Below, in pieces: positions 1 through 64,000 of a DNA stretch of 64,000 nucleotides (positions within the stretch are counted from its first letter, which is position 1; each line of letters begins with the position of its first letter). The stretch is taken from NCBI GenBank assembly GCA_019787685.1, contig JAHNUO010000001.1:3348001-3412000 (forward strand), in the 5' to 3' direction. Both the position numbers and the translations under genes were made by a program. The DNA comes from Chiua virens (taxonomy: Eukaryota > Basidiomycota > Agaricomycetes > Boletales > Boletaceae). Under the pieces are notes generated by a model. The model saw nothing but the letters and a program-made list of their open reading frames with translations. It did no database searches and was not told where the DNA came from.

Positions 1-575
1 TGTGGCTACAGCTCCCAGCTGGCTAGAACTGACATCCTTTGCATTAGGCCAGTGCTCCTGGTGACATCTCTCTTGTCTCTCAACACTTAGACCTCCCAGC
101 AACACCTCAACAACACTTATGATTATGATGGTCCAGTTAATCCCAATGGCAGATGTCAGTTCCAGTTCACATTGCCCTCTCTCCAGGCTCTCCCCAACAA
201 TCATTTGGACTTTTTGTCCTCTGGCAGTTTTCCACCAATGGGCAGTCTTACTTCTGCTCCCATAGCTCTTTCAACCCCTGGCTGGAGTCCTGATGACAAG
301 ATTATACCCACTTCTATTGTTATCAAGAACATACCTTTTAATGTCAAATGTGAAACCCTCCTTGGTATCATCATATGTCTATCTCCCCTACTCCCTTCTC
401 CAAGCTTTCATCCACTTTCTAGGCATCATTTTCAATTCCTGCCCCCTCAGGAAAGGAACCTCTTGTACCCAGGGACCTTGTATATCTTCAATTACTCCCT
501 TGATCAGCAGGGCTCCTTTTGTGGTTTGTCCTTTGCTAATTTTTGCCAAGCTGCTGATGCTGACACTGTCATTGC
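1..575 (+). pseudogene. Host RRM (RNA-binding) protein gene fragment
   Basis: A plus-strand frame runs from about 91 (after a cacttag acceptor) through polar, glycine/serine-rich sequence into an RNA recognition motif. The RNP2-like segment VIKNIPFNV lies near 327-353 and the RNP1-like segment GSFCGLSFANF near 510-545. The ADAD helix end follows and stops at 575. The RRM is split by a probable intron between about 360 and 480. RRM proteins bind single-stranded RNA through aromatic residues in RNP1 and RNP2. The spacing recalls fungal Pin4/Whi3-like RRM proteins, which is inference from memory of the family. The coding stops abruptly at 576, where the 11-bp tip of a retrotransposon LTR begins, so the C-terminal part of the RRM is missing here. 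Whether the gene is intact to the left of the window cannot be seen. Confidence 0.55.
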
Positions 576-702
576 TGTTACAATAGTCCCGGTTGTGATG
601 GCCAGGTTGACGGCATCAGAAACACAGGTTCTTGTTGATGTATCACTTTCGTTCAGTATCAGTCATCTTGTTGATGTGGATAGAGTTCATGTCCATGGTG
701 TC
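576..702 (-). mobile_element. Outer Ty3/gypsy remnant Y, left part (LTR tip plus gag zinc-knuckle region)
   Basis: Bases 576-586 (TGTTACAATAG) equal the terminal 11 bp of the LTR family found at 868. They are followed directly by sequence matching the minus-strand gag zinc-knuckle region of element A (7310-7430). Nearly the whole 3' LTR and all of pol are therefore deleted in this copy. The gag sequence continues at 9718, after the nested insertions. TSD gtgtc (698-702) marks the insertion point of the solo LTR. Confidence 0.65.
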
Positions 703-867
703 TGTTACAATTTCTTTCTTTTCTTTAACTTGTACTACTTCACTCTACTTGATAGCTAGGTATCCTTATACGTTCATCCATACTTCACTCCCCTTACACT
801 TATGTAACCAGCATCGGGATCACCCAACTGCTTACTCATTCCACTTCTTGTCATTATCTGATGACAT
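703..867 (+). repeat. Solo LTR (plus orientation), left piece
   Basis: This begins TGTTACAATTTC and is homologous to the reverse complement of the LTRs at 868-1576 and 10480-11181. It is interrupted at 867 by element A and resumes at 9175. The solo LTR is flanked by a perfect 5-bp duplication, gtgtc, at 698-702 and 9718-9722. It sits inside the gag of remnant Y, in the opposite orientation to Y. Confidence 0.8.
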
Positions 868-1576
868 TGTTACAATAGCTCTGGGTAGGAACTAGCATAG
901 CCACAAAAGCACTAAGTATTCAAGTGGCTGCGATAACTAGAACAACCACCACTTGATATGTGGTGCGCTATAAGAGTTCAAGGAGGACTGCTGTTAGCGT
1001 ATTGCCAACAGTGGAGACGAGTTAGAACTCAGGTATTGCTGAGAGCATCCTGTTGAGAATCTATACCTGAAGGACCAAGAATCTTTCTCTTGTGATTGAG
1101 GTGGAACGTAGGCATTGACCTAGTGTCGAGGGTTGGATGGTCAAGAAGGCATGGGGGGGTCCCGAGTGGAGCACAGATACTTAGCTAGATTGTGGAGGTC
1201 AAGACTAGTGTACAAGAGTATTGCTGTGACGTATTTATACTATGAGAATAGTGCATGGACCAAGTGTCCAAAAGGGGTGGCCAAGAAGAGCGGAAGGGCG
1301 AACGGCCAAAAGGAGGAATTGTACAATGCAAAGGCAATGGATGATGATGAAGAGGAAATGACTAAGTACGATGCCATTGGATGATGATGAGAGAGGAATG
1401 AGTAAAGGCAATGCTATTGGATGATGATGTGAAAGGAAAAGCGTAAGCATTTGGGTGATGCCGATGCTGGTTATGTAAAGGTGAAAAGAGACGAAGTACG
1501 GATGAACATATGAGGATACCTAGGTATCAAGTAAAGAGAAGTAGTACAAGTCAAAGAAAAGAAAGAAATTGTAACA
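868..1576 (-). repeat. 3' LTR of element A
   Basis: On the minus strand it runs TGTTACAATTTC to CTATTGTAACA, with TG..CA ends. A TATAAATA-type box and the predicted R start are present as in the 5' LTR. Sequence just inside it (1577 onward, plus strand ttacccccgg) gives a short purine run on the element strand, the likely polypurine tract. Confidence 0.85.
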
Positions 1577-1738
1577 TTACCCCCGGAGTATGATCAAAGC
1601 ACCCTGCAAAGATCATCTCTAGAAATTGAACAAATCCCTGATAGGACTGCCTGTGATATTGGCATAGCCCTTGTCGTCGATGGGGTCATCACATGGGGAC
1701 ACCAAGCATTGATCAGGAGACACGGAACATTGGGGCGC

Positions 1739-2359
1739 TGTTACAACTTTTCTCTTTTGCCTTGTCAACCCCATTTCTCCAATGGACTCTTACTTAGCTC
1801 TTCCGCTCTATGACCCACTCCCCGTACTTATGGAGATCATATCGCTCCATAGCATGGTAGCTTTCTTTGTTCTTTGATTGGTTGTCATTTGTATGACTCC
1901 CTCTTCTCACGAAGTACCCCTACTTCACCTTTGTTCCCTTTGCTTGGTTTCACTCTTCATTGGAACACCCCATTTATCATAGTATAAATACCTTGCAGCG
2001 ATACTCCCTCTGTACCACTTACTTCTGTAGTACCCGCAATCTAGCTGAGTATCTCTGCTCTACTTGCCACAGCACCTGTGACCACTCAACCAGACTACTC
2101 CTAGTCCTACTTGAACACTCAGACTCATCATAGTCAACCCTCAACCCTCAACCGTCTCTCAGGTATAGATTCCCAACCAGACAACTCTCAGCAATGCCTG
2201 AGTTTTCACTCGTCTCTCTGGTAGCAATCCGCTGACCAGAAACCCTCATTCAACTCTTCAGCACACCACGTATCAAGTGGTGGTTGTTTGGTTATCGCAG
2301 CCACTTGCTACTTGGCACTTTTGCGGCTATGCTAGGTCCTACCTGGAACTATCGTAACA
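1739..2359 (+). repeat. Solo LTR of a related, older subfamily inside element A
   Basis: It begins TGTTACAACTT and ends ATCGTAACA. It contains the block around gtataaatacc and the family-specific 3' third seen in the other LTRs, but is shorter (621 bp) and more diverged. Flanks are ggcgc (1734-1738) and ggtgc (2360-2364), a 5-bp duplication with one C/T difference. It lies in the opposite orientation to A, between A's 3' LTR and its post-chromodomain region. Confidence 0.7.
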
Positions 2360-3291
2360 GGTGCAGAGTGGTGGGCTCGTTGAGGTGGGGGTACAGGGAG
2401 TATGGCACAGCAGTTACAGCAGGATAAGGAGGACAAGTTCATTGACGAGCATGAGGTAGAGGGGATAGCGGGGCAAGGAGAGCGTCGGCTCCAGGTGAAC
2501 CCAGCAGCGACAGGAGTAAGTCAGTTGGCCAGGGGGATATGAGTGCATACCCGAGGAGATCGTCCAGGACACCAGGATTGGATATGGCCAGGGGACCAGG
2601 TGAGGCAAATGGGGCACTGGTACATGCCGCATTTAATGCAAATGTGTCTGAGTTTGCAGCACTCGAAGCAGGCCTCATGATAATGGGGATGGTTGTCAGG
2701 GAGGGATACCTGACCGGTCCGAAAAAAATGTTAGGCCTCGGTGCAGTTGGCTGTGATCATCTCTTCTGTGAATGGAGCAGAAGAGGCAGAGGGCGTGGAT
2801 GGTTGGGTGAGGGATTTGGAGGAGGTGGCGATGTGCAAGGAGAGTTCCGCTTGATAGTGGTAGAGGTCCTCAAGGAATTCACCCATCTGCATCTGATGCA
2901 GGGCGTGCTCTAAGTAGGCACGGATGCGGTCATGGATCTATCCAGCAATAGCCAAGAGATAGCAGGAGTTGCGGTTGGGGCCAAGGAGGTCCAACTGGAC
3001 AAAGGTAAGGCACTCGCACTGGAGTTAGGAGAAGTATAGGGTGTTCAGGGGGGAGTTCAGGTCTAGGTGGAGTTTGATGGGGAAGGCCATCATGGGATCT
3101 AGGATGAGGTCCCACATGTGATGAAAGTACTTGGGGGTCGATGAGGAAGAGTGTATAGTGTGGGAGTAATAGGGAAGGTCTACCAACACAATAGGTGGAC
3201 GAATAGAATCAGGAATAGGAGTAGGAGTAGGCCATTGAGAAGGGGCTCCCCATCTGGCATCTGCAGCTGCTGAAGCAGCTGGAGAAGGGGG
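2360..3291 (-). pseudogene. Element A post-chromodomain region with an extra CCHC zinc knuckle
   Basis: On the minus strand, downstream of the chromodomain, a broken frame is still recognisable. At about 2620-2680 it reads CFECCKLRHICIKC, a perfect C-X2-C-X4-H-X4-C zinc knuckle, preceded by HPHYHEA and followed by a second cysteine pair (CPIC) and WSPGH. Zinc knuckles bind single-stranded nucleic acid and in retroelements normally lie in Gag, so a second one after the chromodomain is unusual. Upstream, toward 2950, an amphipathic segment rich in L, H and Q (ALHQMQMGEFLEDLYHYQ) precedes it. Stops and a poorly defined start make this a relic. It could be the C-terminal part of Pol or a separate third frame. 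Confidence 0.5.
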
Positions 3292-6200
3292 TCAGGTGGA
3301 GTCCATGAGAGAGGACTCGGAGAAGAGAGAAGAGACATTGGTGATGTGGGTCACTGGTGGTGGGAGCAGGCAGTGGGGCATTGACATGGTGGGAGTGAAG
3401 ATGGGAATAGAGTGGATAATTTCATTTTCAAAGTCGGGTGTGGTGCAGGAGCGGTAGGACATTACAGCTTTGATGGAGACTGGCAGTGGTGGTCTGAGCA
3501 GTGAGCAAGGTGGTCGTGGTGGCGGTTGGGCAGGGGTGGAAATGGAGTGGATAGAGGGGAAATCCTTGGGGTGGCCCTGCTTATAAGTGTCGACCATGTC
3601 CTTGGCATTTCCTAAGTTGGATTCGGGTTCCCATGAGTCATTGGAGGCAGAGTATCCTTTCCATTGGATCAGGAACTTGCAGTTCTGTGGGTTCTTGGAG
3701 TGATTCAAGATCCACTCGATCTCGTATTCTTCTTCACCTGCGATAATGTCAGGTGGTGGTTTCAGGAAATTCGGGCCATAGGTTTCTGTTTCACAATAGG
3801 GCAATAACAGTGAAGCATGGAAGACCGGGTGGATCTTCCAGGTCTTGGGAAGGCAGAGATGGTAGGTGAGTGGAGAAAGGTCTTCCGTGATGGTAAAAGG
3901 TCCTTCTCGGCAAGATGCAAGTCTCAGGGAGATGAGTTCCTATTTCAAATTGCAGGCTTCCAGCCAAACCTGATTTCCCTTTGCAAAGGGTTTGAACTTC
4001 TTAAAGGAGCAGGCTTGCATGGCTTGGTGGGCAAGTTCGTGGGCAGCAAGTACTTCATTGCAGGTGGCTGAGAGGGTTTTGAGGTGTTCCTCAACAGTGG
4101 GGAGTTTTTTTCTGTGATGATGGTGGGTAAAGGTCAGGGTTCATAGCCCACCATGAGGAAGAATGGTGATTTCCCTGTGACAGAGTGAGGGCGGTGGTTG
4201 TGTGCAAATTCAGCCATAGGGAGTAGATCGGCCCAAGACACAGGGTTGTTCTGGCAATACATGAGCAGATCGGTTTTGATTTCTTGGTTGACATGCTCAG
4301 TTTCGCCATCTGATTGGGGGTAATAGGCCGTGGAGAGGGAGAGGCGATAACTGATGAGTCATGTGAGTTCCTTAGCAAAAGTGGAGGCAAATTGCAGACT
4401 GTGATCAGAGATGATTTTGTCATAAAGGCCGAACCACATGTATACCTTGTGGAAAAAAAGACAGGCTATACCTGCAGAGTCAGCGGTTTTCACAGTTGGG
4501 CAAAGAATTACCCATTTCATAAGGTGGTGGTCGACCACGACCATAAGAGAATCATAGCCCTCCGCAGAGGTGGGCAGATCTGTGATAAGATCCACAGAAA
4601 TGTCTGGAATGGGTGAGAACATGCAGAGGGGATTAGAGAGAGGGGCAGTGTGATTGGGTGTGTGTTGACCTTCTGCTGCTGGCAGGTGGTGCAACCGGAG
4701 ACATAGGAACAGACAAAGGAGGTGAGGCCGGGCCACCAGAATTCGGCGGCAACCAGCTGGTGAGTCTTCAAGAAGGCAGGGTGCCTGGCAGAGTGTGAGT
4801 CGTGATGGTGAGCAACAATCTGTTGCTGGAGGTTAAAGTTGGGAGGAACGTAGATATGGCCCTGATAGGTCAGGATGCCAGCATCATACTTCCAGTCAGA
4901 GAGGCAGGTGTGGAAGGACGAGGGGAGGCCACTGTCCATTGCATTCAAGGTGTTGAGGACAAGGGGATCATCGGCCGAGGACTTGGCAATGAGGGATTGG
5001 AGGTCGAGAGTAATGAGATTGACAAAAACATCATTAGGAAGGAGGGTGACATGTTCATTGTTGGAATCAGGGATGATATGGTTGGGATGACAGAAGAGCA
5101 TGTCAGGACCATCAAGGAGTTTGCTGGGGACGTGGGAAAACATCAAGTCGAAGTTGGCAAGGTCAAGGAGCCAATGAGATTGTCAGCAGTTCAAGTTCTG
5201 GGGTTGATGGAAGTATGTCAGGTTCTTGTGGTCAGAGAAGACCATTATGGGGTGGGCACTGCCACAAAGGTGGTGACGCCAGGCCTTGAGGGATTGGATA
5301 ACTGCTAGGAGTTCCTGATCGTAGATATCGTAGTTTCTCTCTATAGCATTGAAGGACTGTGAGAGGTAGGAGCAGGGTTTCCAGTCACTGTTGATATCAG
5401 TTTGGAGGAGGACACCACCGGTCGGATACTTGGATGCGTCCGTGGCGATGGCAAAGGGTCGAGAGGTGTCAGGAAACTGGAGAACCAGATCCGTGGTAAA
5501 AGCCTTTTTGAGGTGTTCAAAGGTGGTGGCCTGAGGGGGTCCCCAAGTCCAAGGAGCGTCTTTCTGTGTGAGATTGATGAGGGGGTGAGCGATGGTTGAG
5601 TAGTTGGGAATGAACTGACAGTAGAAGTTGGCGAAGCCCATGAAAGACCAGACATCTTTGAGCTTGGCGGGAGTTGGCCAATTGGCAATGCCAGCGACTT
5701 TGACAGGGTCCATGAGTTCACCAGGGTGAGTGATCATCCCTATATTCCACTTCTGTGGTGGTGAAGTGGCATTTCTCAAGTTTAAGGTGAAGATCAAGTT
5801 CCTTCATGCGGGTGAGGACATGTTTGGTGTGCTCCATATGCTCTGCCTCATTCTCGGAGAAGATCAAGAGGTTGTCCATGTAGATGACAAGCCAACCTTC
5901 AGTGATCATGTTGTGAAAGGAGTTGTTCATGAACCGTTGGAAGGTGGCAGGGGAGTTAGTTAGTCCAAAGAATATGACCGTGGGTTCGAGGAGACTGCAG
6001 TGGGTGATGAAGGCAGCCTTCCATTGGTGTCCATCCTTGATGTGGACATTGTTATAACCCCATTGGACATCAAACTTGGTGAAAAGCTTAGCGTCTTTGA
6101 GTTTGTCAACAAGGTTGGTGATCAAGGGCAAAGGGTAGGCATTGTGAACAGTATGTTCATTGATGTAGCAGTAGTCCTGGCAGGGACAGAGTTTGCCATC

Positions 6201-7119
6201 CTTTTTCTTGACAAAGAAGAAGGAAGAGGCCTGTGGGGAGTTAGAGGGACAAATCTTACCATTGGTGAGGTGTTCATTGATGAATTCATCAGTGGCTTTT
6301 TGTTCATCAGGGAACAAGGGATAAACTTTCCCAACCTTGGGTTGGAATGAGTCCTTGAGATGGATCTCATGGTCACAGGATCAGGATGGGAACATTTGGT
6401 TGAAGGGTTCCTTCACAAATACAGATTCGAATTCCAAGTACTCCGAAGGGAGGGTGACCTTGGCTTTGGGAGCCGCAGCTGCAAGGGAGGTGGCATTGGT
6501 TAGCTTCTTGGGTTGAGTAGTCCAAATGAAGTGTTGCCCTGCATGCATGACGTGGTTCACAGAGTGTTGCATGAAGCCTATTGTGAAGTAATAGTCATAG
6601 AGTTTTCCATCCCAGATGAGATTGATGTTGAGGTGGCAAACCAGGTGGTTCAGTGGGGATGGGCGAGTTTGGCAGAGTGGTGGGGTTCGTTGGTGGTGAT
6701 TGGAGGGAGGTCAGGTTCGGGAACGGTGATGGTGATGGTCTTAGTGACCCAGTTGATGATGGGGTTGGTCACTTTGAGCCAAGGGAGTCCAAGGATAACA
6801 TTTTCAGAACCACAGTGGATGATGTGGAACTTTACACGTTGGAGCACTCCGCCAAGAGCGATCCAGAGGGTGGTGGTGAATTTGATATCACCGTTTTTGT
6901 TCATGGTAGCGTCAACGTTCCTAACTGGGATTGGCTTCAGAAGACGCTCTTTGGGGAATGCCAGTTGATACAGTTGATCCTGGCCCCTGAGTCAATGAGG
7001 GCATGGGTGTCAACATCTTTGGAGGTAGCAGTAGCATTCAATCTAATGGGAATTTGCATATATTGAGAGGAGAGCTCAGCTACTAGTACATGGTTACGAG
7101 AATGGGAAGATACCAGCAT
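3292..7119 (-). pseudogene. pol: Element A pol: protease, RT, RNase H, integrase, chromodomain (broken)
   Basis: Reading from 7119 down: the aspartic protease shows ALIDSGA (about 7010); RT follows at 6317-5718 with the palm motif YMDN instead of YxDD; then RNase H (about 5480-5183); then the integrase zinc module, with paired His and the CTTC pair (about 4860-4730); then the catalytic core with SVDLITDLP, ISDHSLQFAS and DGETEHVNQE (4640-4270). The chromodomain lies at about 3735-3560 (FLIQWKGY, DSWEPESNL). The frame shifts several times and contains stops, so no continuous protein is made. The Asp-to-Asn change in the RT motif would itself abolish catalysis. In active relatives Pol copies the RNA and inserts the DNA, with the chromodomain guiding it to chromatin. 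Confidence 0.85.
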
Positions 7120-7149
7120 TGAATCAGTCTTCCTCCTTAAAAACCCGTG

Positions 7150-8290
7150 ACCGGAGTGGTCACTTTGTTGATGCTCATGGCGTTCTCTTCGTCGTTGTCT
7201 TCTACTTCAACGAGAGCTGGCATGGGTTCTTGTTTGGGTTCTGCTTTCCGCACCTTCTTGGAGGTAGATGTGGGAATAGTTGAAGATTTGGTTGCAAAGA
7301 CCGGGCAGGAGGACATGCAATGGCCAGGTTGTCGGCATCAGAAGCAGAGGTTGTTTTTGAAGCATCGCTTGCGCTCCGCTTCGGTCATCTTGGGGATACA
7401 GATGGTGTCTACATCCATGGTGTCAGGGTCTCACTCCTTCTTGTGAGGGGGGTTGTCATGGAAAACGACGGCAGCAGGGGGTTTCTTGTTTCGACAGGCG
7501 ATCTCGTTGGCATGCTCCTATTGGGTTTTGAAATGCATGGCTTGGGTATACCACTTGTCAATTGTGGTAGGGACCGTGTCCATGCCTTGGATGCACCTTA
7601 TGAGAGAGGGGGATAGACCAGCCACAAAGAAATTGATGAGAACAGAATCAGACCCGGTAAGGCCTGCGGTGGCGACTTTGTTGTGGAAGGAGGAGATGTA
7701 GGCAGGGACATCTTCGTTTTTGGTGATGTGGGTGGTTGAGAGCCAGGCGATTGTGTCACCCTTGGTGTCATGGTGTTTGAAGTCCTTTTGGAACTCCTGT
7801 TGCCAGTTGGCCCATGTCCCAAAGGATTGGAGCAGAATGGACTTTGTGCAGAAGGTGTCAGCCCAGGTTTTGGCTGATCCTTTGGTCATGAATGAGAGGG
7901 TGAAGGCCACTCGCTTGTTGTTCGAGTGGTAGATGGCATCATTGATGAAGAGGTAGGTGGCAACGTAGTTGAGCCAGGGTATGGCACGGTCGTAGGACCT
8001 ATCAAAGGTGGAGGGTTTTCTGAGATGAAGCTTGACTGCCTTACTAGACATGTTGCTAGACAAGGTGGTGGGGATAGGGTTTGGTGGTAGTACTGAAGGA
8101 TGGATAATGGATAGGTTTGGGTTCTAGGTTGATGGTGGTCCGGGGTTGGGTCTCCAAGGAGTAGTAGGGGTTCCTATGGAGGCAAGGGCAGGGATGTCAA
8201 GGGAGATAATGAGCCATTCAGCTAATTGCTGGGTCTCGTCGTCATAGTCAAGGTGTTTGACATTGATGTCGAGGTCTTCCTCCTGGGGTT
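7150..8290 (-). pseudogene. gag: Element A gag (broken)
   Basis: The capsid-like region is open from an ATG at 8051 to 7518 (MSSKAVKLHLRKPSTF start; typical gag helices with WADTF, WQQEFQKDF). A zinc knuckle follows at about 7370-7315, with pattern C-X2-C-X4-H-X4-C, but its X2 contains an in-frame TGA. Upstream of the ATG an acidic segment (about 8290-8105, DLDYDDETQQLAEWL) is in the same frame and separated only by a TAG near 8100, so the ancestral Gag probably began further upstream. Remnant Y (9718-10370) has the same capsid region with a different set of lesions. Gag forms the particle that packages the element's RNA. Confidence 0.8.
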
Positions 8291-8446
8291 CAGAAGGTAG
8301 GGTTGAAGGTTCAGGGTTGTTGTCAGATAAATCAGATGAAGGTGTGTTAGTTGTCCGAAGACTCCAACTAGGGTTCAGGGTTGGATGGGTGGAAGGTCAT
8401 CCGGCAATGGTGGGCAGCAGACTGTGCAGAGGCAGGCTGTACGAAG

Positions 8447-8457
8447 AGTCTTGATCT
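8447..8457 (-). promoter_or_regulatory. Element A self-priming primer-binding site
   Basis: Two bases inside the 5' LTR edge, the minus strand reads AGATCAAGACT. This is the exact reverse complement of AGTCTTGATCT (8799-8789 in the 5' LTR), which begins 33 nt downstream of the start of the TATAAATA box (8832-8825). That is where transcription should start. No tRNA-type TGG start is present. The arrangement matches Tf1-type self-priming, in which the first 11 nt of the transcript fold back as primer. Confidence 0.65.
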
Positions 8458-8459
8458 TA

Positions 8460-9169
8460 TGTTACGATAGCTCCAGGTAGGAACTAGCATAGCCACAAAA
8501 GCACTAAGTATTCAAGTGGCTGTGATAACTAGAACAACCATCACTTGATATGTGGTGTGCTATATGAGTTCAAGGAGGACTGCTGTTAGCGTATTGCCAA
8601 CAGTGGAGATGAGTTAGAACTCAGGCATTGCTGAGAGTATCCTGTTGAGAATCTATACCTGAAGGACCAAGGGCCTTCCTCTTGTGATTGAGGTGGAATG
8701 TAGGCATTGGCCTAGTGTCGAGGGTTGGATGGTCAAGGAGGAATGGGGGGGGTCCTGAGTGGAGCAGAGATACTCAGCTAGATTGCGGAGATCAAGACTA
8801 GTGTACAAGAGTATTGCTACAACGTATTTATACCACAAGAGTAGTGCATGGACCAAGTGTCCAAAAGGGGTGGCCAAGAAGAGCGGAAGGGCCAAAGGCC
8901 AAAAGGAGGAATTATACAATGCAAAGGCAACGGATGATGACGAAGAGGAAATGACTAAGTACGATGCCATTGGATGATGATGAGAGAGGAATGAGTAAAT
9001 GCAATGCCATCAGATGATGACATGAAAGGAAAAGTGTAAGCATTTGGGTGATGCTGATGCTGGTTATGTAAAGGTAAAAAGAGACGAAGTATGGATGAAC
9101 ATACGAGGATACCTAGGTATTGAGTAAAGAGAAGTAGTACAAGTCAAAGAAAAGAAAGAAATTGTAATA
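8460..9169 (-). repeat. 5' LTR of element A
   Basis: This is the 710-bp partner of 868-1576. On the element strand it begins TATTACAATTTC, its first CA-complement altered to TA, and ends CTATCGTAACA. It contains the TATAAATA box (minus strand 8832-8825) and the predicted transcription start at 8799. The flanking duplication gacat is at 9170-9174. Differences from the 3' LTR are mostly transitions. Confidence 0.85.
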
Positions 9170-9174
9170 GACAT

Positions 9175-9717
9175 TGTTCTTACTCATTTCTTTTCACATC
9201 ATCATCTGATGGCATTGTACTTAGTCATTTTATCTTCATCACCATCCGTTGCCTTCACCTCATATGATTCCTCCTTTTGGCCTTTCACCCTTCTGCTCTT
9301 TGTGGCCACCCCTTTTGGACATTTGGTCTGTGCACAATTCTTGTAGTATAAATACCCTGCAGCGATACTCCTGTACACTAGTCTTGATCTCTGCAATCTA
9401 GCTAAGTATCACTGCTCTACTCAGGAATACCCCTGTGACCCCTGAACCACTTGACCCTCAACACTAGGCCAACACCTACATTCCACCTCAATCACAAGAG
9501 GCAGCCCTTGGTCCCTTTGGTATAGATTCCCAACCAGACACCTCAGCAACGCCTGAGTTCTCACTTGACTCGCTGGTAGCAACCTGCTGACCAGCAACTC
9601 CTTGTTCAACTCATCCAGCACACCACATACCAAGTGGTGGTTGTTTGAGTTATCACAGCCACTTGGTACTTAGTGCTTTTGTAGCTACGCTAGTTCCTAC
9701 CCAGAGCTATTGTAACA
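9175..9717 (+). repeat. Solo LTR (plus orientation), right piece
   Basis: This continues the LTR begun at 703-867 after the element A insertion. It contains gtataaatacc (about 9347), the AGTCTTGATCT predicted RNA start (about 9382) and ends TATTGTAACA at 9717. TSD gtgtc follows at 9718-9722. Joining 703-867 to this piece restores a colinear match to the LTR at 10480-11181. Confidence 0.8.
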
Positions 9718-10479
9718 GTGTCAGGGTCTCATTCCTTTTTGTGGGAAGGAGAGGGAGAGTCATGGAAGACAACAGTGGCAGCAGGCTTCTTGTTGCAATG
9801 AGCAATTTCATCTGTGCACTCCCACTGTGTCTTGAAATGAACAGCCTGGGTGTACCACTTGTCGATGGTCATGGGTATGGTGTCCATTCCCTGGATCCTT
9901 CACATAAGTGAGGGAGGAAGGCCAGCAGTGAAGAAGGTGATTAGAACTGAATCCGATCTGGTAAGGGTGATGGTGGCAACCTTGTTGCAGAACAAGGAGA
10001 TATAAGAGGGTACATCCTCATTGTGGGTTACCCTGGTGGTGGAGAGCCAGGCAATAACATTGCCCTGGGTGTCATGGTGTTCAAAGTCCTTTTGGAACTC
10101 CATCTGCCAGTCAGTCCACTTCCCAACAGAGCAGAGAGGAATAGCCTTGGCATGGAATGTATTGGCCCAAGTTTTAGTGAATCCCTCTGTCATAAACAAA
10201 AGGGCGAAGGGAACATGTTTGTTGTCAGTGTCGTAGATGGGGTCATTGATGAAGATATAAATTGTGACATCATTGAGCCATGGTATGGCACAGTCGTAGG
10301 ACCCATCAAAGGTGGAGGGTTTGCTGAGGTGAAGCTCGACAGCTTTACTAGACATGTTGCTAGTAGACAAGGTGATAAGCAGTAGGAGTGGTGCTGGGGT
10401 GTAGACGATGGCTGGGTGTCAGATTGATGCTGGTCCAGGAATAGGGTCCCTTGGGTCATAGGTGATGCAAATGAGGCAA
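9718..10479 (-). pseudogene. gag: Remnant Y gag, N-terminal part
   Basis: The minus frame 10370-9900 encodes a capsid region clearly homologous to element A's Gag (MSSKAVELHLSKPSTFDGSY start; FQKDFEHHDTQGNVIAWLST). It continues with a frame break to 9718 and resumes at 702 after the nested insertions. Upstream, 10371-10479 matches the leader just before A's gag ATG, but the match stops at the LTR at 10480, so the primer-binding site and original 5' LTR of Y are absent. No zinc knuckle is left in frame. Confidence 0.75.
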
Positions 10480-11290
10480 TGTTATGATAGTTCTGGGTAG
10501 GACCTAGCATAGCCGCAAAAGCGCCAAGTACCAAGTGGCTGTAATAACTCAAACAACCACTACTTGATACATGGTGCGCTGAAGAGTCAAAAGAGGGTTT
10601 CTGGTCAGCAAGTTGCTACCAGAGAGACGAGTGAAAACTCAGGTGTTGCTGAGAGTTGTTCTGTTAGGAATCTATGTATACCTGAGGGGCGGTTGAGGGT
10701 TGACTTCACTGAGTCCGAGTGTTCAAGTACGGACTTGGAGTAGTCCGGTCGAGTGGTCACAGGTGCTGTGGCGAGTGGAGCAGGGATACTCAGCTAGATT
10801 GCGGAGATCAAGACTAGGGTACAAGAGTATCGCTGCAAGGTATTTATACTACTGGAATTGTGCACAGACCAAGAGACCAAAAGGGGTGGCCAAGAAGAGC
10901 AGAAGGGATAAAGGCCAAAAGGGGGAATCGTACAATGTGAAGGTGTCGGACAATGACGAAGTTGAAATGACAGATGCGAAGGCATTGGGTAATGACGAGA
11001 ATGAAATGAGTAAGCACGATGCCATTGGAAGATGACGAGAAAGGAAAAGAGTAAGCATGTGGGTAATGCCGCTGCTGGTTATGTAAGGTGAAAATGAACG
11101 AGTATGGATGAATGTACGAGGATACCTAAGTATTGAGTGAAGAGAAGTAGTACAAGTGAACAAAAGAAAGAAATTGTAACATTACCCCTGGAGTACAATC
11201 AAAGCACCAAGTGAAGATTATCTCTAGAAATCGAACGCATCACGGACAGGACTGCCAGTGATATTGGCATAGTGCTGGATGTGAAACAAG
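10480..11290 (-). mobile_element. 3' end of a further family copy (X): LTR plus about 110 bp of internal sequence
   Basis: 10480-11181 is a complete LTR of the element A family (minus orientation TGTTACAATTTC to CTATCATAACA). Immediately right of it, 11182-11290 matches the sequence just inside A's 3' LTR (1577-1670: ttaccccNggagta, then atcaaagcacc). This marks the 3' end of a minus-strand copy whose remainder is lost. Its left side abuts Y's gag leader, so X most simply inserted into Y and was later truncated. No target duplication is recognisable because the right end is missing. Confidence 0.7.
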
Positions 11291-11329
11291 CTGAATTTAA
11301 TGAGGCACATAGTAGGGCAGGATACAACG

Positions 11330-11892
11330 TGTAACAGTTGTGAGAGTGCTTGTTAATGAGCGTGGACCCTAAGGTCAGCTCGAGTACAGGGTTTGTATGT
11401 CGTTAGACACCTGTGCGTTTAATCCAGTGGTGAAGGTAATTCACGAGTGTAGTGACTCGGGCAGAGGAGTAAAGGGGTAAACAAGTTAATTATCAAACTG
11501 GGGATCCAACTGAGAGTTGGTCCCAGTATATATACTAAATACAGGTGGCTGTACACTACTATGTAAGGAAAGCTAGTAGGTAAGCATAATTACGAATAGT
11601 CCGAGGTATCGGCTACAATGAGGTGATGCATGCAGATGAAGCATGGCGTTGACCAATAGGATAAGATCCGTATGAGTCAGGTTAGAAGCCATGGTGAGTC
11701 ATGGTGTAACTCAAGGAGTGCATGTGCATCAATGGAAGGATCTAGCATGGGAGTACATGTTGTTAAGGCGTGTAATGAAATGGAAGCCCACAGAGATTAA
11801 TAACATGCTTAAAGGGCGTGTTGTAACCCTAGACAACATGGTAAACATGTGTCGTGTGAAAAGTTAGAAGCATGGAAATTGTGTGTGTAACA
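11330..11892 (-). repeat. Probable solo LTR of another family
   Basis: The minus strand runs TGTTACACACAC to CAACTGTTACA with TG..CA ends over 563 bp. A TATA-like agtatatatactgg lies near 11530 on that strand. No coding capacity is seen, and no clear target duplication was found, so the exact limits are tentative. Confidence 0.4.
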
Positions 11893-12444
11893 GGATGCCT
11901 TTGATGAGTTCAGGGTACCCATAGTGTGCAGCCACCAGCTTGCTCACCCGATGTATATTCTGTATTAAAAAAAATCACAGACTATTAGCTACTCTGATGT
12001 GGATGTGACCACAAGTAGGACTCACCCGGCTTTCTTGCCAATCAGACGTCATAGTCTGATTTGTCTCCCTCAACAGCCTGAGATACGTCCTCCTCACCGT
12101 CCCTGCCTTCAACCACAGCAATATCTTCCCCTGACCCTGTTGGAACCAAAGCCCCATCCAACATACCCCACTGAGAGTACACCAAGCATGCCATGGCCAG
12201 TTTGTCCAGTTGTTGATTGGTGAGCAACATTTGTCTGAGTGCTTCATATCAATTTGAGTGCTACCATGGCTCCTTCACAGCCTTGATGTGCTGAGATTCA
12301 GTGATCGAGGAACAGAGGCCATTGGGTACTCCATACAGTTCGATTTTGAACGTGCAATAATGGACCATGGAGTGTTGGCAGGGTAATGAGAAATGCTCAC
12401 ACATACCAACTTCCTTGAAAATCTCCCATTCGAGATAGAAGCGG

Positions 12445-13160
12445 TGTAGGAGTTAGATACTCCCTATGCTTGTAGGATACCTTTTTCTTGCTCTTCATCA
12501 TGTCCTATCACCTCCCATCTCATCTGCCATCGACTTCGTGCCAGCCCGGTTTCATTCCTAGCGTTTACAGATCATCCAAATCCATCCAAGTCCAATCCAA
12601 GTCCAATCCAAGTCAACACGATCCAATCCAGTTTCATCATACGTATTCTGCTTCATCTGATTTGACTTGTTCTATTTGATTTGGCCTTATGAAGGTCGTT
12701 ACTAGCCTAACACCTTTTCTTTCTTTGTCATCTACAAGGTTTGACACCCTTGCTTAGCATACTCACCCTATGTTGATCCTGTACACTTACTTAGGGTCGG
12801 ATTACCTTTAACAGTCCTGGGTTATGCCCAGGACTATAAAACCATGTTTCTAACACAAAAATATCATCTTTCTGCATTCAGGAGATCTCCTGTTTACTCT
12901 CCTGTGTGTGAGTGAGCTGGATAGTTTTTCTTTTATCTCGTCCTATCGTTCCTCTGTGTCTCATCTACTTGAATCAATACTCTCATCGCCTCGACTCCAC
13001 CTGGATACTTTTACATCGACTGCTTTTCATTCCAGATCATTCAGCAGCCTCTAGGACTCTTAGACAAACCCGAACCCTTCATTCCTTCAAATATAACCCC
13101 CCTTGGGATGAACCTATTGCCCTAATCTTTCTTCATGTCACCTATAATTTGTTTTCTACA
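12445..13160 (+). repeat. Solo LTR D1 in the Plavaka gene
   Basis: A 716-bp repeat begins TGTAGGAGTTAGATACTCC and ends TTTTCTACA. It contains a TATA-like ctataaaacc near 12835. A second copy, same orientation, is at 14287-14992. Flanks gcgg (12441-12444) and gcag (13161-13164) form a 4-bp duplication with one transition. Plavaka coding resumes on both sides (IDNAIR / RFYLEW), which supports a simple insertion. Confidence 0.75.
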
Positions 13161-14286
13161 GCAGCGTATAGCATTGTCAATAGCATCAAGGTCTTTTTCG
13201 TTGATGACTTACTTTCATGCCAGGTAACAGAAGTTGAGGAAGGCAGTAATGGAATGGACCATTGCATCTGGGACCAAGCCAGCAATTGCAGGCAAATAAA
13301 TCTACTGTGATAACTTAGATAGCAAACAATCTAATATAACCATGTTATTTACCTTCATCAACACTTTAGAATTGTCCCCCGTCCACTGCTTAAATCCCCA
13401 ACCTTCTGGGAAACAGCATAGTCCAGCAAACAGCGGCATGGCAGTCAGCCTGCTTTGCAAGCAAAGATTGGACGGTTAGTGAAAGATCTGTGACACAAGA
13501 CAAAAGACAAACTGACAGTCAATCTCTGCTATGATCTCCAGAGCACGCTGCTTAGGGTGATTCCACTCTAGATAATCATTGACCCAGGTAATGAGGTGGT
13601 CCTTGAAGGTTCCTTTGATTAATTGATGGAGAAGATCAGGTACAATCAACTCATGTATATCCATGCGAGGAAAATGAGCTGTAAACAGCTGAACATGCTA
13701 GACCATTACTATCATATAATCAAATATACCAATGCCACTTACCTCAATGTTAGCTATGATTCCATAATCATCCCAAAGGATCTGTGGGTCCATCATCATA
13801 TGAAGCTGTTCATGGTGGGCATATGCCCATGGACCACCGGTGTATGCACAATTTCATTCAAATGTGAATATCACAATCAACATAGATAACATACCATGTA
13901 TACCAACCCTGTACAACACAAGTGAGCAAAGCCTGCTCAGGGTAATTAGCAATATAAGGTCCAAGACCATATCTAACACAGCAGAAGTGACCATCCACAC
14001 ACTGTGTGACTTGCAGTTTGATCATAGCATCTCTGATAGGGTAAAGGACAGCAGCAAGTGACAAGTGGAATAATTGGCAGTGGAAGTGGTGAAAGCAGAT
14101 ATCATTTTTGTGTGCAGGATCAGCTACATGATGATGGTTAGAATAAGACTCATGCCACTAGTCAAAAAGTCGGTACTTGCTCTTGGGAATGGACAGAAAT
14201 GCAAGTATGGACATGGCCCCACTGTGCGAGCAACGGATGTTGTTGTGAACATTTCCAGAGATATACACAGTGGATAATATTCCGTT

Positions 14287-14992
14287 GTAGGAGTTAGATA
14301 CTCCTTACAGTTGCAGGATACCTTTTCCTCACTCTCCATCATATTCTATCACCTCCCATCTCATCTACCATTGACTTCATGCCAATCTGGTTTTATTCCC
14401 AGCATTTACAGATCATCCGAATCCAATCTGAGTCCAACCCGAGTCAACACGATCCAATCCAGTTTCATCACACATATTCTGTGTCATCTGATTTAACTTG
14501 TCCTATTCAATTAGGCCTTATTAAGGTCATTTCTATCATAATATCTTCCTTTCATTTCATTATCTACAAAATTTGACATTCCTTTTCTTAAATACTCACC
14601 CTACACTGATCCTGTATACTTACCTAGGGTCAGATTGCCTTAACAGTCCTGGGTTGTGCCCAGGACTATAAAACCATGTTTTCTAACATAAAATATCATC
14701 TTTCTGCATTCAGGAGATCACCTGTCTACTCTCCCATGTGTGAGTGGGCTAGATAGCCTTCCTTTTACCTCATCCTATTGTTCCTTTGTGTCTGATCTAC
14801 TCGAATCAATCCCCTCATTACCTTGACCCCACCCAGATACTTTTCCATCAACTGCTTTTCATTCCAGATCATTCAGCAGCCTATTGGACTCATAGACAAA
14901 CCCAAATCCTTCAATCCCTTGGAGTATAACCCCCCTTGGGATGAACCTATTGCCCCACCTTTCTTCTCACCACCTATTATTAGTGTTCTACA
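14287..14992 (+). repeat. Solo LTR D2 in the Plavaka gene
   Basis: This is the second copy of the TGTAGGAG..TCTACA repeat (706 bp). Flanks ccgt (14283-14286) and ctgt (14993-14996) give a 4-bp duplication with one transition. Transposase coding resumes on both sides (GTRN / EYYPL). No coding sequence lies inside. Confidence 0.75.
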
Positions 14993-16000
14993 CTGTTTCT
15001 GGTCCCAACACCAACTGTCGTCTTGTTGCTGCCTAGTACAATTGGTGCAAATGTGGCCCCATGCATATCTGGGTCCTTGGCAATATGTTCCTTGATAATG
15101 TGAGTTGCAACAGAGAGGAGATGACAAGAACTTGCAGACTCACCAAGTGGTCCCATGCCCACTGACCTGACAAAAGGTCACAGACCTCTTGTTGGCCGGT
15201 TTCATTTGTCACAACCTGCACAAAAGTATCATTGATGATTTGTTCATTGAACTTCATTGAAACTCACCTTTGCACCATAATCAATTGCACTTGTGAAATC
15301 CAGATTCCTGAATTGCTGTTCAAGCAGACTGAGTGGGTCACAGTACCATACATTATACTCCACCAACATCCAGGATGGAGGGCCATTAGGTATTGGTCCA
15401 GAATACTTCACTGAAAAAGACTGCCAAGGGCAGTCTCTGTATGGTATGTATAGCATCAATAGACTGGTATAAATCTTCACATGACCTGAATGGTGGCTCT
15501 TGGCTATTGTACAACAAGGCTAGTCTTACCTGCAGACATTTGAGCCTTCCAATACAAGAAGTCAGCAAGCTCAAATTGAGCTCACTGAGTGAAAGGTGAC
15601 CAGTCCCCTTGCACACAGGATTCCAAGGGGAGTGGAGATGCAGATGGCAGTACATCCTGTCCAGAGGGATCGCAAGGGGACCCTGTACCATGTCAGCATG
15701 AGTGACATTGATGAGTGAGGGTACATACCATCCAGAATAGGATAGTAATGAATGTGTGGCTTGGGTTGATTATCAATGTCCACACCAGATTTTTCAGACC
15801 CATAACCACTGAAGTCATGGGCAGGAGAACCAAGTCATTCTGAGATTTGTGCTTGACAAGTACCATGTGGGCAGTGCAGGTGTGCATGTCATTTCAAACC
15901 ACCCTTGGTCCCACATGCTTTGTTGCAAGATGGGAAAGTACAAGCAAAAAGCTTTGGGCGGTATGGGTGGACAGGGAAGCGCCCCGCCAGAGATATCAAG

Positions 16001-16410
16001 TGTTACAATATCAACTTTCCATCCCTTAACAGATTACACTTTCAATTTATTCTAAAGATAACGCCTCATGTCAAGGCTGTCCAAAGGATCATACCCTATT
16101 GGCTGCCACAATATCACACACTTACACTTCTATCTATTCATTTCCCTTATCACTGACTCATCACGGCAGTGCAAGGCTATACTCTTTATCTATGACTCAT
16201 ATGCATTCACACCTTATCATCCAATAGGATACATTATGCTTATCTATGTAGTTCATACTCAGATTAGAACTCCGACATCCATGTAGTATATAAACCCCAT
16301 GAATCTAAGCCAGAGAGCTCTAACAAAGTTCTCTTGGAGTTTTCGCCTCTTCACTGGACTGAACCCCCTCTTCATCAACCACTACCACTTTAATAGTCTA
16401 GGTTGTTCTA
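16001..16410 (+). repeat. 5' LTR of element B, main part (remaining 17453-17464)
   Basis: It begins TGTTACAATATC. A TATA box (agtatataaac) is near 16288, and the predicted RNA start AACAAAGTTCT is at 16322-16332. The last 10-12 bp (taggttgtttca) lie at 17453-17464, after the TIR transposon, with TA duplicated at 16409-16410 and 17453-17454. Confidence 0.85.
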
Positions 16411-17452
16411 CAGTCGTGGATAGGCAAACTCAACTAGTTTCTTTCACGAGTTTTTGTAACACCACAACTCAATAACGTGTACCAGGAACTGTATATTCAA
16501 GGTGCTAAAAGTACATGTAAGACATCTGCATGAGCAGATTTTGAATATTCCTCAATACAACGAAATTGACCCCCAAAAATTTGGTGCATCATGAAAAAAA
16601 TAGCTAAAAATCTGGAAAAATGTGCAAACGACTGCTTCTGGTGGGAAGAGAATGATTCTGTCAAAAAGACATCAATCAGAGCTGTCGGAAAGGGGGTTAA
16701 ATAGGGGTTATGAACTCCACTGCTAGCCAAAATCAGCACTTATCATTATGCCTGGTGGCTGACCAAAGAAGAAGGTAAAAAACACAACTGGTCTGTGAAA
16801 TCAAACATGATTGTTACATTCAATTTCCAAGTTGCTTGCAACTTGGGATGACTTGGATGTTGCGCAATCCGAGACGGTAAAACACAATTCCAATCACGAC
16901 TTGGATCATATTGTTGTCACATTTGATGGGCTGAAGACTGATTATCGAGAGACATTGATTGGGTTCCAAGAATCTTGCAGCAAAAAAATAAGTGTGCATG
17001 GCAGAATGAGCACCACTTACAAACATCATGACTGATATGCATGATGCTTGTGACAGTGAGACCATCTGTGTATATCTGTCTAGTTGAGGTAATTCAACGT
17101 TTCATCAACTGATCCTTCTGGTTTATGAGTGCATACCATCTCGGTTTGAGTGGGAAGGCAGCGGAGTGGGCAGTGCATTAGCAGAAACAACACCGGTCAG
17201 TTTCACAGCAGGCGATGATGGTAATTGAGGCAGTACTCACACAATAATGTAATCCAAATGCCCAAAAGGGTATGCAACAATTTCAGAAAATTTGCCAAAA
17301 ATTTTGGCACAGCTAAAACCTCATGGGAAATATTTTGGACCACCGTTTTTAGACGTCTTTCAGCTGTCTGAGTTCAAGTTCACTGTCTGCTGGCACCAAA
17401 AAACTCAAATCCGTCCACTACAAATTTAGTTGGCTTTGCCTGTCCACAACTG
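16411..17452 (+). mobile_element. TIR DNA transposon with TA target duplication, inside B's 5' LTR
   Basis: The 1042-bp insert begins CAGTCGTGGATAGGCAAAC and its end is the imperfect inverse (ttggctttgcctgtccacaactg). It is flanked by TA on both sides, and removing it restores the LTR end seen in other copies. TA duplication points to the Tc1/mariner superfamily. On the plus strand near 17070-17250 is a decayed conserved module, VEVIQRFIN, FMSAYHLGLSGKAAEWAV, AMMVIEAVL, with in-frame stops. The same module occurs on the minus strand at 35740-35960, next to a matching terminal repeat. No DDE core is recognisable, so this copy is probably non-autonomous or deleted. Confidence 0.8.
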
Positions 17453-17466
17453 TAGGTTGTTTCATT

Positions 17467-17477
17467 AGAACTTTGTT
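17467..17477 (+). promoter_or_regulatory. Element B self-priming primer-binding site
   Basis: AGAACTTTGTT begins two bases after the LTR end and is the exact reverse complement of AACAAAGTTCT at 16322-16332, the predicted first 11 nt of the transcript. It is identical in element C. Confidence 0.7.
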
Positions 17478-17558
17478 GTTATCTTCGCCGTTGACAAACT
17501 ACTGTCAAGTTTCCGACCTCGTTGTAGCCTCTACTACAAAATAACACAGCCACACCCA

Positions 17559-18261
17559 AGTAAGTCGCAAGCTTGAAAAGTAGTTGAAACATCTGTTCCA
17601 AATAAGTCGATTTGCAAAAGACTCAAGGTCTAGCATACGCAGAAACAGATAGTGCACCCATGACCAGAAAGGAGGCCTTAACTGACCTGCCCAATCAGTG
17701 TCTATCCCACTCTCTATCGTTGCAGCAGCTCAGGAAGCTTTTCCCGGCCTCGAAGAAAAACCATATATCCTTGACACAGCATATCTCGCTGAAGTCGTTG
17801 CCCTCGAGGACCTTGATCCCGAAGACCAAACTGACACTGAAATCTTCCATGCCTTCTTAGGCCACTTCATAGGCGACACTAGCACCTTATCCGACTACTC
17901 CAGTCAGAGAGAGTCAACCCGGTCCAACAGCCCAGAACTTAGGTATCCAACCGAGGAAGTTGAGGTCAAGCGCGAATACTTTCCCACTCCCCTTCCCAAA
18001 CAAGAACCTTCCCCTTTCCCACCAGCTCCTTTGAGAGAACCATCGGAGGAAAGTTTGGGAGACCCAAATGATTGGCTCCCACCCAGAGAGATTGAGAGAA
18101 TAGCCAATAGAATGGCTGTACAACAGAGAAGAGTCCTGAGATGCTACAGGGCCAACTTAGTACCCACACACATTCAACCCTACTCACGGTACGATAACTT
18201 CAAGTTCCTATACTTTAGGCCTCAAAACACCCTTAGAACCCCTAGGAGATACACTCAGTAG
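17559..18261 (+). CDS. Element B ORF1 (187 aa), start codon made by splicing
   Basis: Exon 1 ends in A at 17559. An intron of 139 nt (17560-17698, GTAAGT to CAG, with a branch-like ttaactgac) follows, and exon 2 begins TG at 17699, so AUG exists only after splicing. The 187-aa product has an alanine-rich start (VAAAQEAF), an acidic part (ALEDLDPEDQTDTEIF), a proline-rich middle (LPKQEPSPFPPAPLREP), then NDWLPPREIER and a basic, tyrosine-rich tail. It keeps an open frame although gag and pol of this copy are broken, and is about 70% identical by eye to element C's ORF1. It ends TAG at 18259-18261, directly followed by the ATG of ORF2. No known domain is recognised. A structural or RNA-binding role is possible but unproven. 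Genomic ATGs inside it (for example where C has ACG) look like later C-to-T changes. Confidence 0.65.
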
Positions 18262-18507
18262 ATGCTCACTTATTTCATCTTCACAGCAATCTTTGTAATC
18301 ATCCTTATTGTTCTTCTCGCACTTTACCAAATTGCTTGAAACCTCATCGATTACCAGAGATCTCTGAACTTCAGGATCCAAATAAACCAATTTTACTTTT
18401 CAGTTGCACTCTTAGCTCCCTACAAACAGCAAGAAGTCAACTATCACCCAGTACCAGCACCTGTTCTTGATAACGCATGGGGCGCTCCAGTAAACACAGC
18501 AGACTAG
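18262..18507 (+). pseudogene. Element B ORF2: 81-codon single-span membrane protein with one stop
   Basis: ATG at 18262 directly abuts the ORF1 stop. The first 25 residues form a hydrophobic helix (TAIFVIILIVLLALY). Codon 26 is TGA (18337-18339). The frame then continues open to TAG at 18505-18507 and contains the motif NAWGAP near the C-terminus. Length (81 codons), membrane segment, position between ORF1 and gag and the NAWGAP motif all match element C's ORF2, so this is a conserved gene of the family. Its function is unknown. The stop makes this copy non-functional unless read through. Confidence 0.6.
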
Positions 18508-18540
18508 GAAAACACCTCCAACCACTCTAACTAAAAAGAG

Positions 18541-19712
18541 ATGGATTACCACACCACATTGGGTATCATTAATGACACAAGTCAATCAAACGGTGACTGG
18601 ATTGTGGCATCATTTGCTATAATAAGTCATCAAGCCACCATGATCCAAGCCCTAGAAGGGCAATTAAATAATCTTCCGGTCATACCCCCTTCTTCTTCCT
18701 TGAAAGTTGAAATCTTTGCAGACCCAGGGTCATATGATGGAGAAATGGCCAAATTCGAAGAATGGTGGGCCAAAATGAAAGGATGGCTCGAAGTCAACAA
18801 CCTCGCCATACCCAAAGGTTCACACAGGGTGGTACAAGCAGTGCTCTCACACCTAAAAGGAAAGAAAGCTGCACAATTCACAGAAACTCGCCTAGCCAAG
18901 GGCACAGCTCTCACATGGGCAACACTAGTACAGGACATCGAAGGGATGTTCAGACAAAACAACAAGGTCAATTGGGCTAGATCCCAATTAGAAAATCTCA
19001 AACAAGGGACAATGAGAGTAGAGGACTATATCATCCAATGGGAAGCACTCTGGCTACAAGCCACAATAGATCCCTTCCCATGCGATAAGACTTCTTGAGG
19101 CAAACACTGCCCACTCCATCATTTACCAAATCTTCCATGACGGGCACAGAGTTGACCCATTCCACCCAAGATACAGACCCCACAAGGCCCGATTATAAAA
19201 AAGACTGCAACCACGCAGTAATCACATACCTTTCCTGGATACAAACAGTTGGAAATGCCATGGAAGCACTTAACTTCGTGCGACCAGATCATTGGAAAAG
19301 GCATAAAGATCCTAACGGCATGGACATTGGCCAAGCCACTTATGCAGAAAGAGACAAAGATGGCTAGTTCACAGGAAAAGAAGTCAGAGCAATTGGAAAT
19401 AAGAATTCAAATAAGTGCTACAACTGTGGCAGTGCTGGTCACAGAACCAATGAATGCACCAAAACTAAAAACCAGTGCAATGAATGCAAGTGGTACGGCA
19501 GATCTCATAAGACGCAATGTTCACACACAGTCTGCATGACAAAGAAGGAAGAAAAGAAGACAACAATATCTTCTACTTCCACCACTTCCCCATCTGTACC
19601 GGCTACAGACCCCTTTGCCGCTATCCGAGGGATGAACCCTGAGGAAGTACAAGCTTACTACTTCAACATGTATGAAAACAAGAACAGAAAGGGAAAAGGC
19701 AAGGTGAACTGA
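18541..19712 (+). pseudogene. gag: Element B gag (broken)
   Basis: ATG at 18541 opens a frame to 19098 with the family's Gag capsid core (VEIFADPGSYDG, FEEWWAKMKGWLEV, GMFRQNNKVNWARSQLENL). A frameshift and stops follow. The zinc knuckle region at about 19415-19460 (CYNCGSAGHRTNEC in shifted frame) and a second cysteine cluster are present. The C-terminus (AIRGMNPEEVQAYY, then KGKGK) ends with TGA at 19710-19712. The slippery heptamer GGGAAAA lies at 19691-19697, in the correct frame. The protein would form the virus-like particle; this copy cannot make it whole. Confidence 0.8.
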
Positions 19713-22700
19713 GTAAACTGGGATCTCACATTCGTGCTTCTATTCCTAAAGAATATGAAAACTCTGTATCATTAAAGTTTGATTTCAAATACTCTGAAAA
19801 ACCTCCCCAGCAAGAGGATAAACTACCTAAATCACCAAAAACAACAGAAAAAGAAAGTGTTGACAGTGTCTCTGTGGAGCGTGGTGGACACGATAGTTCC
19901 ATGCTTAATTCTGTCCCAAAACAAATTCCCAATGGGTCTTTCATTAGATCTACATCGGTAGAAAAAGAAATTATATTACCAATTTTGGTATCCCCAGTAA
20001 ACCAAATTGGCTATGTCAGAGCAAAAGTGCTTTTAGACAGTGGAGCTAATGCGATCTTCATACACGAGGATTATGTTGCTAAACATAAACTCCCACATCA
20101 CCCGCTTCCTCACCCAATCCAAGTTTTCAACATGGATGGCACTAAGAACCAAGCAGGCTCAATTACTCACGCCACACAAATTCTGATTGATTTCAAGGGT
20201 CACAGGAAAATAGTGGATGCTGAAATTACCAACCTTGGAAAGAATGATCTTATCCTCGGATTCACATGGTTAAAGCACCACAATCCCCATATAGACTGGA
20301 CAACAGGAATAGTAACGATGAGAAGATGCCCAGAGTCATGTCATTCACAGGGCAAAGACAATTTCTTGGATTCCATTATCACAGAAGAAATCTCCTATGC
20401 AAACTCTATTGCTGAAGCCCATATTTTTTCCACTCACATGCAAACTCCACCTCCTTCTCCTAAGGAACGCACTCTTGAAGAGATGGTGCCTAAGGAATAT
20501 ATGAAATATGCTAAAGTATTTGGAAAAACGGAATCTGAAAGAATACCATTATATAAACCATGGGATCACAGCATTGACCTAAAAGAGTCTTTCATTCCTA
20601 AAAAGGGTCGCTTAATACCCCTCTCTGTGACAGAACAAGAGGAGGTCTCCACATTTATCGATGACCAATTAAAGAAAGGTTACATCAGACCCTCCAAATT
20701 GGAACAGACATCTCTGGTCTTCTTTGTTCCCAAGAAAGATGGAAAGAAATGAATGGTCCAAGATTACTGATACCTAAACAAACACACAAGTAAAAATAAC
20801 TATCCCTTGTCACTCATTTCGCAACTCGTGGATAAATTAAAAGACGCTAAGCTATTTACAAAAATGGATGGATCAGAAATTTGAATGGACCTTCGCTTGT
20901 GATGAAGCATTCACTATGCTTAAAAAGGCATTTACAACAGCCCCTATCCTAGCTTATCTGGATCAGAATTCCAAATATCGCTTAGAATGCGATTCATCAG
21001 ATTTTGCTACAGGAGCAGTTCTATCCTTAGAAAAGGAAGGACTTTGGCACCCAGTTGCTTATAATAGCCACTCTATGATACCAGAAGAACAGAATTACCC
21101 TATAGCTGACAAAGAAATGCTCTTAGTTATCTGCTCTCTAGAATTATGGCGCCACTATCTTGAGGGTGCAAAACATGAATTTGAAATATGGAACGACCAC
21201 CAGAACCTTACGTGGTTTATGACACGCCAAGACCTTAACTGAAGACAAGCAAGATGGGCACAATATCTCTCACGCTTCAACTTCACTTGGCACCACAAGG
21301 CTGGAGTCACTATGGGAAAAGCAGACACTTTAAGCAGGAGGGAGGACCACATGATTGGAATCGAAGATGATAACAAAGGAATCCTACTCATGGATCCATC
21401 TAAGATTCGATCAGCCATCACTCTCTTATACAATGGTGATCAATTTCTATCTGATATACAACATGAAACTATGAAATTATCACCAAATGCCATGAAATAT
21501 CTCCTATCTATTGGATATTCAGTCAAGGACGCCTTCCTTAGAAAGAGGGGTAGAATCTTCATTCCTGACGCTTTATAAACAAAATCAATAACCATGTTTC
21601 ATGACACACCCAAAGCCAGACATCCTGGTTACGACAAAACTTTAGAACTTCTCTCATGAACCTACATTTGGCCTCATATGAATGACGAAGTCAACAATTA
21701 TGTCTCACACTGTGAAAGATGTGCCCGATTCAAGGGTTCAAACCAAAAAAACAGCAGGACTCCTGCAACCCTTAGAAATGCCTTCATTACCATGGGAAGA
21801 TATCTCAGCAGATTTCATCACAGATCTCCCACTTTCACACTCCCATGATTCCATTCTCACAGTTGTGGATCACTTCTCCAAAGAAGTCGAATTCATCCCA
21901 TGCCACAAAACATGTACATCTATGGATCTCACTAAACTATATCTCTCACACATATGGAAACACCATGGCCTCCCTAAAACCATCATATCAGATCGAGGAC
22001 CACAATTCGCTTCCCAACTCATGAAAGATATATGCTCAGGGTTAAAAATAACACCCAAATTAAGCACTGCACATCACCCATAAACAGATGGACAATTGGA
22101 ACGAATGAACCGAGAAGTGTAGCAGTATCTTCGCATGTTCTGTGCAGAAAAGGATAACACATGGGCCGATTGGCTTCCTCTCACACAATTCTCCTATAAC
22201 AGCAAGAAACACTCTGCCACTAAATTCTCACCTTTTGAAATCACATGTTCCTACGTTCCAAGAATGGGAATTATGCCATACTCCATGAAAAACCTGGCAG
22301 CTCAAAACTACATCACGGACTTCTCTGAAGTTCTAGAACAAACCAAATCTAATATAGATAAAGCTCTGGAACATATGAAAAACATTGCAGATAAATCGAG
22401 ATCAGAACCCCCTTCCTACTCCAAAGGAGATAAGGTCTGGCTCTCTACAGCAAATCTAAAAATAAAACAACACCCCAAATTCACAGACAAGTGGATTGGA
22501 CCATATGACATAATATCCATGCATGGTCCGAATGCTCTTAAGCTTCAACTCCCACGCACTATGCGAATACACCCAGTTGTAAACATTTCTCAGGTCAAAC
22601 CCTATAAGGAACACCTTCCCGACCAGCCGGTTTATGAACCATGGCCTATTGTGATCGGAGATGACTGACAAGAAGAATTCAAAGCAGACTACATAGTCGA

Positions 22701-23043
22701 TTCCTGAATGAAGGGACGCCGCTTAGAATATCTCATACACTGGAAAGGTTATGATGATGACAAAAGAACTTGGGAACCACTAAAGAACCTAAAGAATGCT
22801 CTGGATCTCTTATCCGATTTCCACCAAGCACATCCAGATGCCCCAAGAAAATTTAAAGTCACACAAACTGAATTTAACTCCATGTTTCACCCATATGACA
22901 ATAAAACTAAATCTGAAGATGAGGATAGTCTCCATCATCTCAATTATGAAACAGATCATCCAGAGTCTGATCAACAGATGGGGGGTAGTGTTACAATATC
23001 AACTTTCCATCCCTTAATGGATTACACTTTCAATTTATTCTAA
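19713..23043 (+). pseudogene. pol: Element B pol (broken, RT core deleted)
   Basis: The frame overlaps gag in -1 and holds a protease (LLDSGANAIF near 20032), the first part of RT (to about 20865), RNase H (ECDSSDFATGAV at about 20987), the integrase zinc module and core (ISADFITDLP, ISDRGPQFAS, then the ERMN segment) and a chromodomain (EYLIHWKGYDDD near 22730). Between KLFTKMD and DQKFEWTF about 170 residues are missing compared with element C, including the YIDD catalytic motif. Several TGA and TAA codons interrupt the rest. The reading frame runs through the polypurine tract into the 3' LTR and stops at 23041-23043, as in C. Confidence 0.85.
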
Positions 23044-23412
23044 AGATAACACCTCATGTCAAGGCTGTCCAAAGGATCATACCCTATTGGCTGCCACAAT
23101 ATCACACACTTACACTTCTATCTATTCATTTCCCTTATCACTGACTCATCACGGCAGTGCAAGGCTATACTCTTTATCTATGACTCATATGCATTCACAC
23201 CTTATCATCCAATAGGATACATTATGCTTATCTATGTAGTTCATACTCAGATTAGAACTCCGACATCCATGCAGTATATATGTAAACCCCATGAATCTAA
23301 GCCAGAGACCTCTAACAAAGTTCTCTTGGAGTTTTCACCTCTTCACTGGACTGAACCCCCTCTTCATCAACCACTACCACTTTAACAGTCTAGGTTGTTC
23401 TAGGTTGTTTCA
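22989..23412 (+). repeat. 3' LTR of element B
   Basis: A 424-bp LTR, TGTTACAATATC to GGTTGTTTCA, preceded directly by the purine run atggggggtag. It has accumulated differences from the 5' LTR, for example in the TATA region, where tatatatgtaaacc replaces tatataaacc. Confidence 0.85.
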
Positions 23413-23506
23413 TCAAGTGGATGGAGTATGGATGATGAACCTTGTACAAGACAGACAGTGAATCTGGAAGGGTGAGAATCCTTGTGTGAAATGGGTAATA
23501 ATTCAG

Positions 23507-23888
23507 GTGCAAGATGGTGACAGACCCAATGCATACCCTGCATATCCACTTGTTCCAATGGCAAAAATTGTGAGGGATGAGGTGACATGGATCGGTCTGG
23601 GTTGAAGCCGATTGGTGCAGATGGTCGATTGGCACTGGTATAGTGTCGCTACATGGTCAGCACAGACCCTTGGCCAATCAGTATGGCAGAAGGAGAACAT
23701 TGGAAATGGTCAGGGTACAAGATGGTGGTTGGACCCGACGTATTACCCTGCATAACCACACATTCCAATGGCAAAAATATTGAGGAATGAGATAACATGG
23801 ACAGGTCTGGGTCAAAGCCAATTGGTGCCAATGGTTGATTGACACCAGTATAGTGTTGCTACATGGTCAGCATAGACCCTTGGCCAAT
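23507..23888. repeat. Tandem duplication of about 209 bp units (two copies)
   Basis: The block starting gtgcaagatggtgacagacc at 23507 recurs from about 23716 as gtacaagatggtggttggac. Both run through ttccaatggcaaaaat and ctacatggtcagca to cccttggccaat. They differ at scattered, mainly transition, positions. Long frames on the minus strand through it have no recognisable product. Confidence 0.65.
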
Positions 23889-24002
23889 TATCTAGGCCTG
23901 TCGGCATTCTATGAAGAGGAAAAAAGAGGAGCAAAGTCAATGAGGGAAAGCTAAAAGACTTACCAGATAGAAAGAGTAACCTACCTAGCCCTCTATCCTG
24001 CG

Positions 24003-24449
24003 ATGTCGAAGCACATCATTACCCATGTGACAAACAAGAATCAACACCCTGGAACACCTGACCTCCCTGCCCCATGGCACAGTAGCCAGGTCATCCAAGA
24101 AGAGCATGCAGCACATAATTTGGCTCTCATGGCTGCTAGGCTCCAGCAGCAGGAGCACATTCACCAGGCAGCTGAGATCCAAGATCAGCTACACAAGCAG
24201 TCAAAAACACAATGTACCAAGTTCCAGAATCCAACAACAGCAGTGACTAGGTCAGTAAAGCCAAAGCTGAAAACAGCAACCAAGTCAGATGGTGCAATCT
24301 CAAGCATACAGACCTTGTCACATGTCCAAGGTTGCAATGAGGGAGATGGTGAAAGTCAAGAGGTTGGATCTGAAAAAGGTACAGGTACTTCAATACATGA
24401 AGCAAACACAAGGATGCTTACCTTGCATCTAAGCTACAGACACTGAACC
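24003..24449 (+). pseudogene. 5' part of a decayed host-type gene (possibly DUF6532-like), split by element C
   Basis: An ATG at 24003 opens a 147-aa frame rich in Q, E, H and A (MAARLQQQEHIHQAAEIQDQ), probably a coiled coil, followed by a K/T/S-rich linker. Element C inserted at gaacc (24445-24449), and matching coding-like sequence resumes at 31304. A splice acceptor (ctacag) probably lies just before the insertion. The gene may belong to a family of repetitive Agaricomycete proteins with a C-terminal DUF6532-type domain; that is a tentative recollection. As it stands it is interrupted and carries stops downstream. Confidence 0.4.
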
Positions 24450-24864
24450 TGAAACAACCTAGAACAAATCTAGACTGTAAAGTGTAGTGGATGAAGTGAG
24501 AGGGGGTTCAGTCCAGATGAGAGGCGAAAACTCCAAGAGAACTTTGTTAGAGCTCTCTGGCTGTCATTCATGGGGTTTATATACTACATGGATATCGGAG
24601 TTCTAATCTGAGTATGAACTACGTAGATAAGCATAATGTATCCTATTGGATGATAAGGTGTGAATTGGTATGAGTCATAGATTAGAGCATAGCCTTGCAC
24701 TGCCGATGATGAGTCAGTGATAAGGGAAATGAATAGATAAGAACATGAGGTGATGGATGCTGTGTTATTGTGGCAGCCAATCGGATATGATCCTTTGGAC
24801 AGCCTTGACATGAGGCGTGTATGTTTAGAATAAGTTGAATGTAGGAGTTGAGAAGTGAGGAAAA
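24450..24864 (-). repeat. 3' LTR of element C, lacking its first 15 bases
   Basis: It matches 30874-31288 of the 5' LTR base for base by eye. The terminal segment gttggtatcgtaaca of the 5' LTR (31289-31303) has no counterpart here: after 24864 the sequence is ttctgttgatc, the end of pol. The purine run seen before B's 3' LTR is also missing. Confidence 0.88.
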
Positions 24865-27800
24865 TTCTGTTGATCGAACTCCGGATGATCTATTTCATAA
24901 TTGAGACGATGGAGATTTTCCTCATCTTCGTGTGAAGTTTTATCGTCATAGGTTTGGAACATAGAGTTAAATTTGGTTTGTGTGACTTTTAATTTTCTTG
25001 GGGCATCTGGATGTGCTTCGTGGAAATCAGATATGAGATCTGGCGCATTCTTCAGATTCTTTAGTGGTTCCCAAGTTCTTTCGTCATCATCATAACCCTT
25101 CCAGTGTATGAGATATTCTAGGCGTCGTCCTTTCATTCGGGAGTCGACAATATAATCTGCTTCGAATTCTTCTTCTCGGTCATCTCCGATTACGACAGGT
25201 CGCGGTTTGTATACCGGCTGTTCTGGTAGATGTTCCTTATAGGGTTTAACCTGAGAAATATTTACTACTGGATGTATTCGCATAGTGCGTGGGAGTCGAA
25301 GCTTTAAAGCATTCGGACCGTGCATGGATATTATGTCATAGGGGCCAATCCATTTATCCGTGAATTTTGGATGTTGTTTTATTTTTAGATTTGCTGTAGA
25401 GAGCCAGACCTTATCTCCAATTGAATACGAAGGGGGTTCTGATCTCGATCTATCTGCAATGTTTTTCATGTTTTCCGCGGCTTTATCTATATTAGATTTG
25501 GTTTGTTCTAGAACTTCGGAGAAATCCGTAATGTAGTTCTGAGCAGCCGGGTTTTTCATGGATTGTGGCATAATTCCCATTCTGGGGACGTAGGAACGTG
25601 TGATTTCGAATGGTGAGAATTTAGTGGCAGTGTGTTTCTTGCTGTTGTATGAGAATTGTGCGAGAGGAAGCCAATCGGCCCATGTGTTATCTTTCTCAGC
25701 ACAGAACATGCGAAGATACTGTTGCACTTCTCGGTTCATTCGTTCCGATTGTCCATCCGTTTGTGGGTGATGAGCAGTGCTTAATTTGGGTGTTATTTTT
25801 AATCCTGAGCATATATCTTTCATAAGTTGGGAAGCGAATTGTGGTCCTCTATCCGAAATGATGGTTTTAGGGAGGCCATGATGTTTCCATATGTGTGAGA
25901 GATATAATTTAGCGAGGTCCATGGATGTACACGTTTTGTGGCAGGGAATAAATTCGACTTCTTTAGAGAAGCGATCCACAACCGTGAGAATGGAATCATA
26001 GGAGTGTGAAAGTGGGAGATCTGTAATGAAATCTGCTGAGATATCTTCCCATGGTAATGACGGTGTTTCTAAAGGTTGCAGGAGTCCTGCTGTTTTCTGA
26101 TTAGAACCTTTGAAACGAGCGCATCTTTCACAATGTGAGACATAATTCTTGACTTCTTCGTTCATTCGAGGCCAAATGTAGGTTCGTGATAGAAGTTCTA
26201 AAGTTTTGTCATAGCCAGGATGTCCAGCTTCTGGTGTGTCATGAAACATGGTTATGGATTTGGTGCGTAAAGCGTCCGGAATGAAGATCCTATCCCCCTT
26301 TCTAAGGAAGGCGTCCTCGACTTTGTATCCGATAGAAAGTAAGTGTTTCATGGCATTAGGTGATAGTTTCATTGTTTCATGTTGTACGTCAGATAAGAAT
26401 TGATCACCATTGTATAGGAGAGTGACGGCTGATCTGATCTTAGATGGATCCATGAGAAGGATTCCTTTGTTATCATCTTCGATTCTGATCATGTGATCTT
26501 CTCGTCTGCTTAGAGCATCTGCTTTTCCCATAGTGACTCCAGCCTTGTGGTGCCAAGTGAAGTTAAAGCGTGATAGATATTGAGCCCATCTCGCTTGTCT
26601 TCGGTTAAGATCTTGGCGTGTCATAAACCACGTAAGGTTCTGATGGTCATTCCATATTTCGAATTCGTGTTTTGCACCCTCAAGATAGTGGCGCCATAGT
26701 TCTAGAGAGCGGATAACCGAAAGCATTTCTTTGTCGGCTATAGGGTAATTCCGTTCTTCTGGTGTCATAGAGTGGCTATTGTAAGCGACGGGGTGCCAAA
26801 GTCCTTCTTTTTCTAAAGATAGAACTGCTCCTGTGGCGAAATCCGATGAATCGCATTCTAGGCGATATTTGGCATTCTGATCCGGATAAGCAAGGATAGG
26901 GGCTGTCGTAAAAGCCTTTTTAAGCATAGTGAATGCTTCGTCACAAGTGAAGGTCCATTCGAATTTCTGATCCCTTTTAGTAAGGTCGTGTAAAGGTCGT
27001 GCTATTTTTCCATAATCTTTAATGAATCTGCGATAGAAGTTGGCAAGTCCGAGGAAACTTCTGATGTGTTTGACTGATGTGGGAGTTGGCCATTCAGCTA
27101 CTGCTTTGGTCTTTTCGTTATCCATTTTAATCCCATCAGTTCCCACGATCATTCCAAGGAAGTCCACTTCTTTTACGCGGAAGAAGCATTTTTCTGGTTT
27201 TACGTATAGATCGTTATCTTCAAGGCGTTTAAGCACTTCAAGTACAATTTTATCATGAGTTTCATAATCGTCGGTGTTCGTGAAGATCATAAGGTCATCG
27301 ATGTAAACGACAACGACGCCATTCATATCGGCAAAGATTTCATTCATCATAGTTTGAAACGTTGCTGGTGAGTTGCATAATCCAAAGTACATGACGATTG
27401 GTTCGAAAGAACCTCGGTGGCAGACAAAGGCTGCTTTCCATTCATCGCCTTCTTTGATGCGTACGTTATTGTATCCCCATCGGAGATCCATTTTTGTAAA
27501 AAGCTTAGCGTCTTTTAATTTATCCACAAGCTGCGAAATGAGCGGCAAGGGGTAGTTATTCTTAGTCGTATGTTCGTTTAGGTATCGGTAATCCTGAACC
27601 ATGCGCTTCTTTCCATCTTTCTTTGGGACGAAGAAGACCGGAGATGTCTGTTCGGACTTAGAGGGTCTGATGTAACCTTTCTTTAATTGGTCATCAATAA
27701 ATGCGGAGACCTCCTCTTGTTCTGTGACAGAGAGGGGTATTAAGCGACCCTTCTTGGGAACGAACGACTCTTTTAGGTCAATGTGGTGATCCCATGGTTT

Positions 27801-28660
27801 GCGTAATGGTATTCTTTCAGATTCCGTTTTTCCAAATACTTTTGCATATTTTAAATATTCTCGTGGGACCATCTCTTCAAGAGTGCGTTCCTTAGGAGGA
27901 GAAGGTGGAGTTTCCATGTTTGCAGTAAAAATACGAGATTCCGCGATAGAGTTTGCATATTTAAGTTCTTCTTCGATAATGGAATCCAAGAAATCGTCTT
28001 CTTCTTGAGAATGACATGATTCGGGACATCTCCGCATCACAACTGATCCTGTAGACCAATCAATATGGGGATTGTGGTGCTTTAACCATGTATATCCGAG
28101 GATAAGGTCGTTCTTTCCAAGGTTGGTAATTTCGGCATCCACTATTTCCCTGTGTCCTTTGTAATCAATCAGGATTTGTGTGGCGTGAGTAATAGAACCC
28201 GCTTGATTCTTGGTTCCGTCGACATTAAAAACTTGTATGGCGTGTGGCAGCGCGTGTGTGGGGAGTTTATGTTTAGCGACGTAATTTTCGTGTATGAAGA
28301 TCGCGTTAGCTCCACTATCAAGAAGCGCTTTTGCTCCGACATAACCAATTTGGTTTACTGGGGATACCAAAATTGGTAATACTATTTCTTTTTCTACCGA
28401 TGTAGATCTAATGAAAGACCCATTGGGGATTTGTTTTGGGACAGAATTAAGCACGGAACTATCGTGTCCGCCGCGCTCTGCAGAGACGCTGTCAACGCTT
28501 TCGTTTTCTGTTGTTTTTGGTGATTTAGGTAGTTTATCCTCTTGCCGGGGAGGTGTTTCTGAGTAAGCAAAATCAAACTTTAAAGAAACGGTGTTTTCAT
28601 ATGATTTCGGAAGGGTGGCGCGAACGTGAGATCCCAGTTTACTCAGTTCGCCTTGCCTTT
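24825..28660 (-). CDS. pol: Element C Pol: protease, RT, RNase H, integrase, chromodomain
   Basis: The frame is open from within gag (-1 frame) to the stop at 24825-24827. Numbering from the Leu-Asn-Ser segment at 28454: aspartic protease LLDSGA at 44-49; RT with YIDD at 384-387; RNase H D535, E576, D603; integrase zinc module H738, H745, C775, C778; catalytic triad D808, D868, E904, the last two 35 residues apart (DD35E); GPY/F-like segment near 1035-1060; chromodomain 1097-1153 (LEYLIHWKGYDDDERTWEP). No stop or frameshift is present, and all catalytic residues are there. There is no ATG in the right place (28454 is GTG), so it is expected as a Gag-Pol fusion by frameshifting. The last residues (FNLF) are encoded inside the 3' LTR. 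Pol would mature Gag, copy the RNA and integrate the DNA, the chromodomain probably binding modified histone tails. Confidence 0.93.
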
Positions 28661-29815
28661 TCCCTTCTTTTCGGTTTCGTACTTGTCGTAATAAAACGCT
28701 TGTACTTCTTCAGGAGTCATTCCTCGGATGGCCGCGAAGGGGTCCTTATCCGGGACTGAAGAAGTTGAGGCCTTAGGGGTTTCTTTTTGAGATGTGGATC
28801 TCGCTTTTCGAGTTTTGCCACATGAGGCTTTGTGGTTGCCGGCGTAGTATTTGCACTCCGGGCATTGTACTTTGGGTTTAGGGCAATCCCTAGGATAGTG
28901 ACCCTTTTCTCCGCAGTTGAAGCACTTGTTGTTGGGGTTGGCCTTCTTTTGACCAAATGCCCTTACTTCTTTGCCGGTGAACCAGCCATCTTCATCTTGT
29001 TCGTATGTCACAGCCCCTATGTCCATTGCATTGGGGTCCTTCTGTTTCCAGTTCCTTTCTCCTCGGACATAGTTGATTGACTCGAAGGAGTTACCTGCCG
29101 TGCGAATTGCAGCAAGGTATTTGGTGACTGCTTGGTTGCGGTCGGAAATGAAGGAAGGATGTGAAGAGTTTGTATAGATCGGATCATTCGGATCTTGCCG
29201 TTGTCCGTCCTTGAAAATTTGGAATATGATGCTTCTGGCGGCATTCGTTTCCAGAAGCCTTATGGCATGTGTGGGATCGATCTGTGCTTGCTGCCACAGA
29301 TTTTCCCAGCGGACTATGAAGTCTTCAACCCTCATGTTACCCTGTTTCAGGTTTTCCAATTGGGTACGAGCCCAGTCTACTTTATTGTTTTGTCGGAACA
29401 TTCCTTCTATGTCCACGACCAATTGTGCCCATGTGAGTTTAGAACCTTGAGCTAATCTTGTCTCGGCGAATTGCGAGCTTTTTGCTCCTTTGAGACGTGA
29501 GAGTACGGCGAGTACCGCGTGATGTGAGTCAGGGGCGATAGCCCTCTGATTGATGTCGAGCCATCCTTTCATCTTAGCCCACCATTCTTCGAATTTGGTT
29601 TGGTCTCCGTCATAGAGACCGGGGTCTGCGAATATTTCGACTTTTGATGAGGTGGCTGCTGGTGCTGCTGCTCCAGCATTGATCTTGTTTTCTAGCGTGG
29701 CAACTACATTTGTCAATTCTTGGACCAGCCAAGCCGATGCCGTGAGACGATCTCCATCGTTCAACGATTGGTTGTTTAGATCTTTAAGGGCGGTGGCGTA
29801 GGTGTATCCTGACAT
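28643..29815 (-). CDS. gag: Element C Gag (390 aa)
   Basis: ATG at 29815-29813, two bases after the ORF2 stop. The capsid-like region has W-rich helices (FEEWWAKMKGWLDI near 75-88; GMFRQNNKVDWARTQLENL near 138-156). A perfect zinc knuckle C-X2-C-X4-H-X4-C lies at 298-311 (CFNCGEKGHYPRDC), followed by a second cysteine/histidine cluster, C318, C321, H328, C332. The C-terminus is lysine-rich (EKKGKGKAN), and its codons form the frameshift site. Gag assembles particles around the element RNA, and the knuckles bind RNA. It is intact, whereas B's gag is broken. It is probably the third protein read from the leader, after ORF1 and ORF2. Confidence 0.93.
   Translation of the reverse strand: MSGYTYATALKDLNNQSLNDGDRLTASAWLVQELTNVVATLENKINAGAAAPAATSSKVEIFADPGLYDGDQTKFEEWWAKMKGWLDINQRAIAPDSHHAVLAVLSRLKGAKSSQFAETRLAQGSKLTWAQLVVDIEGMFRQNNKVDWARTQLENLKQGNMRVEDFIVRWENLWQQAQIDPTHAIRLLETNAARSIIFQIFKDGQRQDPNDPIYTNSSHPSFISDRNQAVTKYLAAIRTAGNSFESINYVRGERNWKQKDPNAMDIGAVTYEQDEDGWFTGKEVRAFGQKKANPNNKCFNCGEKGHYPRDCPKPKVQCPECKYYAGNHKASCGKTRKARSTSQKETPKASTSSVPDKDPFAAIRGMTPEEVQAFYYDKYETEKKGKGKAN
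28658..28664 (-). promoter_or_regulatory. Putative -1 ribosomal frameshift heptamer G GGA AAA
   Basis: On the minus strand GGGAAAA sits five codons before the gag stop, with the zero-frame split G|GGA|AAA required for tandem slippage. The -1 frame downstream is pol and is open across the overlap. The same heptamer in the same frame is at 19691-19697 in element B. A downstream structure was not assessed. Confidence 0.7.
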
Positions 29816-29817
29816 AT

Positions 29818-30063
29818 TTACCAGGCGTCAGATGCAGGTTCTGGTGCTCCCCAAGCGTTAGCGGTGGCTGTTCCGTATTCTTCGTAGGGTGAGAAAAGAC
29901 CGAATGTGACTGCAAAAGGGTAGTCTCGTCGTTTGATAGAGACGTAAATTGGGCGTTGTGATTCTTGTACCTTGTTTGTAAGGTAGAATGCGATGTAGCC
30001 GAAATAGAAAGTGGTTATTGTGCAGGAGATAATGAGGGCGATAGCTACGAGTTCCCAAGACAT
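29818..30063 (-). CDS. Element C ORF2: 81-aa single-span membrane protein upstream of gag
   Basis: ATG at 30063-30061; stop TAA at 29820-29818, two bases before the gag ATG. Residues 5-28 are hydrophobic (VAIALIISCTITTFYFGYIAF), consistent with one transmembrane helix. The rest is polar, with tyrosines and the motif NAWGAP near the end. Element B has an 81-codon counterpart in the same place, with a hydrophobic N-terminus and NAWGAP, although the sequences otherwise differ greatly. No homology to known envelope proteins is seen, and env genes of Ty3/gypsy elements lie after pol, not before gag. Role unknown: membrane targeting of particles, or a viroporin-like function, would be guesses. It is the first AUG on the unspliced transcript. 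Confidence 0.75.
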   Translation of the reverse strand: MSWELVAIALIISCTITTFYFGYIAFYLTNKVQESQRPIYVSIKRRDYPFAVTFGLFSPYEEYGTATANAWGAPEPASDAW

Positions 30064-30077
30064 AAAATTTGCTATTT

Positions 30078-30775
30078 CTAAAGGTAGCGAGAAGGGATCC
30101 TGAGAGTGTTTCTAGGACGTAGGGATGGGAATTCTCGGTTATCGTACTGCGAGTATGGACGTATACGAGAGGGTACTCGGTTAGCTTTGTAGCGTCTGAG
30201 TATTCTTTTTCTCTCTAGGTCAGTCCTAGCGTTCCTCCTTTCAATTTCTCTGGGTGGGAGCCAGTCGTTAGGGTCTCCGAAACTTTCCTCAGAGGGCTCT
30301 CTTAATGGAGCAGGTGGGAATGGGGACGGTTCTCTTTTGGGAAGGGGAGCGGGAAAATATTCGCGCTTAACTTCTACTTCCTCAGTGGGATACCGTAATT
30401 CCGGGCTGTCGGACCGGGTTGACTCTCTGGTGGTTGAGTAGTCTGGGAGCGATGAATCGTCTCCTAAAAAGTGGCCTAATAGGGCGTGAAATATCTCTGT
30501 GTCGGTTCTGTCCTCGGGATCTAAATCCTCTAAGGCGACGACTTCTGCAAGGTAGGCGGCGTCGAAGACGTAGGGTTCGTCAACGAGATCAGGGAAGGCT
30601 TCCTGAGCGGCGGCGATAGCAGAGAGAGGGAGGTTGGACACTATTTTTGTGGTCTCAGTTAAGAGGACAATGAGCGTCAAGGGATGCGCTATCGACTCCT
30701 GCGCTATATGGACCTTTGGTCTCGAGCGGCTTCTGAAGAGGATATAATCTTCCGTTCAAAGGGTTGCGACTTACT
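30078..30775 (-). CDS. Element C ORF1 (187 aa), start codon made by splicing
   Basis: The frame 30638-30078 is open but has no ATG, and none lies between the predicted RNA start and 30064 in any frame. Exon 1 ends in A at 30775. The intron 30774-30641 (134 nt, GTAAGT to TAG, branch-like ttaactgag) joins it to TG at 30640-30639, giving AUG followed by SNLPLSAIAAAQEAF. The protein is acidic (ALEDLDPEDRTDTEIF), then proline-rich (LPKREPSPFPPAPLREP), then NDWLPPREIER, with an arginine-rich tail (KRILRRYKANRVPSRIRPY). Element B has the same intron position, the same assembled AUG and the same length. No known domain is recognised. The basic tail could bind RNA and the proline-rich part could recruit partners. 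The stop TAG at 30080-30078 lies 14 nt before the ORF2 ATG. Confidence 0.8.
30641..30774 (-). other. Intron in the leader of element C
   Basis: Donor GTAAGT (30774-30769), acceptor aaaaatag (ending 30641), branch-like ttaactgag 17-25 nt before the acceptor. The corresponding intron in element B is 17560-17698. Its removal joins A to TG and creates the only start codon for ORF1. Confidence 0.75.
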
Positions 30776-30860
30776 CTGTGCGCTTGTTCCTCTTGTTTAG
30801 TGGTAAGACGGCTACGACGAGGTCGAGGGACTTGACAGTAGTATCGACGGCGAAGAAAGC

Positions 30861-30871
30861 AACAAAGTTCT
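30861..30871 (-). promoter_or_regulatory. Element C self-priming primer-binding site
   Basis: Minus strand AGAACTTTGTT, two bases inside the LTR edge, perfectly complementary to AACAAAGTTCT at 30972-30962. It is the same in element B. No tRNA primer match starting with TGG is present. Confidence 0.72.
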
Positions 30872-30873
30872 AA

Positions 30874-31303
30874 TGAAACAACCTAGAACAAATCTAGACT
30901 GTAAAGTGTAGTGGATGAAGTGAGAGGGGGTTCAGTCCAGATGAGAGGCGAAAACTCCAAGAGAACTTTGTTAGAGCTCTCTGGCTGTCATTCATGGGGT
31001 TTATATACTACATGGATATCGGAGTTCTAATCTGAGTATGAACTACGTAGATAAGCATAATGTATCCTATTGGATGATAAGGTGTGAATTGGTATGAGTC
31101 ATAGATTAGAGCATAGCCTTGCACTGCCGATGATGAGTCAGTGATAAGGGAAATGAATAGATAAGAACATGAGGTGATGGATGCTGTGTTATTGTGGCAG
31201 CCAATCGGATATGATCCTTTGGACAGCCTTGACATGAGGCGTGTATGTTTAGAATAAGTTGAATGTAGGAGTTGAGAAGTGAGGAAAAGTTGGTATCGTA
31301 ACA
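30874..31303 (-). repeat. 5' LTR of element C (promoter LTR)
   Basis: A 430-bp LTR, TGTTACGATACC to GGTTGTTTCA. The TATA box TATATAAA is at 31007-31000, and the predicted RNA start AACAAAGTTCT at 30972 lies 35 nt from the start of that box. Two ATGs just after the TATA box precede this predicted start and would not be in the RNA. Confidence 0.9.
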
Positions 31304-33065
31304 GAACCCACCGAGTCAGTCCATTGAGAGCCTGAGAGTGACAAAGATGCAGAGATCGAGGAAATGTGCAAGAAGCTGGCCAAGCTCACATGCCTAGCCA
31401 TTGAAGCAGCACATGCAATGAAGGCCAAACCAAAGGCCACAGAAGTCCCCTCCATCCTCCCAACTCCCGGCAAGTGCAAGCTCCAATGTAAGGGAGCATA
31501 AGTCTCTTTATTATACTAGTTGATTGAACTAATGCAGTGTTGATCTTCCAGAATCTTTTTTGGCCCTAGCACACAGAAGAAGACGAAACATGACCACCCA
31601 TCTGGCCTCACTAATACCTACCAGCGTGTTCACAAGAAAAGCATTCCAGCAGATGCCCAGCAGGATCTTCACTCTGGCATAGAGGCTCAGACCACCGGTA
31701 AGCATGGTACTCATGGAGCCAAACAGGTCAATACCAGCATAACAGATAAATTTGGCGGCCTCCCTGACAAGCAAGAAGTGGGCTGGAAACCTGTCAAGGA
31801 ACAGAGTACCACAGTAGTTAGATATTGCTGATCTCAGTACAGACACTGATGACTTAATCCAAAGGGACCCCTTGCCATTACCAAGATCATTGTGAATGCA
31901 CCTCAGGAGCACTTACAAGCCAGTGTGCCTGTCGTGAAGGTGACAGCTTTGAAGAATCGACCTAGCCATCAAAACTTGCTGACTGGATCATCCATGCAAT
32001 TCTTGTGAGTTTTCATCCCCTTGCTCCGTCTTTACTGTGGCACGCTGGACAATCCTTGGATGATCCCTGATGACTTTTGGACAAATTGCAGGCACTATGG
32101 GATGAAGTGATGTTAGAATGGCAGCACTGGTTTGATGAGGACAACAATGTCTATTGTTTGGTATGTACTTTCGTCTGTCTTTGACTACTTTGCTAATTAC
32201 CTTGGCGGCCAGTTTGCTGCCCCTGGCAGAGTGCTTGCAAAAGACATATGAGTGGCGTGTGCACATTGGGAAAGCAAGCATTGAAGCCATCAAGGCACTA
32301 TGGGCCTCAGATCTGGAATACGAAAATCCTGAGGAATAGAAGGTGTATGTTGACTTTGTGCTCGGCTCTAGCCTTCCGTTCATGTATGGCAGCATGGAAC
32401 ATGTCAGAGGGATGAGTACTGAGTATGTCCCTTCAAGGATTTGAGTATGAATATAAGATCATGACTAAATACTTTAGGTCTCCAAGTTGTTTCTCTGGCC
32501 ACTAGTGCTGCAGACCTTTGCATCCCACATCAAGGATGTTTCAGCTGTCAACAATGATACTTATCACACATTAATAGGCAATGCAATGCCAAGGGGGGCA
32601 CTGGTCTTAGCTGTCACATTGGTGTATTGCAATTTTCAAGTAGAGTGTTGGTGGCTTCATTGAATGAGCAAACCACAATCATTACAGGTCGAGTGGGCAT
32701 TGACGTTATATTCTACCAGAGCCAAAGAAGTGCCCAGCAAGCAGTCTGAGGCAAGCTTCTCTAACATTGGATGGGGCACAAAAACATTATTATACACCCA
32801 ATCAATCACAAAAGTTGGAAATCAAAAATTTGAGCAAATTGCCAGTGGGGCTCAGGAGTATTGCAGCACAGCCAGCTGCTCTAGGCAAGCGCAAGTTGCA
32901 CACAATGGATTAGGCAAGGTCAACATGGAAGATGACCAGGCGTTGATTATGGTGTCCTCTAATATTGAGGCTGAGTTGGACAGTGAAGGCAAGTTTTTCC
33001 TAAGCTCTTTCTCAGACATACTAAACTCTATTGACTGGACAGGATGGGGGAGTGGAATGGTGTAA
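31304..33065 (+). pseudogene. 3' part of the decayed host-type gene split by element C
   Basis: Coding-like plus-strand segments resume after the gaacc duplication: an acidic/lysine-rich stretch (ESDKDAEIEEMCKKLAKL, 31330-31390), a probable intron at about 31488-31555, then fragments in shifting frames. These include FLVFIPLLRLYCGTLDNPW (about 31990-32060) and, at 32154-32340, a frame with LQKTYEWRVHIGKASIEAIKALW, followed by FVLGSSLPFMYGS. The pattern of short helical blocks resembles DUF6532-type proteins, which is a weak recollection. Stops and frameshifts show it is not functional. Confidence 0.4.
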
Positions 33066-33237
33066 TTTTTCATGGGGAAGAGTGCTAGAAAGGGGCTTGA
33101 TAAGGTAGATAGAGATCCAGCCCTGCTATACCCTGTTTACTACTGTCGTGTGTGATTGATCAGTCTGTGTTCTCACTGTGTGTGCAACTGTGTGTGAACT
33201 TCTTGGTCTGTGTATGGACTGTGTACAGGCAATACTG

Positions 33238-33828
33238 TGTAGGGAATAGGTATTCCCTGTGCTCGCATAGCACATTTCCACACCCTGTCATCACCTGATC
33301 CTGATCCTGATCTGTCTGCTTGTGCAAACTCATCCAGATTGCTGTATCCGCACACGTTTTGCCTCAGACTCTTTTGTTTTACTTTTATTGCTTCTTCTTC
33401 ATACTTAGCATTGGCTAGACCATGTCACGCAGCCCTTGCAGGGACGTTCGGGTGCCTCTTGAACTTTATATCATATGAAAACCTTCTTTTTATTATTATC
33501 CTTACTTAGGATGAGTCTGAGGGTATTCCCGAGGACTATAAATTCATTGTATTGACAAAATACAGTAGCTGTTGCCTGTGCACATCTGTCTCACATCATT
33601 TGTGGTTGACGTTCATTTTCTCTCGCTCTCCTCATATTTTCTTGATCCGGATCAGACTGCCGTGTCCGCCTTTCTATCCATTTTAATCTGGATTCACCCC
33701 GGATTCATCTTGGACTACTCAAAAACCATTTCTCGTCGTTCACCAACTCAGCATTGTCCCTGGGTCGAACGGAATCACATTCCTTCACCCTCTTTCTTTC
33801 TTTCAATCCCCCTGAGTACTGCACTACA
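33238..33828 (+). repeat. Diverged solo LTR related to D1/D2
   Basis: It begins TGTAGGGAATAGGTATTCCC and ends GCACTACA. It shares with D1/D2 the start, the palindrome-like block before a ctataaa TATA element (near 33537), and the pyrimidine-rich 3' third. No convincing target duplication was found. Confidence 0.45.
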
Positions 33829-33979
33829 GCCAGCATTTATTACCTTCAATGGTCTGTACACATAAATGACATTTCTTTTCACAGTCAGTTTACTATGAGA
33901 ACTGTCAGACTGTGGGGTCTGCCCACAGTCCATACAGACGTGACAGTCATGTTGCCATATTTCTGATGTCATTACTTCT

Positions 33980-34150
33980 TATCTATTCACTTCATACTCA
34001 GATTAGAGCTCTGCACTTAGTCAGTATATAAACCCCCATGTAATCATCCATAGACTCTAACAATGTTTACTTGTCCTTTCATCTCTTTGAGTGGGACTTT
34101 ATATCCTTTCTTCTTTTCATTCACCAAACTACACAAGTCTTATCCTTTGG
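33980..34150 (+). repeat. LTR fragment of the B/C family
   Basis: It matches the central LTR block ttcatactcagattagag, the TATA region cagtatataaaccccc and the RNA-start block (gactctaacaatgttt), with decay. Both ends of the LTR are missing. Confidence 0.6.
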
Positions 34151-34154
34151 ATTT

Positions 34155-34495
34155 GTTTCAGCAAAGATTTCATTCATCATGGTTTGGAACATTGCTTGGG
34201 AATTGCATAGTCCAAAGAACATTACAACAGGTTTATAGGAGCCATGGTGACAGGTGAAAGTGGCCTTCCATTCATCTCCTTTGATTCTCACATTGTTATA
34301 GCCCCATTGAAAATTCATTTTTTTTGAATAATTTAGAATTCTTGAGCTTGTCAACAAGCTGGGAAATGAGCAAAAAGGGGTAATTGTTCTCAATGATATG
34401 TTTGTTTATATAATAGTAATCCTGTATCATTTGCTTCTTTCCATCTTTCTGGGGAATGAAGAACACAGGAGACATTTGAGGGGACTTAGAAGGAC
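34155..34495 (-). pseudogene. Ty3/gypsy reverse transcriptase fragment
   Basis: On the minus strand: [38 protein letters not shown], then after a +1 shift QWGYNNVRIKGDEWKATF and FFGLCNSQAMFQTMMNEIF. This corresponds to residues about 270-375 of element C's Pol and lacks the YxDD motif. It is bounded by the LTR fragment on one side and the minisatellite on the other. Confidence 0.8.
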
Positions 34496-35375
34496 TATCA
34501 CTTTTGTACAAACTAGGCACCACCCTCTTTGTGCATATCAGGTGGGACATGGAATTAGTTGTGTACAAACCAGGCTGTGCCCTCTTTGTACATATTATAT
34601 GTATGTTGCAAGAAAAACTATAAGTTGTGTTGCCCTCTTTGTGCATGTAAGGTTCAACACAATAGCTATCTGTTATGTACAAACCAGGCATTGTCCTCTT
34701 TGTACATCCCAGATCAGCCATAGGAAACAATATATTTTGTACAAATCAGACCATGGAAAACTATCAGTTGTGTACAAACCAGGCATTACCCTCTTTGTAC
34801 ATACCAGATAAGCCATGGGAAATCATATATTGTGTACAAATCAGGCACCGCCCTATTTGTGCATGTCAGGTGGGACATGGAACGCTATTAGTTATGTACA
34901 AACCAGGCATTGCCCTCTTTGTGCATATCAGGTGGATTGTGGAACACTGTCAGTTGTGTACAAACCAGGCATTGCCCTCTTTGTGCATGTAAGGTTCAAC
35001 ACAAAAACTATTAGTTGTGTACAAATAAGGCATTGCCCTCTTTGTGCATATCAGGTGGATTGTGAAACACTATCAATTGTGTACAAACCAGACATTGCCC
35101 TCTTTGTGCATGTAAGGTTTGACACAAAAACTATTAATTGTGTACAAACTAGGCACTACCTTTTTTGTACATGTAAGGTAGGACATGGGACACTATCAGT
35201 TGTGTACAAACCAGGCATTACCCTTTTTGTGCATGTAATATTTGTGCATGTAAGGTTTGACACAAAAACTATCAGTTATGTATAAACCAGGTCTTGCCCT
35301 TTTTGTACATGACACATGAGAGATAGGAAACCATCAGTTGTGTACAAACCAGGCTGTGCCCTCTTTGTGCATGCT
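34496..35375. repeat. Minisatellite, about 62-bp unit, about 14 copies
   Basis: The unit contains tgtgtacaaaccaggcat followed by tgccctctttgtgcat and a variable spacer. Clear steps are at 34896, 34958, 35019 and 35081 (61-62 bp). Each unit holds near-inverted arms TGTACAAA and TTTGTGCA/TTTGTACA about 14 bp apart, which could fold into a hairpin. The long plus-strand frames through it (YKPGIALFVH, VQTRHCPLC repeats) follow from the repeat and are not taken as genes. Confidence 0.8.
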
Positions 35376-35556
35376 ACATGGCAACTTGCTATTCCTGGAC
35401 CTCAAAAAAGGTCCAGGTGTGTTGTTCAAAACTGTTGCTTATCTTGACCCTTAAAAGGAAACTATTCAGTTTCATCAGCATGGGTGTGGCATGCTCCATG
35501 GCATGATCCAGCTACAATAACAACTGAATAGATTATGTAATATGTGTCTTACTGTA

Positions 35557-35960
35557 CAGTTGTGGACAGTCAATCTTAACTAGTTTCATATAGCACTAGA
35601 TTGAGTTTCTCACATCCCACAAACTCATAGGTCGTGCTCAGAATGTTGAATTATGCTTAAAAACACACATCCGAGGTTTTTCCCACAATGTTTTTGGCCC
35701 ACCAAATTTTGGAGCTTCTGGATAAATATTTTTTGTCTAATTATGGGTTGAGTACAGCCTTGATTGCCATCATGGCACCCTGAGACACCTGGCAATGTTG
35801 TCTTTGTTTGCATACTGCCCATTCAGCAGCCTTTCCTGTGAGTCCAAGCCAGTAGGTGCTAAGGAAATGGTATAACCAATTGATAAATTGCCATATTACC
35901 TCAGTGGAACACAAGTTCAACACATTAATTACAGCTTCTTTTGCTGCAGCAAAATTCAAT
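35557..35960 (-). mobile_element. Second copy of the TA-flanked TIR element (partial)
   Basis: After TA (35555-35556) it begins CAGTTGTGGACAGTCAATC, close to the terminal repeat at 16411. On the minus strand, 35959-35741 encodes the same module as the first copy: EVIWQFIN, YWLGLTGKAAEWAV, AMMAIKAVLNP. The opposite terminal repeat was not found, so the right limit is unknown (a copy of the same length would end near 36600). Confidence 0.55.
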
Positions 35961-36916
35961 TTGATTATTTGACAATACTGGTATTTGCACCACTGGGCCC
36001 CAGTACTGCAAAGAATAGTATGCTAAGTGAGAAATGTATTCTTATGTGGAAAGTACACCACCATTTCAATTGGATTAAGTTTGCAGTGAAATTTCAGCAG
36101 AAAGAGTGTTAGAAATTGATGATACATCATATGAGCACAAATATGAGCAAACCAAGCTTGGCCAATGAGTCACCAGTCACCCATCATAAAGACTTAGCTT
36201 ACAAAGTTGTGCATATCACTGAACATATATAATATCAACCTGTATGAAGGGGAAATAATAATAGTTGTCTCCCTGGCCCTCATAAGGGCTCACTCTGTCT
36301 GATCTAAGTCACTTGTGCACCTTGTCTGACAACAAAGATACATTCGTGTCCAGCCCCCTTGATCAATTCTTCAACCATGCATGTACCTGGAGGTGTGAGG
36401 ATCATGTGCAAACAGGGCTATTTTTGGATTCTTTTTCTTCTAATTTCTACACTATTACTCACCTTAGTTGTTTTCTTTTTGCATCAATCATTATACATCT
36501 CACATCAAACCTTACAACCACTGTCAATGAGGTCCAGGTTTGCCCATAGGGCCATGTGAATACATAAATAGTTTGTATCACCTTCCATCTTGCACATTTT
36601 AGGAAGTGCCTTTTTTGCACACATTGTAAACTAAATTTTGTGGCCATGCTTGCACATATTGGAATATGGAATATATGTACATGTATCAACAAAATTATAG
36701 ACCAGAACCTCACTGTAACCTGAACCCACATCCAAAAAGCTCCTTACAGCCAATTTCAAGAATAATGAGATTCCATGTATGTATATAAATTTAGTACGCA
36801 AGTTTCCTGTTGTCTAAATTGGGAATGTCCAAATTAGGAATGGATGCCTGACCCACCAGAAGTCAACTGCTCATCTTGATGCAACCCAGCTTCTCTTCCA
36901 CTATCATCAATTTGTC

Positions 36917-39259
36917 ATGTCTCAGCCCACAGAAACTGACTCACTCCCTGGGCACTTAGGGGATCTGGATTGGAACAACGACCAATTCTGGGCTGTGGAC
37001 GACATCAACTTGGAGATTGACCAGCTGATCTCAGAGATGTTGGAGACGGAGAAGGCCAACTTCAATAGCAGACATACTGGTAAGTATTGTCCTTGCAGAT
37101 CCCATTATATTGACCTTCTTTTTGCTAGTCTACACATTCATCAATGAGTATGCTCCCGATGTTCACCCGCCAACCAGGAATCTGAGTCTACTGGATGAGC
37201 CTGAGCCAACTCGGAAGGTTACCGAATCTGAGAAACCATGCTCCAGGAAATGAAAAGAGAGGCCTGCCAGTGACCCAGACATAGATTCGGAATCGCAAAA
37301 GACCATAAAGCAAGGATGACCCAAGAAGGTAGCCAACTTGAAGGCTGATGCGCTCGTCGACAAGGAGAACACACCGAAAGCAATATCAGTTACTGCCTAC
37401 CTTCATCTCAAAATGGTGACCACACAGCCTGCACGTGGTTGCAATAAGCCTGCTACAACAGTCACAAAGGCCGTGCAGTGTCCTCTGTTCATCTTTGCTT
37501 CTGACAGCAAATTTGAAACCTTTGTTCAAGCAGTTGCTGATACTGCAGGTATATACCTCTCTTCGTCAACTGACACTGTCATGGCTGCGTTGGAAGTTCG
37601 AGATGCCAGTGAATCTCACATTGAAGGTTCTCTCAAACAAAGTTGGGTATCAGGCCATGCTTGATGCTGCAGTTGAGCGCACAAAGGGCCATACCATTTT
37701 TTTATTCTTACCGAAGCCCATTAGTGCTGAGCCGGTAAGGACTAATAGTAAAATTTTCAATATATGTGGCTACCAATTTTCACAGGATGCAATCATGATC
37801 TCTCGCCATGGCCATGAAGATGATGATGATGCATATAGTCACGGTGGCTCTGAAGTCTGAGAACTCTCCCACAAGGAGAAGATCATAAGTTGGCAAATTC
37901 GTTGATCTGATACTCATGCACCATCACTTGTGATAGGATCAGCTTCAAAATAAATTTTCTGCAGAGTGGAAGCAGCTTGAGGACAAGTTTCCAGTCGGAA
38001 ACCATGTCCTATTTCCAAACAAGTGCATATATGCAAAGGATGGATTGTTTTGGGAGCTCACATTGCTCTGCCTTGATATTTGGGCTGCTGCAATTGTATG
38101 TATCACTTCATCTGACTTCGACACTTACTTGCATTCAAGTTCTAACCTTGATGTTGTGTGATGCAGCCCCATCAACTTGCTATGTTCGATGATCCACCCA
38201 TGTCAAACATGTTTACCAAGTCACATGTGATCAAACCCACTCGGCCAGGTCCCTATGCCTCTCCTGAGTTGCAGGTGGCTTATAACTGTTATCTCCAAGG
38301 CCGTGACTATGTGGGACCTCCTGTCACAGTGCAACAGAACACGACAGGACTTCCTGTCCAACAAAATGCGACAGTGCCTTCCATGGCTCTGATGATGGCT
38401 GGTGTGCCTGGACTGCCTGGACCATATCACTTCCCCCCCAGATATCCACCATTCTATCCACCTGCACAAGCACCACCGTACTACCCACCACCACTGCCAT
38501 ATCCATATCCATACTACTCAGGTTTCCCTCTGCAACCACTTCCAAACACCCCTCCTTCTGGCCCAGGGCCTATGTATGTACGTCCTCTGAACGAGATGCC
38601 GTCACCAAGTGCGACCATGAAGCATAATGTATCCCTTGAAGAGTTTTGCAAGATGTATAATATACCTTCATCAGACCAAGAGAAGCTTTCTATCCTCGAG
38701 TATACACCCGGAAATCAGGTTATCGAATCCCTCTTGGACAGAGACTGGGCTGCCATTTGTTACGATACCGACTTTTCCTTCCTTAATGGATTCTACCTTC
38801 AATCAATTCTAAAGATAATGCCTCATGTCAAGGCTGTCCAAAGGAACATACCCTATTGGCTGCCACAATATCACACACCTACACTTCTATCTATTCATCT
38901 CCCTTATCGCTGACTCATAAGAAGCAGTACAAGGCTATGCTCTTATCTATGACTCATACCAATTCACACCTTATCATCCAATAGGATACAGTATGCTTAT
39001 CTACGTAGTTCATACTCAGATTAGAACTCTGACATCCATGTAGTATATAAACCCCATGAATCTAAGCCAGAGAGCTCTAACAAAGTTCTCTTGGAGTTTT
39101 CGCCTCTTCACTGGACTGAACCCCCTCTTCACTCAACCACTACATTTTAACAGTCTAGGTTGTTTCACCATTGGTTTCAGTGTGGTTGGTTGGTGTACTT
39201 TCCTTTCCTATCATCGTAAATTTTGTAAAATGATTGTTGCACCGGATCCAAAGATGTGA
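36917..39259 (+). pseudogene. Uncharacterised host-type gene with Pro/Tyr-rich linker, split by a solo LTR
   Basis: ATG at 36917 starts an acidic exon (DLDWNNDQFWAVDD). A 5' splice site GTAAGT follows at 37080, and the frame resumes near 37130. TGA codons at 37251-37253 and 37317-37319 interrupt it where arginine is expected. A conserved block IFASDSKFETFVQAVADTAG lies at 37491-37550. At 38158-38757 a Pro/Tyr-rich stretch (PPRYPPFYPPAQAPPYYPPP) leads into VSLEEFCKMYNI, LEYTPGNQVIESL and DRDWAAI. The solo LTR 38758-39167 then interrupts, and coding resumes as GFSVVGWCTFLSYHRKF, ending at 39257-39259. I know similar SLEEFC-type C-termini from multi-copy Agaricomycete proteins of unknown function. 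Confidence 0.55.
38758..39167 (+). repeat. Solo LTR of the B/C family
   Basis: 410 bp, TGTTACGATACC to GGTTGTTTCA, with TATA box and AACAAAGTTCT RNA start. A perfect 5-bp duplication ccatt lies at 38753-38757 and 39168-39172. Removing it rejoins the coding sequence on both sides in frame. Confidence 0.9.
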
Positions 39260-39304
39260 TCTGCTTCTTGGAAGGCTGTATAATACACAAAACATCACTG
39301 TATA

Positions 39305-40438
39305 CTACTCCACAATGTAGCCAGCATGTTTGAACCAACCAATAGCCATGTCACCTGTGATACAGCTGCATGCCTCAAGCAATACTTGAATGGGATCATC
39401 ATTATCATGCAGACAGTGTGCATGGCATCGTAAATACTGCTTATCTTTTTCTCTTTTAGCCATACTACATGCAATACAACAATATAGTGTACTTACATGT
39501 ACTAAAAGACTCCTCAATTGGCATGAGATCAGGGGAGTAGGGCGGCAAGTAAAGCAAAAGACAGCCTAGATTTGAGACAGCTAGTAAATCACACTAGATA
39601 GAGTAGATAGATCATGATAAACTGCTCACCAGCCTCTCGGACCAAATCAGTAAGTTCCCCATTATGATGGATTCAACAGTTATCAAGAACAAGGACAGAG
39701 TGTTCTGCTGGAAATGGATTCATGTACGGAAGCTAGTAGAACATGATATGTTGAATATAGTGAACATGAATAGTTGGATTACATACCACTTTTGTTGCAA
39801 TAAACTGGTAGAACGATGGACCATCAAAGGAGCAGCAGCCATATATCCTTCTATTGTCAGGGCAGCAACCAGGGAGTATCGATTCCCACGAATGAAGACA
39901 TCTGAATGTTCTGCATGCTGACCAGCCATGGCCCTTCCATAGTGTTGTGCCCAAGTGAGTTCATTTTTGCTTGTCTCATCAACGCATACAAATTCACTTC
40001 CATCTCCCTGGAAGTGTGTGCGGATAGACTCGCACCATGCCCCACGCTGAGCCTCATTCCTCTCTGATGCTGTTTGTGAAGGATTTTGCGAGTGAGTCCA
40101 ACCTCTTTTAGGTTGCGACAAAGCATAGGTTTTGAGATGTCAACACCATGAACAAGTGCCAACCAGGTGATGACTTCGTCCAAATATAGGTCGGATTCTT
40201 GAGAAAAAAGCTCTTTGCAGGCAGTCATGAGTGCGTGGGTGAGAACCTGAAGAGACTGTCCTCGGATAGGAGACGGTGGGCGATTGGTGATGCCATGCTC
40301 TGCAAAGATAGCTTCCCACCGATACATACTTGCACGAGAAACTCCAAGCAAAGCAGAGATATCATCTGAGGGCCAGCCTTCATTCCAAAGTCGTAAGGCA
40401 CACTCCTTGAGGTCCTCACTGATGCGGTGATTGACCAT
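39305..40438 (-). pseudogene. Tc1/mariner-type (DDE) transposase with introns, one stop
   Basis: ATG at 40438 begins a helix-turn-helix region (LKECALRLWNEGWPSDDISALLGVSRASMYRW). The DDE core follows: VCVDETSKNE (about 40005), then after a GT-AG intron (about 39756-39700) VLVLDNC-stop-IHH (TGA at 39675-39673), then after a second intron YLPPYSPDLMPIEESF (about 39560-39510). The C-terminus DDPIQVLLEACSCITG ends at 39305. The catalytic acids are present. A single TGA, where CGA is plausible, and a few small breaks separate it from an intact gene. Transposases of this group cut and paste DNA at TA sites. No terminal inverted repeats were recognised around it. Confidence 0.75.
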
Positions 40439-40583
40439 ATTGATAAGATGTTAACGACGGGCAGTGGCCATCCCAATTTGGATAACTTGATTTGGATAAA
40501 TATTGGTACTCAAAAAATCTTACAAATCTCATAATACATGGAAACAGCTGTAAAATCTGGTGATTATCCGGATACCTGCAAGA

Positions 40584-43500
40584 TCATTCAGAGGCTTCTT
40601 CTTCCTCCTGCCGAAGATGCACATAAGGAGTAGGCTGTGGTCCCCTGCGTCTCAGTTGAGGTACTGCATCCCTTCCATTGGGGCGGTCTTCACCAATGCC
40701 AGGAGGTGGATTCCATTGTGGTCGAGGGAAGGACGAATTCACCAAAACTTGAGGAGCACTTGAATCACAATCCTCTGGAAACACATGAAAGCGATCATCC
40801 CTTCGGTACAACCAAACCCGATCCGAGGCGATCTGAGGAACCCAAAAAAGCTGGTCAAAACGGAGGCGCAGCTGTTGCCTCAACCGTTCAATTTCATCTG
40901 GCACCAACGACTTAAGTTCTGCCCACCACAACCAGTATAGCATTTTGGGGAAATTTTGTGGCTGGATGGGAACTGTCGCATCCAAAGGACCGAAAAAGCG
41001 ATCAAATGCAGCTGCCCATTCCCGTCAGGTGGCAATTCAATACTGAACCCGCCTGAATATCACAGCCAGGTTGATGTTGGTAATTGCCTCCTGCTTGATA
41101 TTCTGTCTCTCTCGACTAGAAAGACGACAATGGGAGGCGTCGGCTCCTGCCCCATGCAAATTGCCACACTTTTGCAAGACATCTGAGAGGAATTGTTGCC
41201 ACAGCAAGGTCATCAGCAGTGGCAACTTCTCCGCCGTGTCCCCAAGATACTCCACCTGTTCATTGTAGGGTAAATCCTCTGCGAGGTCTTGGGGAACAGG
41301 AGGGAGTGGGAACAGAAGGTTTGCCAATTCTGGTAATGGTGCATCAATTTGTGCCCAATGGGGGCGTGACATGGATTTTTGTGTCGGGACATGCCCTGCT
41401 TCCAGAAGCCGCTGCTGAGGAATGTAGGGTGGAGGCAACGCGTTCAAGTGTAGTTCATCGGGAGTCTTGCGAAAAAAGTGGATCCACGTCGCATTATTGA
41501 GTTCCTTCCCATATGAAAAGCGAGGTACTCCAGAGATGGGAGGAAAGAGGATATGACACAGAAAGATTGCTCCTTGTCAGACAACCAGTAACTGCACGAC
41601 GGCACCTTGGGCAGGAGGAGGGATCAAGAAGGTACCATTGTCATGATTGCCTGCTGTTATACACGATGTCATCATAACGTCGCGCCCATATTGATCGTCA
41701 TCAGGACGAGAGTTCAGCCCGTTTGCAAGCCAAACCAACGCAGCAGTCAAGTTGAGGGCCTCTTTCTTGTACTGGAGTGAAGGATGGACCCTGTTTTGCA
41801 GTGCAAGCGTCTCTGCAATGCATATCATGCGAATTTGTCTCCACTGCCTGGTGTGCCGCGTCAGTGGCGTCCAACTGCATATAAATTGAACTTTTCGAGT
41901 ACCACCAGTCCACAGCCGAATATCGACAGAGCGTGCGCTCCAATAAACCTTCCGGGAAGTCAAGCATTGCACGGACAGCTGTTCGCACAGGGACTCGTGC
42001 TTCCACCCGAGCAGCAGTTGTGTGACGAGTGCCAGCCTTATATATGCTCATCATTCTTTTGCAGTAGCCAGGTATGCGGTCGTCGTCATCCCAATGGAGG
42101 GCATCGCTACCTCGCATGAAGAGTCCGTGTCTCCCCACCTCCAAGTGAGTGATGAGGGATTTATCCATGGTGTAAGCTTGAATGTAAGCAGAATCCGGAT
42201 CCGGGTCAGGAGGATTGAGCGTCACTCGAAATCCTGACAAGTCTGTAAGACCAACCACATAGTCACGCTGGTAAGAACGGGAAGGCGATCTGCACAAAAC
42301 AGTCACTGCATTTTCTGAGAGATGACTAAACTCGTTCACGAGCAAAGGATGTGCGTCGGTGCGCCACTGCAGCACATGGTTGTCTTCAGAAATTTGCAGT
42401 CCTACATCGACCCACGACTGCCCCTCAAATATAAGTTCTTGCATAAGGCCATCCAAAAGTGCTTGGAAGGAGTCGTAGCTATCCATAAATTCGTTCGGCG
42501 TATGTGTATGCACTTCCTTGACCCCTTGGATCTGCACCATCCACATGCACCCATAGGCCCACGGAAGTGCGTCTTGAAGGAAATGTTTGATCGTATATCC
42601 CAAAAGATGGGCTGTATCACTGGGAAAGGGATGTGTTCCGACTTGATAGGTGCCATTTAGGTTTCGTGCTCACAGCTTGGCTGCAGCATAGGTTGGGGAC
42701 CAATTGGTCGCCAGCTCGGGAGCAATGTGACAGATCACAGGATATAAACCAAAGTCATAAATGGCTGACAGTTGGTCGTCGGTCAGGTCTGCCCGGGCTT
42801 CCGCAGCTTGCATTAAGGCCGGAAAAAAGAGGCGAATGCAATGGCGTGCTCCAATCTGCACAATGCACACGTTGGGGACCTTGTGGGGGTGTACGAACTG
42901 GGCGGGCTGCAAAAAATAACAGTGGATCAGTATGCTGATGTTTTACTATCACCAATACTCACTTGTCCTAGTTGCGCTCTCATGCGCACCTTGACGTGTA
43001 AGCTCTTGCTGAGTGCCAATGTTTGATGAAAAATGCGGTAGATGTATAGGTCTTGACTGACTGGGAGCTCATCCGTGAAGGAGATGAGACTGTCGAAGTC
43101 ACGAGAAATGTCCAGCTGATATGGCTGGCGAAGACGATTGTGGAGAGGTTCAATAATGACCCGCCTGCGCACAGGGGTATCGACACCCATCAATCCTAAT
43201 CTGAGAGCATCAGACTGTGCTGCAGCTCAAATGGCTTCATCATTTTCTTGGGCTTGCCGGGTGTGCAAGTCAATAAACAGGTTGTTGAACTCGAGCAAGC
43301 TCAAAGCAAGAGGTTCACCTTCCTCTGGGTGAACATCGAAAGGATGAACTAAATTCATGGGGAGCTGCGAGGATGGGAGAGAGGAGGAAGAATATCGGTA
43401 GGAGCGTCCGGAAAACGCAACCAATTGGTTTGCTTTTGGCGATGACAGGCCCAGACCGTCGGCTAAGAGTTGGTTTGCTCCGATCAACCTCCAGAATCCT
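40584..43500 (-). pseudogene. Large uncharacterised gene (about 900 residues), several TGA stops
   Basis: Colinear minus-strand segments: PLALSLLEFNNLFIDLHTRQ (about 43310), RDFDSLISFTDELPVSQDLYIY (about 43100), an intron near 42960-42908, PNVCIVQIGARHCIRLFFPAL (about 42870), a 300-codon frame at 42603-41704 containing YDSFQALLDGLMQEL and RVEARVPVRTAVRAML, LTAALVWLANGLNSRPDDD (about 41730), QFLSDVLQKCGNL (about 41180) and LRLRFDQLFWVPQIASDRVW (about 40860-40800). TGA codons at 43229-43227 and 42672-42670 replace probable arginines, and the frame shifts elsewhere, partly by introns. I have seen similar proteins in Agaricomycetes without a function. No domain is recognised. It is head-to-tail with the Tc1 transposase, which lies downstream. 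Confidence 0.5.
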
Positions 43501-45300
43501 CTATAGGCTTGCGATTTCCAAATTGAGGCACATCACCAATTCCGATTCCTTTCGGCTATAGATTCTTTGGGAGTAGCACCCGAGTAAGATGGGATGGTAA
43601 CTGTTGCACGTGTCGGGCTGGTATTAGGCGTGGATATGAAGAGGGCCGTTTGCAAAGTGGCCCGCATCTCGAGCATGGTCTCGGAAGTAGTAAGGCATCC
43701 AGTTCGACGCCATCGCTTTAGACAATTCTATTCATACGTTTGCGTGGAGGTGTGCGGCGGCCAAAGCATCATCATTCTTGGAGAACTCTGGCGGCAATAA
43801 TAGCAGACAAGTTGATACATACTGAGATTCAAGATCCAAGTTGGCAAGCTCTTTCAAAGCTCGAACCGGGAGGGGAATGACCCCGGTGTGGGAATCAACG
43901 TAAGCAGACGCGGTAACAGGGATGACAGGCTATTCACGAGATGAGCAAAGCGATTGGGGAGGAGGTAACTCCCTCATGGTAATTAAGGTTCAGAACGCCA
44001 AGATAGATGCCTCGTTGAAGGCGCGAAAGCCATGGGGTCATAGCAAATGAATAGCGAACTGAGTGTTCAGGGCGGGAAGAATGAAATAATGGTGATTTGT
44101 ACAAAGCGGATGAAGGGCAGAGCTTTCGGCTGGACAGAGGTCAGCACTATCGGGTAGCCTGCGATTTCCAAGCACTCACTAAAAATGTTGTTGTTGTTCA
44201 AACCGCCAGTGAAGACGAGAGCAGCAGACAGCCACTGGACTCACGTCCCGACCTAGCCAAATGGAGGTACGAGACAACACTGGAAACTCAGCAAGCGGAA
44301 TGAACGGCGGGATGGAGGGTGATGCGAACTACAATGAAAGGGGGAGGGCAAGAGGGATGAGAGGAGCCTCCAGCATGGTCTGGACTGGGGTGAACCAAAC
44401 GAGGTTGAGCCAGCGCAGGAGACGAGACGAGATGAGGATTGAATTTATTGAAGAGCCAAAGCACGAGCTAAATCTGGCCGAGGGACAAAGTCCCTGGAGA
44501 ATCGGGCCAGCATGAAAGGGTGCAAAAGCTTGAGAGCGATGAGAAGGACCACTGAACAAGAATGAGTCAAGATACAGGACGAATGGAAACTTTTTGCTAA
44601 CGAAGCTCGCAGATGGCACGGTTGGTGTGCACAAACGATGGAGAGGACTTTGAGTGAGAGAAGTCAGGAGAATTAGATCCCAAGACAAAGACCGGGTGAC
44701 TGCAACACACCGACGAAGCAGATCTTTGATTAGATGAAGAACCAATGACTGGGCCCGATGATCTAGGACTTGTGCGTCACCTGTGCACACCAACATCGTT
44801 ACCGGATCTTGCCCTTTGGAACGATTGTCAATAAGACAATGATACTGTCTTAGACCACTGGAAAACCTTACATTTGTCAGGACTCGTTGCTTATTTTCGC
44901 GTCATACAGACTGTCGGCATTCCTCGTTATTGAACTACTAATCCTACTGATCAAGACGTTGTAGGACTCGGGAAAAGAGACCGTGGGAATTCCATAATGG
45001 TTGAATAAATAGTGTCCCGTGAATTCAGTCACATGACGTCCATTTTGGGTACCCTGTCGGCAAACACTACTTAGGGCGACACCTGGTTTGGTTCTTATTT
45101 TTTCTTTCCTACCATGCTGCAGCATACCTATTTTACTAGTAGTGTTAGTTACCATCTTGTAAGTAAATCGATCGGTCTACTTTGCACTAATTATTATACA
45201 AACCTGAATTAGATGCCATAACAGTACGTGGGTTTGCGTCGTCGTCTTGTGCACAGGGAGCGAACCGTTGGAACTAATCATGGTCGTCGCTGAATTCAGG
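43501..45300. other. Stretch without recognised gene
   Basis: Short frames on both strands, including a 155-codon minus frame at 44329-44796, have no recognisable motifs. The upstream exons or promoter of the large minus-strand gene may lie in 43500-43900. No repeat copies were noticed. Confidence 0.3.
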
Positions 45301-45310
45301 TTGCAGGAAC

Positions 45311-47104
45311 ATGAAACCTGTCGTCGATTGCAAATCCCACACAGCAGCATGCCTCACCATAGCTGACATGAGCAAACTCCTGGAATTGGTGTCGACCGTC
45401 GACTTTAGTAGCGACTCATACAATGATCAAGTCCACCAAGACATCTATGGTTGCGTTCACTTCTTACTACTACAAAGTTTGTCGCTAACCTGCCTTCTCG
45501 CAGACCTCGTCGAAATCCATTGCTTCCAGTCAGTTGGCATCCCGGGCCAATGGTTCCGGCACAAACCACGCTCCTCTTCTACCTGATCGCATTCATCGAC
45601 TGATATCACCTTGCGTACAGAGACTGACGGCTCTGTGGACGAGCAAGGGGAGGGTATGGCGAAGCAGAATAAGTCCAGTGGCAGGTCTACACCTTTCTAG
45701 ACTGTGCCCAGACCTGTCGCTCAGAGTCGACTTTCGGGTTTATTGGCTGGCTGGCTGGTATCAGCCTATGCCTGTGACAACGTCGGTGGTCGTCACAACC
45801 CATACCGGTAACCGGAAGAGTGTTAGTGAACCTTTTTTGGTTCAACAGAGTACAGGTGGAAGTTTGTCGACGCAGGAAAGTGTTGGTTCGAGCGTTGCTT
45901 GGTGAGTGAATGACCGTTCGTTTCAAGAACGGAAGCTGAGAGCTTGTTTTTCAGGATGTGCTGGCTGTCAAGGTTGAAGCAAGGGCGAATATGCTCTCCT
46001 TGCCTCCAGAGAAGAAGCGACAAGTTATCGAGCAAGTACGGGGCAAGTTTGACAAGGCGACTTCGAGTGGCCCTCAGTCGTCTGCAATGTATGGTCCGTC
46101 TAGCGAGAGTGCACTTGTCCCTCGACTTGTTCCGCAGTTCAGTGGCGATACAAGGTTCTTCAAACGAATCTCTGCGTTTCCGACGTAGGGTTCAACAGCT
46201 TTGCCTCCACCACCAAGCGTCAACTCAAAGAGTTGTTCTGGCGGTAATTTTGCGAGTAGCCCCAGATCCTCTTTTTCTCCTGAGAAACCAGTGGAAGATG
46301 TGCAAACCGTGAAGCCACAGACCACTGGGAGTATGTTTAGCACTTGGTGGGCAGCTTTGGGGGGCAAGGTAGCCACCAACAACGAGCATGCAACATCCGC
46401 TCGTGCCTATGTGGACAGTGTACACGAATTGCGGAACGTGGACTCGAATCTCGTGAAGCACCTCATCCCCTTGCAGATGCATATATCCACGGCTAAGAGT
46501 GGTTTACTTTCCTCGCTAGTTGGAAAGGGCGGAGAGAGGAGGGCACTCACTGACAGTGCAAGCAGTGTTCTTCTGGAGGTGATTAGGGCATTCAGGGTTC
46601 TCTTGAATACCGAGGTGAGTCATCAATGCAGAGTCAAGTACGTATCGAAGAGCTGAATGGCTTCACGATAGCCCGGGTTCGATGCTGTCCTCCTATTGCC
46701 AACTATCATCACGCATATCGGATACTCCCTACACGGAATGTTGCTCAAAATCTGGACGCTAGCGGCGGAACTTCTTGCAGCAATATGGATGGTCTCATTC
46801 GACGAAGGCCACCGTGCCGTTATGGCTGCCCTGTCTGAATATCGGATCGCATATAATGAGCTCTTCCGATTTCAGTCGTTAGTATCGGTTCTCATGACAT
46901 CAGACTCTGCAGAGTCTGCAATGTCAGAAGTGACATTTCCCATGGAAGAGGAGGGGTCTGGGAAGCTAGGACAGTATTCATGGGGCTCATCAATGCCCTG
47001 ACAAATTGTCCGCACACACTAGAAGAATGGATCTCACTACAGGTGGTGATAAAGCCATGAACTGCCATGTCTATTGAATCCGTGGTCAGCAGTCACCGTC
47101 TTCA
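45311..47104 (+). pseudogene. Formin (SepA/Bni1-type) N-terminal region relic
   Basis: The best part is 45958-46660: VKVEARANMLSLPPEKKR, then a polar stretch ALVPRLVPQFSGDTRFFKR, a TAG-interrupted linker, FSPEKPVEDVQTVKPQ, FSTWWAALGG, LVKHLIPLQMHISTAKSG, VGKGGERRALTDS and LLEVIRAFRVLLNTE ending at a GT donor. The next exon (46690-46990) reads ITHIGYSLHGMLLKIWTL, LLAAIWMVSFDEGHRAV and YRIAYNELFRF. This matches the GTPase-binding/FH3 armadillo region of basidiomycete formins, which nucleate actin at division sites and tips. Compared with the family about 25 residues are missing before VGKGG. Stops are present, and the sequence is cut at 47104 by a Tc1 element. The FH1/FH2 parts are absent. The first 600 bases are less certain. 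Confidence 0.6.
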
Positions 47105-47106
47105 TA

Positions 47107-48692
47107 CAGTGGCTCAAACAACTGTCCCAATGTTTGCATGTTTTTCACTAAACGCAATAAAACGCGGTAACCACTAAACCTTACCCAAACCTGTGTGTAT
47201 ATGAAATATAGTACCTACTCCTGGCTTTCTATTGGACCAAAGGTCAAAGGATTTGAATAAGATTTGATGACATGGCAATTATTTCAAAATGATCACTCAT
47301 TGGGACAGTTTTTTGACTTTAAGTTTGGATTACATATATCAGACCCTAACATGTTGGAAAGTACTTACATACATTTGATAATGGTTCTATTATGTTATAT
47401 TTATGTAACTATCATCAGCTAGCACCATATAAACCCCACCATTTCACAGTAACTTTCCTATCATCATTATGAAACTTATCACCAGCTCTTAAGGGACAAT
47501 AACATCTCCTTCCCTTTCCTTAAGCTTTCTTCCAGGAAAATAACCTCTAAAACTAGTCTGGGCAAGTCTATAGTGTCTAGGGTCCTTCAGGAAATCCAAC
47601 TAGACAACACTAAACATCTTGGTGGTCACCCTTCAAAGTTTTCATTTACCAGCAAACGGGCTATTGTACAACAGATCATTACTGGCAAGGCCAAAAATGC
47701 TGTTCAGCTCACTATACTTATAAATACCATTATTGATACTCATCTCTACCCTCAGACAGCCAGAAATACCCTCAAAAAAGCCTATTTGAAAGCTGTGGTA
47801 GAGAACAAAAACATCTTCTCTTCAAGAGTCACAAGAAAGGATGGTTGGCCTATGCTTTCCAATACTAGCATTGGACTGTGGAGGGTGGGAAAATGGTTGT
47901 ATAGTTAAGTGAGGCTAAAGTCAATAGGATTAGGTCATACAAACAAGAGTATGTGTGGAAAAAGGTGGGAAAGTAGTTGATTACTAGGGTACAGTCAAGC
48001 ATAGAGGAGGCTATGGGCCTATATAGGATAGAATGGAGTGGGAGTTTAGAGTGAGATGTACAGAAGGATGAATGCTGAGCAATATGTGACAATTTCACAG
48101 CAAGGGTTGCTGGAAAACATTGAAGAATTTTAAATTTCAGAAGGTGATATCATTTTTCAATAAGATAATGATCCCAAGCATACCTCTAAAAGAGTTCAGA
48201 CCTGGGTCAAAGATCAAGAGATTGGATCTTTAGATTGGCCTGCACAGTCTCTAGATCTCACTTCCTTTGAACATACCTGAAATTATCTCAAAAAATGACT
48301 TTCAGCTTATAAAAGTGCCCCTAAAGGAGTTTATCATTTATAGGAGAGGTTAGTAGAGGAGTGGGGAAATATTTGTGCAGAATAACATCAGAAATAGATT
48401 AAAAGCATGCATAGAAGGCTTGAAGCTGTTACCAAGGCCAAAGGAGGTCATACCAAATAATAATACTTACATTTATATAAAGTCAAAAAACTGTCCCAAT
48501 GAGTGATCATTTTGAAATGATTGCCATGTCATCAAATCTTATTCAAATCCTTTGACCCTTGGTCCAATAGAAAGCCAGGAGTAGGTACTATATTTCATAT
48601 TCCCACAGGTTTGGGTAAGGTTTAGTGGTTACCGCGTTTTATTGCGTTTAGTGAAAAACATGCAAACATTGGGACAGTTGTTTGAGCCACTG
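47107..48692 (+). mobile_element. Tc1/mariner element with terminal inverted repeats of about 215 bp
   Basis: It begins CAGTGGCTCAAACAACTG and ends with the inverse, flanked by TA (47105-47106 and 48693-48694). The inverted repeats extend about 215 bp inward (to about 47325 and from about 48480) with few differences. Inside is a decayed Tc1-like transposase on the plus strand. The element interrupts the formin relic. Confidence 0.88.
47540..48465 (+). pseudogene. Tc1-type transposase relic
   Basis: The frame 47573-47908 shows the DNA-binding part (TGKAKNAVQLTILINT, TARNTLKKAYLKAVV). Later pieces in shifting frames retain NAEQYVTIS, DIIFQ-stop-DNDPKHTSK (second catalytic Asp, about 48155-48185), WPAQSLDLTSFEH (about 48237-48275, where the third acid is expected in NPIE) and RRLEAVTKAKGG. 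Many stops are present. It cannot be active itself. Confidence 0.8.
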
Positions 48693-48694
48693 TA

Positions 48695-50230
48695 TCTCTT
48701 TTTAGCCTGGGGACTATTCCTCAGTCTGAATCCATCAAGACCATGCCCTCCACTTTACAGTCCTCTCTCGCAGTCATTCAGCCGAATAACTATGGGACTC
48801 GTACGCTTGTCCTCAATTCTAGTAGCTAGCCTCACTGACTAGTGTCACAGTCACAATGCTCACTGCTGTCGGGTATGGTTACTGTAAGCTGTGGGTTTTG
48901 TTCCACTATGAGGCACGAACTTATGCATTGTCAGCCCTTGTCTTTCCAAAAGAGGTACCACTTGTGGATTCTCTGTCATATACGTATTTTCCTGATCGAT
49001 ATCAATCAAGGCGGAATACATCTGGGTCAGCGAACAATTGTTCCTGAAGTGTACGGATTTCTGGCAAGAGCCCAGAACAAGCCATGGCCCCGGGTTTCAA
49101 CGCTGTACATAGTTGTGCATACCGAACTTTCAGTGCACAAGGACATGCTCTAGCAAGATCTCTACAGGTTCGCTACTGTGGCCTGCATAATTTGGCGTGA
49201 GCCTATGGCTGTCATAATACGTTTATTGAATGTCGATGTCGAGTGCCCATCAAGTACTATGCCCTCGTAGTCTCCGCACCAGCCGTTCCAAACACATTCC
49301 TAATTACATAGTCACTTCCAAGAAGTGACATGCGTCTGACGCCAGAAGCTTCCTAATGCAGCGACCAGGAGGGCTGGACTTGAGACTAATGCCCTTGGTA
49401 AGTTTGGTATGCAAGTTTGGGTTTGATCTGTCTTTGACCGCGGTCAAAGTCGGAAGTAGTTTCGTACCGGTTGCAAAGGTATGTTTGGTCAAATATCAAT
49501 GATCTACAAACATGTTGACATGTATTGTAATCGTAGACATACATACTTGTCTGCCCTCATTTGTCGCGCCTCAAAGACGCTACTGCTATCCATTAAACAG
49601 CTGCAAGCACTCACTCAAAGATTTTTCCTCCACTTCATTCATGAGTACTTCTATGGAGCACCATAATGTAGCAGACGAAGTGTGCATTGGATTCGTGAGT
49701 GCGAAAAATATCAAGTCACTAAGGCTAAATGACACCATAATACTACTGGGAGGAGATCGAAGATTCCAAGTGAAACTAGACATACGGCCAAATATCAGCA
49801 GTGACCTTGTTTACAAGTTATTCCGAAATGAATAGTGGTCTTGGATGTGTAGACAATACCAGACATGATACAAAGGAATAACATGCAGATTGAGTATTCG
49901 AGTACAAGTATACTGGCAGACAAGGAGCAGTACATATAATTACATCGAAAGGATTGCATGGTTTGGAAAGAGAAAAGCATATTTTAGTACAAGTATAAAT
50001 AAGTACTAGTATTACACGAATTGACAGTGTAAAGAAGGTGCAGTTTTGGAGGGGAAACAAACAAGTAGTTAGCTGTTGGCCACTGGTAATGGCATATTAA
50101 CAACATAGATAAAACATGGTTCAAAGAAAGGAAGGGAAGCATAGAAAGTACATACATCAGCATTGTGGATGTAACGTGAAGATTGAACAAACTCTGTATA
50201 TCATGCTTTCAGACATTTTGAAACTGATAA
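48695..50230. other. Stretch without recognised gene
   Basis: Plus-strand pieces around 49060-49230 (STLYIVVHTELSVHKDML, CIIWREPMAVIIRLLNVDVEC) are coherent across a stop and may be a relic of an unknown gene. 49512-49835 has a further open frame with DTIILLGGDRRFQVKLD. No family is recognised. AT-rich sequence follows to 50230. Confidence 0.3.
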
Positions 50231-50246
50231 TGAAATATGAGCATAC

Positions 50247-51232
50247 TTAGGAAGCACGACCTTTGCCTTTGTTAGGGCTTGGCATGCTGACCTTAATGCG
50301 TTTGAACGGACTAGCAGGAGTGGGGTCAGGGTGACGGAGGATTTGTAGCTCTCGTGCGATGGTGACAAAGACATGTCGTTTTTGTCTCTTGATGTTAATG
50401 TGACCCATAGTGAAATGTGCCTCTACAGTAGCGCCTTTAACCATAGATTCGTATCGCAAGGGTGGGATCAAGTGTCCTGTCAAATTGAAGGCAGGGATTG
50501 GACATATGTCGTGGGTATTGAGGAGACTCTCCAGGTGTGGTTTACAACATTCACTGACTGGCCACGAGGCCATGGCAAAGTCATGACCCAATTCAGTTAC
50601 GTCATCGGAAGCTACTACAGAAAGGTTGTATTAGTATTTTAGACATGATATACAAAGGAATAGATTGCCTGTTGTCGTAGTCTCACCATCCCCATCTGGA
50701 ACCTGGCTCTCATTCCCTTCTCCAGATCCATCCTCGTAGTTGTCGGGTTTGGGCTATAAAGTTTGTCGAAATTTATTAGTGTCAACCTGCAAAGTCATGG
50801 TGATCATACCTCGAACAAAGCATGAGATAGTTTGAACTGCTGCAAGCCAAGATGTTGGGCAATGATGCTCATGACTTCGTCATTTTTACCCACTTTGATG
50901 AGGCGCTCGATGGCTTGTAAGTTGGTGATACAAGCATTAAAATCATTGCAGGCAAACTGAAATTTATTTGGGGAGGGAGGTGCAGCCAGTCGACATGACA
51001 ACTTCACGTCTTTGAATGGAGTACCGAAGGCGTTGTCGGGATCAAAGTTGGCATCAGGAGAGAAATAAAAGTCATTTCGTGCAATTTGGAAGACGCCATG
51101 TAAGTTGAACTTGGTCGCAGCAGCTCCACTTCCTTTGCGAATGAGCATGTCAAGCAAATTACTAGCACAGAATTCTACACGTTGGGCAATTCCAGGAGTG
51201 CCCACGTATTGGGCTGAAAGCGAGGGAAGCAT
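50247..51232 (-). CDS. Uncharacterised three-exon gene, 285 aa, apparently intact
   Basis: ATG at 51232-51230. Exons 51232-50810, 50753-50687 and 50614-50247 join through GT-AG introns of 56 and 72 nt and give 858 nt with no internal stop. The protein has a mixed N-terminal region (LLDMLIRKGSGAAATKFNLH, DVKLSCRLAAPPSPNKFQF), an acidic linker encoded by exon 2 (NYEDGSGEGNESQVPDGD) and a basic C-terminus (PFKRIKVSMPSPNKGKGR) that looks like a nuclear localisation signal. No known domain is recognised. It stands head-to-head with the Helitron coding region starting at 52017, and could be cargo or a neighbour. Its intactness contrasts with the broken genes around it. Confidence 0.6.
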
Positions 51233-52016
51233 TAAACGTTTGTGGATGGCTTGTGGAGAGGTGGGAAGATCCGAAGAACAAGGTTCAGGTTGAGAAGTAT
51301 CGGTATGGTCATTGACCTGACGGTCCTGACCAGATCCAGAAGGAGCAGCAGAGAGAAGGTCAGGGGCTGTTGTTCAGCACTTCTGTGTCATTGTGTGAGA
51401 GGGGAAACGGGGAGATGGTCGCGTTTACTCGGTTCAGCAGTATTTAACATGAAAAAAATAAAAACAAAAACAAAAACAGGGCATCGTGTTCCATGTTCCG
51501 TCCGTAAGCCATGTTCCGTCCGTAAGCCTTATTCGTTTTTTGGCCTGCTTGAAGTCTGTGGCGGCTCATGAACGAAAGCAAGTAAAAGAAGATAGTTCAA
51601 GGTCAAGAAAGCTGAACGGAATTACCAAGGTTGAACTGTAATTTTATGGAAGAGCGGGGTGATCTGTCAGAGGAAAAACATGTGTTTTGTTGGCATGTGA
51701 TGCAGTCATGGCATCCACTGAGTCATTTGTTGAGAAAAAATGTCTAAAGGAGCATCTGAATGTTTAAATAGAGTAAAGTCTTTGATGGCAGATCATAACA
51801 TACAAATTTTTTTCCAGTCCGGATCTCATCAGAGAGCGTTAGCATTGCATCAGCAATAAGGCTAATACATCCCAGGTTTATTTCATCCGAGAAGGTCAGG
51901 GTAGCATGTAAGGTTCATCATTCCAGGATTACCCACTGACATGTGACTTTGAAGAAACTTGAAGTAGAACGAAAGAGATAAGACAATGATGAGATGGCTG
52001 TGAGAGGCTATCGACG

Positions 52017-53372
52017 TTGATCATGATTCATCGACGACAGGACATTTTGGTCGGGAGGCTCGGGAAACTGGAAATCGAAAGAGCAGTCCCCTCTCGGACC
52101 TTTCCTAGGACGTTGAAACTGTTGAGCTGGAACAAGATTCTCAATATGATTGAAGCCCAGCCCGAGCACATTCGTCGCATAATCCAGGAAGCAGCACGGG
52201 AGAAGGATCACAGACAATCAAGGCTGACAAGCATCATTCAAAAGAGGGTTGCCGATATAGGGGAATACTGTGATGAAGGATCAGTGTCAGGAAATGGTGC
52301 TGAAGAAGCCAGAAACAACATACGAGACTGTGACATGGATAATGCGGTGGTAATGGAGGAAGATACAGGACTGACAGGCATCTGTGAAGATGGACAAACA
52401 TACAAAACATGAACATGTTCCAATTTCATGGAATTGCCCTCGGAAGCGGATAGCAAGGCTTGTTATCGTGCATTCATTGATGCAACTTGTAACAACTCTC
52501 TGTCACATTCAATCTGTGTCATTTGTGCATGGGAACTGTGGAGTTTGGAAGGTAAGTTACAGATCACATACACGTATAGCAGTTGAAGTAGTATTTTCCA
52601 ATAAAAAGGTTCAGATCAAATTATTCAAGCCATACCAAATGTCCATCGTTTGCAACCAACGATGTCACATCCTTCATATCGTCTGTGGAATGGGTTATTG
52701 GTCTTGGAAGAATATATCGATGGAGAAGGAACAGACGCACAGGGTTAGGTATGTGACGAATGCGCACAAGCTCTGCAGTCCGATTCAATGCCAAAATTCG
52801 CACTTGCAAACAACTTGTGGATTGGCCATGTCCCTCACGAATTATCAGTTCTTACCCTGCCAGAACAACTCTTGATATCTCGTCATTATCCTCGCTGTTA
52901 CATTGTAAAGCTTTATCCTTGCGATGGTCACGTTTCGAATCCAACTCATTTGCAGCGAGCCATGGTCGGGAACGTTACACTGTATAACATGAACACAAAT
53001 GCAATCTGCGACATGTTGGAGGGCCAGTTACTGCCGCAACCTGCCATACAGTTAGCATCTGTATTAGCCATCATGTATATCGGGAGCAAGAAGTTGCCAA
53101 AGCTATGGCTGAAATCAACATTCCGAGTTCGTCATCGAATCATTTATGAAGCCCTTGTCTGGCTGAAGCAAAATAATGCCATGTATGAAGATATTGTTAT
53201 TTCACGAGATCATCTCAAGTTATTGCCAGAAGATGATGTACCAGTGGAAATCTCGGCAGCTATTCAACATGAAGAGGACGAAGATGTAGGAATTCAGGAG
53301 CGGTCAGGATATGTTCCTACCGACAGAATCGATGATCAGAGTGAGTTGAAATACACTTGGTGTTCGGTTTAG
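52017..53372 (+). pseudogene. Helitron N-terminal region (cysteine cluster and DUF6570-like)
   Basis: 52017-52412 encodes a basic and then acidic segment. 52424-52540, in another frame, has ACYRAFIDATCNNSLSHS followed by CVICAWELW, the cysteine pair found at the start of fungal Helitron proteins. 52788-53372 is an open frame with PKFALANNLWIGHVP, LTLPEQLLISRHYPRCYI, GNVTLYNMNTNAICDMLEG, FRVRHRIIYEALVWLK and LPEDDVPVEI, which I recognise as the DUF6570-type region preceding Rep. Frame changes between the pieces may be introns or decay. Confidence 0.65.
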
Positions 53373-53566
53373 CAAGTTAAATACGAGTCAGATCCAATAT
53401 TATCAGGAGATGACTCAGAGGAAGTACCAATGTTTGACTCTGAAAACGAAGATCAAAATATGAATGGTCAGTGAACATGTGATATAAATTAATCAGTGGC
53501 GCATATTAAAGCACCTGACTTGTAGGTTCAACTCGTTTTTCGTCACCATCCACTGGTTCAGATGAT

Positions 53567-55370
53567 ATGGAGTTTGATGAAACTGATACCAACGATGCCA
53601 GTGGGATGGTTATTCCAATGCAATATCTTGGAGTGATGGACGTCGATCTCAATAATGTTTCATTGGATGAAAGGATGAAATATGCACTTGCAAGCATACA
53701 CGACTCAGACTCAGAGGGAGGTTATGCTGTTAGGCATGGTCATCAACCATTGTCTGAATTTGGAAAGGGTTATAGAGGCCAACCTGATCCTAAACAGAAT
53801 CCATTGGCAGCAGCCTTCCCCATGTTGTTTCCATATGGAATAGGAGGCATCGAAGGAAGATGAGAACGTACAATTGGGTTCGATGAACACGTTCGATGGG
53901 CATTACAATATCATGACTGGCGATTTCGAGTGCACCATTCCTTTCCCTTTGTTTGTTTCAGTATCTCACAGAAGAGAGATGCATTACGATCGGCTTGCAT
54001 ACAGATGAATCATCGTGATTTTGAACGTGATGCTCTCACCATTAGCTCACTGACTGTTGCGGATCTGAAACAAGCCGAGAAAGAAGAAGCCTCACAAATG
54101 CTGATATCAAATCCACGTGTCAAGTTGTTGTGCAAACACATTTTTACCTCTAATGCACGAGTCAAAGGCTCAGACAAGATGCAGGCATCTTACCAAGGTC
54201 AAATATGGGGAACATGCTTACGATTGCATGGACCATCACTCTGGGTTACTATCAATCCATGTGATATTCATGACCCCATACTTCAAGTATTTGTGGGGGA
54301 AGAAATCGATATGGACAAATTCAATAATGAACTCGGCCCTGATAGCTTGCATCGCGCATCTAATGTTGCTCGTGACCCATATGCCGCTGCAAAATATTTC
54401 TTCTTCATCATCCATACCATTCTTCACACTCTGTTTGGCATCAAAGCAACAAACAACCAAGTACATTCGTGGATGGGTTTACTTGGTTGTCTCACAGCGT
54501 ATTTTGGAGTGGTAGAGGCACAAGGACACAGATCTTTGCACGTCCATATGCTCTTATGGCTTCAGGATGCACCTAATGCCAAGGAAATGCATCACCTCCT
54601 GGGTACACCTGAATTTCGCCATCGCGTGTGTCAATTTATCTAGAAGAATATCCAAGCCGACATTGAAGGTCTTGACGAAGAAGGCTTAAAAACCATGCCA
54701 CGTGAAACGCAGCTAGCATATTCACGTCCTCCTGATCCAGATCAAGCATGTTGGGAAGGATCGTCTTCATCATGTCGTCAGATCTCAGCAGGTCCATACC
54801 TGTACTTGCCCCACTTGCCTCCGTTATGACAAGCATGGTCATCTTGTTTGCAAACGGCGTGCACCATGGGAGGTTTCTTGTTCTCATGGAGTCAATTCAG
54901 ATGGAACATACAAGGTTCGACACACCTATGGATATGTCAACAACTTCTGTCCTCCGATCTCTGTGACCACATGTTGCAACAACAATATCAAGCTGATCTC
55001 AAATGGGGCCGATACAAAGCATATAATGTGGTATTTGACAGGTTATCAGTCGAAGAAACAAGGGAAGAATTTCAACATTTCAGCTTTGATGTCAAAGTCA
55101 CTGCTCTACCATGAGAGCCACATTAATCATCTTGACGAGATTCTGGAACGGAACTACTTGTTGATATTTCGTTGTCAACTGTCGATCAACCGTGAAATGG
55201 AGATGTTAGCACCACAGGTGATCGCATATCTCATGCAATGGGGTGATCATATATGTTTACATTGTTATGTGCCACTTTATTGGTCGTCCGTTCAAGGTCG
55301 ATTACAAACTGTCTTTGGTGAACTCAGTGTACAACCAGACAGGTTTGTTCTCCAAATTCTTACTTGAGTC
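53567..55370 (+). pseudogene. Helitron Rep (HUH nuclease) region
   Basis: After an acidic lead (53567-53860) a TGA at 53861-53863 interrupts the Helitron-like N domain. It continues as ERTIGFDEHVRWALQYHDW and the long frame 53930-54643 (GQIWGTCLRLHGPSLWVTIN, EEIDMDKFNNELGP). The HUH motif is visible as GHRSLHVHMLLW (about 54524-54560). The tyrosine motif, YLTGYQSKKQGKN, lies near 55030-55070, two tyrosines three residues apart with following lysines. These residues nick and join single-stranded DNA in rolling-circle transposition. Frameshifts at about 54643 and 54960 and a stop (TAG at 54641-54643) show that the protein is not made. Confidence 0.75.
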
Positions 55371-55559
55371 AACATGGGCTTACTGGAAGATTCTAAAATC
55401 TGTACAAAGTGATTTCTCCAAGCAAACACCGAATGATGACATTGCCAGTGGCCAGAGAGTTGGACTTGGACGAATTCACGATACTAACTTGGAGGACTCT
55501 GAGGTTTGTATTGCAATGTCAAATCATGAGATTTTGATATTTAAATAGAGCTGAAACAG

Positions 55560-57578
55560 GACTTTCAAGTTATATCTATTGCTGCTCGTAACGATGGACA
55601 TCTCTATGCCCGATCTCAAATTGAAGATTATATCCTCCAGGGAGAAGAAATGGAAGATTATTCTTTCTTTTCATTTATCGTCGATACATACGAGGAACAG
55701 ATACCAAAACACAAGGATTGTTTGCGGAACGACGAACAAGGAACCTCACAGGGAGCAGCCTCTGCCCCAGGCCATCCGAGTCGAGGACGAAGTTGTAATA
55801 TGCATAGCCATTACCTTTCTAGTCATCCAAAATCTCAAACGCATCACCGAGTTGTTTGTTCACCAGGACATAACACACTTCCGGATGTCATCGGACCATT
55901 TTTTCCAAACCCGAAAGATGAAAGTGTGCAGGAGCTGTACTTTGCCTCGATGTTGGCTCTGCTTCGACCTTGGCGAGACTTGCAACAAATCAAACATCAA
56001 GATGAGAGCTTTCACGAAGCATTTGAGACCTTCATATCATCCGCTACTCAAGAAGATCTGGATATCATGAGCGGAATCCAGTATTATCATGACTGCAGAA
56101 ATGCAGCCAGCTTTCATCAGGAGGTTGAAGAACATCAACAGGAATTAGCAGATATTGAAAGGCGGAATGTTCGTGACAAATATACAAACATCACCTCCGG
56201 GATCGAAAGTGACGAAGCTGAACAAGTCGGAGATACTAGCAGCCCAGACATTCAATTGACAGAGGCTAATCTGAAGTTGTATGAAGAGTCTTGCAAGAAC
56301 CAACGTGAAGAGCACCATGCCTTGCTTGCGGTCTCCATTGCTTGCACCAATGGAATCATTACCAAATCAACCACTGGCGTGTGGCAATGTCATGATCTAA
56401 ACTCTGATGTTGTCATTGCTCAGGGGGATGACTACATGAAACTACACTTGTGGCAAGATGCTATGCAGTTTGTTGTTGCTCAACTCGATAGAGAAAGTGA
56501 AGAAGCTAATGATTGGCAAGGAAAGGAATTAGAGGGACTCGGAGACGTCTCCTGAATGGAAGAAGTAGGAGAGAATGTTGAGAGTGGAGTGAAGATGGAA
56601 GGTCAAGTCGAAACATTGTCCTCCTTGATTTCAACAGTCGAGGATCACCTCACTTCAATAAATGTGGAAGATTTATTTCCTGAGCAACGTTGAGCCTATG
56701 ACATCATTGAATGGCATTTGGTCAAGACATTGACAGGGAAGGACCCGGATCAACTCATGATGATCATACCAGGGGAGGGTGGTGTTGGAAAATCAAAGAC
56801 AATTCAGTGTATCACCGAGAATTTCCGGCGATGGGGAGCAATCCATATGCTGGCCAAGAGCGCCTATACAGGAATTGCAGCATCTATCATTGATGGAAAG
56901 ACACTGCACATAGTCAGCCAGATTCCACTCAATGGCCAAGCTCGATCATGCAAAGCAAACCAGAAACTTGCAACCTTCTGGCAAGATAGGCAATATCTCA
57001 TTATTGATGAGAAATCCATGGTATCATGCAAGTTTCTTGCTCGGATTTCGGCATCCCTTTCCATTGCGAAGAGTCTTGCAGACGTCCCACACTCTAATCG
57101 ACCTTTCAGAGGTGTTAATGTGATTTTGGTTGGGGACTTCCATCAATTTCCGCCTGTGATAGGACAACCACTTTATTGGCCCATAAATCCCGTTAAAGAT
57201 GATGCCAAGGAATTACTTGGGCGGTCTATATATGAACAGTTCCAGACCGTCGTTCGTTTGACAAGACAGGTCCGTGTTGTCAATGCCGAATGGCTCGACC
57301 TGCTCCAACACATGCAACACGGAAATTGTCGAGTTCATCATATTGAGATGCTGCGTTCTCTCGTACTTACGAATCCACGCTGTCCTTCCATTGATTTCTC
57401 AACTCCTCCTTGGAACAATTGTGTTCTAATCACACCTTGTCACTCGAAACAGTACACGGACCACAGCATTAGCAAAGAAATGTTACATTTAGAACGTCTT
57501 TACCACGGCTGCAGTTTTTGCACAGCCGCAATTGTCCCCCCCCCCAGTGACCTTGTAAACAAGGTAACATGGCTCTAG
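55560..57578 (+). pseudogene. Helitron middle region and PIF1-type helicase, truncated
   Basis: 55650-56555 encodes the linker between Rep and helicase (DVIGPFFPNPKDESVQELYF, LALLRPWRDLQQIK). After a short gap the helicase frame 56718-57578 has Walker A GEGGVGKSKT (about 56775), Walker B YLIIDEKSM (about 56997), motif III VGDFHQFPPV (about 57130) and motif IV VRLTRQVR (about 57253). It stops at 57578 after a C-rich segment, before motifs V and VI. The enzyme unwinds DNA during transposition; this copy lacks the residues needed for full ATPase coupling. Confidence 0.8.
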
Positions 57579-57699
57579 TAGGTGGCTCAAGCGCTCATGA
57601 TGGAGGCTGTGATCAAAATGTTAGCGTGAGGTGTACGTCCCACAACAAGCACTGACATTTCCTGAGCCTTGGTTGAGGGTCACCCCGTGGATGTTGGAG

Positions 57700-58768
57700 C
57701 CCGCTGTCAATACAGAATTGAGGAAGTAAAGGTTAAACGATGGAGAAGTGGGACCCGCACTTGTTGGTGGTGGATTACCACCACTAGTACCTACATCCTG
57801 GGATTCCTGGCTGATTAAGCTTGCAGTATCGGCAAGGGTGATGATGCTATTGTCTTTTCAGAAGACACATCAGTCATCATTGGAGCAGGAGTGTCAGCGT
57901 TCTCTCACCATCACTGAGCTGAGGAATGCACGGGTTGTCCATGAAAGGGCTGGTAGCGTGTGCAGCCATCGCATTAGCAACGTCCATGATTATTTGTTCC
58001 TGTTCAGTATTTATTGGGCCGGGTAGTTGGATCGCTATTCTGCCTATAGTTGTGTCCGAACAAGCTACATCTGGGAAGAAAGGGGTGAACATTCATACCA
58101 GGTATGTCCATTGAACAAGCAGTCACCACCAACAGTTTGGATTTCGGTGCTCAGAACCACTTGCACTTCCTTTTCTCTTCTTTGTATCCGTTCAGACGTC
58201 TCCTGCACAGAGGACGGTTTATCAGCGTCAATGGACAATAAAAAATATCTGACAAAACTGACTCTGGTTTGCGCTTGTAGGGACAAAGCTGCCGCATAGA
58301 ACATGCGGGCAGCATGATAGTTCAGAATATACTTGATAGGGTTTTTACTCTTTCAGTGCTGCTCCAACTTCGCCTGCTTCGCTTCGAGTCTGCAAATAGT
58401 GAACACAGGTCAAAGTGAAACAAATCAGTGATGACAAACTCTTCATATTTGAGCCCTGTGTTCAGAAGAAACTCTGGGTTTGAGCTAAGATCGACACCCA
58501 TCTCCTTGATCTTGATCATTTCATCCAATGTTGAAGAAAGTAGCAGGCTGCCTTTATTGACGATGTCACTGATGCCATCGTGGTATGCGAGTGGGAAATT
58601 GCTTTCCTCGAATTCGTTAGCAGAACCGAGATCGAGCGGGAGGATTACAGTGATGGCCTCTAGTGGAGACATCACGGCCTCGGGAACAACTGGGAGCCTG
58701 AGAAGACTTGATGGTGGGAGAAATACAAGGGGTGACCCATTGGGGCTAAGATCGTATCGCTGAACCAA
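57700..58768 (-). CDS. Uncharacterised gene, probably spliced
   Basis: A minus frame 58768-58322 (148 codons, from TTG; the true start is unclear) encodes LPPSSLLRLPVVPEAV, FPLAYHDGISDIVNKGSLL and LLNTGLKYEEFVITDLFHFDLC. A second frame 58304-58070 has FYAAALSLQAQTRVSFVRYFLL, and a third 58092-57877 has IQLPGPINTEQEQIIMDVAN. The pieces may be exons separated by short introns near 58310 and 58110, but the joins were not established. No family is recognised. The frames are free of stops for their length, so a functional gene is possible. Confidence 0.4.
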
Positions 58769-58799
58769 TTTTTGACCAAGGAAGATCCCCTTATCATAT

Positions 58800-59366
58800 A
58801 ATCAAATCTGGCTAAGTTTTCGTAAAAGAGGTCATCAACGCTTCATGTTTCAGGTTCTATGATAGAAAGAAAATCAACTCTCCCATGGCAGCGGAGGCAT
58901 GCGTTTGTAAAAATTGCGGTGCTTGGTTTTTTGTGTAACAACACACAACCAACTCAACTCCTTGTCCCCGTTCGCGGAGTGGTTGAAGGTGAGCCCCATC
59001 GGGTTGCTACACTAGTCAAGAAGCAAATGGGACAACCCCCTTGACTTTTTATACCTCCGCGAGCGCCAAGAAAAAAACACACATGGGAATTCATAATTAT
59101 ATAATTTAGAACGTTCGTGTGGTCCAGGAAAGCCTGCTATGCAAACAATAAACTGAGGCTGTTCAAAATATAGCATTCACAACCATGCTGAATCCTTCAT
59201 GCCTTGTTACCAATTTTTTGCTGTAGCAGAGGGCTTTTTGTAGCATTGGTTGTAACCATGATGTTTGATCCGGATAAAATTGAGTCAAAAATTCCCTTGG
59301 ACTTATCCTGTGGCAAGGAAACGAGGCATATCCTCGGCACACAACACACCCAAAGTCTTCTGATTC
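58800..59366. other. Upstream region of the kinase-like gene
   Basis: Mixed sequence without recognised genes. A TATA-like ctttttatacc lies at about 59044-59054. No repeat was recognised. Confidence 0.3.
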
Positions 59367-60729
59367 ATGGCCTCCTCGATGGCGAGGGCAACTGAGTTAA
59401 ACGCTCAGCGTGCCGAGAAAAAGCTCGCTATTTGGGGTATGCTTGGTCGTCATCTCCCTGAGGAGCTGGATCCTAGAGAAATTTGGTGGCGCGACCGCTA
59501 TAACCAGCTCAGTACACTTGGCTATAGGCTACGTCCTAGGTACTCCCCTGAATGGGTTCCCTCATGGAAGGCATTGAAGAAAGACTGGGCAGATTGTGAA
59601 GACGGGAAAAGGCTAGAAGTGCGTAAAATATTCTCTCAAACACTGACCTTCCAAACAGCTGAGTACCCTAGTTCAGCCAAATCATTGATGCGACTCAAAT
59701 CTTGGATGGTAAAGTGGTCACTCTGAAGAAAGTCAGCCGAATGGATCATCCTTACGAGGTCGAGATTGGAGTGTATTTCTCTTCGGAGTCCCTTGCCTCA
59801 AATCCTGCAAACCACTGCATACCTATTTATGATGTCCTCAGCTTCGACGACAACAACATTGCCCTCCTGGTCATGCCTTTACTTCGAGCCTACACTGACC
59901 CAAATTTTGATACCATTGGAGAAGCGGTAGAATGCTTTCATCAGCTGTTTGAGGTAATGCGGTTTCGTGGCTGTAATGTACACCTGCTGAACCATCTTTC
60001 AGGGGTTGCAATTTATGCATCGGCACCATGTTACTCATCGGTGTGTGGGAGCTGTCTTCTATTCTAGCTCTTGCATTAATATTCCGACAGGGATTGCATG
60101 CACAGAAATATCATGCTTGATCCTGCTAATCTTTATCCTGAGTTGTTCCATCCAATGGAAGCCTTGTTAAGGATGGATTACAGAGGTCATGCTAAGCACC
60201 TTACACGCACCCAACGACCCCCGAAATACTACCTCATTGATTTTGGAATTTCCCGCAGACATGATCCTTTGGACACCAATCCTAGGGAAATACCAATCTG
60301 GGGTGGCGACAAGGACGTGCCCGAGTTTCAAAGCTCCAACGAGCCTCGCAACCCATTCCCTACAGACGTCTTCTACATCGGTAACGCTATCAGGAGGGAC
60401 TTTCTTCTGGTCAGGTCTTCTCGCATTGAATTGCATGCTTGTGCTAACCCACTGAGGCCATCCAGAAAAAGTGGGATTTCGAGTTTATGAAATCATTGGT
60501 GGCGGACATGATCCAGCCTGATCCAGACAAACGACCCAATATAGATGAAGTGGTGTCGCAATTTGACGACATCCTCCACGAGCTCGCAGGCTGTAGATTA
60601 CGTTCTCACCCTGTGGACATCAATGAGGTGCTGGTCAATCGAGTCGCTCGCACCACCTCTCACTGGTCACGGCGGATTGTGTTTGTTGTCAGAGGCACAC
60701 CCGCTATACCTAATCCTCCGGACACTTAG
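59367..60729 (+). CDS. Protein-kinase-like protein, five exons, 384 aa, intact
   Basis: Exons 59367-59618, 59672-59953, 60003-60040, 60091-60409 and 60466-60729 join through GT-AG introns of 53, 49, 50 and 56 nt to 1155 nt without a stop. A lysine pair K103/K104 (VVTLKKV) is the likely ATP-site lysine. The catalytic loop HRDCMHRN, created across the 60041-60090 intron, has D192 and N197. DFG is at 241-243 (YYLIDFGIS). A DPDKRP motif of the kinase C-lobe is near residue 310. A typical glycine-rich loop is not obvious, and the residues before K103 are short, so the N-lobe is atypical. It may be an active Ser/Thr-type kinase or a divergent family member. Such kinase-like proteins are often multi-copy in Agaricomycetes (recollection). 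The substrate is unknown. Confidence 0.78.
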
Positions 60730-61390
60730 GGTATGCGGTTTTGCTGTTAATGCCCTTGTCATGCTTCATGTCATCATGTGTTATGCTCTGTGTGTTTCTC
60801 AATGCAACCCGGTATGTGTCCATTGCGGAAATCCCTACGTGCAAAAATTGTGGATACACATCTACCCCGACAAGGTGGGGTGGGGTTGATACCTCGCCGA
60901 CCTTTTGAGGCACCATATGACTTGACAAGTCCTCTTCCATCTTCCATCTTTGGTCCAGTACTCTTGAGTGCCAGTAGTCGCGATAAATTCTTTTGGCGCT
61001 TATTGCAGTGCTTCATTACACCTCAAAGTGGGATCAATGAATGTATTCACTCTTTTTTTCCTTGGACTTCCCTCAGACTTTCGAAAACAACTTGCTCAAC
61101 CTCATTCAACACAAACACAACCCCACAACGGAGCATATATTTCCCACACTTGAAGCTTGATAGCCAAGTGTGGTGCTCTGTCAGGCTCTTTGGTGAAGCG
61201 GTGGCACATGACACCACTGCTCTTCTGATACCATTCCTTTGCTCGTGGTACCTTCACCTGGAGCTGTGCTCCTCATTGTTTTTCCTCGGACCCTCCTTCA
61301 TTTCCTCCTGTTGTAGAACACACTGTCCCTACTTGTCCTTAGGCCCCTTCACCATAACCATGCTCTTTCCATTTTCCCTTCCTGGTCATC
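60730..61390. other. Stretch without recognised gene
   Basis: A 206-codon plus frame (60778-61398) is hydrophobic and cysteine/serine-rich but has no motif and looks like chance. No repeat or gene was recognised. Confidence 0.3.
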
Positions 61391-61829
61391 ATGGCTGACC
61401 CCAACTTGGAGGCTCTGCACAACTACAGAGGTGATAACTTCACCACAGTCTGACAAGGCCTTTGCCATGGATTCAATGAGAATGACAACCAAGTAGTAGA
61501 GTGCTTAGTTGTGGCCTGGCAAGTGGATTGTCAGACCAGGATTGCTACATGGAATGCCCTGTGCAAGGAGCCAGGGCTGCTGAAGACCTCGAGCAGGAGC
61601 ATCGCATATTGCAAGGACAAGAGGAACTAGGTGCAGCTGAGAAAGCTGAGCATGCCCAAGTGGAGGCAGAAAAGAAAAAGCCCAAAATGAACACCTTCAC
61701 CCTATCTCATGTGTCCCACAATCAGCCATTCCCTTCCTCTCAGACTCAGACCTTCCCGACATTGCATTGTGCTATGCTTAAATACACACAATGCAATCTA
61801 GTTCTTTCCCCTCTTGTCATGTCCCTCAG
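61391..61829 (+). pseudogene. 5' end of an uncharacterised repetitive gene, cut by a solo LTR
   Basis: ATG at 61391 starts MADPNLEALHNYRGDNF, then a TGA and a frame change. It continues with CLVVAWQVDCQTRIATWNAL and an alpha-helical Glu/Gln-rich segment (HRILQGQEELGAAEKAEHAQ) ending EKKKPKMNTF. This N-terminal layout occurs in a multi-copy Agaricomycete protein family of unknown function (recollection). Coding stops at 61829, where the LTR begins. Confidence 0.45.
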
Positions 61830-62452
61830 TGTTACAATCATGATTCACTCATTATCTTTTCACCTTCCTACTCAATGCTCTACTCTTATACAAGATACTC
61901 AATATCTATTATGGCATCTCTTGCCTCATGCCAAGGCTGTCCACAGGATCATATCCTATTGGCTACCTCATTATGACTCATTATGATTCATCATTAGACA
62001 TGTGTTATCACACATTATCTCTTATCTATGATTCCTTATGACTCATACTTACACATTATGACTCACATTGCAGTGCTTATCTCATAACATGCATTTACCA
62101 CATTGTTACAGCATTGTATCCTCATGTCCTTATCCATGACTCACCATCACTGCCAGATACCTGTGCAACCTCATGCTTTCACACTCTATCTTCTAATCAG
62201 AACTCTTTCCCTTATCATGTAGTTCATACTCATATTAGATCTCTGCTTGTACTTTGAGTATATAAGATGTGAATGCAGCTCCAAGGGGACTCTAACAAAG
62301 TTCACCTTTGGATATTTCCCATTGTCTCTCATAGATGGATCTCCTCTGTAGTTCTTGCCTCACTTGTTGGACTCCTTGCACTCTACACCCTTACACTGCA
62401 CTACAGCCACTTGCAAGCCCCTCATAGTCCACGTTTGTTCTAGGTTGTTATA
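61830..62452 (+). repeat. Solo LTR, longer subfamily related to B/C
   Basis: 623 bp, starting TGTTACAATCATG and ending CTAGGTTGTTATA, with a perfect 5-bp duplication ctcag (61825-61829 and 62453-62457). It shares the tcatgccaaggctgtcc block, a TATA region (gagtatataag, near 62256) and the ctctaacaaagttca RNA-start block with the B/C LTRs. It is about 200 bp longer. Confidence 0.85.
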
Positions 62453-63460
62453 CTCAGTGTATGCCAAAGAAAGCCAAGCCCTATGATATGTCAACAGGGG
62501 GACCCAGTTTGTGGAGTAACATGGAGATTGTTTTATCAAATCCTGAGTTGAACACCATCCATGGGCTAAAAATTTCTGGATGAATATGTATCTCCAAGTC
62601 GTCCCCTAATTTGAAGGTTTGAACCTCGTTCTCATGCCCATTTCAAGAAGGTGGTGCCCTTATGATCCCTAATTCTTCTTTTCTGCCAACTTGGTCATTC
62701 AAGTTCTATGGTGATAGGGGAAACTCAGCCCTTCCCTACTGCTGCTGAACTGACCAAGTGTCATCGATGGACAGCAACTTGAACTAGTGACTGGTGATCG
62801 CTACAGGTGATGCTGATAATGGGCAGCCCAGGACTCGTGCTGCCACTAAACTATGTTGTTTCTAGAAACCTCCAGATCAGCCAGTGCTGCTGCTATATGG
62901 GAAGGTGCCACTGACTATCACCTGTTCTGAGCTGGTGCAACTCCATGGCTGTAACCTACTTATGGTGACATTTCCCCTCACCACCCATTGGACAGTGGCA
63001 TAAGAAGTAGACTTGCCTCCAATGCCAAATATGGTGCGGTCACACGAACTGTGTACAGTACAGCCTAAACTTCTTTCCTAGCAATTTTGATAGACTCAGC
63101 CTCTTTTGCCAGTGTAATCCATGATTTGAAGTCTGATAACAGCAATGCCTGCTGTGTAAGCAGCTTTGGCTTCAGGTCGGTGTCTTCGGTCCAGACTTGC
63201 AAGTAAGTAGTAAGCACATTCTGAGTCGAAGTCCACATCTGAAGCACCCTGATCGACTGCGACTGTGGTGCCACTCAAATATGGATGATTGAGTCACTCT
63301 TGTGGGCATGTGGCCAATAAGCCACATCTCAAAGATACCCAAAGCCTTGAAAACTCTAGCACCTCTTCCTTCTGCACTAGGTGTGTCTGTGCAACATCCA
63401 GTGTCACTTGCTGTTGATACGAAACAATACATACAAGCAGCTGCGAGTGTAGATTACTGT
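62453..63460 (-). pseudogene. Uncharacterised gene relic with many stops
   Basis: One minus-strand frame reads coherently from about 63290 down to 62460 through at least nine stops: LSGTTVAVDQGASDVDFDSE, YYLLASLDRRHRPEAKAAY, CTVHSSCDRTIFGIGGKSTS, CTSSEQVIVSGTFPYSSS, EVQTFKLGDDLEIHIHPEIF and WMVFNSGFDKTISMLLHKLG. The stops are TGA and TAG, as expected from C-to-T decay. No domain is recognised. The gene runs toward the solo LTR and ends close to it. Confidence 0.5.
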
Positions 63461-64000
63461 ATTTAGTAGTTTGTTCATGCATCACTGCTCACTACTTATG
63501 CTCCGATTATTCGCACGTGTACCTCAGTTGTTCCAGCCCAAACGACTGAGGTACGTCGTCTCGTATTCACTCATTATATGAGTTATTTACATACCCTACC
63601 CAGTCTGTTCATTAGGTATGAATACAATGTAGTGTAGCGGCACGCTCCGCTGTGTTGGTGAAACATGGAAGGCGAGTGCAAGTGTGAAAGGGGAAGGTGA
63701 CTGAGCCGATAGATGGTTTGTTGAGTGTGCGAGAAAGAATGAATGCATCCATGCGTAGAGAGAGAGTCAGAGAACATGCAGAATCGGGAGACTCGGAAGG
63801 CATGCAGAACGTTGGAATACTTCAGATTGAGCTGAAACAATTGGGATTGGACTCTAAGACTGATTATTATTGTGATGGAGATGAACGTACGAGGAGGCTT
63901 ATATACAAAAGTGAAAAGGCTATGAAGTGTATGGTAAACAGAGAGCTTAGAAACGACTGAATAGTGCTGAATAACACTGACAAATAAAATGAAAAGGCAG
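63461..64000. other. Window end without recognised gene
   Basis: 63697-63960 holds an 87-codon plus frame (charged, no motif). Nothing else is recognised. A gene could extend beyond the window. Confidence 0.3.

Follow-up and report, generated by a model that had tools for sequence, protein, structure and literature searches.

A retrotransposon family of the bolete Chiua virens seems to make its first protein, ORF1, only from RNA in which splicing has brought together the two parts of the start codon, A and TG, which an intron in the leader keeps apart in the DNA. The arrangement was recognised in two elements, B and C, of the window (the whole 64,000 nt stretch of contig JAHNUO010000001.1 analysed here), and conservation at the sequence level confirmed the split start codon as a real feature of the whole family, beyond what would be expected by chance. 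In LTR elements, a single RNA serves as both genome and messenger; here the start codon itself apparently embodies the choice between the two roles, with an AUG for ORF1 on the spliced RNA only, and with about 900 nt of the unspliced RNA apparently cleared of AUGs so that Gag stays reachable. Since ORF1 has no genomic ATG, it represents a class of genes that is missed by searches for genomic ATG codons, and the presence of about 100 conserved copies in one genome makes the proposal directly testable.

A predicted intron splits the ORF1 start codon

The sequence-only reading had placed the end of exon 1 of element C at A30775, directly before a GTAAGT donor, and the start of exon 2 at TG (30640-30639), after an AG ending at 30641; in element B it had the A at 17559, again before a GTAAGT donor, and the TG at 17699-17700, after an AG acceptor. 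All these bases were found as described, and either junction would open an ORF1 of 187 aa (Table 1). The claim that C has no other ATG for this protein was borne out as well, with no Met inside ORF1 and none of the three frames containing an ATG. In the genomic DNA, both elements read GTG at the split.

Two ORF1 searches of the genome (one genome, 48.3 Mb in 136 contigs) returned 151 and 152 matches, with approximately 40 of the 151 either lacking the N-terminus or left out of the copy set. The set of 100 distinct copies was drawn from 106 places, after removal of L001 (which is element C of the window), L041 (the same as L007), three duplicates and one partial copy. A GTAAGT donor and an AG/TG acceptor at the correct spacing were present in 98 of the 100 copies, which do not count as independent events because they share ancestry. 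Of these 98 copies, 97 have an A and one has a C directly before the donor; the acceptor triplet is TAG in 50, CAG in 47 and AAG in one. Relative to the projected ORF1 start, 94 copies are in frame with the A and one is in frame with the C before the donor, and three (L050, L051 and L043) are offset, with donor and acceptor kept. Among the 98 copies that carry both sites, there are 97 in which removal of a GT-AG intron would place TG next to a first coding exon of one base, the A of the start codon. No ATG was found in the open frame upstream of the ORF1 start in any of the 100 copies. Intron lengths, compared in 61 copies (drawn from 67, without L081, L031, L088 and three with no ORF2 readable within 20 nt), are spread over all three values modulo 3 (22, 22 and 17), with the frame after the TG kept. 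The usual base before a 5′ splice donor is G; the A found here departs from this, but is what an AUG requires.

We consider it improbable that ORF1 is instead translated from RNA that keeps the intron, with the conserved GUG in its frame, or some other near-cognate codon, as the start, and with the intron-like sites as an inherited part of the leader. A genomic GTG is present at the split in every copy that keeps AG/TG, and ORF I of rice tungro bacilliform virus (RTBV) gives a precedent, with an AUU start before AUG-free ORFs (PMC5902531); however, the GTG arises automatically from an AG acceptor placed before TG, and a GUG start leaves unexplained the GTAAGT donor with its preceding A (97/98), which relatives retain despite extensive change in the rest of their leader.

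Distant relatives and exceptional loci

The split start codon is retained by most of the distant ORF1s, which are 41–49% identical to that of C. Eleven further short loci, distant or partial relatives read by eye, comprised seven with A/GTAAG and AG/TG, two with A/GTTAAGT, one with AG/TA and one that has lost its 5′ part to an inserted repeat. Variant sites were found in L110 (C before the donor), L101 (AG/TA), L098 and L100 (A/GTTAAGT) and L102 (GTAAGC), and L106 has neither the family leader nor an in-frame ATG adjoining ORF1. Several loci were considered as counterexamples and rejected: L055 carries a nested LTR element inside its intron, and the donor half was found in L028; in L096/L123, a high-copy repeat ends around ORF1 codon 21, with an in-frame ATG near the break and an internal stop; L050 has both donor and acceptor, with an offset frame; and L051 and L043 both keep A/GTAAGT and AG/TG. 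Pattern searches for relatives elsewhere gave no match in viral contigs and two matches in bacterial and archaeal contigs, neither of which was confirmed.

ORF1 and ORF2 are under selection

The pattern of substitutions marks ORF1 and ORF2 as real genes, and indicates that ORF1 is under strong purifying selection. Median dN/dS, taken over pairs with dS between 0.03 and 1, was 0.125 for ORF1 (920 of 1830 pairs), and 0.106 and 0.069 for the two types of ORF2 (349/351 and 221/300 pairs), with a median dS of 0.47–0.66 in these comparisons. Not a single Met was present in the 11,327 ORF1 codons of the 61 copies. ORF1 of C has no Pfam match and that of B has a sub-threshold match only (DUF5491, E 0.0039), and searches of the protein collection found no ORF1 relatives with a single sequence (at E 0.001) or with an alignment (at E 1, among 7993 candidates scored). 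The protein has an acidic and proline-rich front and a basic end, and all seven aligned ORF1s, including those of 41–49% identity, contain V/I-K-x-E at positions 90–93 of the C protein (30360-30371), which we take to resemble a sumoylation motif. ORF2 is predicted to be a small membrane-like protein, with a mean hydropathy over 19 residues of its hydrophobic start of 1.9 (81-aa type) or 2.9 (89-aa type). These two types (compared in 29818-30063 of C and in L003 and L010) have the hydrophobic start in common and a similar tail, and the type of ORF2 is independent of the type of leader, which suggests exchange between subfamilies.

The selection on ORF1 bears on the idea that the intron is spliced mainly for RNA export or translation, with its place in the start codon incidental and ORF1 an unimportant product. 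Introns in the 5′ leader are common in genes, and both RNAs could yield ORF2 and Gag through leaky scanning, but ORF1 is under strong purifying selection and A/TG is kept exactly, and we regard such an incidental intron as very unlikely.

Organisation of elements C and B

Element C, in which splicing would create the ORF1 start codon, is a Tf1/sushi-type chromovirus, and is called young because its two LTRs are identical over 415 bp (Table 1). The RNA start at AACAAAGTTCT is predicted from the position of the TATA box (31007-31001); the self-primer located there is complementary to the primer binding site AGAACTTTGTT at 11 of 11 bases, and 87 of 100 copies have both motifs ahead of ORF1. The intron contains a branch-like TTAAC at 30662-30658. 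The pol frame is −1 relative to gag, and GGGAAAA occurs where the two overlap; residues 1182-1231 of Pol match the chromodomain PF00385 (E 3.6e-15). The named best Pol matches were mostly basidiomycete proteins (Pisolithus, Lyophyllum, Agaricus bisporus, Ustilago), and included one record labelled as bacterium, on a 5.4-kb contig. At the 3′ end of C (24840-24900), the LTR is without the first bases present in the 5′ LTR, the purine-rich stretch that precedes the 3′ LTR of B is missing, and the pol frame continues into the LTR.

The conserved AGTAAGTCGCAA is near the LTR and has the same bases in B and C, but it is barely credible that it serves for primer binding rather than as a donor: the end of the LTR is about 100 nt away on the 5′ side, with the perfect 11-nt self-priming site just after it, and the two together rule out a tRNA primer site; moreover, the bases following GTAAGT vary (TCG, TCC, TTG, TCA). 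The complement of AGTAAGTCGCAA has 49 exact matches in the genome; among 13 of these that lie outside the set examined first, 10 hold ORF1 copies, L045 has a leader without an acceptor nearby, and both the self-primer and the primer binding site are missing upstream in L044 and L048.

Element B is an older, damaged relative of C, and is not an intact unit because about 1 kb of unrelated sequence (about 16412-17453) interrupts its 5′ LTR near the end. Elsewhere in the window, a further LTR of the family (38756-39167, 84–90% identical to that of B) is apparently solo, a unit of about 62 bases is repeated in tandem at 34495-35391 (13 copies listed), and 3292-8123 on the minus strand contains a further gypsy-like element, which is decayed and has a gag-like frame of its own, as judged by eye from the open frames. 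We take the long open frames at 52375-57578 (plus strand) to resemble a Helitron-type element with a Pif1-like helicase.

Table 1. Features of elements C and B in the window.
Feature	Position	Strand	Remarks
5′ LTR of C	30874..31303	-	Family matches start at 31303; 31288-30874 identical to the 3′ LTR
TATA-like box of C	31001..31007	-	Read from the sequence
Predicted RNA start and self-primer AACAAAGTTCT of C	30962..30972	-	Exact reverse complement of the primer binding site
Primer binding site AGAACTTTGTT of C	30861..30871	-	2 bases past the LTR end
Exon 1 of C	30775..30972	-	198 nt, no ATG; final base is the A of the start codon
Intron of C	30641..30774	-	GTAAGT donor 30774-30769; TAG acceptor (AG 30642-30641)
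ORF1 of C	30078..30640	-	187 aa including A30775; stop TAG 30080-30078
ORF2 of C	29818..30063	-	81 aa, N-terminal hydrophobic stretch; AUG with T at −3
gag of C	28643..29815	-	Retrotrans_gag (PF03732) and zinc knuckle; AUG with A at −3
GGGAAAA in gag-pol overlap of C	28658..28664	-	Candidate −1 frameshift site; putative function
pol frame of C	24825..28709	-	Protease, RT, RNase H, integrase, SH3_Tf2-1, chromodomain
3′ LTR of C	24450..24864	-	First bases and preceding stretch missing compared with B
5′ LTR part of B	16001..16410	+	Last bases lie beyond the insert of about 1 kb
Intron of B	17560..17698	+	A17559 before, TG 17699-17700 after; GTAAGT 17560-17565, AG 17697-17698
ORF1 of B	17699..18261	+	187 aa including A17559

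The unspliced leader is nearly free of start codons

Start codons appear to have been cleared from the genomic leader, which has none in C and is nearly free of them in the rest of the family, where few are left. The 909 nt of C from the RNA start to the ORF2 AUG contain no ATG versus 11 CAT, used as strand-matched control, an absence of only moderate rarity for C alone (dinucleotide shuffles were also ATG-free in 28 of 3000 cases, and synonymous shuffles of its ORF1 in 460 of 3000). From the RNA start to the ORF1 stop, the 61 copies contain 46 ATG versus 612 CAT, and out-of-frame ATGs in their ORF1s number 42, versus 120 expected from synonymous shuffles; the stretch after ORF2 (mean 275 nt) has 7.8 ATG per copy. 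When aligned, the ATGs occupy 17 positions, with seven common to at least three copies and none common to at least 10, and the CATs occupy 58 positions, with 21 common to at least 10 copies. Of 67 exon 1 sequences, 66 contain no ATG; the remaining one is over-long, and its limits are probably wrong. In the spliced form the split AUG is the first AUG in all 61 copies, and in the unspliced form that of ORF2 is first in 31; the other 30 have an earlier ATG, the first being located in the ORF1 stretch (26) or in the intron (4). ORF2 has no internal ATG in 38 of the 61 copies and internal ATGs in 23. The AUG-free leader is incomplete in the older, partly decayed group, because, of the nine distant loci for which RNA start and donor were both found, four carry an ATG in exon 1 and eight carry one in the intron.

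The first ATG past the ORF1 stop follows within 0–17 nt in 66 of 67 copies. The AUG of ORF2 has a weak context, with T at −3 in 60 of 61 copies, and the AUG that comes next, beyond the ORF2 stop, has a strong one, with a purine at −3 in 53 of 54; the split AUG of ORF1 itself has C at −3 in 57 of 61. This succession of a weak and a strong AUG is consistent with leaky scanning that reaches Gag. In the basidiomycete Cryptococcus, leakiness is described for AUGs in which −3 is occupied by U, an unfavourable base (PMC7049704).

Proposed expression of ORF1, ORF2 and Gag

The conserved sites, the missing other start codons, the selection on ORF1 and ORF2 and the AUG contexts were all read from the sequence, and from these we propose that spliced RNA is the probable source of ORF1, and that ribosomes reach the starts of ORF2 and Gag by scanning through ORF1. 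Transcription would start at AACAAAGTTCT in the 5′ LTR, and part of the RNA would be spliced between the donor, which lies past the primer binding site, and an acceptor 130–152 nt further on; this would join A to TG, creating the first AUG of the spliced RNA and opening ORF1 (about 187 aa). On the unspliced genomic RNA, ORF1 would be part of a long, nearly AUG-free leader, through which ribosomes would scan to the weak AUG of ORF2, and leakage past this codon would bring them to the better AUG of gag. The unspliced RNA would yield some ORF2 and mainly Gag, and the spliced RNA would yield ORF1 and possibly ORF2 and Gag by leakage; Gag-Pol would probably be produced via −1 frameshifting, and the intron-bearing RNA would be the one that is copied. 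We hold it to be highly likely that this scheme is correct as a whole, with a self-primed chromovirus family that expresses ORF1 after splicing and relies on scanning for ORF2 and Gag.

The sequence-only reading had gone further, proposing a simple switch in which ORF1 is made from spliced RNA and never from the genomic RNA. The first part of this stands as an expectation, because ORF1 has no genomic ATG of its own, splicing would make one, and the arrangement is conserved, including in diverged subfamilies. An exclusive switch between spliced and unspliced RNA is only one possibility; with ORF1 nearly AUG-free and C at −3 of its start codon, the spliced RNA could serve for ORF2 and Gag too, by leakage of ribosomes.

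Genomic copies retain the intron

No intron-less copy was found among the 100 genomic copies. Two spliced-junction patterns gave 0 and 0 matches in the genome, a weak null result because the patterns cover only some of the exon 2 variants, and donor patterns of like length gave 36 and 43 matches. The self-primer and primer binding site are both located in exon 1 and would survive splicing, so priming alone would not exclude the spliced RNA, and the intron is tied to packaging only indirectly. We infer that a packaging signal may be located inside the intron; alternatively, too little spliced RNA may be made to leave intron-less copies. The intron RNA of C folds no better than its shuffles (z −0.79). 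Representative introns, which were chosen for the presence of splice sites and in which the invariance of these sites is by construction, share a short block containing AAGGTC besides the splice signals. At 30700-30725 in the intron of C, the block reads GACC-AAA-GGTC and could form a small hairpin; the block is recognisable across diverged introns, and is a candidate signal on the unspliced RNA.

A broader proposal is one that we would sooner doubt than accept, namely that RNA is sorted at the start codon: the intron would also mark the genome, the spliced RNA would add a Met-free accessory protein, and ORF1 and ORF2 would form a retrovirus-like accessory set that arose independently before gag and is combined with leaky scanning as in pararetroviruses.

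Comparison with known systems

A literature search that most subscription journals lay outside found no earlier description of a retrotransposon in which splicing creates a start codon. The family resembles Tf1/sushi chromoviruses in the chromodomain and SH3_Tf2-1 of its Pol, its 11-nt self-primer and primer binding site and its candidate −1 frameshift site; in this group, self-priming by the RNA 5′ end is common, and Gag-Pol production by −1 frameshifting is usual outside the fission yeasts (PMC10085805). Unlike these elements, the family has two extra genes before gag, a predicted leader intron, a start codon that splicing would assemble and an AUG-poor leader of 900 nt. An extra ORF of unknown function upstream of gag-pol is described for ORF0 of Retrosat2 in plants, which shares its location upstream of gag with ORF1 but belongs to a plant lineage, with no split start codon seen in the accessible portion of the report (PMC3485330). 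In BARE1 and copia, splicing also divides the RNA of one LTR element into pools with different products, but it favours Gag by removing or frameshifting pol, and leaves the start codon untouched as far as the available text of the source goes (PMC3735527).

The working of the family is similar to that of RTBV and the badnaviruses, for which the source describes long ORFs that lack internal AUGs, later ORFs reached by leaky scanning (across 900 nt in RTBV), and one further ORF made from spliced RNA (PMC5902531); C likewise has no AUG in the 909 nt before ORF2, and an intermediate AUG with a weak context. In the same text, the first ORF of RTBV starts at AUU, and splicing joins a uORF in the leader to a distal ORF, unlike in the family described here; RTBV is a plant pararetrovirus, and the likeness is one of working, with membership not implied. 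The split itself has a counterpart in Yarrowia, where 47 genes are listed with a first coding exon of a single base, the A of the start codon (PMC2911113); these are host genes of an ascomycete yeast, with no mobile element involved, but their A/TG is divided in the same manner as that of ORF1.
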